Assembly: GCA_949472775.1 (NCBI GenBank)
Contig: CASWVG010000006.1
Coordinates: forward strand, 1-64,000
From: an uncultured Lachnospiraceae bacterium
GTDB lineage: Bacteria; Bacillota; Clostridia; Lachnospirales; Lachnospiraceae
Length of the DNA stretch: 64,000 bases
Direction: 5' to 3'
Below are positions 1 to 64,000 of this stretch, one piece after another (within the stretch, counting starts at the first letter, position 1; each line of letters begins with the position of its first letter). Under the pieces are notes generated by a model, which worked only from the letters and a program-made list of their open reading frames with translations, was not told where the DNA came from and ran no database searches. The translations under genes were made by a program, and so were the position numbers.

Positions 1-52
1 TTTCGGTGCGGCCCTTGCCGATGTGCAGCGGCATGATGCGTGTGGTTGCCAT
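1..52 (-). CDS. Mobilisation relaxase, N-terminal fragment (window edge)
   Basis: Only the first 17 codons lie in the window. They read MATTRIMPLHIGKGRTE, which matches my memory of how relaxase/mobilization nuclease proteins of Clostridia mobile elements begin (MATTRxMPLHxGKGRT). A GAGAGGAGG ribosome binding site lies at 61-69, 8 bases before the ATG. The rest of the gene runs off the left edge. Relaxases nick DNA at oriT to start transfer of integrative conjugative or mobilisable elements, so this suggests the accessory segment belongs to such an element. The family call rests on a short match and the catalytic tyrosine and HUH motif are not visible here. Confidence 0.72.
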   Translation of the reverse strand, partial: MATTRIMPLHIGKGRTE

Positions 53-106
53 GATAGAATCCTCCTCTCAAAAAATAAGGACAGCTACATGAGAGCTGTC
101 CTTCGG

Positions 107-385
107 TCAATCCGATTTCTCGATATTTTGTTGCGCTTTTAACTCTGCCGCTTTCTTGCTGTCTACAAAATGAGTTGCATACCATTTTTCTATTTCCAAG
201 TCCCCGCTTTTACTGAACCGCAATGGGATGACCGGCTTATGCCCCTGGCTGTTTTTCTTTTTTACACCCCACTGCTTATAATAGCAGAAGGAGGGTTTTA
301 GTCCTGTTTTCTGTGCGTACACCCGCATCTGGCATTGGTGATAGACAGCCGAATGTACTTTTCCAATCAGTTCTTTGTCATTCAT
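107..385 (-). CDS. Hypothetical protein, 92 aa, mobile-element associated
   Basis: I do not recognise this protein. It is small and basic, with no predicted signal peptide or membrane segment and no obvious catalytic motif. It starts with ATG at 385 and overlaps the stop of the upstream AlbA/HATPase reading frame by 8 bases, which suggests translational coupling in one transcript running toward the relaxase. The C-terminus is Lys/Glu/Ala-rich. Its position between the regulator and the relaxase suggests an accessory of the mobile element, possibly a DNA-binding partner. That is inference from context only. Confidence 0.5.
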   Translation of the reverse strand: MNDKELIGKVHSAVYHQCQMRVYAQKTGLKPSFCYYKQWGVKKKNSQGHKPVIPLRFSKSGDLEIEKWYATHFVDSKKAAELKAQQNIEKSD

Positions 386-1896
386 TTCCGTGTTCCTTTA
401 CAAGATACAGTTTTTGATTTCTGGAACGTACTTTCTCCGGCTCTGAATACTGAACAATTCCTTCTGCCATCAGTTCCTTTAATGCTTTTGACAGGGTGGA
501 CGTTACTTTCGTATAACCAAGTTCGGACGCCAGCTCCGAAGTGGAAAGATTTCTGTTTTCTGTCAAAGTGGCCACCACAAGCTCTTTCAGCTCCGGCAGA
601 CTGCGGCGTTGCTTTTTCTTTGGGGCAGCGGCAGTTCCCGGCATAAGAAAATTCTTATGAATGGGCAGAATCACCGTAAAATATGTCCTTTCTTCATCAG
701 TTTCAAATAATGGCATATCCGAACCGTTTGCTTCCATAGCATGGAGAATTGTGGGGATTCCGGTATTGCGTCCCTCCACCAGTTTCAGCTCTTTTAGAAA
801 ATCTCCGATTCTCCGGTTCCGATAACGCCGGGAAATCAGGCGTCGGTTCATCAAATCATCATTACTGATTGTGCGGTCCGGTCCCGGCAGGCTGGTAATT
901 TCCATCCGGTCCGGCGTGACAGTAACCGTAATCGGTTCCCCGATTTGATATGACTTGTGGTAGATAGCATTGGACAGGCTTTCTTCTACCGCTGCATACG
1001 GCAGGTTAAAAATGCGTACTGCTTCTGCCTGGTCGGGAAGTTTGATTACTTTTTCCTTGATGATGTAGTTTTTAATATAACTGAGCGCATCCCGTAGCTG
1101 GCGGTCAAGAGGACCCGCAAAAATCTTTTCTGTCATTCCAATGCCGGTCGGGTTTATCAACCACCTCTATCCGGGCATACGGAAAAAAATCATCCGGGCG
1201 CTCATGGAAGAACATCAACCCTGCATTCAATGGCCGTTTCCATTCCGAAGGCCCACCAATCAGGCGCATGGAAGCTGCGGTTTCTGTAACTGGCTGGGTA
1301 AGCGAGCGTTCATACAGATCACTCTTTACCGCATAAAGGAATTCCGAAATCAGGCTGGACTTCAAATCCTCTGGTCTGGCTGCTGGATTTGGGCGGTCAT
1401 CATAGGGCTGGTTATTTGCCAGCATAAACAGCTCTTTTTCCTCCAGCTGATTTGCCCGGATGCTGTTGGACATTTTGCGGATATAGTATACCTTTTCTGA
1501 TTTTGCGGCTTTTTCTGTTGGGAAAGCGACAGGACATTTATAAGGCCGGTCAGCTCCGCCCGGTATCCATAAAACAATGATCTCTTTTCCTTCATAAGAA
1601 GCCTGCTCTACAATCGGAATATAGCGCGGCTCAATCAGATTACATTTTTGTAGCAATTCTTTATTGATCCGGTCAATGGAACTTTTGCTTAAACCTTTGA
1701 CCGGGAGCTTCGGCATTCCATTTTCTTCCTCAATTCCAATAATGATGTAGCCGCCGCCCCAGTTGTCAATATCATTTGCGAAAGCACAAATAGAGTGTAA
1801 AATTGGTTCAGGATTCCAGTCACCCTTATATTCAATACGCGCGCTCTCAATCACACGCCGGTTAATTAAATCTGATACATTGATTGGCAGTGCCAT
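378..1896 (-). pseudogene. AlbA_2 / HATPase-type ATP-binding regulator, frameshifted
   Basis: Two adjacent reading frames together make one full protein. The first (start 1896, preceded by AGGAGG at 1902-1907) carries an AlbA_2/Schlafen-like domain with FANDIDNWGGGYIIIGIEE. It leaves frame after VVDKPD near 1150. The second runs from about 1158 to 378 and carries a GHKL-type ATP-binding domain (EESLSNAIYHKSY as N-box) and a C-terminal winged helix. Intact relatives, as I recall them, read VVDKPDPTGIGMTEK at the joint. The sequence CCCGACCGG could come from a CCCGA-CCCGA tandem by loss of one 5-base unit. Members of this group are thought to be ATP-dependent transcriptional regulators. The break may be real or a sequencing error. 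Confidence 0.75.
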
Positions 1897-1916
1897 AATA
1901 ACCTCCTGACAGATGT

Positions 1917-1981
1917 GGAACATCCCTCATTAACTTACCCCATTAACTTACCCCACTAACATCCCCCATTAACTTACCCCA
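1917..1981. repeat. Five contiguous 13-bp tandem repeats (candidate operator)
   Basis: Read on the minus strand, five 13-bp units follow one another without gaps: TGGGGTAAGTTAA, TGGGGGATGTTAG, TGGGGTAAGTTAA, TGGGGTAAGTTAA, TGAGGGATGTTCC. Three are identical and two are a variant form. They begin two bases downstream of a predicted -10 box and end 20 bases before the start codon of the AlbA/HATPase gene, so they cover the start of its transcript. This placement fits an autoregulatory operator with several binding sites. That the neighbouring regulator binds here is inference. Confidence 0.85.
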
Positions 1982-1983
1982 TT

Positions 1984-2011
1984 ATTGTATCAGATATTCT
2001 GGCAAAAGCAA
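1984..2011 (-). promoter_or_regulatory. Predicted sigma-A promoter of the AlbA/HATPase gene
   Basis: On the minus strand TTGCTT (2006-2011) and TACAAT (1984-1989) are separated by 16 bases. The 13-bp repeats start immediately downstream, so a bound protein would block initiation or clearance. Confidence 0.55.
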
Positions 2012-2026
2012 GGGATACGAAAAAGA

Positions 2027-2241
2027 TCAAATTAGGAAGTGCTGAAAATGGTCAATCAAGGCTTGCCCCAATTCGCCCTCATACACAGCGATTTATCCTG
2101 ACTTGCTAAAATGCACTGGTAGTACATGGTGTTGATCTGCCGTTCCAGCTGCCGGACACGCCACGCAGATTTTGCACATTCTTCTGCATAAAAAGTCCTT
2201 GCCAGTTCATCCTGAACACGCATCAAAAGCCGATAATAGGA
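2027..2241 (-). pseudogene. YhcG/DUF1016 nuclease-family remnant
   Basis: Minus-strand translation from 2241 gives a segment with LLMRVQDELARTFYAEE, then SAWRVRQLERQINTMYYQ and ILASQDK. I recognise this as the N-terminal helical part of the PDDEXK YhcG/DUF1016 family. After about 50 codons the frame changes and a second short piece follows, VYEGELGQALIDHFQHF, which resembles a later part of the same family and ends at a stop at 2027. There is no start codon and most of the nuclease domain is missing. The remnant abuts the hairpin end of the IS200-type element, so insertion or deletion around that element probably broke it. Confidence 0.7.
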
Positions 2242-2253
2242 CTAACTCAATTC

Positions 2254-2487
2254 GCTCCACAGTGTGGAGCAAATTGAAGTCAAGACTACCGGCTTAGCCG
2301 GTAGCCTGCTCTGCCCCTATAAGGGGCTATTACCTGCTTGCGCCCGGAAGGCGCACTGATGGTCTGCCAACTGCACCACATTCTCAGCTGCCCCTTTCAG
2401 GGGCTCTTTCAGTGCTTCCTTCTACCGGCGCAGCCCCATAAGGGGCTTGCTGGTTTGCTTTGATTCCCTACTGCCACTCCAAGTGGC
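2254..2487. other. Hairpin-rich 3' flank of the IS200-type element
   Basis: There is no coding sequence here. The stretch is packed with short inverted repeats: GCTCCACA-G-TGTGGAGC at 2254-2270, CCGGCTTAGCCGG near 2290, GCCCCTATAAGGGGC near 2314, GCGCCCGGAAGGCGC near 2341, GCCCCTTTCAGGGGC near 2391, GCCCCATAAGGGGC near 2431 and CCACTCCAAGTGG near 2474. IS200/IS605 ends are recognised by the transposase as subterminal hairpins, so the palindrome at 2254-2270, next to the YhcG remnant, is a candidate element end. The function of the other hairpins is unknown. Confidence 0.6.
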
Positions 2488-2856
2488 CTATTTCTTGTTC
2501 TTCTTTACCGGCTCACCCGTAAACAGGTCGATATACTCTACTAAAGACATCTGGTCATATTCTAGATCTTCTTTCAGCTGATTCTGGATATACGTTTTGA
2601 TCGCAGCTGTGTTCTTCCCCACAGTATCCACATAATACCCTCTACACCAGAAATGACAGTTCCCATACTTATATTTCAGATTCGCATGCTTCTCAAATAT
2701 CATCAGGGAACTCTTCCCTTTCAGGTATCCTACAATTTCTGATACCGGGTATTTGGGCGGTATCCTTACCAGCATGTGGATGTGATCCGGGCAGCATTCT
2801 GCTTCTATGATCTCTATTCCTTTTCCGCGGCATAGCGCTCCCAGTATCTGCCCTCC
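2488..2856 (-). pseudogene. tnpA: IS200-type TnpA transposase, 5'-truncated
   Basis: The readable frame begins near GQILGALCRGKGIEIIEAE and continues through the HUH motif DHIHM, then YLKGKSSLMIF, FWCRGYYVDTVG and the catalytic-tyrosine helix (TYIQNQ) to a stop at 2488. Full-length IS200 transposases have about 40-50 more N-terminal residues, including the first strand. Here the frame meets a stop at 2875-2877 instead. Both catalytic signatures of this single-strand Y1 transposase family are present but the protein should not fold. No tnpB is seen beside it. The truncation point is a perfect GC-rich hairpin next to the rpsI terminator. Confidence 0.8.
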
Positions 2857-2882
2857 CCCTGCATAGCAGGGGGTTTATTTTT
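2855..2882 (+). terminator. Rho-independent terminator, plus strand
   Basis: CCCCCTGC-ATA-GCAGGGGG is followed by TTTATTTTT on the plus strand. It would stop transcripts entering the ribosomal region from the accessory segment. It may also be a relic of the element end. Confidence 0.6.
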
Positions 2883-2897
2883 GTCTGTGACATAAGC

Positions 2898-2930
2898 AAA
2901 AGCCCGGAAATCCTTGTTCCGGGCTTTTTG
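2898..2930 (-). terminator. Terminator of the rplM-rpsI operon
   Basis: AAAAGCCCGGAA and TTCCGGGCTTTT form a stem with a 7-base loop 18 bases after the rpsI stop. A/T tracts flank both sides, so it can work in both directions. Confidence 0.85.
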
Positions 2931-2947
2931 AGCCATTTTGATAAAAT

Positions 2948-3352
2948 TTAACGCTTGCTGAACTGCGGCGCTCTTCTCGCTGCTTTGAGACCGTATTTCT
3001 TTCTCTCCTTCATACGAGGGTCTCTGGTCAGATAACCCGCTTTCTTCAAGGTGGGTCTGTAATCCGGATCCGCCTGAAGCAGCGCTCTTGCGATACCGTG
3101 TCTCACCGCACCTGCCTGTCCTGTGTAACCGCCACCCTTTACGGTAACCTTCACATCAAACTTATCTACCGTATCGGTTGCAGCCAGCGGCTGGCGAACA
3201 ATCACCTTCAGGGTTTCAAGCCCGAAGTAATCGTCGATATTTCTCTTATTGATGGTGATCTCACCCTTACCGGGCATTAAATATACTCTGGCAATAGATT
3301 TCTTTCTCCTGCCAGTTCCGTAATATTTCGCTGATTTATCTGCTTTAGCCAT
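2948..3352 (-). CDS. rpsI: 30S ribosomal protein S9
   Basis: The protein has 134 residues, near the usual S9 length of about 130. It carries the [16 protein letters not shown] start, the [19 protein letters not shown] core and the conserved basic tail ending in SKR, which reaches the P-site tRNA in known ribosomes. The gene lies 17 bases after rplM and ends at a strong terminator, so rplM-rpsI is a two-gene operon, the usual bacterial arrangement. Transcription should come from the consensus promoter upstream of rplM. Confidence 0.98.
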
Positions 3353-3369
3353 GATTCTTTATCCCTTTC

Positions 3370-3798
3370 TTAAAATGTTAATACCTCAGGTTTCTGTGCC
3401 GCATGCTTGTGCTCGGGTCCGACATATACAAAAAGCTTCTTGTACATCTCTCTGCCAAGCGGTCCCTTGGGAAGCATACCCTTAACCGCGTGCTCCACTA
3501 CTCTCTCGGGGTGCTTCTGTAACATTTCTTTCAAGGTGGTTTCCTTCATGCCGCCCACATAATCGGAATGATGGTAATAGATCTTCTGTTCCAGCTTCTT
3601 ACCGGTCACCTTCACTTTTTCCGCATTGACAACGATCACATAATCTCCCGTGTCGATATGGGGCGTAAAGATCGGCTTGTTTTTACCTCTCAGCACCTTG
3701 GCAATCTCAGATGCCAGGCGTCCCAGTGTCATATCTGTCGCATCAACTACGTACCATTTTCTCTCGATCGTAGCCGGACTCGCCATAAAAGTTTTCAT
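3370..3798 (-). CDS. rplM: 50S ribosomal protein L13
   Basis: L13 is an early-assembly 23S rRNA binder. The chosen ATG at 3798 gives [20 protein letters not shown], 142 residues, matching the family, with GGAGGT at 3806-3811 correctly spaced. An ATG-less extension upstream is possible but unlikely. Family signatures are [30 protein letters not shown] and [18 protein letters not shown]. It heads the rplM-rpsI operon behind a strong promoter and a leader of about 200 bases. Confidence 0.98.
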
Positions 3799-4023
3799 GA
3801 ATATTACCTCCATAGTAACTGTCTGTACCGCTTCCAAAGACCCTCATGCAGATGTCCGGCCACACTCGGTATCCCTCCACGGCAGTTTGTAGTACAAGCG
3901 GGCTGGAAAGATTCAACTTTCCTGCTCGTCGCGCCGTCAGCAACAATATTCCCTGTGCAGGCGCATTCATATAAAATGTCTCACCGGGGCTTTGGTCAGA
4001 CATTTATAAACATTTCGTCACAG
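3799..4023 (-). promoter_or_regulatory. rplM leader, candidate L13 autoregulatory RNA
   Basis: About 200 bases separate the mapped -10 box from the rplM start, far more than needed for a ribosome binding site, and no gene lies in it. Firmicutes rplM leaders are known to carry an L13-binding structure (L13_leader family). I did not fold this sequence, so its presence here is inference from length and position. Confidence 0.45.
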
Positions 4024-4029
4024 TTAAAT

Positions 4030-4058
4030 ATTATATTATACGCTTCCGCGTGTGTCAA
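4030..4058 (-). promoter_or_regulatory. Consensus sigma-A promoter of rplM-rpsI
   Basis: On the minus strand TTGACA (4053-4058) and TATAAT (4030-4035) are both perfect consensus and are spaced by 17 bases. A second overlapping TATAAT at 4035-4040 would be spaced by only 12. Confidence 0.9.
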
Positions 4059-4187
4059 CCAGTTTTTCCCGAAATTTCCTTGAAATTTCCGGTTCCGCTC
4101 ATTATGCGGGCGTTCCCTCATACCTTCATTTGTCACCCGGATTCACGCAAGCCTGATTTGACCGCCAGATACGGTCTGGCTGCCCTG

Positions 4188-5000
4188 TTACAGCAGGAAT
4201 TCATACCCCACAAGGGTCAGCCCGCACGCCGGTGCCGTAGGTCCTGCCGCCTGTCTGTCACATGCCTCGAGAATATCCTTCACCCGCCCGGGCGGCATTT
4301 TCCCCCGTCCGACCTCCATCAGCGTCCCCGCAATAATTCTCACCATATTATATAAGAAACCTCTGCCCGCCACACGGATGACAATCTCCCTGCCCGTCTG
4401 CGGCGCTTTTCCATTGCCTGTATACGCGTTTGGGTCCGCCGCCGCATTCTTTATGCTGTCAGCGCCTTCCTCCCATACTTCCACATCGTCGATCCGCCGC
4501 ACCGTGGTCTGCGCCTGCGTGTCCACGCTGCAGAAACTCTTAAAGTCATGTTCCCCCACCAGATATGCCGCCGCCCGGCTCATCAGGCTGACATCCAACG
4601 GCACATAAGTAAAATGCGTATAAAGTCGCTTCGTCGGAATGGGAAACTCCGCATTACAGATCCGATACTCATAAGTTTTTATGCTCTCGCAATGTCTGGG
4701 ATGAAAATCCGCCGCCACCTCTTTTGAGGCGCGGATCTTAATATCCTCCGGCAGTCTCCGGTTCAGCGCATATGAAAACTTCTCCGCCGGAATGGAACTG
4801 TCCGTGTCAAACACCGCGATATTACCGAGTGCATGTACGCCGGAATCGGTGCGGCTTGCGCCGATCACCTCTATCGTCTCGCCCGTAAGTTCAAAAAGGC
4901 ATCTGTTAAGAACGCTCTCTATGGTTTCTTTACCCGGCTGTAACTGCCAGCCGCAGTATGCAGTCCCGTCGTACGCAACGGTTAACATAACTCGTCCCAT
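4188..5000 (-). CDS. truA: tRNA pseudouridine(38-40) synthase
   Basis: TruA isomerises uridines 38-40 in the anticodon arm of tRNAs. The protein has 270 residues with MLTVAYDGTAYCGWQ at the start and the catalytic aspartate in GASRTDSGVHA. RGFLYNMVRIIAGTLMEVG lies near the C-terminus. A poorly conserved insert of about 20 residues (EEGADSIKNAAADPNAYTG) precedes the last conserved block. The gene lies downstream of ecfT in the classic ecfA1-ecfA2-ecfT-truA-rplM-rpsI order of Firmicutes. The gap of 139 bases after ecfT holds nothing I recognise. Confidence 0.97.
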   Translation of the reverse strand: MGRVMLTVAYDGTAYCGWQLQPGKETIESVLNRCLFELTGETIEVIGASRTDSGVHALGNIAVFDTDSSIPAEKFSYALNRRLPEDIKIRASKEVAADFHPRHCESIKTYEYRICNAEFPIPTKRLYTHFTYVPLDVSLMSRAAAYLVGEHDFKSFCSVDTQAQTTVRRIDDVEVWEEGADSIKNAAADPNAYTGNGKAPQTGREIVIRVAGRGFLYNMVRIIAGTLMEVGRGKMPPGRVKDILEACDRQAAGPTAPACGLTLVGYEFLL

Positions 5001-5139
5001 TCTCTTATCTTCCCAAATTTTCCCTTATCTCCGGACCATCCATTACATGTCTGCCTTTACGCGCAGTCGCTGTCTGTCCTCTTTCCCCGTATTTCACTCC
5101 TATGATCAGTCCCGTTTCCCGCACACGGCGCGCCGAATA

Positions 5140-5940
5140 TCACAGCCACACCCGTATCGCCACACATCCCACAAAATACAGGAGCAGCACGCCATACGCC
5201 GCCCTGTCCGCACCGCGGTAACGCAGGGGCTTCATCTTCGTTCTGTGCTCTCCACCCCGGTAACATCTCGCCTCCATCGCCATCGCCAGATCATTGGCAC
5301 GGCGGAACGCTGAAATAAACAGGGGAACCAGAAGCGGCACCATCGCCTTCGCCTTCTTAATCAGATTTCCGCTCTCAAAATCCGCCCCTCTCGCAATCTG
5401 CGCTTTCATAATCTTATCCGTCTCCTCCAGCAGAATCGGAATAAACCGCAGGGCAATGGACATCATCATCGACACCTCGTGCACCGGCACCTTCACATAT
5501 TTCAAGGGACCCATCAGCTTTTCCATGCCGTCCGTCAGACTGTTCGGCGTAGTCGTCAGCGTCATCAGCGAAGAACCGACAATCAGGAAAGAAAGCCGGA
5601 CTGCCATCATCACCGCAATCCGCAGCCCTTCCTTCGTAATCGTCAGCTTCCAAAACGTGACAAGCGGTTCCCCGGGCGTCAGAAACAGGTTGAACACAAC
5701 CGTAATCAGCAGAATAAAGACAATCGCCTTCATTCCCTTGACCATATAGCCAAAAGGAACCTTTGACAATTTAATCATACATGCCAGAAACAGGGCTGCT
5801 ACCACATACCCCACCCAGCTATCCACCACAAAAAGAGAAATGATAAAGCCTATCGTCGCTACCAGTTTTACCCGCGGGTCCAGTTTATGGATGACGGAAT
5901 CCGCCTGATAATACTGGCCCAATGTTATATCTCGAATCAT
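5140..5940 (-). CDS. ecfT: ECF transporter transmembrane component EcfT
   Basis: EcfT is the membrane scaffold that couples the two ATPases to interchangeable vitamin-binding S components. The 266-residue protein has hydrophobic segments near residues 27-60, 68-90 and 105-130 and a C-terminal one near 245-265. The two coupling-helix signatures with an Ala-Arg-Gly core (ARGADFESG and ARCYRGG) are visible; they contact the EcfA grooves. No S component gene is in the window, as expected for a group II ECF module. It follows ecfA2 by 85 bases. Confidence 0.96.
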   Translation of the reverse strand: MIRDITLGQYYQADSVIHKLDPRVKLVATIGFIISLFVVDSWVGYVVAALFLACMIKLSKVPFGYMVKGMKAIVFILLITVVFNLFLTPGEPLVTFWKLTITKEGLRIAVMMAVRLSFLIVGSSLMTLTTTPNSLTDGMEKLMGPLKYVKVPVHEVSMMMSIALRFIPILLEETDKIMKAQIARGADFESGNLIKKAKAMVPLLVPLFISAFRRANDLAMAMEARCYRGGEHRTKMKPLRYRGADRAAYGVLLLYFVGCVAIRVWL

Positions 5941-6025
5941 ATCTTCTCCATCCCAGAGCTTTTACAAAACATCCAAAGTGTCTCTCAATTTTCGCCTGCC
6001 GCCGATTCCCTCTCGTTCGGTTCTG

Positions 6026-6874
6026 TTATTTCCCGAGCGATTGCAGAATCGACTGCTCCGCCTCCCGGATCGTCGTGACGGCGGTGTCCACTTTCATGCC
6101 CTGTTTTGCCAGCGCCTGCATAATGTATGTCACCTGGGGCGCTGCAAGCCCCACCTGTTCCAATTCCTTATAATGCTGAAAAACCTCCCTCGGCGTGTCA
6201 TCATAAAGGACGCTTCCCCGACTCATAACGATAATCCGCTCCACATACTTCGCCACGTCCTCCATGCTGTGTGAAACCAGAATCACGGTGATTCCCGTCT
6301 CCTCTTTCAGCTTCGCAATCTGGTCAAGTATCTCATCCCTGCCTTTCGGGTCAAGCCCCGCCGTAGGCTCATCCAGAATCAGTATATCGGGTTTCATTGC
6401 CAGTACGCCCGCGATTGCTACCCGGCGTTTCTGCCCGCCGGATAAATCAAACGGTGACTGGTAAAAATACTCGTCCGCAAGCCCCACCTGCTTTAATGCT
6501 GCATAGGCGCGCAGCTCCGTTTCCTTCTGGGAAAGTCCCAGATTCTTCGGTCCGAAACACACATCCTTAAACACGTCGATCTCAAAAAGCTGGTGCTCGG
6601 GATACTGAAATACAAGCCCGACTTTGCTGCGCAGCTTTTTCTTATCGTAATCTTTGTCGTGAATATCCTCGCCGTTATAATAAATCGCTCCGCCTGTCGG
6701 TCTGATCAGCCCGTTTAAATGCTGTACGAGCGTAGACTTTCCGGAACCAGTATGCCCGATCAGCCCAATAAACTGCCCGTCGGGAATCACCAGATTGATA
6801 TCCTTTAACGCGTGCACCGCAAGCGCCGTATCTTCCCCATATATATAATTGACATGATCCAAAATCAACGACAT
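6026..6874 (-). CDS. ecfA2: ECF transporter ATPase EcfA2
   Basis: This is one of the two ATPases powering group II ECF vitamin uptake. The start at 6874 (MSLILDHVNYIYG, 282 residues) is preferred because GAGGAAA lies just upstream; an upstream ATG at 6916 lacks one. Walker A is GHTGSGKST, the Q-loop VFQYPEHQLF, the signature LSGGQKRR, Walker B ILILDEPTAGLDP, and the H-loop VSHSMEDV. The family-specific Q-helix region FQYPEHQLFE supports the ECF assignment. It lies between ecfA1 and ecfT. Confidence 0.96.
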   Translation of the reverse strand: MSLILDHVNYIYGEDTALAVHALKDINLVIPDGQFIGLIGHTGSGKSTLVQHLNGLIRPTGGAIYYNGEDIHDKDYDKKKLRSKVGLVFQYPEHQLFEIDVFKDVCFGPKNLGLSQKETELRAYAALKQVGLADEYFYQSPFDLSGGQKRRVAIAGVLAMKPDILILDEPTAGLDPKGRDEILDQIAKLKEETGITVILVSHSMEDVAKYVERIIVMSRGSVLYDDTPREVFQHYKELEQVGLAAPQVTYIMQALAKQGMKVDTAVTTIREAEQSILQSLGK

Positions 6875-6967
6875 GATTTTCGTTTCCTCTTTATCTCTAT
6901 TCTCCACGTCAGACACATGCAGACTGCCTGTTACTCTTTTCCTGTCATCATGATCTGCCCTGCCTTA

Positions 6968-7825
6968 CTAACGTCCCGAGACCGCCATGAGTGCCTCCGT
7001 AAATTCCTCTATGGTCAGAATCCCTTCCGGAAGATTCACACCCTTCTGCCTCAGTTCGTGTGCGAGAAGCGTCACCTGCGGTACATCAAGGCGCAGCTCC
7101 TGCAGTTCTTCCACCCTGGAAAAGATTTCCCTCGGCGTCCCCTCCATGGCGATATGCCCCTGATCCATGACAAAAACCATATCCGCGTGAATGATTTCTT
7201 CCATATAATGCGTAATCAGTACAACTGTAATTCCTTCCACGTCGTTCAGCGCCCGCACCGCGCGTATTACTTCTTTTCGACCGTTCGGGTCAAGCATAGC
7301 CGTAGGCTCGTCCAGAATAATGCACTTCGGATGCATGGCAATCACACCCGCGATGGATACCCGCTGCTTCTGTCCGCCGGAAAGCTTGTTGGGCGAGTGT
7401 TTGCGGTACTCGTACATGCCAACCGCCTTCAGGCTCTCCTCCACGCGCTCCCAGATCTCTTTCGTGGGCACACCCATGTTCTCCGGGCCGAACCCCACGT
7501 CCTCCTCCACAACCTGTCCGATAATCTGGTTGTCCGGGTTCTGGAATACCATACCCGCCTCCTGGCGGATATCCCAGAGATGGCTTTCATCCTGCGTGTC
7601 CATACCGTCCACCCACACCGTTCCTTCCGTGGGGTAGAGAATCGCGTTGATGTGTTTGGCAAGCGTAGACTTCCCGGAGCCGTTATGCCCCAGAACCGCT
7701 ATAAAGTCGCCCTGTTTAATGTCCAGATCCACCTCGTCCACAGCCCGGGTAATGCCTTCCACATTGCCCTCCTCGTCACGGCGTATATATTCAAATGTCA
7801 GCTTATCCGTCTTTATAATTCCCAT
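6968..7825 (-). CDS. ecfA1: ECF transporter ATPase EcfA1
   Basis: This is the second ECF ATPase and pairs with EcfA2 under EcfT. The ATG at 7825 ([13 protein letters not shown], 285 residues) follows AAGGAAA; a start at 7867 would add 14 unconserved residues. Walker A is [10 protein letters not shown]-loop VFQNPDNQI, signature LSGGQKQR, Walker [14 protein letters not shown] and H-loop THYMEE. EcfA1 usually follows rplQ directly. Here a plus-strand peptidase gene sits between them, so this module needs its own promoter in the divergent region 7826-8028. Confidence 0.96.
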
Positions 7826-7953
7826 ATTATTTCCTTCATTCTTTTCCAGACCGTCCGCCCTGCACACAGGCGCGGCGTTTCACCACCGCCTATTGTACTG
7901 GATTGCCGGAAAAAATGCAAGTACATGCGCCCCTCCCCCATTCTATAAAAATG

Positions 7954-7962
7954 TGATATAAT
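7954..7962 (+). promoter_or_regulatory. Extended -10 promoter of the M15 peptidase
   Basis: TGATATAAT fits the extended -10 form (TGnTATAAT), about 65 bases before the ATG at 8029. No good -35 box is seen, which extended -10 promoters tolerate. Confidence 0.5.
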
Positions 7963-8028
7963 GTCCGGGATGGCAATGAGCAGTGCATAAACAAAAGGAT
8001 AATTGGATTGGGGAGGAATGAAATAGAC

Positions 8029-9102
8029 ATGTCTGATCTGAAACCTTTATTAAAGCAGGCCGCAAAACCCTTTTTGTTCCTGCTGACCTTCATTTTTATA
8101 TGTGCGTTTCTGGCGCACTATCTGACGGGGGATGAAACCCTTCTTGAGTATGCCAGGAACAATCCGGAACTTGCCTACGGTACGCAGACCGATCCCGTGG
8201 GCACACAGAATCCAGGCATACCGTCCGCCAGCGGCAATAACTTGCCTGAAGAAGACTTGACCAGGTCAGTTGATACTCCCTTGTCAGAAACGACGCCAGT
8301 GTCATCTACAGGCAAAAACACGGATGCTTCCTCTGTCTCAGAATCTGACACTCCCGTCACGCCTGACAGCTCCGGCGCATATACTGACACAAAAGGCAGT
8401 ATCCTGGATGCCTCCGTCAGCACCTCTGCAGGAAGCACTTCGGATGCCGCTGCATATGCGGGGGAAACTGACACGATGGAACAACACCCGGATCGCTTTA
8501 TCTATGAGGAAGGATTTTACTACGAACCTCTGACCGAATCAGTCAAAGAAAGAATTACGGGCATTTCCTACCCGGAAAGTGGCTGTACCGTTCCTTATGA
8601 AGATTTAAATTATGTGGGACTTAAGTATATTGACTTCAACGGACAGGAACAGACCGGCGAACTGATCTGCAACAAGGCCGTTGCAAAGGATATGGTGGAA
8701 ATCTTCCATGAGCTATACCGGAATGATTACCGGTTGGAGAGCGTACGGCTGATCGATGAGTATAACGGCGATGATACCGCTTCCATGGCGGAAAACAACA
8801 CCTCCTGCTTTAACTACAGGGTAGTCGACGGCACTACCAGTCTTTCCAAACATGCCTACGGGCTCGCCATTGACGTCAACCCCTACTACAATCCCTACGT
8901 GGTCTTTCACAGAAACGCGGATGGCAGCGATTATATCTCTCCGCCGGGCAGCGAAATCTATGCCGACCGCAGCCAGAACTTCGCCTACAAAATCGACGAG
9001 AACGACCTGTGCTACCGCCTCTTTACCGAACACGGTTTTACCTGGGGCGGCAACTGGAATTCCACGAAAGACTATCAGCATTTTCAGAAAACCTTAGAAT
9101 AG
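8029..9102 (+). CDS. Membrane-anchored M15-type D,D-carboxypeptidase
   Basis: This predicted zinc peptidase should trim peptidoglycan stem peptides at the cell surface. The ATG at 8029 is chosen over an in-frame TTG at 8008; GGGGAGG lies at 8010-8016. One membrane anchor spans about residues 12-33. A Ser/Thr/Asp-rich linker of about 110 residues follows, then the catalytic domain. Zinc ligands fit SKHAYGLAIDVNP (His, Asp) and the His in DYQHF near the C-terminus, the pattern of the M15_4/VanY-like group. It is the only plus-strand gene inside the ribosomal/ECF block and is convergent with rplQ. Resistance function is not implied. Confidence 0.88.
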   Translation: MSDLKPLLKQAAKPFLFLLTFIFICAFLAHYLTGDETLLEYARNNPELAYGTQTDPVGTQNPGIPSASGNNLPEEDLTRSVDTPLSETTPVSSTGKNTDASSVSESDTPVTPDSSGAYTDTKGSILDASVSTSAGSTSDAAAYAGETDTMEQHPDRFIYEEGFYYEPLTESVKERITGISYPESGCTVPYEDLNYVGLKYIDFNGQEQTGELICNKAVAKDMVEIFHELYRNDYRLESVRLIDEYNGDDTASMAENNTSCFNYRVVDGTTSLSKHAYGLAIDVNPYYNPYVVFHRNADGSDYISPPGSEIYADRSQNFAYKIDENDLCYRLFTEHGFTWGGNWNSTKDYQHFQKTLE

Positions 9103-9135
9103 AGCGCCTCTACAGCGCTTCAATCAGAATAGAAT

Positions 9136-9170
9136 TAAAAAGGCCGGGTTCTTATTCACCCGACCTTTCC
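9136..9170. terminator. Bidirectional terminator between the peptidase gene and rplQ
   Basis: AAAAAGGCCGGGT pairs with ACCCGACCTTTCC around an 8-base loop. Each convergent gene ends within about 40 bases of it. Confidence 0.75.
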
Positions 9171-9184
9171 TGTGTCGTCTTAAA

Positions 9185-9790
9185 TTAAACAAGCTCCAGA
9201 ACTACTTCCATCGCTGCGTCACCCTTACGGGGACCGATCTTGATGATTCTGGTATAGCCGCCCTTGCGGTTCGCATACTTAGGGCCATACTCATCAAAGA
9301 GCTTATCTGAAAGATTGATCTCCTTCGTGTTCTTCTTACGGCCTGCAGGTGTATTGGGCACCTCCTTGACAGGATAAAGCACCTTCATCATCTGTCTTCT
9401 CGCATGAAGTCTGGAAGGCAGATCCTTCTTGATTTCCTTCTCCACCTCATCGTATACCGTAACAGTCATGCCGTTCTCGATCTTGAGGATCTTTCCGTCT
9501 TTGTCGCGGTGTGTCTCGGAGAGCACTGCCTTTGTGTTCTTATCCACAATCTGCTTCACTCTCTTGCCGTCCTTATCTTTACGCGCAACCTTAGCGGTCA
9601 CCTTAACGGTCTCAAAATTGTCCTTTTCCTTGACAGCAAGCGTGATCAGCGGCTCGACAATCTTACGCACTTCCTTTGCTCTAGCCTCTGTAGTCACGAT
9701 CTTTCCGTTGTATAAAAGAGCGGTAACCTGGTTTCTGAGTAACGCTTTTCTCTGGTCAGATGTTCTGCCAAGTTTTCTGTATTTTGCCAT
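9185..9790 (-). CDS. rplQ: 50S ribosomal protein L17, extended form
   Basis: L17 lies near the exit tunnel of the 50S subunit. The N-terminal [20 protein letters not shown] and C-terminal [20 protein letters not shown] blocks are canonical. The protein has 201 residues against about 120-127 in E. coli and B. subtilis. The extra residues form a charged insert (about 58-130, rich in Lys/Asp/Glu) before [13 protein letters not shown], and a smaller one after it. The reading frame is intact and the Lys-rich composition fits a ribosomal extension. Lachnospiraceae relatives, as I recall, are also long. It closes the rpoA-rplQ end of the superoperon. Confidence 0.96.
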
Positions 9791-9831
9791 GATTGGCTCC
9801 TTTCCGAGTGCTCTTCGGTCTTACCTCTATA

Positions 9832-10791
9832 TTACGCCTCATCGCTTGGATTCAGCTGTAATCCCAACTCCTTTAATTTCGCAAGTACTTCCTCAAGGGA
9901 TTTCCGGCCAAGATTTCTGACCTTCATCATATCCTCGGAAGTCTTGTTTGTCAGCTCTTCCACTGTGTTAATGCCTGCTCTCTTCAAGCAGTTGTAAGAA
10001 CGAACCGAAAGTTCCAGCTCGTCGATGCTCATCTCAAGCACCTTCTCCTTCTCATCATCCTCTTTCTCCACCATGACCTCTGCAGTCTTGGCATTTTCGG
10101 ACAGATCAATGAAAAGGCTCAAATGCTCGCTGAGCACCTTTGCCGCCAGACTGACCGCCTCATCGGGCACAAGTGTGCCGTTCGTGTACACGTCCAGTGT
10201 CAGCTTATCGTAGTCCGTAATCTGACCTACACGGGTATTCTCCACAGTCACATTGACTCTCTCCACAGGTGTATAGATCGAATCAATTGCGATCACCCCG
10301 ATCGGCAGATCATCCGTCTTATTCTTATCAGCGCCTACATAGCCGCGACCTCTCGTAATGGTCAGCTCCATGTAAAGCTTTGTATCCTTACCGCTCAAGG
10401 TAGCGATCACCAGATCGGGATTTAAAATCTCGATATCCTGATCTACCTGAATATCGGAAGCCCGCACAATACCCTCGCCTTCATACTCAATGTAAGCGGT
10501 TTTTACTTCGTTCGCATCGCTGTTATTCCTGATGGCAAGGCTCTTAACGTTCATGATGATCTCTGTCACGTCTTCCTTTACACCAGGAATTGAGCTGAAC
10601 TCATGGAGAACGCCCTCAATCTTAACCTGGCTTACAGCCACACCAGGCAGAGAAGACAACATGATTCTTCTAAGTGAATTGCCGAGGGTAATACCGTAAC
10701 CTCTCTCTAAAGGTTCCACTACGAATCTGCCGTATTTCTTATCTTCAGAGATCTCTACTACTTCTATATTCGGTCTCTCAAATTCAAACAC
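9832..10791 (-). CDS. rpoA: DNA-directed RNA polymerase subunit alpha
   Basis: RpoA dimerises to nucleate RNA polymerase assembly, and its C-terminal domain binds UP elements and activators. I choose a GTG start at 10791 ([23 protein letters not shown]), 319 residues, because AGGAGG lies 8 bases upstream. The N-terminal domain has [22 protein letters not shown]. The alpha-CTD, from about residue 245, holds [22 protein letters not shown] and [14 protein letters not shown]. It sits between rpsD and rplQ as usual. An upstream in-frame ATG at 10824 would cover the ribosome binding site. Confidence 0.97.
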
Positions 10792-10936
10792 CCAAGCACC
10801 CTCCTTTTGAGAATACACATACAATTAAACAGCCTCAAGAACTATGAACTTCTGCCCGTTTACAGAAAATGTCTGCCAGGACATTCTCCCGCATATACGC
10901 CGGGAATTATGAAATAATTCTCGTAGGCAAAACCTA

Positions 10937-10975
10937 GAAATACCTGGATTGCGCGCTTTGCAATCCTGGCATTTC
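10937..10975 (-). other. Hairpin in the rpsD-rpoA spacer
   Basis: GAAATACCTGGATTGC pairs with GCAATCCTGGCATTTC with two mismatches, starting 12 bases after the rpsD stop. There is no U-tract. It resembles the other superoperon hairpins in place and shape but lacks the shared core sequence. The rest of the 195-base spacer (10792-10986) has no gene. Confidence 0.7.
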
Positions 10976-10986
10976 TTTTCACCTTA

Positions 10987-11580
10987 TTATTTGGAATACA
11001 ACTCGACGATAAGCATCTCGTTTACCGGAACGTCAATCATCTCTCTGGTGGGAAGATATTTCACAGTTGCCTTCATTGCCTCCTGATCTACCTCAAGCCA
11101 CTCGGGAACAAGTCTGCCGCCAGTCACCTCAAGAATATCTTTATATCTCTGAAGAGATCTCGCCTTCTCTCTCACCTCGATCACATCACCGGCTTTCACC
11201 AGGTAGGAAGGAATCTGCACAGGCTTACCGTTCACCAGGAAATGCTTGTGACCTACTACCTGTCTCGCTTCTCTCCTTGTTCTGGCAAAGCCCATCCGGA
11301 ACACAACACTGTCCAGTCTGCTCTCAAGCATAACCATCAGGTTTTCACCGGTCTGCCCCTTCATTCTGTCGGCTTTCTCATAATAATTTCTAAAAGGCTT
11401 CTCCAGCACGCCGTAGATAAATTTCGCTTTCTGTTTCTCACGCAGCTGAAGACCATACTCACTGATCTTCTTGCCTGCTCTTGCGGATGTTCTGTTAGAT
11501 TTCTTGTCATATCCTAAAAAGGTAGGATCAAGATCAAGGGATCTGCATCTCTTTAATACCGGAACTCTGTTTACTGCCAT
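10987..11580 (-). CDS. rpsD: 30S ribosomal protein S4
   Basis: S4 is a primary 16S rRNA binder. The ATG at 11580 gives [17 protein letters not shown], 197 residues, preceded by AAGGAG; an earlier ATG at 11652 adds 24 residues unlike the family. The S4 RNA-binding domain is clear in [33 protein letters not shown]. The C-terminus [13 protein letters not shown] is typical. In B. subtilis rpsD is elsewhere and autoregulated; here it lies in the alpha operon between rpsK and rpoA, the common Clostridia order. Confidence 0.98.
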
Positions 11581-11663
11581 GATTCTGGCTCCTTTCTGTT
11601 TTTGTTTACAGTGCGCCCTCTCAGGCAGCACCTTCTTCCAAATAGTTAACACTTTCTCAGAGC

Positions 11664-11936
11664 AGAGAACCGCTTGCGGTTCTTCAGCTCAAACTTAGAA
11701 AATCTTCGCGAAACAACCTATGCTGTGAGCGATTAGATTTTCTAAATCGAAACATAGAAATTCTTGGCGGCGTCTTCTGACACCTTAGAATTTCTTTCGG
11801 AGAACCGCTTTCGGTTCTCCAGATCAAAACTCAGAAAATCTTCGCGAAACAGCCTATGCTGTGAGCGATTAGATTTTCTAAATCGAAACATAGAAATTCT
11901 TGGCGGCGTCTTTTGACGCCTTAGAATTTCTTTTCG
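11664..11936. repeat. Two ~136-bp tandem hairpin units in the rpsK-rpsD spacer
   Basis: The 361-base spacer is mostly two near-identical units, 11664-11799 and 11800-11936. Each carries three inverted repeats in order: AGAACCG/CGGTTCT; a nested stem AGAAAATCT...AGATTTTCT with CGC/GCG and CAGC/GCTG inside; and AGAAATTCT-tt-GGCGGCGTC paired with GACGCC-tt-AGAATTTCT. In the unit nearest rpsK an outer clamp AAATCGAAA/TTTCGATTT closes the last hairpin, 5 bases after the rpsK stop. No U-tract follows on the minus strand. Confidence 0.9.
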
Positions 11937-11941
11937 ATTTG

Positions 11942-12337
11942 TTATACGCGCCGTCTCTTCGGCGGACGACATCCATTATGAGGTACAGGCGTCACGTCGC
12001 GGATGCTGGTCACTTCCAGACCGCATGCCTGCAGCGCACGGATCGCAGCCTCACGTCCCGAACCGGGACCTTTTACCATAACGTCAACAGTCTTTAAGCC
12101 GTGGATCAGAGCAGCCTTTGTCGCTGTCTCAGCAGCCATCTGTGCCGCATAGGGAGTAGATTTCCTTGAACCTCTAAAACCAAGACCACCAGCACTCGCC
12201 CAGCTTAACGCATTACCCTCGTTATCTGTCAGCGTAACGATGGTATTGTTAAAGGAGGACTGGATATGTGCCTGTCCATGTTCAACGTTTTTCTTGACAC
12301 GCTTTTTTGTCACTTTTTTGGTAACTTTCTTTGCCAT
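11942..12337 (-). CDS. rpsK: 30S ribosomal protein S11
   Basis: The protein has 131 residues with a Lys-rich N-terminus, then [36 protein letters not shown] and the C-terminal [20 protein letters not shown]11 forms part of the 30S platform facing mRNA in the E site. It follows rpsM by 48 bases. Its stop is followed within 5 bases by the tandem hairpin repeat that separates it from rpsD. Confidence 0.98.
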
Positions 12338-12385
12338 AATAAACTAACCTACTTTCTCAGACTATTTAATCTTGTTCCTATGTTG

Positions 12386-12754
12386 TTACTTCTTCTTGTT
12401 TGCAACAGTTCTCTTAGGACCTTTTCTTGTCCTGGCGTTGGTCTTAGTCTTCTGACCACGAACCGGAAGACCTTTCCTGTGACGGATTCCTCTGTAGCAT
12501 CCAATCTCCTGAAGTCTCTTGATGTTGAGAGCAACCTCTCTTCTCAAGTCACCTTCCACCATGTAATCTCTCTCAATTACTTCGGCAAGTCTCTTCACCT
12601 CGTCGTCAGTCAGCTCCCTGACACGAGTATCAGGATTTACGTTTGCCGCCTCCAGAATCTTGTTAGCGCTCGGTCTGCCAATCCCATAAATATAGGTCAA
12701 GCCGATCTCCACACGCTTTTCTCTCGGTAAGTCAACACCTGCAATACGAGCCAT
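12386..12754 (-). CDS. rpsM: 30S ribosomal protein S13
   Basis: The protein has 122 residues. [26 protein letters not shown] and the C-terminal [19 protein letters not shown] are family signatures. S13 contacts 16S helix 42, the 50S subunit and P-site tRNA. The 154-base gap to rpmJ upstream contains an inverted repeat GGCAAA-ATGC-TTTGCC near 12832 and a GATC...GATC stem near 12854, but no gene. Confidence 0.98.
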
Positions 12755-12908
12755 TTACATTTCCTCCATTTCCTTTGCATTTTCATGCGTTTCGCGCACC
12801 CACGGCACGCGTGACACTAATTGATTGAGGCAAAATGCTTTGCCCAACCGGATCAGATATCCGATCTTTCCAAACATAGTTGGTATCAAAAAGTGGGCTC
12901 TCTATCTA

Positions 12909-13022
12909 TCAACCCTGTACCTGTTTATGTTTCGGATTTTCACAAATAACTCTGATCTTTCCTTTTCTCTTGATGATTTTGCACTTTTCGCAAATTGGTT
13001 TTACTGATGATCTTACCTTCAT
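12909..13022 (-). CDS. rpmJ: 50S ribosomal protein L36
   Basis: This 37-residue protein begins [21 protein letters not shown] and ends [11 protein letters not shown]. The zinc set Cys-X2-Cys...Cys-X4-His marks the C+ zinc-binding form. The start at 13022 follows GGAGGG at 13030-13035. It lies between infA and rpsM, its normal place. Confidence 0.96.
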
Positions 13023-13140
13023 CTCAAACCCTCCTTTCAAAAAAGACCGTTTTATATTATAGCACCAAATCCTGGCATTGACAAGACTTTTTCTATAATT
13101 TGTATATTGTCCTGCATTTTTGAACGCCGGCTTACCGGTT

Positions 13141-13359
13141 TTACTTATCTCTCCAGATGATTCTTCCCTTAGACAGATCGTACGGAGAAAGTTCCAACGT
13201 TACCTTGTCACCGGGCAGGATGCGGATGAAATTCTGACGCAGCTTACCGCTGATATGCGCCAGCACCACATGACCGTTTTCCAGTTCCACCTGAAACATG
13301 GTATTGGGTAACTTTTCAATTACAGTTCCTTCAATCTCAATTACATCAGCCTTTGACAT
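13141..13359 (-). CDS. infA: Translation initiation factor IF-1
   Basis: The protein has 72 residues, the standard IF-1 length, with an S1/OB fold: [30 protein letters not shown], then [28 protein letters not shown] and RIIWR. It binds the 30S A site during initiation. Its start overlaps the end of the upstream KOW gene by 14 bases, so the two are probably translated in coupled fashion. Confidence 0.98.
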
Positions 13360-13621
13360 TTCTTTCCTCTCTTTCTCTCACATATTCTTTGATTGTTCTT
13401 TTTATTTCCAAATCACTGAAACCGTTCTCCGGTTCCAGCATTCTTTTCCTTTTAATAACCTGTACGTGTTTCTTATTTTTCCGCTTCGGGCGTTCCACGG
13501 TTCTGCTTGTGCCGTCAGCTACATATATATATTCGCCGTCCTCCCGTATGATGACATACACGGAGTCTTTATCATGCCCCGCCTTTGAACTGGCGAGCAT
13601 TCCCACGATATTTTCTTCCAT
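13346..13621 (-). CDS. KOW-domain RNA-binding protein (L14e-like)
   Basis: The 91-residue protein begins [27 protein letters not shown], a KOW-type SH3 barrel, and continues into a Lys/Arg-rich middle ([17 protein letters not shown]). The family is widespread in Clostridia at this exact place between map and infA and resembles archaeal/eukaryotic L14e. Its role is unproven; ribosome or rRNA binding is inference. ATG at 13621 is preferred over TTG at 13627. A predicted promoter lies directly upstream. Confidence 0.88.
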
Positions 13622-13643
13622 ACGCAAATCCCGTTTCTTCTAT

Positions 13644-13671
13644 ATAATATGATAAGTCAGCCAGAAAACAA
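13644..13671 (-). promoter_or_regulatory. Predicted internal promoter before KOW-infA-rpmJ
   Basis: TTGTTT (13666-13671) and TATTAT (13644-13649) are spaced by 16 bases on the minus strand. It would add transcription for the downstream alpha-operon genes. A 9-bp inverted repeat, TGATAAGTC/GACTTATCA (about 13650-13658 and 13699-13707), overlaps the -35 side. The rest of the 196-base map-KOW spacer has small hairpins (GCGCGT/ACGCG, GATGC/GCATC) and no gene. Confidence 0.55.
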
Positions 13672-13817
13672 GCGCGACATAGTGAATAGTGAACATTTAT
13701 TTTCACCCGACTTATCAGTGAATGAATCATAAAGCGCGTAAACGCGACAGATGCGAAGCATCCGGATTCCTGCGTCTTGTCAGCGGCAAAGCATGCACAC
13801 GCGGCTGGATTCTTAAG

Positions 13818-14573
13818 TCATAGCAGCGTCAATATTTCCGGCTCCCCGTCCGTAATCAGCACAGTGTTCTCATAGTGCGCTGAAAGAGAGCTGTCTGCCG
13901 ATACCACCGTCCATCCGTCATCAAGCCAGTCTACCTCACCTGTACCGATATTGATCATCGGCTCAATTGCCAGTGTCATACCGGCTTTCAACCGTATCCC
14001 CCGTCTTCTCTGGGGAAAATTCGGTATATTCGGCGGTTCATGGAGTTTCGTCCCGATGCCGTGTCCCACAAGGTCGTGTACAATGCCATAGCCGTAAGGT
14101 ATCACATAATCTGCTATGGCATTGGAAATATCGTGTAGATGTTTCCCTGCACGAGCCATCATGATTCCCTGAAAAAAGCTCTCCCTCGTCACCTCGATCA
14201 GCTTCTCCGCTTCCTGGCTGATCTGCCCGACGCCATAGGTTCTGGCTGCATCCGAATGATAACCCTGATAAATCAGTCCCGTATCCAGACTTACGATATC
14301 GCCCTCCCGCAGGATCCGGTCTTTGCGGGGAATCCCGTGTACGACCTCCTCATTCACAGAGACGCAGACACTTGCGGGATATCCTTCATAGTTCAGGAAA
14401 TTAGGCGTGCAGCCATATCCCCGGATCAGTTCCTCGCATACCGTGTCAATCTCCTTCGTGGAAACACCGGGGCGTATTGCTTTTGCAAGTTCCTCGTGCA
14501 CGCGGGCAAGCAGTCTGCCCGCCCGCCGCATCTTTTCGATTTCTTCCGCCGATTTGATCGTGACCGCCGCCAT
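13818..14573 (-). CDS. map: Methionine aminopeptidase, type I
   Basis: Map removes the initiator methionine from nascent proteins with a dinuclear metal centre. The ATG at 14573 (MAAVTIKSAEEIEKMRRAG, 251 residues) follows AGAGGG; a start at 14651 adds 26 unlike residues. Metal ligands are visible as Asp in SLDTG, Asp in YHSDAART, His in GHGIG, Glu in AIEPM and Glu in YENTV; the substrate His is in VVHGIP. There is no N-terminal zinc-finger extension. It lies in the spc operon after adk. Confidence 0.97.
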   Translation of the reverse strand: MAAVTIKSAEEIEKMRRAGRLLARVHEELAKAIRPGVSTKEIDTVCEELIRGYGCTPNFLNYEGYPASVCVSVNEEVVHGIPRKDRILREGDIVSLDTGLIYQGYHSDAARTYGVGQISQEAEKLIEVTRESFFQGIMMARAGKHLHDISNAIADYVIPYGYGIVHDLVGHGIGTKLHEPPNIPNFPQRRRGIRLKAGMTLAIEPMINIGTGEVDWLDDGWTVVSADSSLSAHYENTVLITDGEPEILTLL

Positions 14574-14670
14574 ATCTATCCCTCTAATCTTCACATCAAC
14601 CGAGGCTGCAAAGCAGTCCTCGCACTCGAACTTATTCGATTTGTCAGACAAATTCGTTGTGGCTGAACTG

Positions 14671-15312
14671 TTATCCTAAGATTTCCACAATCGCCTTAAA
14701 TACATCCTGCATATCCTGCGTGCCATCTACACTTCTCAGCACGCCCTTTGTCTTATAAAACTCAAGTAACGGTGCTGTCTGCTCCTGATACACCCTCAGA
14801 CGTTTCTCCACCGTCTCCGGCTTGTCGTCGTCGCGCAGCACAAGCGCTTCTCCACACTCGTCACAGATTCCCTCTTTCTTCGGAGGAACATGCTCGATAT
14901 GGTAGGTTGCGCCACATGATGTGCACGCACGTCTGCCTCCCATTCTGCGGATGATATTCTCATCCGGCACCTCCACGTCAATTGCGTAATCGATTTTGTC
15001 GCTCAGCTTATCAAGCGCATCCTCAAGTACCTGCGCCTGCGGAATCGTTCTCGGAAATCCGTCCAGTACATATCCGTTCTTACAGTCATCCTGCGCCACC
15101 CTGTCAAGGAAAATGCGAACCGTCAGTTCGTCGGGCACCAGCAGACCCTGATCCATATATGTCTTCGCTTCCATACCGAGTTCTGTCCCGTTCTTGATAT
15201 TCAGACGGAACATGTCTCCCGTCGAAATATGCGGAATCTTGTAATTCTCGGCAATCATTTTCGCCTGCGTCCCTTTTCCGGCGCCGGGTGCGCCCAGCAT
15301 TATAATTTTCAT
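14671..15312 (-). CDS. adk: Adenylate kinase, zinc-LID form
   Basis: Adk interconverts AMP, ATP and ADP. ATG at 15312 gives MKIIMLGAPGAGKGTQ, 213 residues, with GAGGGAAAA upstream. The P-loop is GAPGAGKGT, the AMP-binding part HISTGDMFR and DGFPRTIPQA. The long LID carries Cys-X2-Cys (CTSCG) and Cys-X2-Cys (CDECG), the structural zinc site of Gram-positive adenylate kinases. It follows secY in the spc operon. Confidence 0.98.
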   Translation of the reverse strand: MKIIMLGAPGAGKGTQAKMIAENYKIPHISTGDMFRLNIKNGTELGMEAKTYMDQGLLVPDELTVRIFLDRVAQDDCKNGYVLDGFPRTIPQAQVLEDALDKLSDKIDYAIDVEVPDENIIRRMGGRRACTSCGATYHIEHVPPKKEGICDECGEALVLRDDDKPETVEKRLRVYQEQTAPLLEFYKTKGVLRSVDGTQDMQDVFKAIVEILG

Positions 15313-15395
15313 TTTGTTTTCCCTCTCCCCAAACATACAGACACAAGGTTAGGGACGTGCCGAAAATCCGCCGTCCCTACCTGTTTTTTCCCACA

Positions 15396-16709
15396 TTAGT
15401 CGTTTAAAAAGCCCTTATAATTGCGGACAAGCATCTGCGACTCAATCTGCTTAACCGTCTCCAACACCACGCTGACAATAATGATCAGGCTGGTCCCACC
15501 AAAAGATACGCTTGCGCCAAACACACCGTTAAAGAAGTAAGGCACCACACATACAATGGTCAGACCGATCGCTCCGATAAACACAATATAGTTCAACAGC
15601 TTTGCCAGATAGTCACTGGTAGGCTTACCAGGTCTGATACCCGGGATAAATCCGCCCTGCCTCTTCATGTTATCCGCAATCTCCATCGGATTGAAGGTGA
15701 TGGATGTATAGAAGTAGGCAAAGAATACCACCAGCACAATGTACACCACCAGACCAATCGAATAGACAAGGTGCTCTGGATTACACCAGTAGTTGGAGTT
15801 CAGTCCCTTAAGGATTTCTCCCCAGATGCCGGTGCCATTCACGTTAAACAGTGAGCAGATCACTACCGGAAGCTGCATCAGGGAAGATGCGAAAATGACG
15901 GGGATTACGCCGGAAGTATTGACCTTCAGCGGAATATTCGTCGTCTGTCCGCCAACCATCTTTCTGCCCTGTACCTTTTTCGCATACTGTACCGGAATCT
16001 TGCGCACACCATCGTTCAGGATGATAACAAGCACTACCATCAGTACAATGATCGCAATGATAATGATCGCTGCCACCACGCCCTTGGCGATGGATCTGCC
16101 GATCACAAACTGCTCAAAGAGTTGTGCGATATCCTGCGGCATACGGGAGAGTATGTTGATCGTCAGCACGATGGAAATACCGTTGCCGACTCCATTCTCC
16201 GTAATCCGCTCTCCTATCCACATCAGAAACGCGCTGCCTGCCGTAAGCGCCGCAATAACCGTAATAATGTTGATCACATTGTAGGTTTCAAGCAGGCCCT
16301 GCCGTCCGAAACCGATCGCCATGACACCGGCCTCAATCAGCGCAAGCGCAACTGTCACATATCTCGTAATAGATGCAATCTTTTTACGTCCATCCGCACC
16401 ATCTCTCTGCATCTCCTCCAGCTTAGGAATCGCTATCGTCATAAGCTGCATGATAATCGAAGATGTGATGTACGGCGTAATGTTAAGCGCCAGCACGGAC
16501 ATATTCAAGAAAGATCCACCCGTAAAAGCATCAAAGAAATTGAATGCGTCACCAGTCTGGCTCTCGAACCACCTCGCAAAATAGGTTCTGTCCACACCCG
16601 GCACGGGGAGCTGTGATCCGAGACGGATCACAACCAGCATGAGAAATGTAAAGAAAATTTTATTTCTGATCTCCTTGATCTTAAATGCATTTTTTAGGGT
16701 TGTAAACAT
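15396..16709 (-). CDS. secY: Protein translocase subunit SecY
   Basis: SecY is the channel for Sec-dependent secretion and membrane insertion. It has 437 residues with ten predicted membrane segments, the first near 16-36. Landmarks include GVDRTYFARWF, ITPYITSSIIMQLMTIAIPKLEEMQRDGADGRKK and the cytoplasmic loop FNPMEIADNMKRQGGFIPGIRPG. Its ATG overlaps the rplO stop by one base (TAATG), implying translational coupling. It is followed by adk, the standard spc order. Confidence 0.98.
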   Translation of the reverse strand: MFTTLKNAFKIKEIRNKIFFTFLMLVVIRLGSQLPVPGVDRTYFARWFESQTGDAFNFFDAFTGGSFLNMSVLALNITPYITSSIIMQLMTIAIPKLEEMQRDGADGRKKIASITRYVTVALALIEAGVMAIGFGRQGLLETYNVINIITVIAALTAGSAFLMWIGERITENGVGNGISIVLTINILSRMPQDIAQLFEQFVIGRSIAKGVVAAIIIIAIIVLMVVLVIILNDGVRKIPVQYAKKVQGRKMVGGQTTNIPLKVNTSGVIPVIFASSLMQLPVVICSLFNVNGTGIWGEILKGLNSNYWCNPEHLVYSIGLVVYIVLVVFFAYFYTSITFNPMEIADNMKRQGGFIPGIRPGKPTSDYLAKLLNYIVFIGAIGLTIVCVVPYFFNGVFGASVSFGGTSLIIIVSVVLETVKQIESQMLVRNYKGFLND

Positions 16710-17149
16710 TAAATCACCTCTGCTGTTCCACCAAGCGCCTCGATTTTCTCCTTCGCGGATGCGCTGAAGGCATTTACCTTCACGTCGAGTTTCTTAGTAA
16801 GTTCTCCGTTTCCAAGGATCTTTACACCATCGCGGGGATTCTTTACAATTCCTCTTTCGATCAATGCATCCACATCAACCGTAGCCCCATTATCAAACAC
16901 CTCGAGAACACTCAGGTTAAGAGCAACGATCTCTTTGGTATTTCTGTTGGTAAAGCCTCTCTTGGGGAGACGTCTGTACAAAGGCATCTGGCCACCCTCA
17001 AAGCCCACTCTGGGCGCACCGGAACGAGCCTTCTGACCCTTATGGCCCTTACCGGCCGTCTTGCCATTTCCAGAGCCGTGTCCACGGCCCCTTCTAAAAT
17101 TATTGCTGTGCACAGAGCCCTCAGCAGGTCTTAAATTCGATAATTCCAT
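16709..17149 (-). CDS. rplO: 50S ribosomal protein L15
   Basis: The protein has 146 residues. The Gly/Arg-rich N-terminal extension ([25 protein letters not shown]) and [17 protein letters not shown] are diagnostic of L15, which threads into 23S rRNA. It shares one base with the secY start and lies 14 bases after rpmD. Confidence 0.98.
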
Positions 17150-17163
17150 CTATCACACCTCCT

Positions 17164-17361
17164 TTATGCCTCTTCCACTTTGACCATATGTCTTACTCTC
17201 TGAATCTGACCTCTGGTCGCCGCATTGTCAGGCAGTTCCACTGTCTGATGAAGCTTCCGAAGTCCCATAGCCGCTACTGTAGCGCGAGCCTTGGGCACCT
17301 GGCCGATTGTAGATCTGACTAAAGTGATCTTTAATTTTTTATCTGCCTCTTTCGCTGCCAT
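17164..17361 (-). CDS. rpmD: 50S ribosomal protein L30
   Basis: ATG at 17361 gives MAAKEADKKLKITLVRSTIG, 65 residues, preceded by GGAGGG; an earlier start at 17424 is not supported. L30 signatures are LVRSTIGQVPKARATVAAMGLRKL and the C-terminal RGQIQRVRHMVKV. It lies between rpsE and rplO as in other bacteria. The upstream spacer holds two hairpins. Confidence 0.97.
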   Translation of the reverse strand: MAAKEADKKLKITLVRSTIGQVPKARATVAAMGLRKLHQTVELPDNAATRGQIQRVRHMVKVEEA

Positions 17362-17401
17362 TTTATTCCCTCCTGATCTTCGTAAAACCTCGAATCTGAT
17401 C

Positions 17402-17487
17402 AGAGAATGCCTTCTTTTGGGCATTCTCTCGTACGAAACTTAGATATTCTTTGTAAAGCACCCCTTGCTGCGTGCATTAGAATATCT
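17402..17487 (-). other. Paired hairpins in the rpsE-rpmD spacer
   Basis: AGAGAATGCC/GGGCATTCTCT (17402-17429) is followed by AGATATTCT/AGAATATCT (17442-17487) with an inner GCA/TGC and an outer near-clamp GTACGAAA/TTTCGCAC. The pair starts 5-12 bases after the rpsE stop. The order and size match the other superoperon elements, but the GGCGGCGT core is absent. Confidence 0.75.
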
Positions 17488-17498
17488 TTTCGCACTGG

Positions 17499-18008
17499 TT
17501 ACGCGCGAATATCCTCTACGGATTTTCCGCGGTTTTTAGCCACTTCCTCAGGAGTCTTTAACTGGCTTAATCCCATGATCGTAGCTAATACTACGTTCTG
17601 CTTGTTGTTGGACCCCAGGGACTTTGTACGGATATTTCTGATACCTGCAAGCTCGCACACCACACGCGCAGGACCTCCGGCGATGATACCGGTACCTTCC
17701 GGAGCCCGTTTCAGTAAAACGGACGCAGAGCCGAATTTTCCAACAAAATCATGTGTGATACTGTTTTTCTCGTCCAGTGCAACGCAGACCAGATTCTTGA
17801 TCGCGTCTTCTTTGCCTTTGCGGATCGCTTCAGGGATTTCAGTCGCTTTACCGAGGCCTGCACCGACATGGCCGTTACTGTCGCCGACTACCACAAGCGC
17901 TGTGAAACGCATGTTACGACCACCCTTGACAACCTTGGTTACACGCTTGATTGTCACAACTTTCTCAGTGAGTTCTAACTGACTTACGTCAATGATTGTA
18001 CGTCTCAT
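17499..18008 (-). CDS. rpsE: 30S ribosomal protein S5
   Basis: The protein has 169 residues with the double-stranded RNA-binding S5 domain ([34 protein letters not shown]) and the C-terminal domain beginning [14 protein letters not shown]5 affects decoding accuracy and is where spectinomycin resistance changes occur in other species, in the VKGG-type loop (VVKGGRN here). It follows rplR by 20 bases. Confidence 0.98.
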
Positions 18009-18028
18009 GTGATCTTCTTTCTCCCTTC

Positions 18029-18397
18029 CTAGAATTCCAGGCCAGCTTCTCTGGCCGCGTCCGCTAATGCTGCTATCTTACCCTGATATATAAAACCGCC
18101 CCTGTCAAAGACTACGGCTTTGATACCTTTCTCAAGCGCTCTCTTAGCGATCACTGTTCCTACATATGCTGCCGCCTCAACGTCATTGGTCTTCTTAAGT
18201 TCGCTTCCCACACTCTTCTCAAGAGTGGACGCAGCGACTAAAGTATTTCCCACCGTATCGTCAATAATTTGAGCATACATATGATTATTGCTTCTGAACA
18301 CAGCCAGACGCGGCCTCTCAGCGGTGCCGCTGAAACGGTTACGCATTCTGTTATGTTTCTTTACGCGAACTTTTTGTCTCGATTCCTTCTTAACCAT
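18029..18397 (-). CDS. rplR: 50S ribosomal protein L18
   Basis: L18 helps bind 5S rRNA. The ATG at 18397 ([24 protein letters not shown], 122 residues) has AGGAG 9 bases upstream; the ATG two codons earlier is too close to it. [40 protein letters not shown] and the C-terminal [11 protein letters not shown] are family hallmarks. Confidence 0.97.
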
Positions 18398-18417
18398 TTC
18401 CATACTCTCCTTATCTT

Positions 18418-18960
18418 TTATTTCTTACCGGTCTTACCAACTTTACGTCTGATCGTTTCATCAGCATACTTGATACCCTTGCCCTTATAAGGCTCAGGAC
18501 GTCTCTTGTCTCTGATTTCAGCCGCAAACTGACCTACTTTTTCTTTATCGATGCCCTTGACGATGATCAGATTCTGACCCTCTACAACTGTCTCAATACC
18601 CTCAGGGTCTGTCATCTCTACGGGGTGGGAGTATCCTAAGTTGAGTGTAAGCTTCTTGCCGGATTTAGCAGCTCTGTAACCAACGCCGTTTACCTCCAGC
18701 TTCTTCTCAAAACCGTCCGTCACACCGACTACCATGTTGTGAATCAGTGTTCTTGTCAAACCGTGGAAGGATTTCATCTTCTTTAAGTCGTTCGGCCTGG
18801 AAACCAGGATCTGATCGCCCTCCACCTTAATCTCCATCTCTGCGGGAAGCGTTCTCTCAAGCGTTCCCTTGGGACCTTTCACAGTCACTTTATTATTTTC
18901 TGCAACCTCCACAGTCACACCCGCGGGGATCGCGATTGGCATTCTTCCTATACGTGACAT
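18418..18960 (-). CDS. rplF: 50S ribosomal protein L6
   Basis: The protein has 180 residues with two repeats of the L6 fold. [15 protein letters not shown] opens it and the [26 protein letters not shown] block near the C-terminus binds 23S rRNA near the sarcin-ricin loop. The spacer of 340 bases upstream (to rpsH) is filled by an 84-bp tandem hairpin array. Confidence 0.98.
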
Positions 18961-19031
18961 GCCCGTACCTCCTGTTTTATTTGTTATATAAATGTTTTAC
19001 GTCGGACTCGAAAATCCATCTGCTGGTTTAA

Positions 19032-19297
19032 AAATTCTTCTCACCAACCAAGGTCGCGAAGCAAACTCGCAAGTGAGATATCGTATTTCTTAGGTGGCGT
19101 TTTATGGCGCCTTAGAAATTCTTCTCACCAACCGAGGTCACGAAGCAAACTCGCAAGTGAGATATCGTATTTCTTAGGCGGTGTTTTTTTGCACCTTAGA
19201 AATTCTTCTCACCAACCGAGGTTGCGAAGCAAACTCGCAAGTGAGATATCGTATTTCTTAGGCGGCGTTTTATGACGCCTTAGAAATTCTTCTCACT
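19032..19297. repeat. 84-bp tandem hairpin array, three units, rpsH-rplF spacer
   Basis: Units start at 19032, 19116 and 19200, and a fourth partial at 19284, an exact 84-base period. Each unit has an arm TCTCACC, an inner stem GCGA/TCGC (partly changed in unit 2), an arm AAGTGAGA, and the core TATTTCTTAGGCGGCGT paired with ACGCCTTAGAAAT. The arm GTGAGA can pair with TCTCAC on either side, so mutually exclusive structures are possible. The last arm, TCTCACTT, ends 3 bases from the rpsH stop. Nothing in it codes for protein. The 71 bases 18961-19031 show no feature beyond the rplF ribosome binding site. Confidence 0.93.
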
Positions 19298-19300
19298 TTG

Positions 19301-19702
19301 TTACCAGACAAATGCTAACACTTCGCCACCTACCTGAAGCTCTCTTGCCTTCTTGTCGGTCACAACCCCCTGGTTCGTGGAGATGATCGCCACACCTAAG
19401 CCACCGAGCACTCTGGGCAGATCTTCCTTACCCGCATACACACGAAGACCGGGCTTGGAAATTCTCTTAATACCGGAAATGATCTTATCGTTCTTGTCCT
19501 CTCCATATTTTAAGGTGATATGGATGGTCTTGAAGCTGCCGTTCTCGATCACGTCAAATTTTCTGATATACCCTTCCTCTAAGAGAATCTGCGCGATAGC
19601 CAGCTTCATCTTGGATGAGGGCACATCTACTGTATCATGCTTTGCAGTATTTGCGTTACGGATTCTTGTAAGCATATCTGCAATCGGATCGCTCATTGTC
19701 AT
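19301..19702 (-). CDS. rpsH: 30S ribosomal protein S8
   Basis: The protein has 133 residues and starts [17 protein letters not shown] with GGAGGA 7 bases upstream. The C-terminal half [33 protein letters not shown] is typical. S8 is the spc-operon translational repressor in E. coli. It is striking that tandem hairpin arrays flank this gene on both sides, but the hairpins do not obviously mimic the S8 site on 16S rRNA. Confidence 0.98.
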
Positions 19703-19733
19703 GATTTTTCCTCCTATATATTTATACTTGACA

Positions 19734-19946
19734 TTTCTTTATCGGCGTTCTTTGCTGACTCAGAAATTCTTTTCGCCACCCGAGTTTGCTTTGCAAACCC
19801 GCAAGCCAAACATAGTATTTCTTAGTCGGCGTCCTCTGCCGGCTTAGAAATTCTTTTTGCCACCCGAGTTTGCTTTGCAAACTCGCAAGCCAAACATAGT
19901 ATTTCTTAGGCGGCGTTTTCCAGTCGCCTTAGAAATTCTTTTGGCT
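19734..19946. repeat. 84-85-bp tandem hairpin array, rpsN-rpsH spacer
   Basis: Two full units start at 19764 and 19848 and a third partial at 19933; a degenerate core precedes the first (19734-19763). Each unit has a perfect or near-perfect stem GAGTTTGC-TTT-GCAAACTC, then AAGCCAAA, then TTTCTTAGGCGGCGT or a variant pairing with GCC-TTAGAAAT. The outer clamp AAGCCAAA/TTTGGCTT closes the last hairpin a few bases after the rpsN stop. It is clearly homologous to the array on the other side of rpsH but with different clamp and loop sequences. Confidence 0.92.
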
Positions 19947-19949
19947 TTG

Positions 19950-20135
19950 TTACCAGCTGGCTTTCTTAACGCCGGGAATCTGTCCCTTATATGCTAATTC
20001 ACGGAAACATATTCTGCAGATTCCGTATTTTCTCAGATAAGCATGTGGACGACCACAGATTTTGCAGCGGTTATACGCTCTGGTTGAGAATTTCGGTTTG
20101 CGCTGCTGTTTGATCTTCATTGCTGTCTTAGCCAT
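19950..20135 (-). CDS. rpsN: 30S ribosomal protein S14, zinc form (type Z)
   Basis: The protein has 61 residues, the short form. The zinc set is CKIC then CRIC in [28 protein letters not shown]. Two Lys-rich residues stretches flank it and it ends VKKASW. It lies 14 bases after rplE, where the zinc form is the main S14 of Gram-positive bacteria. Confidence 0.98.
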
Positions 20136-20149
20136 GAATTTACCTCCTT

Positions 20150-20692
20150 CTATTTGGCGAATGGCATATTAAATAATCTCAACAACTCGCGGGCTTCTTC
20201 ATCTGTCCTGGCTGTGGTGACGAAGATAATGTCCATACCTCTCACCTTGTCAACCTTATCGTACTCGATCTCCGGGAAGATGATCTGCTCCTTGATACCG
20301 AGTGCGTAGTTGCCTCTGCCGTCAAAGGAATTGGCGCTCACGCCTCTGAAGTCACGCACACGGGGAAGAGCCAGATTTACAAGTCTGTCTAAAAACTCAT
20401 ACATCTTGTCACCGCGAAGCGTAGTCTTACAGCCGATTGACTGTCCCTCTCTGATCTTGAAGTTAGCGATGGAATGCTTCGCCTTCGTGATGATGGCCTT
20501 CTGACCGGTAATGGTCTCCATATCACCCACAGCCGACTCTAAAACCTTCGCGTTCTCCTTCGCTTCACCGACGCCCATGTTAATCACGATCTTGTCAAGC
20601 TTCGGAACTTCCATGACATTTTTATATCCAAACTTTTTGACCATAGCATCTACGATCTCGTTTTTATACATATCTTTAAGTCTGCTACTCAC
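20150..20692 (-). CDS. rplE: 50S ribosomal protein L5
   Basis: L5 binds 5S rRNA in the central protuberance. I choose GTG at 20692 ([23 protein letters not shown], 180 residues), with GGAG 10 bases upstream; the in-frame ATG at 20746 falls before the ribosome binding site and adds 18 unlike residues. [43 protein letters not shown] and [13 protein letters not shown] are canonical. Confidence 0.97.
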
Positions 20693-20798
20693 GCTTATGG
20701 ATCTCCTTTCAAAAATATTTTCTCTTCTTAAATCAAGACTGCGCATTTACTGCACTGTCCGTACACGCGCCATACAGCTTGCTGCATGTGTGCATCTC

Positions 20799-20819
20799 AA
20801 ACGCCTATGCAAGGCGTTT
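20799..20819 (-). other. Hairpin overlapping the rplX stop codon
   Basis: AAACGCCT and AGGCGTTT pair perfectly around a 5-base loop. The second arm covers part of the rplX stop codon (20818-20820). It lies in the 125-base rplX-rplE spacer, which has no gene and no U-tract behind the stem. Confidence 0.65.
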
Positions 20820-21129
20820 AATCAATGATATCGCCTGTGGACTTGGCGAAACGTACTTTCTTACCCTTCTCGATCTTAAAACCGATTCTGGTAGCCTTGC
20901 CCTTGTGCACATACATCACGTTGGAAGCGTCGATGGGAGCTTCCTTCTGAACGATACCACCGTTCTGGTTAGCCATGGACGGCTTTTCATGCTTGGTAAT
21001 CTTGTTGATACCTTCCACGAGAACCTTGTTCTTCTTTCTGTCTACAGAAATTACCTTGCCTTCTTTGTCTTTATCCTTGCCGGCGATCACTTTAACGGTA
21101 TCACCTTTTTTAATCTTTGCCATTGACAT
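20818..21129 (-). CDS. rplX: 50S ribosomal protein L24
   Basis: The protein has 103 residues with the KOW motif KKGDTVKVIAGKDKDKEGKVISVD and HEKPSMANQNGGIVQKEAPIDASNVM. L24 starts 50S assembly. GGAGG is 7 bases before the ATG at 21129. The gene lies 11 bases after rplN. Confidence 0.98.
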   Translation of the reverse strand: MSMAKIKKGDTVKVIAGKDKDKEGKVISVDRKKNKVLVEGINKITKHEKPSMANQNGGIVQKEAPIDASNVMYVHKGKATRIGFKIEKGKKVRFAKSTGDIID

Positions 21130-21140
21130 ACCAGCACCTC

Positions 21141-21509
21141 CTATAATACTTCCGGAGCCAGTGAAACAATTTTCATAAACTGTTTATCACGAAGCTCTCT
21201 TGCTACTGGTCCAAAAATACGGGTTCCTCTGGGAGTCTTATCATCTTTGATGATAACAGCAGCATTTTCGTCAAATCTGATGTAAGATCCATCCTTACGT
21301 CTTGCGCCCTTCACGGTACGCACAACGACAGCCTTCACGACATCGCCTTTTTTTACAACGCCGCCTGGTGTTGCATCTTTGACCGTAGCGACAATCGTAT
21401 CACCTATGCGCGCATATCTTCTTGTAGATCCACCCATAACTCTGATGCACAGGAGTTCTTTTGCACCGGTGTTATCAGCAACCTTCAATCTGCTTTCCTG
21501 TTGAATCAT
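21141..21509 (-). CDS. rplN: 50S ribosomal protein L14
   Basis: The protein has 122 residues. [37 protein letters not shown] and [28 protein letters not shown] are family-typical. L14 forms an intersubunit bridge and is the RsfS silencing site in other bacteria. Upstream, a 168-base spacer to rpsQ holds one core-type hairpin and, nearer the gene, a TGACCA...TGGTCA inverted repeat. Confidence 0.98.
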
Positions 21510-21616
21510 GCTATCTTCTCCTTATCTTAATCTTTTAACTCTTCAATCTGACCAACTGGTTTCATTATAGATCTGTCTGGTCAATCTGATCCGAGTCTGC
21601 GAAACAAATCCCGCGG

Positions 21617-21673
21617 CTGAAGCTGTATTTTTTCTTAGGCGGCGTTCTCTGACACCTTAGAAAATCTCTTCAG
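21617..21673 (-). other. Core-type hairpin in the rpsQ-rplN spacer
   Basis: Clamp CTGAAG/CTTCAG encloses the core ATTTTTTCTTAGGCGGCGT facing ACACCTTAGAAAAT. It starts 4 bases after the rpsQ stop. It is a single copy of the element that is tandem in three other spacers. Confidence 0.8.
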
Positions 21674-21677
21674 TCTG

Positions 21678-21932
21678 TTATTTCACCTTCTCAACGATCT
21701 CCACAAGTCTCCATCTCTTGTCCTTGGACAGAGGTCTGGTCTCCATTACCTTTACGGTATCGCCGATGCTGCACTCGTTGTTCTCGTCGTGCGCCTTTAA
21801 CTTGTAAGTCTTCTTCACGATCTTTTTGTAAAGCGGGTGCTTTACGTGATCTTCTATCGCTACCACAATGGTCTTATCCATCTTATTGCTCGTAACCTTG
21901 CCGGTACGGGTTTTTCTCAGATTTCTCTCCAC
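21678..21932 (-). CDS. rpsQ: 30S ribosomal protein S17
   Basis: The protein has 84 residues: [35 protein letters not shown], then [41 protein letters not shown]17 is an OB-fold primary 16S binder. It lies between rpmC and rplN; the upstream spacer carries a triple 20-bp hairpin repeat. Confidence 0.98.
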
Positions 21933-21951
21933 GATTGATATCTCCTTTCCT

Positions 21952-22037
21952 CTGATTTCGCTATCGCGAAACTGATTTCACTTCCGTGAAACTGATTTCA
22001 CTTCAGCGAAATCTGCAAGAACCGCTTCGCAGTTCTT
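21952..22037. repeat. Three 20-bp hairpin repeats plus one hairpin, rpmC-rpsQ spacer
   Basis: Three contiguous units of 20 bases (21952-21971, 21972-21991, 21992-22011) have the form CTGATTTC-NC-loop-G-N-GAAA. Unit 1 stem is TTTCGC/GCGAAA and unit 2 is TTTCAC/GTGAAA, so a base pair has changed on both sides while the stem is kept; unit 3 has one mismatch. A further hairpin, AAGAACCGC/GCAGTTCTT, follows at 22017-22037, next to the rpmC end. Confidence 0.85.
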
Positions 22038-22051
22038 ACGCTCTCGCCATA

Positions 22052-22258
22052 TTATACAGTCTTTGCTTTCTGCGTGATCACTGTCTGGATTCTGGCAATA
22101 TTTCTTCTCACTTCTTTGATCCGCGCCGTATTGTCCAACTGGTTTGTTGCGTTCTGGAATCTCAAATTGAAAAGCTCTTTCTTAGCGTCTACCAGCTCCT
22201 GTGCTAATTCAGCATCTGATTTTTTATTTAAATCTTCCACATATTTATTAGTTTTCAT
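22052..22258 (-). CDS. rpmC: 50S ribosomal protein L29
   Basis: The 68-residue helical hairpin protein contains [20 protein letters not shown] and [16 protein letters not shown]29 lies at the tunnel exit near L23. Its start overlaps the rplP end by 11 bases. Confidence 0.97.
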
Positions 22259-22685
22259 TCGCTACACCGCCTTCCAGGTCTGCTTTAGAAACGATTTTGC
22301 ACTTGCAGGGAAGTTTATGGGTTGCAAGACGCAGCGCTTCTTTTGCCACATCTTCAGCCACTCCGGCGATCTCAAACATCACGCGGCCGGGCTTAACCAC
22401 TGCTACCCAGTACTCCAAAGTTCCCTTACCGGAACCCATACGTGTCTCTGCCGGTTTTGCAGTAACGGGCTTATCCGGGAAAATCTTGATCCACACCTTA
22501 CCGCCACGCTTAATGTGTCTTGTCATAGCGATACGGGCTGCCTCTATCTGATTGGACTTGATCCAACAGGGCTCCATAGCAATAATACCATACTCACCGT
22601 AGGTAATGGTGTTGCCGCGGGTCGCTTTACCCGCCATAGAACCACGGAACTGTTTACGACGTTTTACTCTTTTTGGCATTAACAT
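22248..22685 (-). CDS. rplP: 50S ribosomal protein L16
   Basis: The protein has 145 residues. [15 protein letters not shown] matches the family start, with GGGAG 9 bases upstream; the ATG overlaps the rpsC stop by one base. [36 protein letters not shown] and RMGSGKG are signatures. L16 organises the A-site tRNA elbow region. Confidence 0.98.
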
Positions 22686-23341
22686 TATTTATCGCTCCCT
22701 TCCTTGTTAGATTTAGTCGGAAGTACCTCGCCTTTGTAAATCCATACCTTTACGCCAAGCTTGCCGTAAGTGGTATCTGCCTCAGCGAAGCCATAGTCAA
22801 TATCTGCTCTCAGTGTCTGCAGCGGAATGGTTCCCTCACTGTAGAACTCGGTGCGGGCAATGTCTGCGCCGCCAAGACGACCGGAAACGGCAGCCTTGAT
22901 ACCTTCTGCACCTGCTTTCATGGTACGGCCCATGCAGGACTTCATCGCACGTCTGAAAGATACACGGTTCTCAAGCTGCTGTGCGATGTTCTCCGCAACA
23001 AGCTGCGCATCCTTGTCAGGTCTCTTGATCTCCTTGATGTCCACAAGAACCTTCTTGCCTGTCATCTTGGAAAGTTCTTTCTTGGTTACCTCGATCTCTG
23101 CGCCGCCCTTACCGATCACAACGCCGGGTTTTGCGGTGTAGATGATAACCTTTACTCTGTCAGACGCTCTCTCGATCTCAATCTTAGAGATGCCTGCGCT
23201 GTATAACTTCTTCTTTAAATACTCTCTGATATTGTAATCTTCTACTAAAAAGTCAGCAAACTCTCCGTCAGCATACCATTTGGAATCCCAATCTTTAATG
23301 ATACCGACTCTCAATCCGTGCGGATTAACTTTCTGTCCCAT
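22685..23341 (-). CDS. rpsC: 30S ribosomal protein S3
   Basis: The protein has 218 residues. [25 protein letters not shown] opens it, the KH domain carries [20 protein letters not shown], and the C-terminal domain carries [49 protein letters not shown]3 sits at the mRNA entry channel. It lies between rplV and rplP and is coupled to the latter. Confidence 0.98.
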
Positions 23342-23365
23342 GTTGTTCTCCTTCCTAATCTGATC

Positions 23366-23770
23366 CTATCTTGCATCGAGAACGATCGTGATATGACTCA
23401 TTCTCTTCTCAATCCTGTAAGCTCTGCCCTGTGCTCTGGGCTGAATCCGCTTCATGGTAGGTCCTTTATTTGCATAGCACTCTGCTATATAAAGATTTTC
23501 CGGCTTCGGATACTTTGTAGGGTCCTGACTGTATTTGTACTCGGCGTTTGCAATAGCCGACTCCAGCAGCTTCTTGATGATGCTGGATGCATATCTGGGA
23601 TTATATGCAAGGATTCCGAGTGCTGTCTCGACATCCTTCCCTCTGATCGCATCTAACACGAAACAAGCTTTCTGTACAGACACACGAGCGTAAGACAGCT
23701 TCGCTGAAGGTCTGACATCCTTGTTCGCGTTTCTCTCTCTCTTTATCTGGGATCTATGTCCTTTAGCCAT
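23366..23770 (-). CDS. rplV: 50S ribosomal protein L22
   Basis: The protein has 134 residues. Core blocks are AKLSYARVSVQKACFVLDAIRGKDVETALGIL and the long loop GPTMKRIQPRAQGRAYRIEKRMSHITIVL, which lines the exit tunnel and contacts macrolide sites in known ribosomes. It follows rpsS by 21 bases. Confidence 0.98.
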   Translation of the reverse strand: MAKGHRSQIKRERNANKDVRPSAKLSYARVSVQKACFVLDAIRGKDVETALGILAYNPRYASSIIKKLLESAIANAEYKYSQDPTKYPKPENLYIAECYANKGPTMKRIQPRAQGRAYRIEKRMSHITIVLDAR

Positions 23771-23791
23771 AGATTGAAGCCTCCTTTCAAA

Positions 23792-24073
23792 TTAGCGAAC
23801 TTTGGACTTTCTCTCGTCCTTATCATGTCCTCTATAAGTTCTGGTCGCCACGAACTCACCAAGCTTGTGTCCAACCATGTCCTCTGTAACATATACCGGC
23901 ACGTGCTTTCTTCCGTCATGCACCGCGAAGGTGTGTCCTACGAAAGAAGGGAAAATCGTAGAGCGGCGGGACCAGGTCTTGATAACCTGCTTCTGTCCCG
24001 ACGCATTCATAGCATCTACTTTTTTCAGTAAGCTCGCATCCGCAAACGGTCCTTTTTTCAATGATCTTGCCAT
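23792..24073 (-). CDS. rpsS: 30S ribosomal protein S19
   Basis: The protein has 93 residues: [73 protein letters not shown]. It forms the 30S head near the A-site finger. GGAGGAG precedes the ATG. Confidence 0.98.
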
Positions 24074-24119
24074 GATCTCTCCTCCTGAATAATTTTCATT
24101 TATCGCAATCCGGCAGTCT

Positions 24120-24211
24120 GGAAAGAATTGCCATCTTTTGCAATTCTTCCAACCAAAGCCGTAGAAATTCTCAAGCGGCGTTCTCTGCCGCCATAGAATT
24201 TCTCTTTGGTT
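24120..24211 (-). other. Hairpin pair in the rplB-rpsS spacer
   Basis: GGAAAGAATTGC/GCAATTCTTCC (24120-24150) is followed by a long stem with clamp AACCAAAG/CTTTGGTT enclosing AGAAATTCT/AGAATTTCT and GCGGCG/CCGC (24151-24211). The second starts about 3 bases after the rplB stop. It is a single copy of the superoperon element with a variant core. Confidence 0.82.
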
Positions 24212-24213
24212 TT

Positions 24214-25056
24214 CTACTTAATAGCTCTGCCGTCTCTTCTTCTCACAATCAGCTTATTAGAAGCTTTCTTTTTCTTACGGGTCTTAAGACCGAGTGCCGG
24301 TTTACCCCAGGGTGTACACGGGCCCGGGCGTCCAATCGGAGCGCGGCCCTCACCGCCGCCGTGCGGGTGGTCGTTCGGGTTCATAACAGAACCGCGTACG
24401 GTAGGACGGATGCCCATGTGGCGCTTACGTCCCGCCTTACCGATCTTAATCAGGTTGTGGTCTGTGTTGCCCACTGTGCCGATGGAAGCTCTGCATACCA
24501 TCGGTACCATTCTCATCTCGCCGGAGGGAAGTCTCAAGGTCGCATACTTGCCTTCCTTAGCCATCAGCTGTGCGCTGTTGCCTGCGGAGCGGACCATCTG
24601 GCCACCCTTGCCGGGATATAACTCGATGTTGTGTACCAGTGTACCTACCGGAATCTCAGACAGAGGCAGGCAGTTACCAACTCTGATTTCTGCCTCGGGA
24701 CCGTTCATAACCTTCATGCCGTCCTTTAATCCCTCCGGTGCAAGGATGTATGCCTTCTCACCGTCCTCATAGCAGATCAGCGCGATGTTAGCCGTTCTGT
24801 TGGGATCATACTCGATACCGATTACCTTTGCGCTGATGCCGTCCTTATTTCTCTTGAAATCAATGTTTCTGTATAATCTTCTGTTTCCGCCGCCGTGGTG
24901 TCTCACCGTGATCTTACCCTGATTGTTACGGCCCGCGTTCTTCTTAAGGGAAGTGCAAAGCGCCTTCTCGGGCGTCTTCTTCGTGATCTCGCTGAAATCA
25001 GAGCCGGTCATGTTACGTCTCGACGGTGTATATGGGTTATATGTCTTGATTGCCAT
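24214..25056 (-). CDS. rplB: 50S ribosomal protein L2
   Basis: The protein has 280 residues. [21 protein letters not shown] opens it; [22 protein letters not shown] and [21 protein letters not shown] (with the His near the peptidyl transferase centre) are signatures. L2 is needed for subunit association. It lies between rplW and rpsS. Confidence 0.98.
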
Positions 25057-25198
25057 GATCTCTTATCTCCTTTTCTAAATTTATCTCACAACCCGGAAAA
25101 GATTCTTGAAATTCTCTTAACCGGGCCTGCTAAGAACCGCTCGCTGTTTTGAATTCCATGCTGCCGGGACTCTCTTGCCGCTTCGAATCCCATATTGC

Positions 25199-25283
25199 AG
25201 AGAATCGCTTGCGATTCTCTCAACCGAAACTATAGATTTTCTTAGGCGGCGTCCTCAGACGCCTTAGAAAATCTTTTCGGTTT
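25199..25283 (-). other. Hairpin pair in the rplW-rplB spacer
   Basis: AGAGAATCG-CTTG-CGATTCTCT is followed by clamp AACCGAAA/TTTCGGTT enclosing AGATTTTCT-ta-GGCGGCGTC facing GACGCC-tt-AGAAAATCT. The second stem starts about 3 bases after the rplW stop. A further CCCGG...CCGGG stem lies at about 25094-25122 nearer rplB. The 228-base spacer holds no gene. Confidence 0.85.
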
Positions 25284-25284
25284 A

Positions 25285-25584
25285 TCAGAGTCCCGCAAAA
25301 ATCTCAATATCCTTGCTGTCCTCAGTAAGCTGCACGATCGCTTTCTTGGTCTTAGCGGTCTTGCCGTAAACCATGCCGCGTCTCTTGGTCTTGCCCACCT
25401 GATTCATGGTATTGACCTTAGCCACCTTCGCGCCCTCGAACATCTTTTCCACAGCCTCTTTGATCTGTGACTTGTTTGCTTCCGGATGAACCAGGAAGGT
25501 GTACTTCTTGTCGCCCATGCCTGCCATGCTCTTCTCAGTAATCACAGGTTTGAGGATCACATCATAATACTGAATCGCTGCCAT
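25285..25584 (-). CDS. rplW: 50S ribosomal protein L23
   Basis: The protein has 99 residues: [43 protein letters not shown] and [29 protein letters not shown]23 at the tunnel exit docks trigger factor and SRP. The ATG overlaps the rplD stop by one base. Confidence 0.98.
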
Positions 25585-26204
25585 TATGCAAACACCTCCT
25601 CGATCTTAGTTACAGCATCCTTGGTGAGTACCAGTGTATCGCCCTTAAGGATGTCATACACATTGATATTCTCAGCTACCGCCGTGTTGACTGTAGGAAG
25701 GTTTCTCGCGGAAAGAATCACGTTCTCGTCCTGTCCGCCGATCACTACCATCGCCTTGCCAACCTTTAAATTATCCATAACCTTCTTGAACTCTTTTGTC
25801 TTGATCGCGTCAAACTTCAACTCGTCAAGTACGATCAGCTTGTTGTCCTGCACTCTGCTTGTCAGAACCGACTTGAGCGCTGCCCTCTTCTCCTTCTTAT
25901 TTAACTTGAAGGAATAATCTCTGGGCACAGGAGCAAACACAACGCCGCCGCCTTTCCACTGGGGCGCTCTGGTCGAACCCTGTCTCGCATGACCCGTGCC
26001 CTTCTGTCTCCAGGGCTTTCTGCCGCCGCCGGAAACCTCCGCGCGGGTCTTGGCCTTCTGTGTGCCCTGACGCTTATTTGCAAGATTCTGAACGATTGCC
26101 ATGTGTACCAGGTGCTCATTGATCTCAACACCAAACACCGCATCGTTTAAGTCCATCTTGCCGACTTCTTTACCTTCCATATTGTAAACAGATACGTTTG
26201 CCAT
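25584..26204 (-). CDS. rplD: 50S ribosomal protein L4
   Basis: The protein has 206 residues from ATG 26204 ([15 protein letters not shown]), preceded by GGAGG; an upstream ATG at 26252 would overlap rplC and is rejected. The tunnel loop is [37 protein letters not shown]4 autoregulates the S10 operon in E. coli; whether it acts on the leader here is unknown. Confidence 0.98.
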
Positions 26205-26238
26205 CTGAATGGTCCTCCTTTCATCTGTGGCCTGGCCA

Positions 26239-26925
26239 CTATTTCGCATCAACCTTAGTTGTCTCTTTGATGGTTACTAAGGCTTTTCTGGGGCCGGGCA
26301 CCGCACCCTTTACCAGAATGAGGTTCTTGTCCGCGTCAACTCTCACTACTATAAGATTCTGTACCGTAACCTTGACGCAGCCCATGTGTCCCGGCATCCC
26401 CTTGCCCTTAAACACTCTGCTGGGTGAGGAGCAGGCACCGTTGGAACCCTGATGGCGATGGAATTTAGAACCGTGTGTCATAGGTCCTCTGTGCTGGCCG
26501 TGTCTCTTGATCGCGCCCTGGAATCCCTTACCTTTAGAGATTGCCGTCGCATCCACTCTGTCGCCAGCCTCAAAAATATCCGCCTTGATCTCGCTGCCGA
26601 GCGTGTACTCGTCCGCGTTCTCAAACTTAAACTCTCTGATAAATCTCTTGCAGGAAACGCCCGCCTTATCGAAGTGACCCTTCATCGCCTTGTTCACGCC
26701 ATGGCGATGAATCACTTCCTTCTTACCGCCCTTGTCCTTATTGACAATTCTTTCCTTCTTGTCCACAAAGCCTACCTGCACCGCACTGTAACCGTCGTTC
26801 TCAACGGTCTTGATCTGCGTCACTGCGCAGGGGCCTGCCTGAAGCACGGTAACCGGTGTCAGTGTGCCGTCTTCATTGAAGATCTGAGTCATTCCGACTT
26901 TTGTTGCCAAAATCGCTTTTTTCAT
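26239..26925 (-). CDS. rplC: 50S ribosomal protein L3
   Basis: The protein has 228 residues: [29 protein letters not shown] and the rRNA-reaching loop [31 protein letters not shown], then [15 protein letters not shown]3 nucleates 50S assembly. The 110-base spacer to rpsJ upstream has inverted repeats GATTCCC...GGGAATC and ATCCC-ATC-GGGAT but no core-type element. Confidence 0.98.
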
Positions 26926-27035
26926 TTTCCTTCTTACCTCCTGTTGTTCTACAGCGGATTCCCTTCTGTTCTTCGCGGTTCTTCAGCCGCTAATCCCATC
27001 GGGATTTGCGTCGGGGAATCTTTCTAGTAGGGGTC

Positions 27036-27353
27036 TTATTTGTTCTTCATCTTGATGTCGATATAAACACCCGCAGGCATCTCCAGTCTCTGGAGCGCAT
27101 CCACCGTCTTGGGGGTGGGGGTGATAATATCAATGAGCCTCTTGTGGGTTCTCTGCTCGAACTGTTCTCTGCTGTCCTTATACTTGTGAACCGCACGCAG
27201 GATCGTGATGACTTCCTTCTTAGTAGGAAGGGGCACAGGGCCGCTCACCTGGGATCCGTTTTTCTTAACAGTTTCGATGATTTTCTTCGCCGATGCGTCC
27301 ACCAACTGATGGTCATAGGCTTTCAGGGTGATTCTCATTACTTGACTTGCCAT
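27036..27353 (-). CDS. rpsJ: 30S ribosomal protein S10 (NusE)
   Basis: The protein has 105 residues: [72 protein letters not shown]10 also acts as NusE in antitermination. It opens the whole superoperon. GGAGGCGAC precedes the ATG at 27353, and the mapped promoter is about 245 bases upstream. Confidence 0.98.
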
Positions 27354-27590
27354 AAAAAAAGTCGCCTCCTTTTCGCACTTTTAAAGCTTAAGTACGACAA
27401 GCGGTGACTGTACACTCTCCCGTGTGTGTCCTAAATGATTTCATATCGAACTACTACACGTCGTTTCCGGCTGACCGGACATTTTGTCTGTACAGTGACT
27501 TGTCGTCAGTTTCCTAACTTGACATTCGCTCCACGGAAAACCTGCCACGCGGGCAGCAACCTCACGCTTCATAGCTATCATGCCACAGCA
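27354..27590 (-). promoter_or_regulatory. S10 superoperon leader with long-range stem
   Basis: The gene-free leader runs about 235 bases from the predicted start to rpsJ. GACAAGCGGTGACTGTACA (27396-27414) and TGTACAGTGACTTGTC (27489-27504) pair over about 16 positions with a 3-base bulge and one mismatch, enclosing about 75 bases. Such a structure could serve in autoregulation or in antitermination loading. No T-run follows it. No known leader family is recognised. Confidence 0.6.
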
Positions 27591-27596
27591 CAAACT

Positions 27597-27625
27597 AGTA
27601 TATATGAACTTTTGGGGAATTGCAA
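27597..27625 (-). promoter_or_regulatory. Promoter of the ribosomal superoperon
   Basis: TTGCAA (27620-27625) and TATACT (27597-27602) are spaced by 17 bases on the minus strand. An A-rich stretch directly upstream of the -35 box resembles an UP element, which fits a strong stable promoter. Confidence 0.75.
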
Positions 27626-27653
27626 GAGAAATTTTTCTTTTTTTTCGATTTTT

Positions 27654-28514
27654 TTAATACAGCTTCTCTACCACGGCCCTCGAGGTTTTCTTGTTATTTT
27701 CCACGGATGCCTGTTTGTTGCGGGAATAATACTCGTGAAACAGCACGTCAATCACATAAAGCTGGCTCAGTTTTGTGCCCATGGCGCCGCCGTCCAGCGG
27801 GCCTTCATTGGATCCGCAGACCAGGAGTACATCCGTATAGGCTGTCAGAGGGGATTTGATAAAGTGGGTTATGCCTATCACTTTCGCCCCCGCCCTTTTG
27901 GCGATCTCCGCCACATATACATTATCCTTCGTCGCTCCCGAATAGGATATGATAAAGATCAAATCTTCCGGCCCTGCCATGGAAGCGGTCATTGCCTGCA
28001 TATGGGGATCGTCAATGGAATTTACCTTATTACAAATTCTCAAAAATTTATTTCTGGCTTCTTTGGCCGTCAGCAGGGAATCTCCGATTCCAAAAAAATA
28101 TATGTTTTTTGCCTCTTCCATCATCTGCAGTGTTTTTCTGACCCCCTCCTGCCTTATTAACATCCGGGTTTCCTTTAACACGCCGATATGATGTTGCAGT
28201 ATTTTATCCAACGTATATTCAAGGGAATCTATCTTAAAATTTTCCGTTTCTGCCTCATCCGCTTCATCCACCGATACGCTAAAGGACAATTTCATCTTAA
28301 AATCCTGGTATCCTTTTGCGCCCACGCTCCTGCAAAACCGATATACGCTCGCGTCAGCCACACCGCTGGCTTCCGCCAGATCCGTAATGGACATGAACAA
28401 TACCCTGTTCGCATTCCCGATTACAAAATCAGCAATTTTCTTCTCTGTCTTGGTAAATTGATTATAGTTTAATTGAATATCCTGCAGCAAGTTAGTCGTA
28501 TTCAAAATCAGCAT
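27654..28514 (-). CDS. RpiR/MurR-family regulator of the sialic-acid genes
   Basis: The protein has 286 residues. The N-terminal RpiR helix-turn-helix spans about 15-75 (FTKTEKKIADFVI, SITDLAEASGVADASVYRFCRSVGAKGYQDFK). A SIS sugar-phosphate binding domain covers about 125-260 (IYFFGIGDSLLTAKE, IISYSGATKDNVYVAEIAKRAGAKVIGIT). RpiR regulators control nan genes in several Firmicutes, and here the gene is downstream of nanA behind a terminator. The ligand is probably a ManNAc-6-P or GlcNAc-6-P type sugar, which is inference. Confidence 0.88.
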   Translation of the reverse strand: MLILNTTNLLQDIQLNYNQFTKTEKKIADFVIGNANRVLFMSITDLAEASGVADASVYRFCRSVGAKGYQDFKMKLSFSVSVDEADEAETENFKIDSLEYTLDKILQHHIGVLKETRMLIRQEGVRKTLQMMEEAKNIYFFGIGDSLLTAKEARNKFLRICNKVNSIDDPHMQAMTASMAGPEDLIFIISYSGATKDNVYVAEIAKRAGAKVIGITHFIKSPLTAYTDVLLVCGSNEGPLDGGAMGTKLSQLYVIDVLFHEYYSRNKQASVENNKKTSRAVVEKLY

Positions 28515-28543
28515 CCCTTTCTTTTCCCGATTCCCCGAGGGGG

Positions 28544-28573
28544 AAAAATAGCATGGTTACCCATGCTATTTTT
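28544..28573 (-). terminator. Intrinsic terminator between nanA and the RpiR gene
   Basis: AAAAATAGCATGG and CCATGCTATTTTT form a 13-bp stem with a 4-base loop, directly after the nanA stop, with T-rich flanks both ways. It would reduce read-through into the regulator. Confidence 0.8.
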
Positions 28574-28574
28574 A

Positions 28575-29480
28575 TTAACAATATTTCTGAATCGCTTCCG
28601 CAATCATATCTGCAGTCTCTTTGCAGACCGCCTGGTCCGCTTCTGTCAGATCCGCTAACGGCGCTTTTACGCCGCCTGCATCCGGCCCGCCCTGCAGGCG
28701 GATAGTCTCTTTGATTACAGCATACATATTGCCGTGGGCAGAACACATCTTATAGATGATCCTGCACGCCGCATTCTGAACTTCTCTTGCTTCCTCCATC
28801 TTTCCCTGAGAGAAAAGCTCATAAATTTTCAGATACAGCTCCGGCATGGCGCCATAAGTGCCGCCGATCCCGCCGACTGCCCCCATGGCCAGCCCGGAAA
28901 CGAGCTGTTCGTCCGGTCCGTTAAATACAATAACACCCTCGTCTCTGAAAAGCTGGATATCCTGTACCGGCATAGAAGAATTTTTCACGCCGATCACTCT
29001 CGGATTTTTCTTCATTTCCCGCAACAGGCTAAGCGTCAGGGAAGTGCCTGCCAGCTGCGGTATATTATATATGATAAAATCCGTATTCGGAGCCGCTGCG
29101 GAAATGTCATTCCAATACCTGGCAATGGCATACTCCGGCAAATGGAAATAAATCGGCGGTATCGAGGCAATGGCATCTACCCCGAGGCTCTCTGCGTGAG
29201 CTGCCAGTTCCTGACTGTCCTCGGTGTTATTGCAGGCAACATGGGCGATGATCACCAGTTTCCCTCCGGCAGCCTCCATCACGGCCTCCAGCGTTTTCTT
29301 TCTGTCCTCTTTGCTCAGATAGATGCACTCTCCAGAAGAGCCGCCCACATAAAGTCCCTGCACTCCCTTATCCATCAGATACTTTGTAAGCGCTTTCGTT
29401 CTGTCGGATGAAACCTTTCCGTCTTCATCATAGCACGCATACAGCGCCGGGAAAATTCCTTGAAATTTTTTCGTGTCCAT
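28575..29480 (-). CDS. nanA: N-acetylneuraminate lyase
   Basis: NanA splits N-acetylneuraminate into ManNAc and pyruvate through a Schiff base. The DHDPS/NAL fold is shown by VGGSSGECIYLSKEDRK (pyruvate-binding GxxGE), the tyrosine in IIYNIPQLAG and the Schiff-base lysine in VIGVKNSS. It has 301 residues from ATG 29480; a GTG at 29486 is equally possible. The sugar specificity rests mainly on the neighbours (nanE, ROK kinase, YhcH-like protein, SBP transporter). A dihydrodipicolinate synthase role is less likely here. Confidence 0.9.
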   Translation of the reverse strand: MDTKKFQGIFPALYACYDEDGKVSSDRTKALTKYLMDKGVQGLYVGGSSGECIYLSKEDRKKTLEAVMEAAGGKLVIIAHVACNNTEDSQELAAHAESLGVDAIASIPPIYFHLPEYAIARYWNDISAAAPNTDFIIYNIPQLAGTSLTLSLLREMKKNPRVIGVKNSSMPVQDIQLFRDEGVIVFNGPDEQLVSGLAMGAVGGIGGTYGAMPELYLKIYELFSQGKMEEAREVQNAACRIIYKMCSAHGNMYAVIKETIRLQGGPDAGGVKAPLADLTEADQAVCKETADMIAEAIQKYC

Positions 29481-29555
29481 TCTCACATCATCCTTTCTCT
29501 ATACCATACCACAAGAACCTTCGTTTTTCCATAGCAGCTGCACAGACAGCTGTGA

Positions 29556-30485
29556 TCATCCCTTGACCGCTCCCATCGTAATACCCTGCGTGAAATACTT
29601 CTGGAACATCAAGAATACAACGATAATCGGAACGGACGCCAAAGCGGCACCGGCCATCAGCATACCCACATCTATAGAGGTTTCTGCCTGTAAAGTAGCA
29701 ATTCCCAGAGAGATCGTATAATTTACGTTGCTGCTCACCATAACCAACTGCATGAAGTAATCATTCCATGAATTGATAAAGGTGAAAATTGCCAATGCAC
29801 CCACGCCGGGCTTTACCATCGGAAATACAATCGTCACAAAAGTATTCCATTCTCCCGCGCCGTCAATACGTGCGGCTTCCAGAATCTCCCCCGGAATGCT
29901 TTCCGAAAACTGTTTCATCAGGAACACGCCAAACGGCCATCCTACCGTCGGAAATATGATCGCCCAAATGGTATTATAAAGACCAATGGCGGACATTTCC
30001 TTCAACAGGGGAATCAACACGACCTGCTTGGGCAGCGCCATAGCGCATATGATCAGTCCGAATAAAATGCTGCGTCCACGGAAGCGTTTCTTCGCCAGCG
30101 CATAACCGGCCATCGTAGCGGTAAAGCAGGTAAGAAACATTGCCGCCACCGCCATGAAAATCGTATTCAGAAGCCACCTGAACACCGCGGGAACGGTAGG
30201 TCCCGTAGAGAGCGTGATGCTTTCTCCGCCGGAAGTGAAAAACCTGCTGAAAGGCAGATGAATCTCCCACATAGGGGCACTGCGCTTATTCATTAAATTA
30301 TTAAAATTCGTCGTTACCCATTCGCTGGGCCACCAGACAGGCTTCTGCGCATAGATATCTGCCGGCGGCTTGAACGCGCCGGTGATGATCCAATAGAGGG
30401 GGAATAAGAAAAGGAGCGCCAGAACCACCAGTATGATCAGCGAAATTATTTTATAAACTTTACTGTTTCCTGTTTTATTTTCCAT
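29556..30485 (-). CDS. ABC sugar permease, MalG type (sialic acid uptake)
   Basis: This inner-membrane permease has 309 residues and six predicted membrane segments, the first at about 13-35. The cytoplasmic EAA loop is EAARIDGAGEWNTFVTIVFPMVKPG, which docks the ATPase. With the next gene it forms the channel for the binding protein encoded upstream. No ATPase gene is present, so a shared MsmX-like ATPase is assumed. The gene lies 13 bases after its partner and just before nanA. Sialic acid as substrate is inferred from the locus. Confidence 0.88.
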   Translation of the reverse strand: MENKTGNSKVYKIISLIILVVLALLFLFPLYWIITGAFKPPADIYAQKPVWWPSEWVTTNFNNLMNKRSAPMWEIHLPFSRFFTSGGESITLSTGPTVPAVFRWLLNTIFMAVAAMFLTCFTATMAGYALAKKRFRGRSILFGLIICAMALPKQVVLIPLLKEMSAIGLYNTIWAIIFPTVGWPFGVFLMKQFSESIPGEILEAARIDGAGEWNTFVTIVFPMVKPGVGALAIFTFINSWNDYFMQLVMVSSNVNYTISLGIATLQAETSIDVGMLMAGAALASVPIIVVFLMFQKYFTQGITMGAVKG

Positions 30486-30498
30486 CGCTTCTCCTCCT

Positions 30499-31413
30499 CT
30501 ACTTCTCTTTTGCCAGCCGCATCTGAACAGCCGACAAAATACCTATGAAGATAGCCAAAACAACGCCCATTGCATTGGCATAGCCGAAATGTCCTGACTG
30601 CTCGGTAAGCTTAAAGGCTGTATAATAGATGTAATACATTACCGTCTGTGTTCCGGAACCACCCTGCGTCAACAACTGAATCAGTGCGAAACACTGGAAG
30701 GAGTTAATCGTGGTAATGACCAGTATGTACAAGGTTGTCGGCATGATCTGCGGCCATTTGATCTTCCAGAAAGCCTGCAGATCTGTGGCCCCGTCTACCT
30801 GCGCCGCTTCCACCAGGGATGCATCCACGTTGCCGAGCGCCGACACATACAGTACGATCGGCTGGCCAACCGATGTGGTAAACAGGATCAGTATAATACA
30901 CCAGAGCGCATATTTCTCATCCCCCAGCCAGTTAATGTTGGCGTCGATGGCGCCGGTCGTCTTTAATACAGAATTCAAAATACCCGTGTAATTATCAAAC
31001 ATCCATTTCCAGACTACCGTTACCGCTACAGAACCGGTAACCACGGGCAGATAAAAAATACATCTGAATGCTGAAAGAACAGGCATTTTCAATTTATAGA
31101 TAGCGGAGGCCACCCACAGAGAGAATGCCGTTACGGTCGGTACACTCACAAATACAATGACAAATGTATTCCATAACGCATCCAGAAACACCTCATCCTT
31201 AAACAGATTGTTAAAGTTTGTTAATCCAATAAAGTTACCGCCGCCCTGTGTATGCATGTTAGAATCCGTCAGACTCAGCCAAATACAAATGATCATCGGA
31301 ATCAGAACAAAGCCTACAAAAAAAAGCAGACTGGGCAGCATAAAACCATAACCGGCTATATCTTCTCTGCGCTGTAATGCCCGGCTTCTTTTTTGCATAA
31401 CCTGACTACTCAA
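30499..31413 (-). CDS. ABC sugar permease, MalF type (sialic acid uptake)
   Basis: The protein has 304 residues with six membrane segments, the first at about 22-42 (GFMLPSLLFFVGFVLIPMIICIWLSL). The EAA loop is EAAQVDGATDLQAFWKIKWPQIMP. It is the partner of the MalG-type permease downstream. A strong intercistronic terminator separates it from the binding-protein gene, so it should be expressed less than the binding protein. Confidence 0.88.
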   Translation of the reverse strand: MSSQVMQKRSRALQRREDIAGYGFMLPSLLFFVGFVLIPMIICIWLSLTDSNMHTQGGGNFIGLTNFNNLFKDEVFLDALWNTFVIVFVSVPTVTAFSLWVASAIYKLKMPVLSAFRCIFYLPVVTGSVAVTVVWKWMFDNYTGILNSVLKTTGAIDANINWLGDEKYALWCIILILFTTSVGQPIVLYVSALGNVDASLVEAAQVDGATDLQAFWKIKWPQIMPTTLYILVITTINSFQCFALIQLLTQGGSGTQTVMYYIYYTAFKLTEQSGHFGYANAMGVVLAIFIGILSAVQMRLAKEK

Positions 31414-31474
31414 GAAAATGCGCCCCCTTTCTCCATTGCCTGTAAAAGATTGTATGATTTACCTGTTGCTAATG

Positions 31475-31510
31475 AAAACGCCCCTCCCACTCCCAGTGGA
31501 AGGGGCGCCT
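31475..31510 (-). terminator. Intercistronic terminator between binding protein and permeases
   Basis: CGCCCCTCCCAC pairs with GTGGAAGGGGCG and is followed on the minus strand by TTTTC. It lies between the SBP stop and the first permease. Partial read-through would give more binding protein than permease. Confidence 0.88.
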
Positions 31511-31547
31511 TTACCGAACCGTCTGTTTAGAACAGTATGCCGTTCGA

Positions 31548-32954
31548 TTATTCAGCCGCTGCCGCGTTCGCTTCGCCTTCATATTGTGTAAGGGCTTCCG
31601 TTACATCCGTGCCAGACCCGATCTTCTGAAGCATCGTCCACCATGCGGTACGCTGTCCTGCCCAACCGGGCGTAACCTGATAATAGTCACCAAGCTGAGG
31701 CATCAGAACCTGATATTCATTCATGATCTCATTGTCAGCCCAGATTGCAGTCAGGTCTGTTCCCTCTGCTGCGGAGCGCACTGCAAAGTAGTTCGCTGCC
31801 TTCACTGCATCCACAGTAGCTTCGGAGTCAGCCATATATTTGATGAACTGCTTGGATGCCTCAATACGCGCTGCATCGCCGTTATCAAAAATACCGAAGC
31901 CCCAAATACCACCCTGGAGTTTGGATTCACCTGTCTCAGAGGGGAAGCTCATAAACTCGATCTCTTCGCCTGTAACGGTAAGGCCTGCGCCTGTCCCTGC
32001 TCCGTTAGGGTCTAACTGCTGTGCGATATTCCAGCAGAATGCCATCTTTAAAATACCCTGATAGAACTTAGCGATCTCATCGCCGCCTGCCAAAGAAGCG
32101 TCAAAAGCAATACCGTTCATGCCCTTTAACTGTTCCAGAGCCTTCACATTCTCAGGAGAATTCCATGTGTAAGCGGTATGCGCTTCATCTGTATAGGAGC
32201 CGCCGTACAGGTTGTTCACCAGTGCGCGTGTTCCCTGGTCTCCGCCCTGTCCTGCACAGTAAACTGCTGCTACTGTATCATTGTAGTGTGCATAGAGAGC
32301 GTCAACAGCCTTGATAAAGTTTTCGGTTGTCCATGTATGTGTCTCTAAATCCAGATACTGGTCAGCGCCCGCTTCCTTGAAAGCGTTCATATTAACTGCC
32401 ATACAATGCGCTGTCATAACAAGGGGATACTCATATACTTCGCCGCCCGGCGCCGTACATGCTGCCAGAGGCGCTGCCTGGATCTCAGACTTGTCGGTAT
32501 CATCCAGCATATCGGACAGATCAACCATATATCCGTTTGCTCCCCAGTTTGCAACCAGACGCTCAGGGCCTTCCATGATAAGGTCAGGCGCCTGCCCTGC
32601 CGTGATCGCGGTGTTTACTTTGTCATCGCCGTCAGCATAAGCCAAAAACTCTACGTTTACAGTGATACCGGTCTTTGCCGTGAAAGCATCGGTAAGTCCT
32701 TTTACCGTAGCCTCATCTCCCCATTTTCCAATAGGGTAAGTCCAAAGGGTGATCGAGGAAGCTGCATCGCCTCCTGCGGAAGCCTCCTCTGTAGGAGCCG
32801 CTTCCTCCGCTGCGGGAGTCTCCTCTGCGGCTGCGGGAGCCTCCTGCGTGGTCTCCGGTTTTGTTTCTTCAGCAGCCGGCGCGCTGGAACCGCCGCATCC
32901 CACTGTAGAAAGGGTCATAGCTCCGATCAAGAGTAATGCCAATAACTTTTTCAT
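31548..32954 (-). CDS. ABC sugar-binding lipoprotein (probable sialic acid)
   Basis: This extracellular solute-binding lipoprotein has 468 residues. The signal peptide MKKLLALLLIGAMTLSTVGC ends in a lipobox cysteine at 20. A Ala/Glu/Thr-rich linker covers 21-65, then the SBP_bac_1 fold starts at SSITLWTYPIGKWGDEATVKGLTDAFTAKTGI. It is transcribed first in the minus-strand nan unit behind a TTGACA promoter and a 29-bp dyad. Substrate assignment to sialic acid comes from the cluster; the binding residues cannot be judged by eye. Confidence 0.87.
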   Translation of the reverse strand: MKKLLALLLIGAMTLSTVGCGGSSAPAAEETKPETTQEAPAAAEETPAAEEAAPTEEASAGGDAASSITLWTYPIGKWGDEATVKGLTDAFTAKTGITVNVEFLAYADGDDKVNTAITAGQAPDLIMEGPERLVANWGANGYMVDLSDMLDDTDKSEIQAAPLAACTAPGGEVYEYPLVMTAHCMAVNMNAFKEAGADQYLDLETHTWTTENFIKAVDALYAHYNDTVAAVYCAGQGGDQGTRALVNNLYGGSYTDEAHTAYTWNSPENVKALEQLKGMNGIAFDASLAGGDEIAKFYQGILKMAFCWNIAQQLDPNGAGTGAGLTVTGEEIEFMSFPSETGESKLQGGIWGFGIFDNGDAARIEASKQFIKYMADSEATVDAVKAANYFAVRSAAEGTDLTAIWADNEIMNEYQVLMPQLGDYYQVTPGWAGQRTAWWTMLQKIGSGTDVTEALTQYEGEANAAAAE

Positions 32955-32970
32955 ATTCCTCTCCTTTCAT

Positions 32971-32999
32971 GTATGCAATGATCATTAACGATTGCGTAC
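32971..32999. promoter_or_regulatory. 29-bp dyad, candidate operator of the nan transport genes
   Basis: GTATGCAAT and ATTGCGTAC form a 9-bp inverted repeat with one mismatch around 11 bases that hold AATGATCATT, itself a palindrome. It lies just downstream of the -10 box of the binding-protein gene, where a repressor would block transcription. Binding by the cluster's RpiR protein is inference. Confidence 0.6.
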
Positions 33000-33003
33000 T
33001 TAA

Positions 33004-33033
33004 ATTCTACTGTGTATCTGGGTACTTTGTCAA
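33004..33033 (-). promoter_or_regulatory. Promoter of the nan transport/lyase unit
   Basis: TTGACA (33028-33033) and TAGAAT (33004-33009) are spaced by 18 bases on the minus strand, 50 bases before the SBP start. Confidence 0.75.
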
Positions 33034-33092
33034 TATAAATTTAAAAAAATTTTCATTTTCAATTCTAATATGAATATTTTTTTATTTTTTCC

Positions 33093-33121
33093 TTGTTTGG
33101 AAATTTTTTTCATGATATAAT
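33093..33121 (+). promoter_or_regulatory. Promoter of nanE-yhcH-nanK
   Basis: TTGTTT (33093-33098) and TATAAT (33116-33121) are spaced by 17 bases on the plus strand. The two nan promoters are divergent, about 60 bases apart in an A/T-rich stretch. The spacer holds GGAAATTTTTTTC, a possible second regulator site. Confidence 0.7.
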
Positions 33122-33170
33122 AGTAGCATCGCAAAATGATTCGACCAAAATCGAAAGAATGGAGGAAATT

Positions 33171-33869
33171 ATGAGAGCAAACTTAGCAGACATACTAGCT
33201 GCCACCAAAAGTTCTATTATCGTATCCTGTCAGGCTCTGCCGGATGAACCTATGTACTGCCAGGAGATGTCTATCATGCCGTTTTTTGCCAACGCTGCCA
33301 AGCAGGCGGGCAGCAAGTGCATCCGCACCAGCAGCATCCGGGACGTCATTGCAATCAAAGAAGCCACCGGCCTGCCTGTGATCGGCCTGGTAAAACGCGT
33401 AGTAGAAGGCTATGCTTCCTATATCACTCCAACCATGAAAGAAATAGACGAGCTGGTCGATGCCGAGGCTGACATCGTTGCCCTTGACTGCACCATGAGG
33501 ACGCGGGGAGACGGCAGTACCATTAATGAATTTATTGCGCAGATTAAGGAAAAATACCCTGACATTGTGTTAATGGCGGATATTTCTACCCTTGAAGAGG
33601 GCATAAACGCCGCCGAATGCGGGGTGCAGCTTGTGGGCACCACTTTGAGCGGTTACACGGACTACTCGCCCAAAACGGACGGCCCCGATTTTGAGCTGGC
33701 AGAAAAACTGGTATCTGCTCTGACGATTCCCGTCATCGCCGAGGGGAAAATCCATACGCCCGAACAGGCTAGAAAAATGCTTTCACTCGGCGTACACGCA
33801 GTCGTTGTAGGCGGCGCGATCACCAGACCTCTGGAAATAGCCCAGCGGTTTTATAACGGCATCAAATAG
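33171..33869 (+). CDS. nanE: N-acetylmannosamine-6-phosphate 2-epimerase
   Basis: NanE converts ManNAc-6-P to GlcNAc-6-P. The ATG at 33171 follows GGAGGAAATT and gives 232 residues, the family length; no start further upstream is needed. This TIM-barrel protein has SCQALPDEPMY, GLVKRV (catalytic lysine region), DIVALDCTMRTR, LMADISTLEEGINAAECGVQLVGTTLSGYT and IAEGKIHTPEQARKML. It is the first plus-strand gene of the cluster, 9 bases before the YhcH-like gene. Confidence 0.95.
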   Translation: MRANLADILAATKSSIIVSCQALPDEPMYCQEMSIMPFFANAAKQAGSKCIRTSSIRDVIAIKEATGLPVIGLVKRVVEGYASYITPTMKEIDELVDAEADIVALDCTMRTRGDGSTINEFIAQIKEKYPDIVLMADISTLEEGINAAECGVQLVGTTLSGYTDYSPKTDGPDFELAEKLVSALTIPVIAEGKIHTPEQARKMLSLGVHAVVVGGAITRPLEIAQRFYNGIK

Positions 33870-33878
33870 GAGGCTCTT

Positions 33879-34328
33879 ATGATTTATGATAAAATGTCTA
33901 ACCTTAAATTGTATAAAGGTATGAATAATAATCTGGATACCGCCATTAACTTTATCGTTTCCCATGATCTGAACGAGCTGCCTGTCGGCAAAACGGTTGT
34001 GGATCAGGAAAATGTCTTTATCAATGTCATGGAAACCTCTGCCGCTCCTGTCGGGGAAAGGCAGTATGAGTTTCACAAAAACTACATGGATATACAGATG
34101 GATCTGGTTGGAACCGAGCGGGTGGACACCGGAGACAGCGCGAACGCAAAATATATCAACTATAACGAGGAGGGCGATGTAGGCAATGCGGAGGCGGCAG
34201 ATCTGGGAAGCTGCCTGATCGGAACGGAAAACTTCATTATCTGTATGGCAGGGGAACCCCACAAGCCAAACATCGCTGTCAGCGATGATATGTTCCTAAA
34301 AAAAGCGGTCTGCAAGGTTCATATTTAA
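33879..34328 (+). CDS. YhcH/YjgK/YiaL (DUF386, TabA-type) protein
   Basis: The protein has 149 residues with the cupin-like signatures of this family: FINVMETSAAPVGERQYEFHKNYMDIQMDLVGTERV and a metal-site block IGTENFIICMAGEPHKPNIAV. E. coli YhcH is encoded in the nan operon and relatives have been linked to sugar anomerisation. Here it sits between nanE and the ROK kinase, 9 bases after nanE, so a role in handling ManNAc or sialic acid anomers is likely but inferred. Confidence 0.9.
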   Translation: MIYDKMSNLKLYKGMNNNLDTAINFIVSHDLNELPVGKTVVDQENVFINVMETSAAPVGERQYEFHKNYMDIQMDLVGTERVDTGDSANAKYINYNEEGDVGNAEAADLGSCLIGTENFIICMAGEPHKPNIAVSDDMFLKKAVCKVHI

Positions 34329-34392
34329 CATAGCAGCACGCGCGTTCCTGCGGGCAGTAAGCCAGGCGGACATTCTAACGGGAGAAACATTT

Positions 34393-35274
34393 ATGAAAAA
34401 TCTTGTATTCGATATCGGAGGCACTTCCATCAAATGCGGTGTCTGTCAGGACAATAAGCTGACCGATACCAGGGAAGTTCCCACCCAGGCCCAAAAAGGC
34501 GGCGCACACATACTGGAAACCGTTATTTCCCTGATTCAGGATCACTCCGGTTATGATGCCATCGGCATCAGCACAGCCGGACAGGTTCATGCCGAAGACG
34601 GGTATATTATTTACGCCAATCAGAATGTTCCGGGGTATACGGGCATCCAGTACAAAAAGACCCTGGAGGAACGGTTTCATGTTCCTGTAGCCGTGGAGAA
34701 TGACGTAAATGCCGCCGCTTTGGGAGAAGCGGTTTACGGCGCAGGGCAGGACTACGATCAGTTCCTGATGCTGACGTACGGAACCGGAGTAGGAGGCGCT
34801 GTCATAAACAACAAAAAAGTCTTCCACGGTTCCAGCTATTCCGCCAGCGAGTTTGGCGCCATCATTACACACAGCGACGCGCGGCTTTCAGGCAGTGATT
34901 TCTTTGACGGATGCTATGAAAAATACGCTTCCACCACCGGGCTTGTGCAAATGATGAAATCCTGTCGCCCGGATCTTGACACGGGCAGGAAAATATTTGA
35001 TGCGCTTCACGATGATACGGTAGTCACTGTCATTGACCAATGGGTAGATGAAATCATGCTCGGGCTTGCAACGCTGACCCACATCTATAATCCCTCCTGC
35101 ATCATTCTTGGAGGCGGCGTCATGTCCCAGCCCCTGATCCTGCAAAAGATCGAAGAGAAAAAAAGCCGGTTCATTATGCCCAGCTTTTCCCATGTACATA
35201 TTATCGCTGCTGCGCTCGGCAACTCTGCCGGCATGTGGGGCGCTAACTATCTGGCGACACAGTCCGGCGCCTGA
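34393..35274 (+). CDS. nanK: ROK-family sugar kinase (probable ManNAc kinase)
   Basis: The expected role is phosphorylation of ManNAc to ManNAc-6-P. It has 293 residues with phosphate loop DIGGTSIKCG, catalytic aspartate in VENDVNAAALGEA and LTYGTGVGGAVI. The usual ROK zinc motif (Cys-X-Cys-Gly-X2-Gly-Cys) is missing: the corresponding part reads SEFGAIITHSDARLSGSDFFDGCYEKYAST. Zinc-less ROK kinases exist, so activity is not excluded. Its place after nanE and yhcH makes ManNAc the likely substrate. Confidence 0.85.
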   Translation: MKNLVFDIGGTSIKCGVCQDNKLTDTREVPTQAQKGGAHILETVISLIQDHSGYDAIGISTAGQVHAEDGYIIYANQNVPGYTGIQYKKTLEERFHVPVAVENDVNAAALGEAVYGAGQDYDQFLMLTYGTGVGGAVINNKKVFHGSSYSASEFGAIITHSDARLSGSDFFDGCYEKYASTTGLVQMMKSCRPDLDTGRKIFDALHDDTVVTVIDQWVDEIMLGLATLTHIYNPSCIILGGGVMSQPLILQKIEEKKSRFIMPSFSHVHIIAAALGNSAGMWGANYLATQSGA

Positions 35275-35352
35275 CGTCCGCTCTCACATGCCAAACGCTT
35301 CCTGGCACGACTTTCTTTTGCACAAATAACATAAATATAAGCAGACCAGTTC

Positions 35353-35384
35353 AAAAAAGGAGCATCCCCGTGGAATGCTCCTTT
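35353..35384. terminator. Bidirectional terminator between nanK and the SGNH gene
   Basis: AAAAAAGGAGCAT and ATGCTCCTTT pair around CCCCGTGGA. Both convergent genes end near it. Confidence 0.8.
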
Positions 35385-35392
35385 CCCAGTCT

Positions 35393-36049
35393 CTAAATCA
35401 GGCTCGGAATCATTTCTGCCAAATACTTTGCGAACGCGCTGTGCGCCTGTAAGCTCAGGTGCATAAAGTCATAGGGATTCATCTCTACCCCCGGAATCTG
35501 CCCCGCATCTAAATAGTGACATCCCAGATTCTTCGCCACCTGCTCATACAGAGGCGCAAGCGCACGGCTTCTTACGTCACAGCCATCTCCCATTTCTCCG
35601 TAAACACTGGTGTCCCTATAGTCCGGTGCAATCGCAGGCGGCGCAATCAGCAGAATATTGGGTTTGCCATCTCTGAATGCAATTTTGGAGTCAATGGCTT
35701 TCTGTGCCAGCCTCTCCATTCCCTTGGCCACATTCTCAGGCGTACAGGAAAAACGCTGTTTCACATCATTGGTTCCCAGCATAATCAGCAGTAAATCCAC
35801 CGGCTTATGGGTCATGAGGCACGGATATAAATACCGAAAACCGCACAAACCTTCAAACAGCGGATCATCCAGACATGTCGTTCTCCCTTCCAGACCTTCC
35901 TCCACCACATGATAGTCCCCGCCCAGATGCTTCGAAAGAAGGCAGGTCCATCTTTCTTCCTCTGTAAAACGGTCAATCGTCTTCGCATTGTAGCCATAGG
36001 TATTGGAATCACCAAAACATACTATCTTTTTCATATACGCTTTACTCAT
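35393..36049 (-). CDS. SGNH/GDSL hydrolase family protein
   Basis: The protein has 218 residues from ATG 36049 (MSKAYMKKIVCFGDSNTYGYN) with GAGG 8 bases upstream. Block I GDSNTYGY holds the nucleophile serine, block III LGTNDVKQRF the Asn, and block V DFMHLS the Asp/His pair. There is no signal peptide, so it is cytoplasmic and probably an esterase or deacetylase acting on an acylated sugar. A role in O-acetyl sialic acid removal is tempting because nan genes are adjacent, but it is transcribed in the opposite direction from nanK and the substrate is unknown. Confidence 0.87.
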   Translation of the reverse strand: MSKAYMKKIVCFGDSNTYGYNAKTIDRFTEEERWTCLLSKHLGGDYHVVEEGLEGRTTCLDDPLFEGLCGFRYLYPCLMTHKPVDLLLIMLGTNDVKQRFSCTPENVAKGMERLAQKAIDSKIAFRDGKPNILLIAPPAIAPDYRDTSVYGEMGDGCDVRSRALAPLYEQVAKNLGCHYLDAGQIPGVEMNPYDFMHLSLQAHSAFAKYLAEMIPSLI

Positions 36050-36134
36050 ATGCCCGTCCTCACATTCTGAAAATATTTTTCCCGAAACAATCGTGCCTGC
36101 AAAGAAGTATCCCGCAAACTCCTCCATGTCATCT

Positions 36135-36162
36135 ATTATACTATATATCATTAAGGAAACAA
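36135..36162 (-). promoter_or_regulatory. Promoter of the SGNH hydrolase gene
   Basis: TTGTTT (36157-36162) and TATAAT (36135-36140) are spaced by 16 bases on the minus strand, about 85 bases before the ATG. Confidence 0.6.
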
Positions 36163-36319
36163 ATACATTTTTCTTCATTCCCACACAACTCATCAAATCC
36201 CATACCCTGTTGTACAACCCCGGAAAATATGCTATCCTATGGAAAGTGTACGGATTACTCCATAACACGTTACAACCGGACAAATGACACCAACCATTCG
36301 CGGGAGAGGGTATATCGTA

Positions 36320-37195
36320 ATGTGGATTGCAGACAACTGGAAAGACTATGAAGTGATAGACTGTTCAAAGGGAGAAAAACTGGAACGCTGGGGAAAATAT
36401 ATTCTGGTGCGTCCCGATCCTCAGGTAATCTGGGACACCCCGAAAACAGAAGCTGGCTGGAAAAAGAAAAACGGACACTACCACCGGAGCCAGAAAGGCG
36501 GCGGGGAGTGGGAGTTCTTTGACCTGCCCCAGGAATGGAGCATCCGTTACCGGGATCTTACTTTCCGCCTGAAGCCATTCAGCTTCAAACACACAGGGCT
36601 CTTCCCTGAACAGGCAGTCAACTGGGATTGGTTTTCTTCTATAATAAAGAAGGCAAAAGAGCAGGCGCCCGGCCGCCAGGTCAAAGTTCTGAATCTTTTC
36701 GCCTACACCGGCGGCGCAACCCTTGCCGCTGCTGCAGCAGGCGCGGCTGTCACCCATGTGGACGCCTCAAAGGGCATGGTCACATGGGCGAAAGAAAACG
36801 CCGCTGCTTCGGGGCTGTCCGATGCGCCGGTCCGCTGGCTGGTAGATGACTGTGTCAAATTCGTGGAGCGGGAAATCCGCCGCGGAAACACCTACGACGG
36901 CATCATCATGGATCCGCCCTCCTACGGGCGCGGTCCCAAGGGTGAAATCTGGAAGATCGAGGACAATGTCTTTCCCTTGATCGAACTTGCCACAAAGCTG
37001 CTGTCAGAGAATGCCCTGTTCTTTCTCGTCAACTCCTACACCACAGGGCTGCAGCCTGCGGTGCTCACTTACATGATGCACACCGCGCTGGTTCCTCAAT
37101 TCGGCGGAAAGGTAGAATCCTCGGAGATCTGTCTGCCCGTCTCCTCAAACGGCCTCGTGCTGCCATGCGGGGCTTCCGGCAGATGGTTTACATAA
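36320..37195 (+). CDS. Class I SAM-dependent methyltransferase (RlmI/RlmK-like)
   Basis: The protein has 291 residues from ATG 36320, with AGAGGG 9 bases upstream. The SAM-binding motif is VLNLFAYTGGATLAAAAAGA followed by VTHVDASKGMVTWAKENAAAS; the catalytic motif is MDPPSYGRGPKGEIW. These are features of the COG1092 group of 23S rRNA cytosine-C5 or guanine methyltransferases. No N-terminal PUA domain is present, so it may act on another RNA or position. It ends at a strong terminator. Confidence 0.85.
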   Translation: MWIADNWKDYEVIDCSKGEKLERWGKYILVRPDPQVIWDTPKTEAGWKKKNGHYHRSQKGGGEWEFFDLPQEWSIRYRDLTFRLKPFSFKHTGLFPEQAVNWDWFSSIIKKAKEQAPGRQVKVLNLFAYTGGATLAAAAAGAAVTHVDASKGMVTWAKENAAASGLSDAPVRWLVDDCVKFVEREIRRGNTYDGIIMDPPSYGRGPKGEIWKIEDNVFPLIELATKLLSENALFFLVNSYTTGLQPAVLTYMMHTALVPQFGGKVESSEICLPVSSNGLVLPCGASGRWFT

Positions 37196-37206
37196 TGCTT
37201 CGTCAG

Positions 37207-37241
37207 TCCCGGGGTCATATACACGCCCCGGGATTTTCTTT
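37207..37241 (+). terminator. Terminator of the methyltransferase gene
   Basis: TCCCGGGG and CCCCGGGA pair around 11 bases and are followed by TTTTCTTTT on the plus strand. Confidence 0.88.
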
Positions 37242-37255
37242 TCGCTTCCATATGT

Positions 37256-38071
37256 TTACATAACTCCAATCAATCTCGCTATGCCATACAGGATTAGCAG
37301 ATGTACCGGGTAAAATCCGTAATAAAAAGCTTTCGAAAGCTGCCGCCCCTTTTTCCCGTTATAGAGAAAAATCAGCAGGAAGGCGAACAGACCATACATT
37401 TCCCGCAGAGAAAATCGAAACAGATAATCTGCCGAGTAAATGTCTGAATAGCGGATCAGGTTGGAACCCCATGTCCCAAACAGCATGACCAGGCCTGCCG
37501 CCATAAACTGCACACCCCCGTCCTTTTCTCTTGTCTGATACATGGCAAAAATCAGAAGAATCCCCATAAACCGGTAATCCGTGGAACACGATAGCGCAGC
37601 CAGACATCCCGCCAACAGCACCATAAAGCGGCCCACCGCCGCAAAAACACTCCCATTAAGAGAGAGATAGTCCCATAGCGTCAGCACCAACACACCCAGA
37701 AACAACGTCCAATATACATTCTGTCCACTCCAGTCGGGCAACGTCCCCGAGAGGGCCAGATCAAACGGAATCTCTGAGAGCAGCGCAAATAATAAAAGCC
37801 GCAGCAAAAACCGCAATCTGCTTCTTGTATAAATAAAACCTTCCACAATTAAAAAAGTGAACAGCACGAAAGAGACTCTTCCTACAGCTCTGCCCGCCCG
37901 GTACACCGATTCCAGTCCCGGGTCCAGTTTTCCGTCCACAAGATGCTGCCGCATATAATTCAGAAAAATAACGGCAAAAAAGTGGTCGATCAGCATGGTG
38001 GCATAAGCAGTGTTTTTCAGCACCGCACCTGTTACCCCATGTTCCTTTCCCGCTTGCCCTGCACGCACCAT
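37256..38071 (-). CDS. TraX-family membrane protein
   Basis: The protein has 271 residues with GGAGAAG before the ATG at 38071, and about eight hydrophobic segments. Family features are LKNTAYATMLIDHFFAVIF near the N-terminus, a GRVSFVLFTFLIVEGFIYTRS block and YYGFYPVHLLILYGIARL at the C-terminus. F-plasmid TraX acetylates pilin, but chromosomal Firmicutes members are common and not linked to conjugation. No conjugation gene is next to it here. A membrane acyltransferase role is inferred. Confidence 0.8.
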   Translation of the reverse strand: MVRAGQAGKEHGVTGAVLKNTAYATMLIDHFFAVIFLNYMRQHLVDGKLDPGLESVYRAGRAVGRVSFVLFTFLIVEGFIYTRSRLRFLLRLLLFALLSEIPFDLALSGTLPDWSGQNVYWTLFLGVLVLTLWDYLSLNGSVFAAVGRFMVLLAGCLAALSCSTDYRFMGILLIFAMYQTREKDGGVQFMAAGLVMLFGTWGSNLIRYSDIYSADYLFRFSLREMYGLFAFLLIFLYNGKKGRQLSKAFYYGFYPVHLLILYGIARLIGVM

Positions 38072-38152
38072 TTCTCTTCTCCTCAAGCCTTTTTTACACA
38101 TAAAGGAAGAGCCTCCGCTCTTTCCGCAGCAAAGGCTCTCCCTGTCTTTTTC

Positions 38153-39040
38153 CTACGCCATTGCGTCCACATTGGCGCCTTCCACCAGCTCCGCCGCAGA
38201 CTGTCCGGTCTCCGCCGAAACCGGAATATCCACTCCCTGGATCTCCAACGATACCGCCGGATTCGTCTCCTGCTGAAAGTCCAGTTGGATACCCGCCTGC
38301 TTCTCCCGCGCCAGCTTGTTGAACATCGCCTTCAGATATTTCATATCCGCCTCAACAATATCCTTCATCTCATCCGCACGGTGTTTCTTGCGAAGTTTAT
38401 CCACATCCTCGGGCGTCATCTCCTGTTCCGAAGCGCCCATATATTCCTTCATAATATCATTGGCGCCGCCGGTTTCCTCAAGCTCCTGCATGAGCCTCTC
38501 GTACTCCTCCATCAGCTCCTGCATCCGCTCCAGTTCCTCGTCCTTCAGATTTTCCATGGACTCCTCAAGCTTCTTCATCTGCTCGTCTTCGCCCGACGCC
38601 GCTCCCTGCTCTACAAGTCCCTTTCCCGTAGCCTTCGCTTTCTCCTCTTCCTCCAGATGCTTTTTCTTTCTGCGGGCAACCCGCTCCATCTTTCTGGCAT
38701 GAATAATCGCATGACGAAGATCGGTCTCGTCGTATTTTCCGCTCATCTGCTTTCTGAGAAGAGAAACCACTTCCTCACGCGCCTTCGTAATAACCCTGCG
38801 CGCACCTGTGGAAGTATTGTTGAGGGTAATCTGTCTCGAAATCTTCTTATAATTATAATTGAGTTTTTTCTTCTTCTGGCTCGCTTTCTGCTTTTGAATT
38901 CTGATAGCGTTCGCCGTCTGTCTCGCAGCAATGCTTGCGCACTCATTCTTAATATCCTGCTTCGTCCTCTGCTTGAAAGGATCAGATGCCGCGGACACAG
39001 GCGCCGTCTGGTTCGGATTCGTCCCTACTTTTATGCCCAT
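38153..39040 (-). CDS. Charged coiled-coil protein of unknown function
   Basis: I do not recognise a family. It has 295 residues; the start MGIKVGTNPNQT at 39040 follows GGAGG. The N-terminal 30 residues are Pro/Ser/Thr-rich, about 30-130 is very basic (Lys/Arg runs such as KQKASQKKKKLNYNYKK), and about 135-215 is acidic and predicted coiled coil (EESMENLKDEELERMQELMEEYERL). There is no signal peptide. It lies between MATE and TraX-like genes on the same strand; those neighbours give no clear clue. Such proteins can be structural or nucleic-acid binding, but I make no call. Confidence 0.65.
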   Translation of the reverse strand: MGIKVGTNPNQTAPVSAASDPFKQRTKQDIKNECASIAARQTANAIRIQKQKASQKKKKLNYNYKKISRQITLNNTSTGARRVITKAREEVVSLLRKQMSGKYDETDLRHAIIHARKMERVARRKKKHLEEEEKAKATGKGLVEQGAASGEDEQMKKLEESMENLKDEELERMQELMEEYERLMQELEETGGANDIMKEYMGASEQEMTPEDVDKLRKKHRADEMKDIVEADMKYLKAMFNKLAREKQAGIQLDFQQETNPAVSLEIQGVDIPVSAETGQSAAELVEGANVDAMA

Positions 39041-39171
39041 ATTCCTATCCTCCATGATGCTGTCAAAACGGCAAATCCTTTTGCCATAATTTCCCCGCGC
39101 TTCCCGCCGCATTGCGCAGCCAGTAAGCTGTTATCATATATATCGGACAGAAAGACTTTTTTGTTTAGAAG

Positions 39172-40530
39172 CTACAGCCGCCTCATCCAGCTCTTTTTCC
39201 GAAAAACAACAATCGAAATCAGGAATCTGACGACTTCTTCCAGTGAAAGTATCAAATACACCTGCGGAATCTGCAGTTTCCACACAAAAGCTGCCAGAAA
39301 GCCAAGCGGCACACCGAACAGCCATGTGCCGATCATGTCAATCCACATTACATAGCGCGTCATCCCACCGCTTCTGATAATGCCGCCTCCCAGAATCATA
39401 TTCTGTACCTTTATGGGAGAGATTATTGCAAAAGCCACTAAAATCAAATAGGTCATCCTCTGCACCTGCGGTTCCACATTGTACAGCGACGCATAAGATC
39501 CTCCCAGCCAGACCAACAGCAGAGACAGCGCTGCCGATCCCGCAAATCCGCATCCCATCAGCCTTCTGGAATCCTTATATGCTGTCTCATAATCTCCTTT
39601 TCCCAGATGTCTGCCAATCATAATACCCGCCGCCTGGGAAATACCACTCAAAAGCCCGATCATCAGTCCCTGTACCGGTCCCGTCATGGTCATCGCCGCA
39701 CAGGGAGCCGTTCCCATACGCCCGTAAATCACAGCGTACATATTCTCACCCAGACTCCATACAAACTCGCAGACAAGAATCGGCGCGAGAATCCCCAGAT
39801 ACTGGATCCTCTCCTCACCGCTCAGCCGAAGCGCCCCACGCATACGCTCCCACCTGCCGTAAGAACCAAAATCCGCATCCCGGAAAAAGTAAACCGCCAT
39901 CACAACAAAAGCCGCCGCCTGTGCAATCACACTTGCCACAGCCGCCCCCTGTACACCCATACCCGGAAAGCCGCCCCTGCCAAAAATCAATAAATAGTTC
40001 AGTCCGGTATTCAGAAGCACCGAGAGAAAACTCGCCACAAGAGGAAACACCGCTTTCCCGACGCAGCGCAAAAACACTGTCATAATAGTAGATATTGCCA
40101 TCATTGGAAAGGAAACAGCGTAAATACGCAGATAAAGCGCTGCCTGCCTCCTCACCGCCCCATCCTGCGTATACAGAGACATGATCCCTCCCGGAAGGAA
40201 AACGCAGACTGCCAGGAAGCCACCCGCCAGCAAAAGACCCGCAAGCAGATTCAGATAAAGGCTTCTCTCCATCCCTTTCCGATCTTTCGCCCCCTCATAC
40301 TGCGCCGCCATAATACCGGCTGCCGCCGCCACCGCTCCAAGTACCACCGTATAGATTGACGCGAACTTGCCGCCCAGCCCGATTCCCGCAATGCTCTCGC
40401 TGCCAAGCTGCCCGATCATGATCTGGTCCACCATCCCGAACGAAGACTGCAGCAGGGACTGTAGTGTAACTGGCAGGGCTATGCTGATTAAATCTGCGAA
40501 AAATGCACTCTTTCTCTTTATCCCCTTCAT
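39172..40530 (-). CDS. MATE-family multidrug/metabolite exporter
   Basis: The protein has 452 residues and 12 predicted membrane segments arranged as two six-helix halves. The N-terminal ISIALPVTLQSLLQSSFGMVDQIMIGQLG motif is typical of MATE transporters, which use Na+ or H+ gradients to expel cationic compounds. Substrate is unknown. It is followed by the coiled-coil gene and preceded by the LacI regulator on the same strand. Confidence 0.92.
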   Translation of the reverse strand: MKGIKRKSAFFADLISIALPVTLQSLLQSSFGMVDQIMIGQLGSESIAGIGLGGKFASIYTVVLGAVAAAAGIMAAQYEGAKDRKGMERSLYLNLLAGLLLAGGFLAVCVFLPGGIMSLYTQDGAVRRQAALYLRIYAVSFPMMAISTIMTVFLRCVGKAVFPLVASFLSVLLNTGLNYLLIFGRGGFPGMGVQGAAVASVIAQAAAFVVMAVYFFRDADFGSYGRWERMRGALRLSGEERIQYLGILAPILVCEFVWSLGENMYAVIYGRMGTAPCAAMTMTGPVQGLMIGLLSGISQAAGIMIGRHLGKGDYETAYKDSRRLMGCGFAGSAALSLLLVWLGGSYASLYNVEPQVQRMTYLILVAFAIISPIKVQNMILGGGIIRSGGMTRYVMWIDMIGTWLFGVPLGFLAAFVWKLQIPQVYLILSLEEVVRFLISIVVFRKKSWMRRL

Positions 40531-40586
40531 CTCATTCTCTCCATCTCTACCTCAATGTCATAGTTTTTCATAAAATCCGTTACAAT

Positions 40587-41612
40587 TTATTTTCCTGAAA
40601 ATGTCACATCAGAAATTCGTCTTACACTGTCCCTGATAATCAGCTTTACCGGGAGCATCTCTTCCATTGGCTCTCCGTCTCCCCGCCACAGTCTTTGTAA
40701 GGCGCGCACCGCCATCCGCGCCCGTTCTCCCGCATCCTGCCCTACCGTGGTAAGACGCGGAAAACAGTTTTCACAAAGCGCGTTATCGTCAAATCCCACC
40801 ACCGATATCTCCCCCGGCACAGGGACACCATTCCCCAGCAGAAAGTGCATAAACTCTGACGCATAAACGTCAGAAACCGCAAACGCCGCTGTACAGGCAC
40901 GTATCCGTTCGAGATTCCTCTGATAAATGTGATATCGTCCCTCCCTGTTCATCGGCAGTTCCAGATAGTCCGTCTCCCCGTCAAAAAAGCCATTCCGAAA
41001 TCCCGCCATCCGTTCCGCATCCACACATATATCATTGTCCGAGAGAAGCAGCGCGCGCCTGTGCCCCATCCGCCGCAGATATTCTCCCACCTGTTGTCCA
41101 CCGTCAAAATTGTCAATCGTCAGATTACAGATCCCTTTGTCCTTTTCAAAGAAACCGTCATAAACCACAAAAGGGATCCGCATTCTCGCACGGAGTTTTT
41201 CGTAATCGCTGTCACAGAATCCCAGAAGCACCATGCCGTTCATATTCCACATGGAGGCAAACCGCTCTACCTCGCTCCAGTCCTGCGTTGCCTTAATCAT
41301 CATAAAATATCCCGCATTCTCCAGTTCAAACAGCAGGGCGTTGAGGGACGCGGATACAAAAGCATCCTCCAGCACCTTTCCCTCATATTTCTCGTGGTTA
41401 TTCACCACCACGCCGACGATACGGGAATCGTTTCTCGCAAGCAGAATCCCCGCCATACTGGGAATATACTGCCGCTCCTCCAGAAGCGCCTGCACCCGCT
41501 TTACCGTCTCATCCGATATCTTTTTCGTCTTTCCGTGGATCACATTGGAAACTGTAGCCGTGCTTACGCCAAGTTCTTCCGCAATATCCACGATCCTTAT
41601 CCGATCTGCCAT
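40587..41612 (-). CDS. LacI-family transcriptional regulator
   Basis: The protein has 341 residues from ATG 41612. The N-terminal helix-turn-helix and hinge read IRIVDIAEELGVSTATVSNVIHGKTKKISDETVKRVQALLEERQYIPS. A periplasmic-binding-like effector domain follows (VGVVVNNHEK, DNFDGGQQVGEYLRRMGHRRALLLSD, ISVVGFDDNALCENCFPRLTTV). Its target is not shown by the neighbours; the MATE gene 56 bases downstream is a candidate. No LacI-type palindrome is obvious in its own 90-base upstream region. Confidence 0.88.
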   Translation of the reverse strand: MADRIRIVDIAEELGVSTATVSNVIHGKTKKISDETVKRVQALLEERQYIPSMAGILLARNDSRIVGVVVNNHEKYEGKVLEDAFVSASLNALLFELENAGYFMMIKATQDWSEVERFASMWNMNGMVLLGFCDSDYEKLRARMRIPFVVYDGFFEKDKGICNLTIDNFDGGQQVGEYLRRMGHRRALLLSDNDICVDAERMAGFRNGFFDGETDYLELPMNREGRYHIYQRNLERIRACTAAFAVSDVYASEFMHFLLGNGVPVPGEISVVGFDDNALCENCFPRLTTVGQDAGERARMAVRALQRLWRGDGEPMEEMLPVKLIIRDSVRRISDVTFSGK

Positions 41613-41703
41613 AACGCCTCCGCCACACATTTTTCATTGCCTTTACTAAGTCAAGTGTAGTCTGCAACTCCAATAAACACAATAGGTTAATCGCGTAACC
41701 CAC

Positions 41704-41760
41704 GCCAAAAAAGGAAGTGCATTTTTGGCACTTTTGCCTCAAATGCACTTCCTTTTTGCC
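41704..41760. terminator. Long bidirectional terminator after the hybrid kinase gene
   Basis: The arms 41704-41724 and 41741-41760 pair over about 20 positions, centred on AGGAAGTGCATTT, with A/T runs on both sides. It ends the kinase transcript and may shield the LacI promoter. Confidence 0.8.
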
Positions 41761-41767
41761 AGGCCCG

Positions 41768-44023
41768 TTATTCTATCGGTTTCGCCTTTCTCATTTTTTC
41801 CACACTCTGCTCCCAGGTATCCAGTTCCTTCCTGCGCTGCTCCGGAATCCACCTTTTCAGCGCCTCGTTGAGCGCCTTTTTATCCAGCGGCTTGGTAATA
41901 AAATCCTGAAAGCCATTTTCCAGAAACATCTCCCTGACGCCCTCCATGGCGTTCGCCGTCAACGCAATGATGACTGGAAGCGTACCGTTCTCCCCGCACT
42001 CGCTTCGGATGATCTGAACTGCTTCTATGCCGTCCATCTCCGGCATCATATGATCCATAAATATGATATCGTATCTGGTCTGTCTGACGCATTCGATCGA
42101 TTTAGGACCACTGTCCGCCTCGTCAATGACAAATCCATAAGGTCGCAGAAATCCCCTTGCCACCTTTCTGTTGACCAGATTGTCGTCCACCACCAGAACA
42201 CGGCAGTCCTCCGCAATAAATATCTGAACTTCGTCCTCTTTTCTGACGATCTCCTGCGGCATTTCCGTCAGACTCCTGCGGTCCACAATCCTTTGTGGGA
42301 TGTCCAGAATAAAGACCGTGCCTTCTCCATACACGCTCTCCACCCGGATTGTTCCCTTCATCAGTTCCACCAGATGCCGCGTTATGGAAAGGCCAAGCCC
42401 GGTTCCCTCCACGCTGCGGTTCCGCTTCGCGTCCACCTGCCTGAAATTCTCGAATATTTTTCCAAGATCCTCTTCCTTGATGCCACAGCCGGTGTCCCTC
42501 ACCTCAATATGTAAAAGTTCGGTATCAGAATCCTCTCCCGGTCTGCCGCCGACAGACAGCTTCACATACCCTTCCTTCGTAAATTTCAATCCATTGTTGA
42601 GAAGATTAATAAAAATCTGCCGGATCCTGCCCTCGTCTCCGTAATATTTGCAAGGTATGGACATATCGTACTCACACTTAAGCAGAATCCCCCGCTTCGA
42701 CGCCGCGCCGTCCATCATATTAATGACTTCGTCCGTCACTTTCTTAATATGATAGTCCGCGTTTACCAGCTCCATCTTACCCGCTTCAACCTTGGACAGA
42801 TCAAGTATATCGTTGATCAGCGCCAACAGGTTTCTGGATGCCGACTTGATATCACAGGCATAGCTGTACACCTTACGCCCCTTGCTCTCCTCCATAATAA
42901 TATCGCTCAATCCCACGATCGCATTCATAGGCGTGCGGATTTCGTGTGACATGTTTGCCAGGAATTCGCTCTTTGCCTCATTCGCCTGCTCCGCCTGTAT
43001 TCTGATACGTTTGATTTCCTCGATGTTGTTGCGCACCTCCGTCATATCCAGAACCAGCACCACATGTCCCTTAATCACACCAAAGCGGTCCGGCACCGGC
43101 TCCACATGGCTCTGATAATAACGATCCCCGATAAAGAAGTCATGCTGCACATCTTCGCCAGGCTCCGGTTCCTGAAAGTCCAATATCTCCCCAATGTTTC
43201 TGCCGACGGCACGGCTGTTCAGTCCCGGAAAGATATCTGCCGCCGCCGGATTGTAATTGATGATGCGCCTCTTTTCATCCAGCGCAATCACACCGTCACT
43301 CATACTGTTCAATAGCGCGCCGGAAGCAAGGCTTCCAAAGTCATAAACCCTCCTGCTCCATATCAAAATCACCACGCTGGAAAGCACAAACCCTAAAACC
43401 ATCGGCGTAAAATCATAAGCGTGCGTCAGCTTCATGACATAGGTGTACAGGGCAATTACCGGCAGAAACGAGAGCCCCAGAATCAGCCCGTATTTGCGGT
43501 CCACCGCATCTTCTCCCTTTCTGGCGCAGGCTTTTACCAGCACACACAGAGACATCACATAGGGAATGAGCGTTGCGCAGATGATAAAAACCGCATATCC
43601 CGGCCCATAATTCAAAAACAGATAGGAATGTCCCTCCGCCGTAGTCTGCCACTGCACCTGTCTGTAAAAAAAGGTATGATGATCACAGGTCAGAACCACC
43701 ATGAGAAGCCCGACGTCAATGATTCCCAAAAGCTTCAGTACCTTTAACGGTGCCTCCTCAAAACAATAGATATAGATAAAATAACAATAACAGATCGGTA
43801 TTGTCATGGTTCCCAGATGCTGCATTTTCACTGCCACCAGTGCTGCCTCCATCGTCGGCGCCGTCAGCTCCAGCAGATACCCGATATTCTGTATCAACGC
43901 TCCCACGAGGAAATACTCCATCATTTTCTGTTCCCTGGAGCCGTCGCCGCTAAGCAAAAGCGCCAGCGCAAAAAAGATAGTGCATATTCCTATCCCCTGC
44001 AATCCGATAAAAGCTATATTCAT
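41768..44023 (-). CDS. Hybrid sensor histidine kinase with 7TM input and receiver domain
   Basis: The protein has 751 residues. Seven membrane helices (about 4-225) form a 7TM sensor of the histidine kinase N-terminal type. A PAS-like domain follows (about 235-335, MSDGVIALDEKRRIINYNPAAADIFPG). HisKA carries MSHEIRTPMNAIVG with the phospho-His near 360. The HATPase has NNGLKFT, DTGCGI and GTGLGLSI. A C-terminal receiver has VVDDN, the phospho-Asp in IIFMDHMMPEMDG near 656 and the Lys in FITKPLD. It lies 12 bases after the nucleoside permease genes, so it may sense nucleosides or their availability, which is inference. Confidence 0.92.
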   Translation of the reverse strand: MNIAFIGLQGIGICTIFFALALLLSGDGSREQKMMEYFLVGALIQNIGYLLELTAPTMEAALVAVKMQHLGTMTIPICYCYFIYIYCFEEAPLKVLKLLGIIDVGLLMVVLTCDHHTFFYRQVQWQTTAEGHSYLFLNYGPGYAVFIICATLIPYVMSLCVLVKACARKGEDAVDRKYGLILGLSFLPVIALYTYVMKLTHAYDFTPMVLGFVLSSVVILIWSRRVYDFGSLASGALLNSMSDGVIALDEKRRIINYNPAAADIFPGLNSRAVGRNIGEILDFQEPEPGEDVQHDFFIGDRYYQSHVEPVPDRFGVIKGHVVLVLDMTEVRNNIEEIKRIRIQAEQANEAKSEFLANMSHEIRTPMNAIVGLSDIIMEESKGRKVYSYACDIKSASRNLLALINDILDLSKVEAGKMELVNADYHIKKVTDEVINMMDGAASKRGILLKCEYDMSIPCKYYGDEGRIRQIFINLLNNGLKFTKEGYVKLSVGGRPGEDSDTELLHIEVRDTGCGIKEEDLGKIFENFRQVDAKRNRSVEGTGLGLSITRHLVELMKGTIRVESVYGEGTVFILDIPQRIVDRRSLTEMPQEIVRKEDEVQIFIAEDCRVLVVDDNLVNRKVARGFLRPYGFVIDEADSGPKSIECVRQTRYDIIFMDHMMPEMDGIEAVQIIRSECGENGTLPVIIALTANAMEGVREMFLENGFQDFITKPLDKKALNEALKRWIPEQRRKELDTWEQSVEKMRKAKPIE

Positions 44024-44035
44024 CCTTCCTCTCTC

Positions 44036-44995
44036 CTACCTTGCTCCTTTATCGTATATAACGCCAAGCGCTCTGGGTGAATGATTCTTTCTTCCAAAAA
44101 ATACAAGCATCAGAAGAGTCAGCACATAGGGCAGCACCATGACCAGATCCTGATAGCTGCTGGGCATCTCCAGAATCTTGACAAGCTCATAACCACCCGA
44201 TCTGGCAAATCCGAACAGCAGGCAGGCCCCCAATGTCGGCAGGATCTTCCAGTTTCCAAAAATCAGCGCGGCTATCGCGAGATACCCGTAGCCGGAATAG
44301 ATATTGGAAGAAAAATTCGCCGAGATGGAGTAGGCAAAGCAGATTCCGCCAAGTCCTGACAATGCGCCGGAAACCATAACCGCAATCAGGCGCACTCTCC
44401 CCACCTCAATGCCTGCCGCATCCACTGCGTGGGGATTGTCCCCGCAGGCTCTCAGATGAAGCCCAAAAGGCGTCTTGTAAAGCACATACCAGGCAATAAA
44501 GGCAATCAGAGCGATCACCGGTTCAAAGGGGTACAAGCTGGTAAAGACCGCTCCCAGCACCGGAACCGCCGATATGCCCGGCACCGTCACACGGGCTGAG
44601 ACCCCCAATACAAATTTGTTGGACGCTGCCTGAAAAACACTGGCGTTGATCTGTTTCGTCATAAACTCTGTAAGCGACATCGCCAGAATGTTAATCACCA
44701 CGCCGCTGATCACCTGATTTGCTTTAAACCGGATACAGAGCATCGCATGGAGCAGGGAAAAAAGCATTCCGCCCAAAAACGCAAAGATCATCGCCAGATA
44801 AAAGGGCACGGGCGAATCCCCCGCGAAGAAAGGCGCGATACAGACCGCAAACAGCGCGCCACAAAAAGCCCCAAAGCCCTGCAATCCCTCGATCGCCAGA
44901 TTGGTCACGCCGCTCCGCTCACAGTAAATGCCTCCGATTGCCATAATGAACAGTGGAAGCGCAAAGGACAAGCCGTCAATTATGATCGTATTCAT
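44036..44995 (-). CDS. Nucleoside ABC permease, NupQ/YufQ type
   Basis: The protein has 319 residues and about eight to nine hydrophobic segments in the branched-chain/nucleoside permease fold (GIYCERSGVTNLAIEGLQGFGAF, FGLHLRACGDNPHAVDAAGI). It is the second permease of a BMP-type transporter; the start lies one base after the end of its partner gene. Homologues import guanosine, inosine or other nucleosides. Confidence 0.9.
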   Translation of the reverse strand: MNTIIIDGLSFALPLFIMAIGGIYCERSGVTNLAIEGLQGFGAFCGALFAVCIAPFFAGDSPVPFYLAMIFAFLGGMLFSLLHAMLCIRFKANQVISGVVINILAMSLTEFMTKQINASVFQAASNKFVLGVSARVTVPGISAVPVLGAVFTSLYPFEPVIALIAFIAWYVLYKTPFGLHLRACGDNPHAVDAAGIEVGRVRLIAVMVSGALSGLGGICFAYSISANFSSNIYSGYGYLAIAALIFGNWKILPTLGACLLFGFARSGGYELVKILEMPSSYQDLVMVLPYVLTLLMLVFFGRKNHSPRALGVIYDKGAR

Positions 44996-44996
44996 A

Positions 44997-46061
44997 TCAT
45001 CTGTTCTCCTTCCATCTGTTTATTTTTTCTCTCACATAAGCGCCGCAGGCACTGATTAACAGAATAAATCCCGTAAGCGCGGAAGCCATCTCCGCCTGTA
45101 CCCCCGCTGTGGAACTCATGTATGTACTCCCTTTTGAAATCACGGTAATCAGGAAGGAAGAAAAGATAATGCCTATGGGCGAGCTATTTCCCAGAAGCGC
45201 AACCGCAATCGCGTCATATCCTGTGGACGCCAGAACCCTCGGCTGGATTGACGCAAAATAGCCCAGATAATAAGTCACGCCCGCAAGTCCGGCCATACCG
45301 CCGGAGAGCATCATGGCAAGCACTCTTGTCCGTCCTACACGGATTCCCGCATACTCCGCCGCCCTGCTGCCAAAACCTACCGCCTTGATCTCAAATCCAA
45401 GCGTGGTTTTCCCGAGCAGAAAGACCGTCGCCGCAACAACCACAACCGCCAGCAGAATACCAAACGGAATATCCATCTTATAATCGCCCACCGCCACATC
45501 GACCAGCGTCAGCCTTGCCGCGGCTCCTATATTTTTTGACTGTCTGGAAACTGGATCTACAAAGAACACATTGATAAAAAAACTGACCACATACTGAATA
45601 ATGTAATTACACATGATCGTGGACACCACCTCATTGATGTTGAAGCGGTGCCTCAAAAATCCGACCAGTCCTCCCACCAGCGCTCCCACTATAAAACCAA
45701 TCAGAATCACCAATGGTTTCGCCAGTACAGCAGGCAGTTCGGAGTAGCCGACCAGCACCGTCGCCGAAAATGCCGCTGCCAGCATCTGCCCGGAAACACC
45801 GATATTAAACAACCCCGCTTTCAGCGCAATCAACACAGAAAGCGACGCCAGAAGCATCGGTGTCAGCGCGTTCAGAAAGCTGGTAAAATCTGTAATCATT
45901 CCCTTGTGCCCCGCATAGGACGCCTTAGGCGCAAGTCCTGACCCCTGCAGCAGATTATAATATGCCTGAAAAGGGTTCTTCCCCAACAGGGCAATCACCG
46001 CAGCTCCCAGAATCAGACTTAAGAGCACTGTAAACACAGGTATCCAATCATGCTTTTTCAT
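44997..46061 (-). CDS. Nucleoside ABC permease, NupP/YufP type
   Basis: The protein has 354 residues with multiple hydrophobic segments, the first at about 9-29. GLFNIGVSGQMLAAAF and GFEIKAVGFGSRAAEYAGI are the family counterparts of the partner motifs. Its start overlaps the ATPase gene by 14 bases, implying coupled translation and stoichiometric assembly. Confidence 0.9.
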   Translation of the reverse strand: MKKHDWIPVFTVLLSLILGAAVIALLGKNPFQAYYNLLQGSGLAPKASYAGHKGMITDFTSFLNALTPMLLASLSVLIALKAGLFNIGVSGQMLAAAFSATVLVGYSELPAVLAKPLVILIGFIVGALVGGLVGFLRHRFNINEVVSTIMCNYIIQYVVSFFINVFFVDPVSRQSKNIGAAARLTLVDVAVGDYKMDIPFGILLAVVVVAATVFLLGKTTLGFEIKAVGFGSRAAEYAGIRVGRTRVLAMMLSGGMAGLAGVTYYLGYFASIQPRVLASTGYDAIAVALLGNSSPIGIIFSSFLITVISKGSTYMSSTAGVQAEMASALTGFILLISACGAYVREKINRWKENR

Positions 46062-47592
46062 GGCGACCTCCCACTCCCATCATAAATTCCCCGACCTCAC
46101 CCGGGGTCAGCGTTCCCGCATCCGCTATCTTTTCGATCTTCCCATTATAAATAACACCTATCGTATCCGCCAGATTCATCACCTCATCCAGTTCCAGCGA
46201 AATCAGAAGGACTGCTTTCCCTTTGTTGCGCTGTTCCACGATCTGCCTGTGAATGTTTTCTATGGCGCCGATATCCAGCCCCCTGGTGGGCTGCACAAAA
46301 ATCAGAAGGGACGAATCCAGCTCGATCTCTCTGGCAATCACAGCTTTCTGCTGGTTGCCGCCGCTCATGGACCGCACAATCGTGTCGCTCCCCTGACCGC
46401 TTCTGATATCATATTTATCGATCAGTCCGTCGCTGTATCTGACAAATTCCTCCCCCTCGATGACCGCTCCCCTGGAAAAAGGCGCTTCAAAATAATTCTT
46501 TAGGGCAAGGTTATCCGACAGGGACATGTCCATCACCAGCCCTACATTCTGCCTGTCCTCCGGTATATAAGACATCCCCTCCAGATTCCTGCTCCGGATA
46601 GAAGAATGCGTGATATCCTTTCCGTTTAAAAGTATCCTGCCGTGGGAGGGTTTTAAAAGTCCTGCCACCGCATCCGCCAGTTCCACCTGCCCGTTTCCGG
46701 AAACACCTGCCACCGCAAAAATCTCCCCGCCACGCACAGAAAAGCTGACATCCTTCACCACCTCAAACTTATCCTCATTCTGCACCGTCAGATGCTCTAC
46801 TTTCAGAATCTCTTCGCCAAAGTGCGCCTCCGGCTTGTCCACAGAAAAATTAACTTCCCTGCCGACCATCAGATTTGCCATCGTCTTCGTGTCCGTATTC
46901 TTCACGTCGAGCACATCAATCAGCTTCCCACGGCAGAGAATCGCACAGCGGTCCGCTATTTTCTTAATCTCCTCCAGCTTGTGCGTAATGAGAATAATCG
47001 TCTTACCGTCGCGGCGCAGTCCCTCTATAATTTCCAGTAAAAATTCAATCTCCTGGGGTGTCAGCACTGCCGTCGGCTCATCAAAAATAAGAATTTCCGC
47101 CTCCCGGTAGAGCATCTTTAAAATTTCCACCCGCTGCTGCATGGACACATTGATATTCTCTATGACTTTTGTGGGATCCACTTCCAGACCGAATTTCTCA
47201 GACAGGGCGCGTATTTCTTCATTCGCCCTCCTCTGGTCCAGCGACTTGAAGATGCCGAGTGTCTTCTTCACCGGCTCCATCCCCATCACAATATTTTCCG
47301 CTATGGTATAATTGCTCACCAGTTTGAAATGCTGGTGCACCATACCGATATTGAGCCGGGTCGCATGATTGGGGGACTCAATCCTGACCTTTTCTCCCCG
47401 GATCACAATCTCCCCTTCGTCCGGTTCATACATACCGAACAGCATACTCATCAAGGTGGATTTCCCCGCCCCGTTCTCTCCTAAAATCGCATAGATTTCT
47501 CCCTTTCTGATCTGGATGGAAATATCATCATTTGCGACAATACCGGGAAAACGTTTTGTGATATGATTCATCTCAATAATGTACTCAGACAT
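46048..47592 (-). CDS. Nucleoside ABC transporter, duplicated ATPase (NupO/YufO type)
   Basis: The protein has 514 residues from ATG 47592, with GGAGG upstream. Two ABC domains are fused. The first has Walker A GENGAGKST, Walker B ILIFDEPTAVLTP and a degenerate signature (INVSMQQRVE). The second has a degenerate Walker A (GVSGNGQVE) and a good signature SGGNQQK with LIFVQPTRGLDIG. Such asymmetric pairs are normal in the RbsA/nucleoside subfamily. It lies between the binding-protein gene, behind a terminator, and the permeases. Confidence 0.93.
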   Translation of the reverse strand: MSEYIIEMNHITKRFPGIVANDDISIQIRKGEIYAILGENGAGKSTLMSMLFGMYEPDEGEIVIRGEKVRIESPNHATRLNIGMVHQHFKLVSNYTIAENIVMGMEPVKKTLGIFKSLDQRRANEEIRALSEKFGLEVDPTKVIENINVSMQQRVEILKMLYREAEILIFDEPTAVLTPQEIEFLLEIIEGLRRDGKTIILITHKLEEIKKIADRCAILCRGKLIDVLDVKNTDTKTMANLMVGREVNFSVDKPEAHFGEEILKVEHLTVQNEDKFEVVKDVSFSVRGGEIFAVAGVSGNGQVELADAVAGLLKPSHGRILLNGKDITHSSIRSRNLEGMSYIPEDRQNVGLVMDMSLSDNLALKNYFEAPFSRGAVIEGEEFVRYSDGLIDKYDIRSGQGSDTIVRSMSGGNQQKAVIAREIELDSSLLIFVQPTRGLDIGAIENIHRQIVEQRNKGKAVLLISLELDEVMNLADTIGVIYNGKIEKIADAGTLTPGEVGEFMMGVGGRHEKA

Positions 47593-47653
47593 ATACCCCC
47601 TCCTGCTTTTCTTCTGTAATCCAGACATATATCTGATTATAGAATACGGCAAA

Positions 47654-47694
47654 ATCAAAAGGGCTGCAAGGGAAAATCCCCAACAGCCCAAAAG
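47654..47694 (-). terminator. Intercistronic terminator between BMP lipoprotein and ATPase
   Basis: GGGCTG and CAGCCC pair around a GGGGA...TCCCC inner stem and are followed by TTTTGATTTT on the minus strand. As in the nan cluster, it sits just after the binding-protein gene. Confidence 0.82.
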
Positions 47695-47725
47695 TTATCT
47701 CATATTTTACCGCCGCTTCACATTT

Positions 47726-48943
47726 CTACCATGTAAAGTCTTCCGGTGTAATGCCGTTAAAGTTTGCTGCCGGAACAATTGCACCGCTCTTAATCGCCCC
47801 ATAGGCCTCGTCTATCTTCGCAACAGAGTCCGCGGAGAGCTGGTGTCTTCCGTCCGCATTGATATATCCTGTGGAATCCGTGTCCGCATGCAGCGTAACG
47901 TTTCCGCCCTTAAAGGTGCCATCCACAACCGCATCCAGCGCACGCTCCACGTTCAAGTGCATCACCTTCACCGCGGAGGTAAGAACCACGTTTGCATCAC
48001 CGTTCGCACCGTCATCGTACTGATCTACGTCACAGCCGATAAAGTAAACACCGTCAGCTTCCTTCACCGCTGTGAGGACACCGTTACCGGATGCGCCTGC
48101 TGCCACGAAGATGATATCCACACCTTCTGCGATCAGCGCGTTGCCGACTACCTTGCCGGTCGCTTCGTCCGCAAAGGAACCTACATAGTTGCCGCCCACA
48201 TCTGCGCCGGTCACGTCCGTGCCCGCGTAGGAGGGAAGCTCCACAAGCTCAACAGACTTTCCTTCCGTCTCATTGATATATTTCACGCCGCACTCAAAGC
48301 CATACTGGTAATTTACGTTGGAAGGATAGGCGATACCGTTGACCACCGATACCTTATTGGATTTCGTCTCCAAAGCTGCCGCCATACCTGCAAAGAAACC
48401 GGACTCCTGCTCTGCGAACTGCATCGCGTAAATATTGTCCACCTCTGCGTCACTTCCATCCTCTCCGGCAGGGAACGAATCCACCAGTACAAACTTCACA
48501 TCCGGATTTTCCTGTGCAATGGTAGTGATTCCTGCAAACTGGAACCCACAGCAGACAATCACGTCATAGTCCGCCACGATATCAGCCACCGCCTGTACGG
48601 CTGCCGCCACATCACCCGTCGGCTCCTGCACAGGTGTCACCGTGCTGTCAGGATGGTTCTCAATAAAGGTAAGGATACCATTGTAGTTATCCTGGTTAAA
48701 GGAACCGTCATCCACACCAGAAGGGCTGGACACAATAGCGATCTTAAGCCCGGCCGCCGTCTCACCTTCCGCTGCCGGAGCTTCCTCACCAGCCGTTTCC
48801 GTCTCTGCCGCATCCGCCGCGGGAGCCGCTTCCTCCGTGCTTTCCGGCGCCGCCTCAGGTGCCGCTGCCTCATTACCTCCGCATGCCGCAAGGGAACATA
48901 CCATTGCCGCCGCCAGCATTACTGCTACAACTTTCTTTTTCAT
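47726..48943 (-). CDS. BMP-family nucleoside-binding lipoprotein
   Basis: The protein has 405 residues. Signal peptide MKKKVVAVMLAAAMVCSLAACGG carries a lipobox with Cys at 21, followed by a 50-residue Ala/Glu/Thr linker. The BMP (Med/PnrA) fold starts at GLKIAIVSSPSGVDDGSFNQDNYNGIL and includes DVIVCCGFQFAGI, FAEQESGFFAGMAAAL and IIFVAAGASGNGVLTAVKEADGVYFIGCDVDQYDDG. These proteins capture purine nucleosides. It is the first gene of the transporter unit behind its own promoter. Confidence 0.93.
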   Translation of the reverse strand: MKKKVVAVMLAAAMVCSLAACGGNEAAAPEAAPESTEEAAPAADAAETETAGEEAPAAEGETAAGLKIAIVSSPSGVDDGSFNQDNYNGILTFIENHPDSTVTPVQEPTGDVAAAVQAVADIVADYDVIVCCGFQFAGITTIAQENPDVKFVLVDSFPAGEDGSDAEVDNIYAMQFAEQESGFFAGMAAALETKSNKVSVVNGIAYPSNVNYQYGFECGVKYINETEGKSVELVELPSYAGTDVTGADVGGNYVGSFADEATGKVVGNALIAEGVDIIFVAAGASGNGVLTAVKEADGVYFIGCDVDQYDDGANGDANVVLTSAVKVMHLNVERALDAVVDGTFKGGNVTLHADTDSTGYINADGRHQLSADSVAKIDEAYGAIKSGAIVPAANFNGITPEDFTW

Positions 48944-48991
48944 AAATTTCCTCCATTCCGTACTTTACAGCTTAATTCGTGTAACGCATTT

Positions 48992-49020
48992 ATATTAGCA
49001 TCCCCGCACTGGAAATGCAA
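48992..49020 (-). promoter_or_regulatory. Promoter of the nucleoside transporter unit
   Basis: TTGCAT (49015-49020) and TAATAT (48992-48997) are spaced by 17 bases on the minus strand. The leader of about 45 bases is too short for a purine riboswitch. Confidence 0.6.
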
Positions 49021-49030
49021 CAATCTGTTT

Positions 49031-50956
49031 CTATTCTGCCTGAGATTTCAGGAAATTAATAAACTCCGGCTTCGGCAACGGTTTGGAGAAAAAGTATCCC
49101 TGAATAAAGTCGCACTGTAACTCCGTAAAGAAATCCAGCATCTCCTGTGTCTCGATTCCTTCCACCACGATCTCCATCTCCATATCCTTAAGCATCGCCA
49201 CCGTATTTTTAAGAACCACGCGCATTTTGGGATTGTCCTGCTCATCCACGAACGTTTTATCAAGCTTGATAATTTTCAGTGGAAGCTGGATGACACGCTT
49301 AATATTGGAATAGCCTGTCCCATAATCATCCAGCGAGAACGAAATACCCGCCTTCGTCAGCTTGTTCAGATTCTCCGCCATAACTTCCTGCGTATGGCTT
49401 GCCGCTGTCTCCGTGATCTCCAGATTGATCAGTTCTGACGATACCTGGTATCTGCCCATAATCGACATCACCTTTTCCGCCAGGTTGACACGCATACACT
49501 GGGTTACCGACAGATTGACTTCTATGTACTCCAGTCCCAGCCTTCTGAATTCCTTGCTTGCAATAAATTTGCAGACCTCCTCCAGCACATAATCCCCGAT
49601 TCTGTGAATCGCGCCGCTTCTCTCCGCCGCGGTGACAAGAATCTCCGGCGAAATAAAACCGTAAGTCGGGTCAAACAGCCGAAGCAGCGCTTCCGCGGAG
49701 ATAAATTTTCCTTTTTCGATGGAATAAATGGGCTGATAATAAACTTGAAATCTGCGAAATTCCAGCGCTTCCTCAATGATCTGATCAATGTTTTTCTGAA
49801 TTTCAAACAGCCCCTTATGATAGACCTCATGCACGTACATGACCCGCCCCTCATACTTGAGTTTCTCATGGAAATCCATGCCGAAAGTCATGAGGGTCTT
49901 AAAGTCGGGAATCTCCTCGGGGCAGCGCGCCAGGATGACAAAAGGATTGAGACTTACATCCAGATTATTGAAATCCGATTTCTCTTTCAGACTCTCCACA
50001 AGCATTTCCGCCGCTTTTACCGCCGTCTCCCGGTCTTTTTCATTAAATACCATGCGAAAACGCCCTCTGTCCAGATAGTACAGCTCCCCCTTATTATTCA
50101 GGTTTTTATTGACTTTGCGGATACGCGCCACCGCATCGTTTAACACAAGCATGGCAAAGTCATAACCCATCATGGCATTTATGGACGAAAAACTGCCCAG
50201 ATTGAGCATCACCACATCCACATTTTTTGCGTTGCGATAGTTTCTGTTCATATCTGTGGCGTAGGCGCTGTACTTCATAAACTGCGTGTCCGAATCCACG
50301 ATCTCCTCCGGCTTCTGCACACCCACACTCATGAGAAGCAGGCTGACCGCCGCGCTGAACATCTCCACCAGTGTGGTCGGAGAAACCATCTGAATCAGCA
50401 TGGCGGTAATGCCAATGGGAATATAAGACATAACCGCAATAATTTTGGACCGCTCCACCAAATCACGGTAATGAAACATATAGCCGGTCACAAACACAAG
50501 ATAAACCGCGACCGCAGCATAAATCAGGAAGAACCATTCCCCCCGCTGATACCCTCCATCCACCAGAAACATTTTCTTTGTGAACGAATTGGAGAGCAGT
50601 GCCGCAAAAACTATCAAAAAGGGCACCCACAACACAGCCTGGATAAAAAGGTTCTTCCTGATCTTGTGCCATGTGTCTGTGAGGCTGATGACAAACAGCA
50701 CATACACTGGCACCGTAAAAGTATGTACAGTCAGATATGCCGAATGCGCCGTATACAGCGCAAACCGGCTCGTACTGCCCGCATTGTCGAGCGCTACCGC
50801 CCAGATATCAAAGACAGTAGCAAACAGATTAAAGGAGATAAATGCCAGAAACAGCCGGTTCGGCGTACCGCTGGTCATCTTTCTCACTATACACGATATC
50901 AGAAGCAGTGCCAGAATCAAAAGCGCTGCTATATCAAAACTCAGACTTTTCCCCAT
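49031..50956 (-). CDS. 7TM protein with degenerate GGDEF and EAL phosphodiesterase
   Basis: The protein has 641 residues. Seven hydrophobic segments cover about 8-215. The GGDEF-like domain (about 225-375) lacks the active site: the position reads YLDRGRFRMVF instead of GGDEF. The EAL domain (about 385-630) has QPIYSIEKGKFISAEALLRL, NLEITETAA, SLDDYGTGYSN and VVEGIETQEM with catalytic acidic residues in place. It should hydrolyse c-di-GMP to pGpG, with the GGDEF domain possibly binding GTP as a regulator. It lies upstream of the nucleoside transporter on the same strand. Confidence 0.92.
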   Translation of the reverse strand: MGKSLSFDIAALLILALLLISCIVRKMTSGTPNRLFLAFISFNLFATVFDIWAVALDNAGSTSRFALYTAHSAYLTVHTFTVPVYVLFVISLTDTWHKIRKNLFIQAVLWVPFLIVFAALLSNSFTKKMFLVDGGYQRGEWFFLIYAAVAVYLVFVTGYMFHYRDLVERSKIIAVMSYIPIGITAMLIQMVSPTTLVEMFSAAVSLLLMSVGVQKPEEIVDSDTQFMKYSAYATDMNRNYRNAKNVDVVMLNLGSFSSINAMMGYDFAMLVLNDAVARIRKVNKNLNNKGELYYLDRGRFRMVFNEKDRETAVKAAEMLVESLKEKSDFNNLDVSLNPFVILARCPEEIPDFKTLMTFGMDFHEKLKYEGRVMYVHEVYHKGLFEIQKNIDQIIEEALEFRRFQVYYQPIYSIEKGKFISAEALLRLFDPTYGFISPEILVTAAERSGAIHRIGDYVLEEVCKFIASKEFRRLGLEYIEVNLSVTQCMRVNLAEKVMSIMGRYQVSSELINLEITETAASHTQEVMAENLNKLTKAGISFSLDDYGTGYSNIKRVIQLPLKIIKLDKTFVDEQDNPKMRVVLKNTVAMLKDMEMEIVVEGIETQEMLDFFTELQCDFIQGYFFSKPLPKPEFINFLKSQAE

Positions 50957-51006
50957 TTTATCCCCTTGTACGCCGCCTTCTCTATTTTTGCGGCTGTCAT
51001 ATTTAA

Positions 51007-51015
51007 ATTATACCA
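51007..51015 (-). promoter_or_regulatory. Extended -10 promoter of the EAL gene
   Basis: TGGTATAAT on the minus strand fits the extended -10 form, about 50 bases before the start codon. No clear -35 box is seen. Confidence 0.55.
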
Positions 51016-51077
51016 AATCTTGGAAAAAGAGGAAAGTCTTTCTTTCATTAACGCGCTGTCCTGTTACTTGTCCGCAC

Positions 51078-53459
51078 TTACTCCGCCAGATAGATGCCAA
51101 GTCTCGTCTCTACCGCACCCATCACTTCCTCAAGGGTTTTCTCGCCCCGGATATATCGTTCTCCTTCCTCATAGACAACATTCTCAAAAGTTTTGTCTTC
51201 CACATAGGCGGTGTCCAGGGACTCAATCCAATGAATCAGTTCACTGACCTTCTTCTCATCCGGCACCCGGATCGGCATGAGGATCTCCTCTCCGTCCAGA
51301 TCCGTCGTTCCCCCCTGTCCGGAAACATAGTCGTTATCCTTGTAAACTTTCCATTGGTCTTCGTAGTTGTCCAGAATCGCTTTCGGCGTTACCGGGAAGC
51401 CGTCCAGTACTTCCGACTGTATCTCATTCCCAAGTACTGTTTTCAGAAAATCCTGCGCCTGCTGTGCATTGGCCGAGGATGCATTGATCCCCAGAAGCGT
51501 CCTTGCCCAGAACACGTTGTCACACTGTCCATTCATAGGAACGCTCACGCAGTCTTCAAACCCTTCCATCTTCGAGACGGATATCTGAATATTGTAGTGC
51601 CAGATATCTTCTGACGCGCCTGCCACAAACTGCCGTCGCCCGCCCAGCAGATGCGTCGCCTCATGGCGTGTCCGCACCCCGTCCGTATCCTCATACGCTT
51701 CCCCGTCCGGGCTTTCAAATTCCTGATAGTATGACGCATCTGCCTCCCAGCTCTGCACGCCTTCTTCGGGAAGACCGTTCACCTGCGCATCGTACATCCG
51801 CTTTGTCTGGGTCAGGAAATCAGCGACGGCATCCTTGTCCAGTGAGCCATCCTCAGTCCGCCACGCCGGAACACATGACGGTGAGAAAATGCGCATAATC
51901 CCCTTTGCCGACGGAATGCACATGAGGTAGGCGTCCGGGTCGTTCTCCCGCATCAATTCCATCTCATCCGCTATAGATGACAGATCTGTCATTTTTTCGA
52001 GATCGCTCTTTTTCCCGCAGATATAGGGAAGCTGGATCCTGCTGGGCACCGCATAGACATGTCCGTCATCTCTGAAAGCGTCCACCACATTGGAAAAAAC
52101 CGCTTCCTTGCCGCTCACACCGTCCAAAATCGGCGCGATGTCCATAAGTATGCCCTTCTCTATATAGGAGTCCATCGGCAAATGATCCAGAACAAGCACA
52201 TCCGGCCCTTTCCCTGCCATCGTGCGCGTATTGAGATTCTTGATGGCATCCTCCCTGGTCATGGAATTTCCCGCAAGGCCGATCTCATACTCCACATAAA
52301 CCGCCGGATTATCCTTCTGATATTTGCTGATCGCCTGCCGGATCACCGCCTCATCCTCCAGGCTCCACACCTGCAGTTTCTCGTCGGGTCTCGACGGCAC
52401 GGCCGGGTCATAGACGAAGCGGGTCATCTTTTCTCCTGTGAGCACCACCAGAAACTCATTGTTATCAGCAACAAGCATATCCATAATCTGGTAAGCCGGA
52501 TTCCCCAGAATATTCAGACTCCCGTCAATCACCTGTTCCATAGCGCTGCCGCCAAGCACATGCCGGTACACCCCGCTGTTTCCTGCCAGGTAAATGGCAT
52601 CCTCGCCGCCCGATACGAGAAACAGATCATGGCTTTTTCCCGCATAGCCATCCCTGTCCTGGAAATTCTCTTTCACAAATTCTGCCAGTACCTCGTCCTC
52701 TATATATTCCTTCGCCTCCATATCATAGAGCAGCGGCACATCGACCTGAAAGCCGTCCAGCAGCATGATATTTCCGTGAAACTGCACCAGATCGATGCTG
52801 TAGCCGTCTATGGTCAGATATTTCTCGCTGCTGCCGTCCTCTTTCACCTCATACAGGTTTGCGCCCGACGCGGTGGCAAAAATTCTGCCGTCATCCGAAA
52901 TGTACACCGCATTGATCCACCACTCATCCTCTCCCAGCTTCATTTCCACCGGAATTTCTGTGCCGTCAGGTTTGATGAGCGTAAGCTGCATGTCCATCTT
53001 AAGCTGTACCCCGTTGCCGCTGTCCTCGGTTCCTTCCTCCGGCTCCGTCCATACCACGGCAGCCGTCCCGTCCAGACCGATCGCCATGGTTAAGATATAT
53101 TTATTTTCCGCCTTCATTTTGTCAAGCCATTGCACATCCGCCTTCGTCCAGCTTGCCCCATTGTCGGTGGAACGCAGGATGAAACCGCTGTTATCCGCCA
53201 GCAGAAAACTGCCGTCCTCCTGCTTAAACAATCTGCTGTTCCAGTCAGTCAGGGAGCTGTCGTTCAGCTCCACATCCTTCTCCACATAACGCCCCATAGC
53301 AGTGCCCTGATTTTCCCCCTGCTGCTCCCCGCTATCTGTCGTACTGTCTGTCGTGCCGCTTTCGTCGCCTGTCTGTCCGCACCCGGCCAGCATGCCTGCC
53401 ATCAGTGCCACCGCCAGCAGGCATGCCGCCAGCTTCTCTCCTATCTTTCTCCCTCTCAT
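51078..53459 (-). CDS. Lipoprotein fusing BNR/propeller-like repeats to a solute-binding domain
   Basis: The protein has 793 residues from ATG 53459 (GGAGG upstream). The signal peptide ends in the lipobox LAGC at 27. A Thr/Ser/Asp-rich linker runs to about 55. Residues about 60-370 contain repeated beta-strand blocks and an Asp-box (STDNGASWTK) typical of BNR/propeller repeats. From about 380 an SBP_bac_1-like domain runs to the end (KLQVWSLEDEAVIRQAISKYQKDNPAVYVEYEIG, KGPDVLVLDHLPMDSYIEKGILMDI). No permease gene is adjacent. It may be a surface sensor or binding component rather than a transporter part; function is unknown. Confidence 0.8.
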   Translation of the reverse strand: MRGRKIGEKLAACLLAVALMAGMLAGCGQTGDESGTTDSTTDSGEQQGENQGTAMGRYVEKDVELNDSSLTDWNSRLFKQEDGSFLLADNSGFILRSTDNGASWTKADVQWLDKMKAENKYILTMAIGLDGTAAVVWTEPEEGTEDSGNGVQLKMDMQLTLIKPDGTEIPVEMKLGEDEWWINAVYISDDGRIFATASGANLYEVKEDGSSEKYLTIDGYSIDLVQFHGNIMLLDGFQVDVPLLYDMEAKEYIEDEVLAEFVKENFQDRDGYAGKSHDLFLVSGGEDAIYLAGNSGVYRHVLGGSAMEQVIDGSLNILGNPAYQIMDMLVADNNEFLVVLTGEKMTRFVYDPAVPSRPDEKLQVWSLEDEAVIRQAISKYQKDNPAVYVEYEIGLAGNSMTREDAIKNLNTRTMAGKGPDVLVLDHLPMDSYIEKGILMDIAPILDGVSGKEAVFSNVVDAFRDDGHVYAVPSRIQLPYICGKKSDLEKMTDLSSIADEMELMRENDPDAYLMCIPSAKGIMRIFSPSCVPAWRTEDGSLDKDAVADFLTQTKRMYDAQVNGLPEEGVQSWEADASYYQEFESPDGEAYEDTDGVRTRHEATHLLGGRRQFVAGASEDIWHYNIQISVSKMEGFEDCVSVPMNGQCDNVFWARTLLGINASSANAQQAQDFLKTVLGNEIQSEVLDGFPVTPKAILDNYEDQWKVYKDNDYVSGQGGTTDLDGEEILMPIRVPDEKKVSELIHWIESLDTAYVEDKTFENVVYEEGERYIRGEKTLEEVMGAVETRLGIYLAE

Positions 53460-53565
53460 AGCAACCTCCATTCCGAAGCGCATAACATGGTTCGCGCCTC
53501 TATAAAACTGAAAACTCATACCACTCCACTTATTATCATAGCAACCTTATCTCTAAATTTTCTCT

Positions 53566-53646
53566 AAAAACAAAAGCCCCTTCTGCCCGTTCGGCGCACA
53601 GACCTGAGAAATGATCTGTATCCTGCGCTTTCAGGCAAAAGGAGCT
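53566..53646 (-). terminator. Complex terminator-like structure after the HD-GYP gene
   Basis: AGCCCCTTCTGCC (53575-53587) pairs with GGCAAAAGGAGCT (53634-53646) with mismatches and encloses further stems (ACAGA/TCTGT, GCGC/GCGC). It is followed by TTTGTTTTT on the minus strand. It ends the FapA/HD-GYP transcript. Confidence 0.6.
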
Positions 53647-53671
53647 GCTATTTAAAATAAGTAAATCACGT

Positions 53672-54772
53672 TTAATTCTCGTCGGGGTACATGGCAAGCA
53701 GATGCTCAAAGCTCGGCTTCACCTCGGCAAACGCCTTCAAAAGCTTCGGTGAAAAAGTGCCGCTGTGCCCGTTTAAAATCATCTGAAATGCCCTGTCCGG
53801 TTCATACGCCATCTTGTAGACACGTTTCGAGGTGAGTGCGTCGTACACATCCACCAGGGAAACTATCTGCGCCGCAATGCTGATCTCGTCCCCCTTCAGA
53901 CCGTCGGGATATCCCTTACCGTCATATTTCTCATGGTGGTGTCTTGCAATATCGTACGCATAATCGTAGATCGCACGGTCATTCAGGCGCACCCTGTGCT
54001 GTATAATCTCGGCGCCCTTCGTCGTATGGGATTTGATCAGCTCAAATTCGTCCTGTGTCAGCTTTGCCGGTTTCAGTATGATGGTGTCCGGAATGGCTAT
54101 CTTTCCGATATCATGCAGCGAGGACGCCCAGCCAATCTGGATCAGTTTCTCCGGCGTCAGCTCGTACTCCGGGTACAGCTTCATAACGCTTTTGCCAAGG
54201 CACATGGAAAATTCCCGTATTCTCCTGATATGCTGTTTGGATTCCATATTTCTGAATTCCACAATATTGCTCAGGGAATCAATCAGAATCTCGTTCACAT
54301 GATTCAGCTTTTTCGTCTGCTGCCGCAGCACACTGTTCTGCTTCTGGATATTGATGTTCTGCTTCTTCACCGTCATTTCCAACTGCATTTTATATTGAAA
54401 CCAGCCGATCGCATTATGGACTACCTGCTTTACCACATCCACCTGATAGGGCTTTTTGATGTAACTCACAATTCCATGCTCGTAACCCTTTGTCTCCAGC
54501 TCCGGCGAAGTCTCTCCCGTAATCATAATAAATGGTATTTTATTCAGGACATTTTTCTCTTTCAAATGCTCCAGCACCGTAAATCCGTCCATGACAGGCA
54601 TCAGATTATCCAGAAGCACTATCGCAATGGACGCGAAATTCGCGTTTAAAAGCGCGATTCCCTCCTTGCCGTTAGCCGCTTCAAGAATTTTGTAATCCTT
54701 CCGGAATAATTCCACCAGAATTTCACGGTCAATTTCATTGTCTTCAAAGATTAAAATCGTATCACGTTTCAT
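53672..54772 (-). CDS. Response regulator with HD-GYP domain
   Basis: The protein has 366 residues. The receiver domain (1-125) has DNEID acidic residues, phospho-Asp 55 in IVLLDNLMPVMDG, T in MITGE and Lys in YIKKPYQ. The HD-GYP domain (about 165-355) has HD at 220-221 in SSLHDIGKIAIPD, RHHHEKYDGKGYP (residues 277-289) and VYDALTSKR. It should degrade c-di-GMP when phosphorylated; substrate is inferred from family. It follows the FapA-type gene by 36 bases, an operon with it. No cognate histidine kinase is next to it. Confidence 0.93.
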   Translation of the reverse strand: MKRDTILIFEDNEIDREILVELFRKDYKILEAANGKEGIALLNANFASIAIVLLDNLMPVMDGFTVLEHLKEKNVLNKIPFIMITGETSPELETKGYEHGIVSYIKKPYQVDVVKQVVHNAIGWFQYKMQLEMTVKKQNINIQKQNSVLRQQTKKLNHVNEILIDSLSNIVEFRNMESKQHIRRIREFSMCLGKSVMKLYPEYELTPEKLIQIGWASSLHDIGKIAIPDTIILKPAKLTQDEFELIKSHTTKGAEIIQHRVRLNDRAIYDYAYDIARHHHEKYDGKGYPDGLKGDEISIAAQIVSLVDVYDALTSKRVYKMAYEPDRAFQMILNGHSGTFSPKLLKAFAEVKPSFEHLLAMYPDEN

Positions 54773-54808
54773 AGTTTTCCTATACCTTCACTAGATTTTG
54801 CAATGCCA

Positions 54809-56878
54809 TTATAAGGCAACCATCGTAACCTGCTTATTGCGAATCTTAAAGAGCACTCTGCGCACTTCCCCCGACAACGTGTATTTAATGCCATTCAGAA
54901 TTACCACGCTGCCCTCGTAAGCCCTTCCCCTGACAATGACAGGTTCTTTTGCCGCCTGTCCCGTCAGATTTGCCAGCTTGGCGTCCTCGCCGTCCAATTC
55001 CGCCAGTCTCTGCCCCTGCACTTCCATCGCCGCATGGATTTTCCGCTGAATCTCCTCCGGCACCGCTCTCCCGGCTTCTTCCAGCTGTATGATCTTTTCC
55101 CACTCCTGCTCCAGCGCCTTCAGGTCTTCCAGAAGTTTTTCCCTCTTTTTCTCGTATCCCGCATGCTCTTTTTCGTAAAGCGCATTACGCCCTATATCCA
55201 ATATCGTTTTCAGATGCAGGCGGTTGCCGAGATTGTAAGTGTCCACACCCCGCACCGCACTGATCTTACCGCCAAGAAGCATGCCTTTGCTGCCCGATAC
55301 AATTACCCTTCCCATCGTGTTAATCGAGCTGTTCATAATATAATTAGCCTTGACGTTACCTCTGGCATTGATATTTGCCGCCTCGAAAAAGCTTCCGGAA
55401 ACCTCGCCCCCGGCGTCGATAAAGCAATCGTTCTTGGAACAGCTCCCCTTTTTAATCATAACGTTGCCACCGGCGATCAGTTTTGCTGTCTCCACATTAT
55501 GCTCAATGATGATATCTCCCGTAGCCTTGATGTAGCCGCCTGAATAAATACTGCCGACCACATAGACCGAACCGTCCACCTCCAGCTTACCTGTCACCGC
55601 AGTCACGTCTTCGCGCACCACCAGCATATTCGTAATCAGAATACGTCCCGCCGTATACTCAAATTTGCCGTTCATCCTGGAAACATAGGTAACGCCGTCA
55701 GGCTCGATACGAAAGCCGATGCCTCTGATCGGTTTCTTCTCCAACCCGTTTTCGGCATGTATCGATTCCCCGTATATATTTTTCCCGCTGATACCTGCTT
55801 CCGCCCGGTGATAGAGGGCAATCTTCTCGCCCTCATCCACCATCTCAAATGCCTCAATATTGACATAGTCAACGCCGCCATCCGGCAACGGCGCGGGAAT
55901 ACGCGGCAGATCAAGCCTGACGAACCATTCAAACCAGCCGTCTTTCCCCTTTATCGCCGGAATGCCCTCGGCAATCAGTATCTTTTCATTCTGTCTCCTT
56001 TTGTCAATCATATCCGCAATCGCTTCATGTTTGATCCCGAATACAATTTCCCGCCTCTCCAGATCCTGATAAATATCCTCTTTCTTCACAATATTACCCG
56101 GAATCCACGGAATATAAGCATATGCCTTATTTCCGTTTTCTTCTATCGAAATAGAAAATTCTTTCTTTCTGAGAGAAGCCGCAGGGGACTCCTTTTTCTC
56201 CCTGTCATTGTTTATCCTTTTGTTGTTCACGACCATCTGCCGCTTTTCCTTCATATCCGTGGCAGAATAAACCAGACTGCAGTAGCCCGAAACGTCAAGC
56301 CCCGCCTCCAGTCCGAGCCGGATCTCACGCATCTGCGCATGGTTGTACAAATAGTTGGAATAAAGTGACACATCCAGCTTTTTTTCAATCCCGAGGCGGA
56401 TTTCCCGCATCTGCATCCAGTTGTATCTGATATCGGCGTACGGAGCGATATCTATATCCTCGCAAAGCCCGATACGAATCTCGTGAATCTGCGGCGCGCA
56501 CATATCGTCTTGAAGCCATTTGTCAAGCGGCAGCCTTTTCGCCAACGCAAACCGTATCTCCTCCAGATCATCATCCACAAATCCTCTTTTCAGATATGGA
56601 ACCAGATCTATCGCAGCATAAAGGGACAGCCGTATCTGCCGCATAGTCTCATAATTGTAAGCGGGATCCGCATAGACAGAAGCGTCCAGATTATCCTTCA
56701 GCCCCATGCGGATCTGTTCCATCTGCAGCCAGTTAAACTCCGGGTTGGAGTAAAGGGACACATCCAGTCCTGCCTCTTTTCCCAGTTTAATCTCGTGCTG
56801 CTGCGCTTTCAGGTATTCATCATTTTCCATCATGCGAAAATGCATTTCCTGCTGTTTTGCCCCATCCAAATCACTCAT
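54809..56878 (-). CDS. FapA/DUF342 protein with seven N-terminal 26-residue repeats
   Basis: The protein has 689 residues from ATG 56878 (a GTG at 56908 is the alternative). Residues about 28-209 are seven back-to-back 26-residue repeats with the consensus x-E-I-R-L-G-L-E-x-x-L-D-V-S-x-Y-x-x-P-x-Y-x-W-x-Q-M; repeats 3 and 4 are degenerate. From about 235 a FapA/DUF342 domain follows, ending in a right-handed beta-helix-like stretch (GKLEVDGSVYVVGSIYSGGYIKATGDI) and a coiled coil near 575-640. FapA proteins have been linked to polymer or c-di-GMP-related signalling; the repeat half has no known role. It is cotranscribed with the HD-GYP regulator. Confidence 0.82.
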   Translation of the reverse strand: MSDLDGAKQQEMHFRMMENDEYLKAQQHEIKLGKEAGLDVSLYSNPEFNWLQMEQIRMGLKDNLDASVYADPAYNYETMRQIRLSLYAAIDLVPYLKRGFVDDDLEEIRFALAKRLPLDKWLQDDMCAPQIHEIRIGLCEDIDIAPYADIRYNWMQMREIRLGIEKKLDVSLYSNYLYNHAQMREIRLGLEAGLDVSGYCSLVYSATDMKEKRQMVVNNKRINNDREKKESPAASLRKKEFSISIEENGNKAYAYIPWIPGNIVKKEDIYQDLERREIVFGIKHEAIADMIDKRRQNEKILIAEGIPAIKGKDGWFEWFVRLDLPRIPAPLPDGGVDYVNIEAFEMVDEGEKIALYHRAEAGISGKNIYGESIHAENGLEKKPIRGIGFRIEPDGVTYVSRMNGKFEYTAGRILITNMLVVREDVTAVTGKLEVDGSVYVVGSIYSGGYIKATGDIIIEHNVETAKLIAGGNVMIKKGSCSKNDCFIDAGGEVSGSFFEAANINARGNVKANYIMNSSINTMGRVIVSGSKGMLLGGKISAVRGVDTYNLGNRLHLKTILDIGRNALYEKEHAGYEKKREKLLEDLKALEQEWEKIIQLEEAGRAVPEEIQRKIHAAMEVQGQRLAELDGEDAKLANLTGQAAKEPVIVRGRAYEGSVVILNGIKYTLSGEVRRVLFKIRNKQVTMVAL

Positions 56879-56958
56879 GTCTGTTACCAATCCTTGTACA
56901 TCCCTCACATTAACGGGTAGAATAATATATCTATTTTATCAAATTTATGGTCAAAAGT

Positions 56959-57381
56959 CTACCGCTGATTCGGGCAGGTAATGATCCATGTAAAGCCGAA
57001 ACGGTCTTTTATCACGGACCCGCAGCTATCATCATCCGGCTCCGGGTGCGGCGACAGCGGGGAAAGTACGGTTCCGCCTTCCGCCAGTACCGATAGGGTA
57101 TGCCGCGCTTCCTCCTCCGAATCCATATGAATCATCAGCTTTATGTCCGTGTTCACGTCATTGCAGTCATAACAGTCTCCTGCCGCCATGCGCGATGCGC
57201 CTATCGTAAACTCTACATGCATTACCTTTCCGATCTGCTCCGGCGTCATGTCAAAACTGTTTTCATCCCAGCGGGAAATATACAGAATCTCACCGCCAAA
57301 CGCATTGATATAAGTATGGACTGCCTCCTCGCAGTTTCCTTTGAATGATAGATACGGGATAACCGATATTTTCTTTTCCAT
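56959..57381 (-). CDS. VOC-superfamily (PhnB-like) protein
   Basis: The protein has 140 residues from ATG 57381. The VOC fold is shown by VIPYLSFKGNCEEAVHTYINAFGGEI, the GKVMHVEFTIGASRMAAGDC block and DRFGFTWIITCP at the C-terminus. PhnB-like members are often annotated as glyoxalase or 3-demethylubiquinone methyltransferase-like, but most have no proven enzyme role. It lies alone between the FapA gene and the ABC transporter unit. Confidence 0.85.
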   Translation of the reverse strand: MEKKISVIPYLSFKGNCEEAVHTYINAFGGEILYISRWDENSFDMTPEQIGKVMHVEFTIGASRMAAGDCYDCNDVNTDIKLMIHMDSEEEARHTLSVLAEGGTVLSPLSPHPEPDDDSCGSVIKDRFGFTWIITCPNQR

Positions 57382-57486
57382 GTGCGTTCTCCTTTCCATA
57401 CGTCTAATCATACCATTTTCCCTGACTGTCCGCCACCATTTTTCAGTCGGGGAACCATCCTCCAGAAACTGCTCTCCTGATCAACG

Positions 57487-57522
57487 CAAAAAGGGCTTCC
57501 AGATCAACCCCTGAAAGCCCCG
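57487..57522 (-). terminator. Terminator of the ABC sugar-transporter unit
   Basis: GGGCTTtCAG pairs with CTGgAAGCCC and is followed by TTTTTG on the minus strand, 25 bases after the last permease stop. Confidence 0.82.
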
Positions 57523-57546
57523 CATGTTTCAAACTGATTATATATT

Positions 57547-58380
57547 TTATCCTTTTACCGCGCCAGCCACCAGACTGTTCTGCACCTGATCGCTTAAGAG
57601 CAGATAGATGGCAACAGTCGGTACCGTCGCTATCATAAGTCCCGCGCCGATTTCACCCCATTTGGTGGTATAGGCTCCCACCATGGACATGATACCCACG
57701 GTCAACGTCTTATATTCCTGCTTGTTGATAAAGGTCACCGCAAACATCAGCTCATTCCAAGAGGAAATGAACGTAAAGATACTGACCGTAGCTATCGCTG
57801 GTCTGATCAGAGGCAGCATAACGCGAAAGAACAACTTGTAAATATTGCACCCGTCAATCGCCGCCGCTTCCTCCATTTCCCTGGGAATAGAGACCATGAA
57901 ACTGCTGAACAGGTAAACCGCCAGCGGCAGTCCGAACGCCACGTAAGGGATGATTAACGCCCAGTAAGTGTTGAGCAGTTTTATCTTGCTCAGCACAATA
58001 AACAGCGGAAGCAAAACCGCATGAATCGGAACCATCATTCCCACGAGGATTCCTTTCATGGCAATATTTCTTCCCTTCCATATCATTCTCTGGATGGCGT
58101 AAGCAGCCGTCGCCGCAAGCACAATCGTGATTAAAATAGTCGCCGCCGTGACCAGAATACTGTTCAACAGATACTGCAGCACATTGGCCTGATTAAAAGC
58201 CGACGCATAGTTGGAAAATCTCCAGTTTTGCGGCAGACCCGCAATATTGCCTCCAAAAATTTCATTGTTGTCCTTCAGCGAAAATCCCAGCAGCCAGAAC
58301 AGCGGGAATACCTGAATGACGGCAATCGCCAGCAGGCAGATATGCAGAGCGCCGCTCTTTATATGTTTCATTGTTCTCAT
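57547..58380 (-). CDS. ABC sugar permease, MalG type
   Basis: The protein has 277 residues with six membrane segments, the first at about 10-32. The EAA loop is EEAAAIDGCNIYKLFFRVMLPLIRPA. Its start overlaps the partner permease stop by 4 bases (ATGA), so translation is coupled. Together with the SBP upstream it forms a CUT1-type importer; no ATPase is encoded, so a shared ATPase is expected. Substrate unknown, likely an oligosaccharide. Confidence 0.9.
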   Translation of the reverse strand: MRTMKHIKSGALHICLLAIAVIQVFPLFWLLGFSLKDNNEIFGGNIAGLPQNWRFSNYASAFNQANVLQYLLNSILVTAATILITIVLAATAAYAIQRMIWKGRNIAMKGILVGMMVPIHAVLLPLFIVLSKIKLLNTYWALIIPYVAFGLPLAVYLFSSFMVSIPREMEEAAAIDGCNIYKLFFRVMLPLIRPAIATVSIFTFISSWNELMFAVTFINKQEYKTLTVGIMSMVGAYTTKWGEIGAGLMIATVPTVAIYLLLSDQVQNSLVAGAVKG

Positions 58381-59258
58381 ACCTGCTCCTCCTTATTCCT
58401 GAAAAACAGCTTCAACAGCATCGTAAAGACAAAACACTCCAGAATGATAAATATGGAAATCGCGCTTCCGTACCCATAATGGAAGGAATCAAAAATTGTC
58501 TTATACATGTAGATGGTCGGCACCTCTGTCGTAAAGAAGGGACCGCCTCCCGTCAATACATAGATCAGGTCAAAGATTTTCAAGGCGCCGATTAAGGAAA
58601 ACGTCACACACACTTCCAGCACCGGCTTTAACAGCGGAATTGTCACCTTAAAGGCAATCTGCCTGCTGTTTGCCCCGTCAATCGTTGCCGCCTCATAAAT
58701 CTCCGGCGAAATGGATTTGATGCCCGCATACATGATCAGCATATGATATCCCACATACTGCCATAAGTTTGGAATAAATGCAGCAATAAGGGCTGTGGAC
58801 TCCTGTCCGAGCCAATCCTGCTGTAAATGTTCCAGATGCAGACTTCCCAGCAACGCGTTTAACAGACCGTAATCCCCATTATAGATTTTCTGCCACAACT
58901 GTCCGATCACCACGCCGGAGATGATAACGGGAATAAAATATGTCGTCCGATAAAACTTCTCTCCGCGCTTTACATTCGCCACAACAATTGCCAGAAGCAG
59001 CGATATCGGAAGCTGGATAAACAGGGAAAAGAACACATAAAGAAGTGAATTCTTAATGGAATTTACAAAACGTTCATCTCCCGCGAGCTCCATATAATTG
59101 CGCAGTCCGACAAACGTCCCCTTGCCAAGCCCATCCCAGTCCAGCATACTGTAATATGCGGAAATAAATATCGGCACAACGACAATGACCAGCATGATGA
59201 GTATCGTCGGACATACAAACAATGTAATAGCTTTCTTATTGGATAATATTTTTTTCAT
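58377..59258 (-). CDS. ABC sugar permease, MalF type
   Basis: The protein has 293 residues with six membrane segments, the first at about 13-33. The EAA loop is YEAATIDGANSRQIAFKVTIPLLKP. It lies between the binding protein and the MalG-type permease. The gap to the binding-protein gene (75 bases) holds a GTTATGGGC/GCCCATAAC hairpin. Confidence 0.9.
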   Translation of the reverse strand: MKKILSNKKAITLFVCPTILIMLVIVVVPIFISAYYSMLDWDGLGKGTFVGLRNYMELAGDERFVNSIKNSLLYVFFSLFIQLPISLLLAIVVANVKRGEKFYRTTYFIPVIISGVVIGQLWQKIYNGDYGLLNALLGSLHLEHLQQDWLGQESTALIAAFIPNLWQYVGYHMLIMYAGIKSISPEIYEAATIDGANSRQIAFKVTIPLLKPVLEVCVTFSLIGALKIFDLIYVLTGGGPFFTTEVPTIYMYKTIFDSFHYGYGSAISIFIILECFVFTMLLKLFFRNKEEQV

Positions 59259-59281
59259 TGTCCCACCTGTCCCATAAACTG

Positions 59282-59316
59282 GTTATGGGCAGCCGTCAAA
59301 CACGACCGCCCATAAC
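59282..59316 (-). other. Hairpin between SBP and permease genes
   Basis: GTTATGGGC and GCCCATAAC form a perfect 9-bp stem around 17 bases, 17 bases after the SBP stop. There is no strong U-tract, so it may stabilise the SBP mRNA end rather than terminate. Confidence 0.7.
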
Positions 59317-59333
59317 GGTATCAGTTAAATATT

Positions 59334-60722
59334 TTAATAAAATTCAGAAGGCTGCAGCTTAGACATCTGTTCCGCAAACTCTTCCGGTGTGATCTTTAAA
59401 GCCATAACCTGTGCAACCAGATCCTTATAAGTCTCGGAATCTTCCGCAGACAGGATATTATCCCACCAGCTGATATAGGATGTTCCGGTTTCCATCAGTG
59501 CAGCAGACTCTGTGTCAAGCGGTGTCAGACTCGACGTATCTACGCCTGTGGTATCCCAACAGGGAAGACCAGCGCCCTGCTGATAACCGACGATACCGAT
59601 CTTCTCACTCAGATACTCAAGATACTCAACCGCTTCCTTCGGATGCTCACAGTTTGCATTGATATAGTAGCCGTCAGAACTTCCGCCCGAGAACTCCGTA
59701 ATGCTTCCTGCGCCGTCTGCAATTACCGGGAAAGGCACACATGTCACTTTGCCTTTGGTTGCCGCTGTGTCTGCCTGAAATGCGGGATGTACCCAGTTCG
59801 CCTGGAATACCATCGCGCCCTGTCCTGCCGCAAATCCCTCGATCATCTCGTCATAGCTCATACTCATCATATTGTCGTTGAACGCGTTTGCCTTAACCAG
59901 CTCCTGCAGCTTCTGTGCTCCCATGATAAAGCCCTCGGAATTAAACTTAGCCGGATCGCCGAACGCTTCCATGATCGCCGCGTTGCTTGCCGTTCTCGCG
60001 GAAATGATATCATACCAGTACATGCCCGGCCATCTGTCTTTTTCGCCCATAAGAATCGGCGTGTACCCCGCTGCATTCAATTTCTCAACCGCATCCAGAA
60101 GCTCATCCCAGTTGGTAGGAATCTTTGCTCCTGCCGCGTCAAACATCTCGGTGTTGCAGTAAAGGTTCGCCAGGAATGTAATGGTGGGCAGCGTGTATAC
60201 CTTGCCGTCAAACGTACATCCGTCCAGCGTGCCGGGAAGCACTTTGCTCTTTGTGTCCGGGCTTAAATAATCATCGATGGGAAGCAGATAGCCCGCATCA
60301 ATATAAGGTTTTACGAAACTGCCGCCGCTGAACATATAAGAGATATCCGGCGCCTCGCCCGCCGCAAAAGCGGTCTTGATCTTTGTCTTGTACTGTTCTC
60401 CCGTAACACCGTCCTGCTCAATTGTCACATTCGGGTGAAGCTCGTGATACTCTGTAACAGACTCCTCGATAATCTTCTTAACGGGGTCTGTGTCCGCCAC
60501 GGACTGGTGCCAGATCGTGATCGTAATTTCCTCTTCGGAAGCTGCCGCCGTGTCATCCGCTTTCGCCGGCGCCTCCGCCTCTGTTTCCTGTGTGGCAGCA
60601 GGCGTATCCGCTTTCGCTTCATCCGCAGGGGCACTGCCCGTACCGCCGCCACAGCCCGCAAGCTGCACAACCATGGATGTCGCCGCCAACAAAACAACTA
60701 ACTTTTTCATCCTGTTTTTCAT
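59334..60722 (-). CDS. ABC sugar-binding lipoprotein
   Basis: The protein has 462 residues. The signal peptide (MKNRMKKLVVLLAATSMVVQLAGC) ends in a lipobox Cys at 24, then an Ala/Thr/Glu-rich linker to about 65. The SBP_bac_1 fold starts at ITITIWHQSVADTDPVKKIIEESVTEYHELHPNVTI and includes GEAPDISYMFSGGSFVKPYIDAGYLLPI. It is encoded first in the transporter unit, downstream of the YesN regulator gene and its terminator. GGAGGG lies 5-6 bases before the ATG. Substrate unknown. Confidence 0.9.
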   Translation of the reverse strand: MKNRMKKLVVLLAATSMVVQLAGCGGGTGSAPADEAKADTPAATQETEAEAPAKADDTAAASEEEITITIWHQSVADTDPVKKIIEESVTEYHELHPNVTIEQDGVTGEQYKTKIKTAFAAGEAPDISYMFSGGSFVKPYIDAGYLLPIDDYLSPDTKSKVLPGTLDGCTFDGKVYTLPTITFLANLYCNTEMFDAAGAKIPTNWDELLDAVEKLNAAGYTPILMGEKDRWPGMYWYDIISARTASNAAIMEAFGDPAKFNSEGFIMGAQKLQELVKANAFNDNMMSMSYDEMIEGFAAGQGAMVFQANWVHPAFQADTAATKGKVTCVPFPVIADGAGSITEFSGGSSDGYYINANCEHPKEAVEYLEYLSEKIGIVGYQQGAGLPCWDTTGVDTSSLTPLDTESAALMETGTSYISWWDNILSAEDSETYKDLVAQVMALKITPEEFAEQMSKLQPSEFY

Positions 60723-60892
60723 TTTACCCTCCTTATCAGAACAACACTTTTTATATTGTAAAGGCCTTCTCTGTTTCCTATTGTAAAACCTCCCCCGCCG
60801 GAAAAAAATTCACAATCACATATATTTATTTCATTTTTCCTCTTTTTTACATGCACAGTTTCACTTTTTTAACATCACTTTCATTATCCTGC

Positions 60893-60937
60893 AAAAAAAA
60901 GATCCCCGCAGACACCTTTCACAGCCTGCGGGGATTC
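60893..60937 (-). terminator. Terminator of the yesM-yesN operon
   Basis: ATCCCCGCAG and CTGCGGGGAT pair and are followed on the minus strand by TCTTTTTTTT. It lies 14 bases after the response-regulator stop and before the SBP promoter region (60723-60892), in which I see no clear -35/-10 pair. Confidence 0.92.
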
Positions 60938-60950
60938 CTGCTATACGCTC

Positions 60951-62489
60951 CTACAAACACATCCTGCGGTATTCCGTCACGGAATACCCTGTCATTTTCC
61001 GAAACCAGATACTCAGATAGTGCGGGTCATTAATACCGATCCTGTTGCCGATATCCCTGTCCAGCATCTCCGCATCCGTGGCAAGCAGTTCCAGCATCTT
61101 CCAGAATCGAAGCTCTGACAACAGCTCGCTGTAGGACTTTCCTGTAAACCGCTTGAACATTCTGCTTAGCAGACTGCCGCTGATCGCGTATCTGGACGCC
61201 AGATAATTCATATTGATATCCGGGCTGCCCAGATTCTCCTGTAAAAAGTCTATCAGTTCCTTCATGGTACGCCCCTTTTGCTGCTCTGCCTGCACCGCCT
61301 TTTCCATAGCGAGAACTGCCGTTGTCCTCTCCAGACACCTCGCCACATCCGTACTGCACCGACACCATGTGAGAACCTCTTCCACATGGGCCATTTCTTC
61401 CGTCTGCCCCGTTCTGATACAGATACGCTTTAAAATCTCTTCCGCGCCCTTTCTGGAATATACCGCCCCTGTTCCCGCGTCTTTTATACAATCCAGGAAA
61501 CAAGCCAACGCGGAAAGCGCCTCTTCTGTATTTCCTCCATTAATATAGTCCACCAGTTTCTGAAACTCACCACTCTCATCAACTTCCATATTTCCTGTAC
61601 CGCATGCCGCCTGTTTGCCGTCATATCTGCGGTACATATCGTCCAACGCCGATACATACAGCGCCCGGATGCCGTCTGCATCAACCTTGCCGGCGCTTGT
61701 CCCATACCGGAAATGATACTGATATTTTTCCCGCAGCAACTGCAGCAACAAATCAAAGCACTCCCAGAAGGACTCATTTTCACCAATTCCCAAAAAGATG
61801 ATCCTTCCCCATGGATCTACCACCACATGAATTTCCTGTTCATCTTTAAAGAACTGCCTTGATTCCTCATAAATGTGCATCAGACATTCGTGGTCGCTCA
61901 AACTTTCCTGCACCGTAACCACGCCAAGCTTAACTTGTTCCTCCCCCTCCTTCGCCAGTCTCACACCATATGCAATCAGCTTCTGCCTGACTTCCTCATT
62001 GATCTCGTCGCTAAGCAGCAGTCTGCTGATATAAGTATTTCTGAGCAGGGGAATGTTGCTCTGCTGTTCCTCCACCATCTTACGGTGCGCCTCTTTCTTC
62101 TGCTTTTCTTCCCTGATCTGTTTTGCCAGCCGCTCAACGGACGCATTCAGCTCTTCCGTCTGCACGGGTTTCATCAGATAATCATTGACACCCGCTTTTA
62201 AGCTTCTTCTGGCATACTCGAAGTCATTATATCCTGTCAAAATGATGATCTTAATATCCGGCAGAATCCTTGTGCACTGTTCGCTGAAGCTGATGCCGTC
62301 CACGCCCGGCATACAAATATCGCTGATGATAATGTCCGGCTTCAGCTCCTCAAGCTTTTCCACCGCCATGCCTGCACTGGAAAACTCTCCGACGATCTCC
62401 AAATCAAGTGCTTCCGTATCCAGTTTCATCCGAACCAGTTTTCTGATCAACACCTCATCGTCCAGAAGTATCACTCTCAGTCTGTCCAT
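60951..62489 (-). CDS. AraC-type response regulator (YesN family)
   Basis: The protein has 512 residues. The receiver domain (1-125) has LLDDE, phospho-Asp in DIIISDICMPGVDG (near 55) and Lys in YLMKPVQ. A long middle region of unknown function follows (about 130-405). The AraC DNA-binding domain ends the protein (NYLASRYAISGSLLSRMFKRFTGKSYSELLSELRF, NDPHYLSIWFRKMTGYSVTEYRRM). Its start overlaps the YesM kinase by 35 bases. It probably activates the downstream sugar transporter genes. Confidence 0.92.
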   Translation of the reverse strand: MDRLRVILLDDEVLIRKLVRMKLDTEALDLEIVGEFSSAGMAVEKLEELKPDIIISDICMPGVDGISFSEQCTRILPDIKIIILTGYNDFEYARRSLKAGVNDYLMKPVQTEELNASVERLAKQIREEKQKKEAHRKMVEEQQSNIPLLRNTYISRLLLSDEINEEVRQKLIAYGVRLAKEGEEQVKLGVVTVQESLSDHECLMHIYEESRQFFKDEQEIHVVVDPWGRIIFLGIGENESFWECFDLLLQLLREKYQYHFRYGTSAGKVDADGIRALYVSALDDMYRRYDGKQAACGTGNMEVDESGEFQKLVDYINGGNTEEALSALACFLDCIKDAGTGAVYSRKGAEEILKRICIRTGQTEEMAHVEEVLTWCRCSTDVARCLERTTAVLAMEKAVQAEQQKGRTMKELIDFLQENLGSPDINMNYLASRYAISGSLLSRMFKRFTGKSYSELLSELRFWKMLELLATDAEMLDRDIGNRIGINDPHYLSIWFRKMTGYSVTEYRRMCL

Positions 62490-64000
62490 CTTCCTGCTCC
62501 TTCAATTTACAAAGCCCGATCTGCAGATGTATCTCCGTATAGGATCCATTGCTGATCGCAAACGTAAAGTATTCGCCGTACAATAAGCGCAGCCTCTCGA
62601 TTGTTCCGCGGAGCCCCAGACTTTTACCCCGTTTGGGCTCCTCACTCCTATGCAGGTCTCTGATCACCTCATCCGGCACACCCGCACCATTATCCTTTAC
62701 CACAATATGTAGATTTTCTCCCTGCGTACAGGCTTCCAGACTGATGAAACCGTATCGCTCCTCACCCCTGATTCCATGCTGAAACGAGTTTTCAATGAGC
62801 GGCTGGATCGTCAGTTTAGGCAGCAGATATTTTTCACAGGCCTCTTCCAGATGAATCTCACATTCAAAGGAATCTTCAAACCGTATCTTCATAATATCCA
62901 CATAATCCTTCGCGATCTGGAACTCTTCTTTTAATGACAGCATCTCCCGCCCGCCACTGACCGATTTACGGTAGAATTTCCCGAGCGCTTCCACAAGCTC
63001 GCAGACCTTCTGGCTCTCTCCCATCATGGCAAGTGCCTGTATGGAATCTAAGGTGTTATACAGAAAATGCGGCTTCATCTGCTCCTGCATTTCGTTCATT
63101 TCTACCTGCCGGATTCTTCGCTGCTTGTCGATCGTACTCTGGATCAGACGCTCGATCTGTTCCACCATACGGTTATATCCTTTAAACAATATCTGGAATT
63201 CATCTAACAGGGGTTTGCTTGTAATGCGGCTGAATCTTCCATGTTCTGTCTCTTCCATCACCTGCACCATATCCTGAATCGGTCCGGTAAGCATGGTCGA
63301 AATCGCCGCTGCACCGATCAGAATCAAAATACCGATGGCAGCGATCAGTCCGATATTAAACCTGACAATCTCACTGGCATCACGGTTCGTCTGCGCCTGC
63401 GTATACCGGATAATCTTCCACCCGCTGTAAGGCGCCAGAACGCCCGCTGCCGTATACTCCCTTCCATGAATCGTCGTCTTGCGCAAAAGTTCCATGCGTT
63501 CTTCCGATAATTCTCCTGCAATATACCGTACTTCATCCTCCTCCGAAATATTTCCCCTGGCCAGAAGAATGTTATCCTTTTCATCTAACACCACAATTTC
63601 CTCGGACTCCATGTCAATGACGTCCTCCAGAATCTGATTCAGGAACTCGCAGCTTAAGTCCACACCGATCACGCCGAGGCTTTCAAAATTATCCAGACTG
63701 TTATAAGATCTGACTAAAGAGATGCTGTTATCGTCCGCCGACTTACTGGTGTGTATCTCATACTTCCCGTAAGGTTTTCTCAATTCATCGTATTCCCTGC
63801 TGGCGTCCTCCATATGGAAGTTCGCGCTTCCGCCGACAGTCAGTTTCTGCCCCTTCTCATCAATCAGCCAGACAGCTTCCACATAGTCAGAGAATTGAAA
63901 AATAGAATATATCTTTTTAATCACATTGGACTGTCCCGACACGTTGGACAGCAGATCTCCGTTCCCCATCTGTGTCTGAACGACGTTATCCGCTATGAGC
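62455..64000 (-). CDS. Sensor histidine kinase, YesM family (partial, window edge)
   Basis: The frame stays open to the right edge, so the N-terminal membrane segment and part of the extracellular sensor are outside the window. What is visible is a Cache-like extracellular part (WLIDEKGQKL, YEIHTSKSADDNSI), a second membrane helix (IGLIAAIGILILIGAAAIS), HAMP, and the kinase core. The phosphoacceptor block is EMQEQMKPHFLYNTLDSIQALAMMG; the HATPase has PLIENSFQHGI and VKDNGAGVPDE. The family pairs with YesN-type AraC regulators beside carbohydrate ABC transporters, as here. Confidence 0.92.
   Translation of the reverse strand, partial: LIADNVVQTQMGNGDLLSNVSGQSNVIKKIYSIFQFSDYVEAVWLIDEKGQKLTVGGSANFHMEDASREYDELRKPYGKYEIHTSKSADDNSISLVRSYNSLDNFESLGVIGVDLSCEFLNQILEDVIDMESEEIVVLDEKDNILLARGNISEEDEVRYIAGELSEERMELLRKTTIHGREYTAAGVLAPYSGWKIIRYTQAQTNRDASEIVRFNIGLIAAIGILILIGAAAISTMLTGPIQDMVQVMEETEHGRFSRITSKPLLDEFQILFKGYNRMVEQIERLIQSTIDKQRRIRQVEMNEMQEQMKPHFLYNTLDSIQALAMMGESQKVCELVEALGKFYRKSVSGGREMLSLKEEFQIAKDYVDIMKIRFEDSFECEIHLEEACEKYLLPKLTIQPLIENSFQHGIRGEERYGFISLEACTQGENLHIVVKDNGAGVPDEVIRDLHRSEEPKRGKSLGLRGTIERLRLLYGEYFTFAISNGSYTEIHLQIGLCKLKEQEDGQTESDTSGR

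Follow-up and report, generated by a model that had tools for sequence, protein, structure and literature searches.

The EFAR repeat, which we take to be the same as Efa-1, is said to insert into existing hairpins. Efa-1 of Enterococcus faecalis is an adjacent stem-loop pair according to the passage cited here (PMC2267715), and repeats of the Efa-1/EFAR type have been placed near gene 3' ends (passage in PMC1590033). REPs are defined, in a section of PMC3733652, as short palindromes of 20-40 bp tagged with GTAG or CGTC. For E. coli REPs no more than 15 nt from a stop codon, parts of PMC12306157 report ribosome stalling and lowered translation, with 446 of 4,072 lying within 15 nt of a stop and 260 of 496 quoted from an earlier study. 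Passages of PMC2229807 describe ERIC of Yersinia, 127 bp long, as a cotranscribed repeat whose orientation matters, with a ribosome-induced conformational change proposed and RNase E destabilisation of upstream mRNA reported; the same passages put the targets of YPAL, also of Yersinia, at or beside dyad symmetry, and mention Correia/NEMIS repeats as proposed RNase III sites. BOX of Streptococcus pneumoniae is modular, with internal tandem modules, and supplies the upstream gene's stop in 36 cases (PMC3049150, in the part cited).

Hairpins behind ribosomal protein genes

The window, a 64,000-nucleotide stretch from an uncultured gut Lachnospiraceae bacterium, carries its ribosomal superoperon genes on the minus strand. 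As originally predicted, a hairpin is present in all 8 of the named spacers, after rplW, rplB, rpsQ, rpsN, rpsH, rpsE, rpsK and rpsD, and each folds 2.9-8.1 standard deviations better than shuffled sequence, with z-scores from -2.9 (rpsQ, the weakest of the eight) to -8.1 (rpsK) and none of 200 shuffles folding as well for any of the eight. We call this hairpin HP1, and a second one directly 3' of it HP2. The features are as follows:

25222..25282, minus strand: HP1 after rplW; clamp AACCGAAA/TTTCGGTT, short core
25199..25220, minus strand: HP2 after rplW, AGAGAATCGC/GCGATTCTCT type; from the fold, coordinates hand-counted
24151..24211, minus strand: HP1 after rplB; clamp AACCAAAG/CTTTGGTT; in L221 and L222 this site is empty
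24121..24150, minus strand: HP2 after rplB; from the fold, coordinates hand-counted
21615..21675, minus strand: HP1 after rpsQ; clamp around CTGAAG/CTTCAG
19887..19947, minus strand: HP1 after rpsN, copy one; clamp AAGCCAAA/TTTGGCTT
19733..19942, minus strand: 84-bp tandem array after rpsN; copy two at 19803-19862, third degenerate
19239..19298, minus strand: HP1 after rpsH, copy one; clamp AAGTGAGA/TCTCACTT
19028..19296, minus strand: 84-bp tandem array after rpsH; three copies, the others at 19155-19214 and 19071-19130
17431..17496, minus strand: long-core HP1 after rpsE; clamp GTGCGAAA/TTTCGTAC
11880..11940, minus strand: HP1 after rpsK, copy one; clamp AAATCGAAA/TTTCGATTT
11665..11933, minus strand: 136-bp tandem array after rpsK; HP1 copy two at 11744-11803, long-core hairpins at 11694-11743 and 11833-11879
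10925..10984, minus strand: HP1 after rpsD, with a core of its own; clamp AGGTGAAA/TTTTGCCT; in L008 this site is empty (22 nt)

As a rule, HP1 is 60-66 nt long. Its 8-bp clamp varies but is self-complementary, and within it come a stem of the form AGnnnTTCT/AGAAnnnCT, a short bulge on the 3' side and a GC core; its outer stem is A/T-rich, and its covariance models have 23 and 25 bp. HP2, of about 22-30 nt, accompanies 82 of 110 copies. Stem energies of the eight HP1 hairpins range from -15.5 to -28.9 kcal/mol. The core said to be common to six spacers is indeed shared, rplB being the most divergent, while the rpsE and rpsD hairpins have other cores on the clamp and inner-stem plan common to the family. 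This plan of rpsE and rpsD, the tandem copies, HP2 and the spread over the genome are additions to the original prediction. The six clamps are self-complementary as described, except that the second pair of the rpsQ clamp is an A.C mismatch. The clamp begins 2 nt 3' of the stop in six spacers, 3 nt in rpsE and 1 nt in rpsK, so that the predicted onset of 2-12 nt holds for seven spacers and misses rpsK by one base.

A repeat family and its position at stop codons

The covariance model gave 114 matches in the same genome, 13 of them inside the ribosomal superoperon, to which its training set was biased; the rpsD hairpin is absent among these matches and comes from a direct scan of the window. 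Exact-pattern scans returned no copies, or window copies only, and were misleading. The same element follows many other genes genome-wide, which rules out the family of ribosomal superoperon spacers originally proposed. Of 37 genomes in the genus (this one included), 36 have matches; the figure is 17 of 248 for other genera of the family Lachnospiraceae and 0 of 24 for other families, and copy number within the genus runs from 0 to 83. The culturable relative Parablautia muri (L029) also has matches. Pfam gave a family for 26 of the 30 genes checked among the 59 with a stop-anchored copy off the window: transport parts, kinases, PNPase, RelA/SpoT, S7, GAPDH and others. Only three off-window copies have the 60-nt short-core form, two of them behind rpsG and gap, which gives no more than a hint that this form is tied to highly expressed genes. 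The third stands, by eye, at the end of an ORF resembling an aldo/keto reductase. We read the element as an interspersed repeat, one small family within Lachnospiraceae, that often sits directly behind stop codons and is dense among ribosomal protein genes.

Off the window, 55 of 91 copies begin between -7 and +5 nt relative to the stop of a same-strand ORF upstream. The antisense reading gives 9 of 91, each with its stop within the element, and random positions give 62 of 3,640; one ORF rule served all three counts, and 10 of 101 off-window matches near contig or locus ends were left out. The stop lies wholly outside the element in 26 sense and no antisense copies. A looser ORF rule, looser for sense copies than for their random control, anchors 59 of 95. 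Stops at these 59 are divided among TAA (27), TAG (19) and TGA (13), so a single DNA word is not what is being followed; in 28 of them (distance -1 or -6) the stop is partly or wholly within the element, and an element supplying the stop can thus explain part of the anchoring. In 40 congeners, the occupied superoperon sites number 79; 71 of these have a distance of -1 to 4 nt to the stop and 8 are farther, with no antisense case in 89 rows once 16 of 105 had been dropped (13 antisense shadows of sense hits and 3 weak sense hits). The original prediction held random scatter over non-ribosomal sites to be evidence against it: such sites are many, but the copies there are in sense and tied to stop codons rather than random. 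The 36 unanchored copies (of 95 by the looser rule, of 91 by the uniform one) do not score lower, with a median of 43.7 bits against 46.2 for anchored copies (p 0.21, looser-rule set), so the scores give no sign of the decay that we considered for them.

Of 66 intergenic copies with a sense gene upstream and a called gene downstream, 59 share their strand with that downstream gene. Sitting in sense right behind stops, mostly between same-strand genes, the element is transcribed first after the coding region. A stable hairpin behind stop codons could suggest an intrinsic terminator or attenuator between operon genes, a reading that we disfavour as very improbable: a U-tract follows HP1 in 0 of 110 copies and HP2 in 3 of 82, bearing out the original statement that these are not ordinary terminators, and the copies lie mostly between same-strand genes, in an operon that needs read-through. 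By analogy with REPs, a near-stop hairpin might instead slow the last codons and lower output of the upstream protein, and both the position, well under the 15-nt limit given for E. coli REPs (in the cited part of PMC12306157), and the stem energies would suit this. Such damping nevertheless seems improbable, as the copies concentrate behind ribosomal protein genes, and also rpsG and gap, where its usefulness is hard to see, and the outer stem is A/T-rich.

Paired changes and turnover

Changes on the two sides of the clamps go together in this genome and in congeners, in agreement with the selection on RNA structure first proposed. In the congener alignment 88.2% of cells are paired (72.4 in shuffles), 20 of 25 pairs are altered on both sides (14.6 in shuffles) and 296 cells are changed on both sides (95 in shuffles). 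Clamp cells are 92.7% paired, with both sides altered in 8 of 8 clamp pairs. All these congener figures exclude the 13 antisense shadows; including them gives 89.3% paired and a score of 0.313 against 0.111, both alignments having been fitted to the covariance model. The own-genome set is 90.1% paired, against 75.4. Orthologous sites of the window and L008 show paired changes: that of rplW, for example, goes from AAA/TTT to AAG/CTT, and the first rpsQ pair from G-C to A-T. G-U outnumbers A-C by 29 to 11 in congener clamps, a figure overstated because the rows are related; the ratio is 10 to 12 in the inner stem, 9 to 43 in the core (where short-form cores are misaligned) and 7 to 5 in own-genome clamps (21 to 14 in another count, p 0.16). 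The G-U excess is not general. We rejected the idea that clamps within one genome are kept unlike against cross-pairing: within a genome they differ, if at all, less (2.46 mismatches of 5, against 2.72), with a permutation P of 0.98 for being at least as different.

Superoperon sites are occupied in 2 of 32 to 17 of 41 genomes, so the absence from close relatives that was to count against the family is found in part, and the element is dispensable at any single site. Summed over the eight sites, the tree requires a minimum of 48 presence changes. This count is approximate: presence was called for spacers of at least 70 nt with a clamp of 6 bp or more, 7 of the 76 calls looked unconvincing and were removed manually, leaving 69, and some degenerate or N-containing copies (rplB of L231, L246 and L256) were scored absent. 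Among the close species L228-L231 the rplW site differs in presence and HP1 type, HP2 and the flank being kept between L230 and L231. Near-identical clamp-plus-stem cassettes recur across different sites: 100 of 1,997 different-site HP1 pairs are at least 85% identical, and HP1 of rpsH in L241 and of rpsN in L226 are 96.7% identical. The outer 5 nt come in 11 versions among 14 rpsH copies. Comparison of filled with empty sites shows added sequence starting right behind the stop, with a 3' boundary that is unclear as to target site duplication. By eye, a short hairpin alone may be left at rpsE of L233 and at rpsN of L224 and L256.

A selfish or convertible repeat of MITE/REP kind, whose hairpin serves its own copying, whose insertion at stops is incidental and which does nothing that the host requires, would account for the range in copy number, the patchy sites, the differences among L228-L231, the near-identical pairs and the unanchored copies that score no worse. 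We regard it as somewhat unlikely, given the strong sense bias, the 13 of 114 matches within the superoperon (subject to the training bias), the paired clamp changes at orthologous sites and the lack of a link to Y1 transposases, the sole enzyme family sought. PF01797 has one match in this genome (window 2578-2850), 30 Y1_Tnp loci of about 3 kb each contain no element, and PF01797 went unmatched in 36 of 60 genus genomes, which are incomplete, among them the one with most elements (G033, 83). Fixed terminal inverted repeats as in a MITE were not found, the outer 5 nt varying by copy. An RNase III or other double-strand nuclease site, cutting the operon transcript into cistrons, would fit the length of the HP1 models and has a precedent in what is proposed for Correia/NEMIS repeats (passage in PMC2229807). 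It is rather unlikely, since the apparently short-hairpin-only sites seen by eye at rpsE and rpsN are short for RNase III and the long and short cores are unlike.

Proposed role and known repeats

Rfam, ribosomal protein leaders included, gave no match to the elements at gathering score; up to E of 1 or 10 there were sub-threshold matches only, mostly to miRNA models. One of these is at rpsK, with E 0.023 and a score of 30.5 bits where the cut-off is 64. Our literature searches found no description of this hairpin family, as the original prediction had it. The reading we prefer, with belief and doubt about evenly balanced, is a fast-turnover interspersed repeat like REP or ERIC that acts as RNA structure where translation ends, its exact role being inferred.

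When the A site of the ribosome holds a stop codon, the 9-10 nt that follow lie within the mRNA entry channel. The HP1 and HP2 stems could cap each cistron at its end, the 5' clamp strand about matching the entry-channel stretch of a ribosome at the stop. Each terminating ribosome would then unzip the clamp and run into the inner stem, and the clamp would pair again after release. In its closed form the structure would protect the preceding cistron against 3'-to-5' decay and set it apart from the following one; once open, it could leave the bulge and the 3' strand of the clamp accessible to a nuclease. A bolder proposal, which we think probably wrong, is that the clamp senses translation termination: its 8 nt would match the stretch hidden by the ribosome, its opening would report full translation, and the state of the hairpin would set how that cistron decays or is processed, separately for each gene and across many operons, the S10-spc-alpha superoperon among them.

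The element stays a few bases from the stop in one orientation despite rapid sequence turnover, and is dense in a highly conserved operon. Whether structure behind the stop affects termination, ribosome release or cistron stability is now a testable question, and close species in which a site is filled in one and empty in another offer natural experiments. Spacer hairpins of ribosomal operons are not necessarily ribosomal regulators.

By description, Efa-1/EFAR resembles the element as a pair of neighbouring stem-loops near gene 3' ends, and YPAL through its dyad-symmetry targets, but Efa-1/EFAR and YPAL are longer (163 and about 168 bp). ERIC, likened here by description, is also a cotranscribed repeat for which orientation is relevant, but it is 127 bp long and is reported to destabilise upstream mRNA, and locking to stops is not mentioned in the cited passages of PMC2229807. 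BOX, again compared by description, shares with the element tandem modules and the supplying of stop codons to upstream genes. It has a boxA-boxBn-boxC plan, whereas the present element combines variable outermost pairs with a conserved inner stem and lies in sense behind stops. With the REP/BIME sequences of E. coli the element has in common that dispersed palindromes lie at gene 3' ends. It seems to differ in length and ends (REP palindromes of 20-40 bp, HP1 of about 60-66 nt with variable ends). It also differs in that a REP transposase was not found with it, and in its placement, in one orientation, at -7 to +5 nt for 55 of 91 off-window copies and at -1 to 4 nt for 71 of 79 superoperon sites.

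Hairpins behind the superoperon stop codons

The S10-spc-alpha superoperon lies on the minus strand of the window, and its S8 has 99% identity to Lachnospiraceae bacterium B79_4_CH_BP, the nearest named match. As originally predicted, a hairpin stands close to the stop codon in each of the eight spacers (after rplW, rplB, rpsQ, rpsN, rpsH, rpsE, rpsK and rpsD), the clamp starting 1-3 nt past the stop and RNA folding giving z-scores of -2.9 to -8.1. Tandem arrays occupy 3 spacers, with a period of 84 bp at rpsH and rpsN and 136 bp at rpsK. On the sense strand, the first hairpin (HP1) runs from an 8-bp clamp through AGnnnTTCT, pairing with AGAAnnnCT, and a 3'-side bulge, usually of 3 nt, to the 3' clamp; its core is of a short (AAGGCGTC...GACGCCGCCTA type) or long (AAAGCTCnGCAGC...GCTGCTTCGCCA type) form. 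AG directly follows the 5' clamp in 59/62 copies from congeners (other genomes of the genus) and in 93/97 own-genome copies outside the window. Of 110 own copies, 82 are succeeded by a second hairpin (HP2; a stem of 7 bp or longer that starts at most 4 nt from HP1), and in 55 of those 82 the offset is 1 nt.

By eye, several own-genome loci (e.g., L111, L124 and L172) carry an HP1 variant with an apparent small side hairpin in the 3' bulge, ahead of clamp closure (example GATTTGC-TT-GCAAATC), which would make a three-way junction. In another copy (L100:1475-1534, minus strand), again by eye, the 5' arm appears to be in frame as the end of the upstream ORF, with the stop inside the 3' arm.

Rfam scans gave no family match at the elements that reached the gathering score; the ribosomal leaders that they returned are:

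27500-27580, minus strand: S10-Clostridia leader, upstream of rpsJ (whole-window scan, 96.3 bits)
12820-12870, minus strand: S4-Clostridia ribosomal protein leader, between rpmJ and rpsM (38.2 bits, gathering 37.5; narrower scan, absent from the whole-window scan)

U-tracts are nearly absent after the hairpins in the 110 own copies examined, bearing out the view that these are not ordinary terminators. No association with Y1 transposase was found, and the element is absent from the 3-kb locus around the only PF01797 match found in the genome:

2578-2850, minus strand: PF01797 (Y1 transposase) match within an open frame of 128 codons, covering profile positions 30-121

The window also holds a separate, hairpin-forming 20-bp tandem repeat of 3 copies between rpsQ and rpmC (21952-22011), and short tandem repeats at 1928-1984 (period 13) and 32783-32845 (period 21). 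Its rplX-rplE spacer (20700-20821) has approximately 100 additional nt with small hairpins, compared to a spacer of 9-21 nt in L008 and 20 other relatives examined.

Genomic spread and position relative to stops

A covariance model (R2) was trained on own-genome copies, 25 in all, of which the window supplied 7. With E up to 0.1, it gave at least 114 matches in the own genome (84.6% complete). Since just 150 of 1238 candidates were scored, the rpsD copy is not among them and others may also have been missed. The superoperon, approximately 14 kb of 3.36 Mb, holds 13 of the 114, with a training set biased toward superoperon copies. When the filters were tightened, matches numbered from 1 to 83 in 36/37 genomes of the genus (the own genome counted), G013 being the sole genome with zero; among genomes from other families of the order, 0/24 had a match. 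Genomes G009 and G018 have a single match apiece, both inside the superoperon. Family-wide, with 20 candidates scored per genome, 19/250 genomes have a match (other genera, 17/248). Among named S8-centred loci, 15/80 have a match at E up to 0.01.

Using one rule for sense, antisense and random positions (an ORF of 80 codons or more whose end falls between -7 and +5 nt of where the element starts), 55/91 off-window copies are anchored in sense and 9/91 in antisense, as are 62/3640 random positions. The stop codon is inside the element in all nine antisense cases; it is wholly outside in 26 sense versus 0 antisense off-window copies. Distances peak at -1 and 2, both of which, by eye, set a boundary dinucleotide YA in frame, either as TA+R (the stop) or as CA/TA behind the stop. 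The genes upstream of anchored off-window copies are diverse (Pfam family in 26 of 30 tested, of 59), which rules out restriction to ribosomal genes; the original assignment of the family to ribosomal superoperon spacers was thus too narrow.

Turnover and clamp pairing

In 41 superoperons (the window plus those of 40 congeners, several truncated at contig ends), 69 HP1 copies from 32 genomes were accepted, 0-3 nt past the stop. At many sites the hairpin is lacking and the spacer is short, where other genomes hold approximately 90 nt or more additional. On a tree of 12 operon genes, minimum presence changes, in which gains are indistinguishable from losses, are 6 for rplW, 5 for rplB, 8 for rpsQ, 11 each for rpsN and rpsH, 3 for rpsE, and 2 each for rpsK and rpsD. 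At the rplW site, L230 and L231, close on the tree, differ in HP1 and share an identical HP2 and a nearly identical downstream flank (the L231 record has Ns); L228 and L229 have no HP1 there. Near-identical HP1, clamp included, is also found at differing sites in differing species. Judging from this recurrence and the L230/L231 difference, HP1 behaves as an exchangeable cassette.

The clamps were expected to vary while keeping their pairing, and they do: 92.7% of clamp cells are paired across 89 distinct congener rows, with both-sided changes at 8/8 clamp pairs, in an alignment fitted to the structure, so that these figures lean toward it. When the 3' partners were slid out of register, the share of paired cells dropped from 89.3% to 37-49% (including 13 antisense echoes of sense matches, dropped in a later recount). 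Part of the covariation may reflect whole-cassette exchange and not single compensating mutations at a site; the paired differences between the window and L008 at rplW and rpsQ do look like the latter.

Proposed action and known repeats

Because the element lies in sense behind all three kinds of stop, mainly between same-strand genes, we propose that it acts in the mRNA, as translation terminates. The main rival is a selfish repeat that prefers stops. For action at termination, the ribosome footprint is relevant: with a ribosome at the stop, the 9-10 nt past it lie in the entry channel. A terminating ribosome would therefore have to open the HP1 clamp and would then run into the inner stem. 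We think that the closed double hairpin (HP1 plus HP2) may shield the upstream cistron and keep it separate, clamp opening being a possible gate. The family had been thought undescribed, and our literature searches found no description of it, nor of comparably strict stop locking; small interspersed palindromic repeats as such are a known kind.
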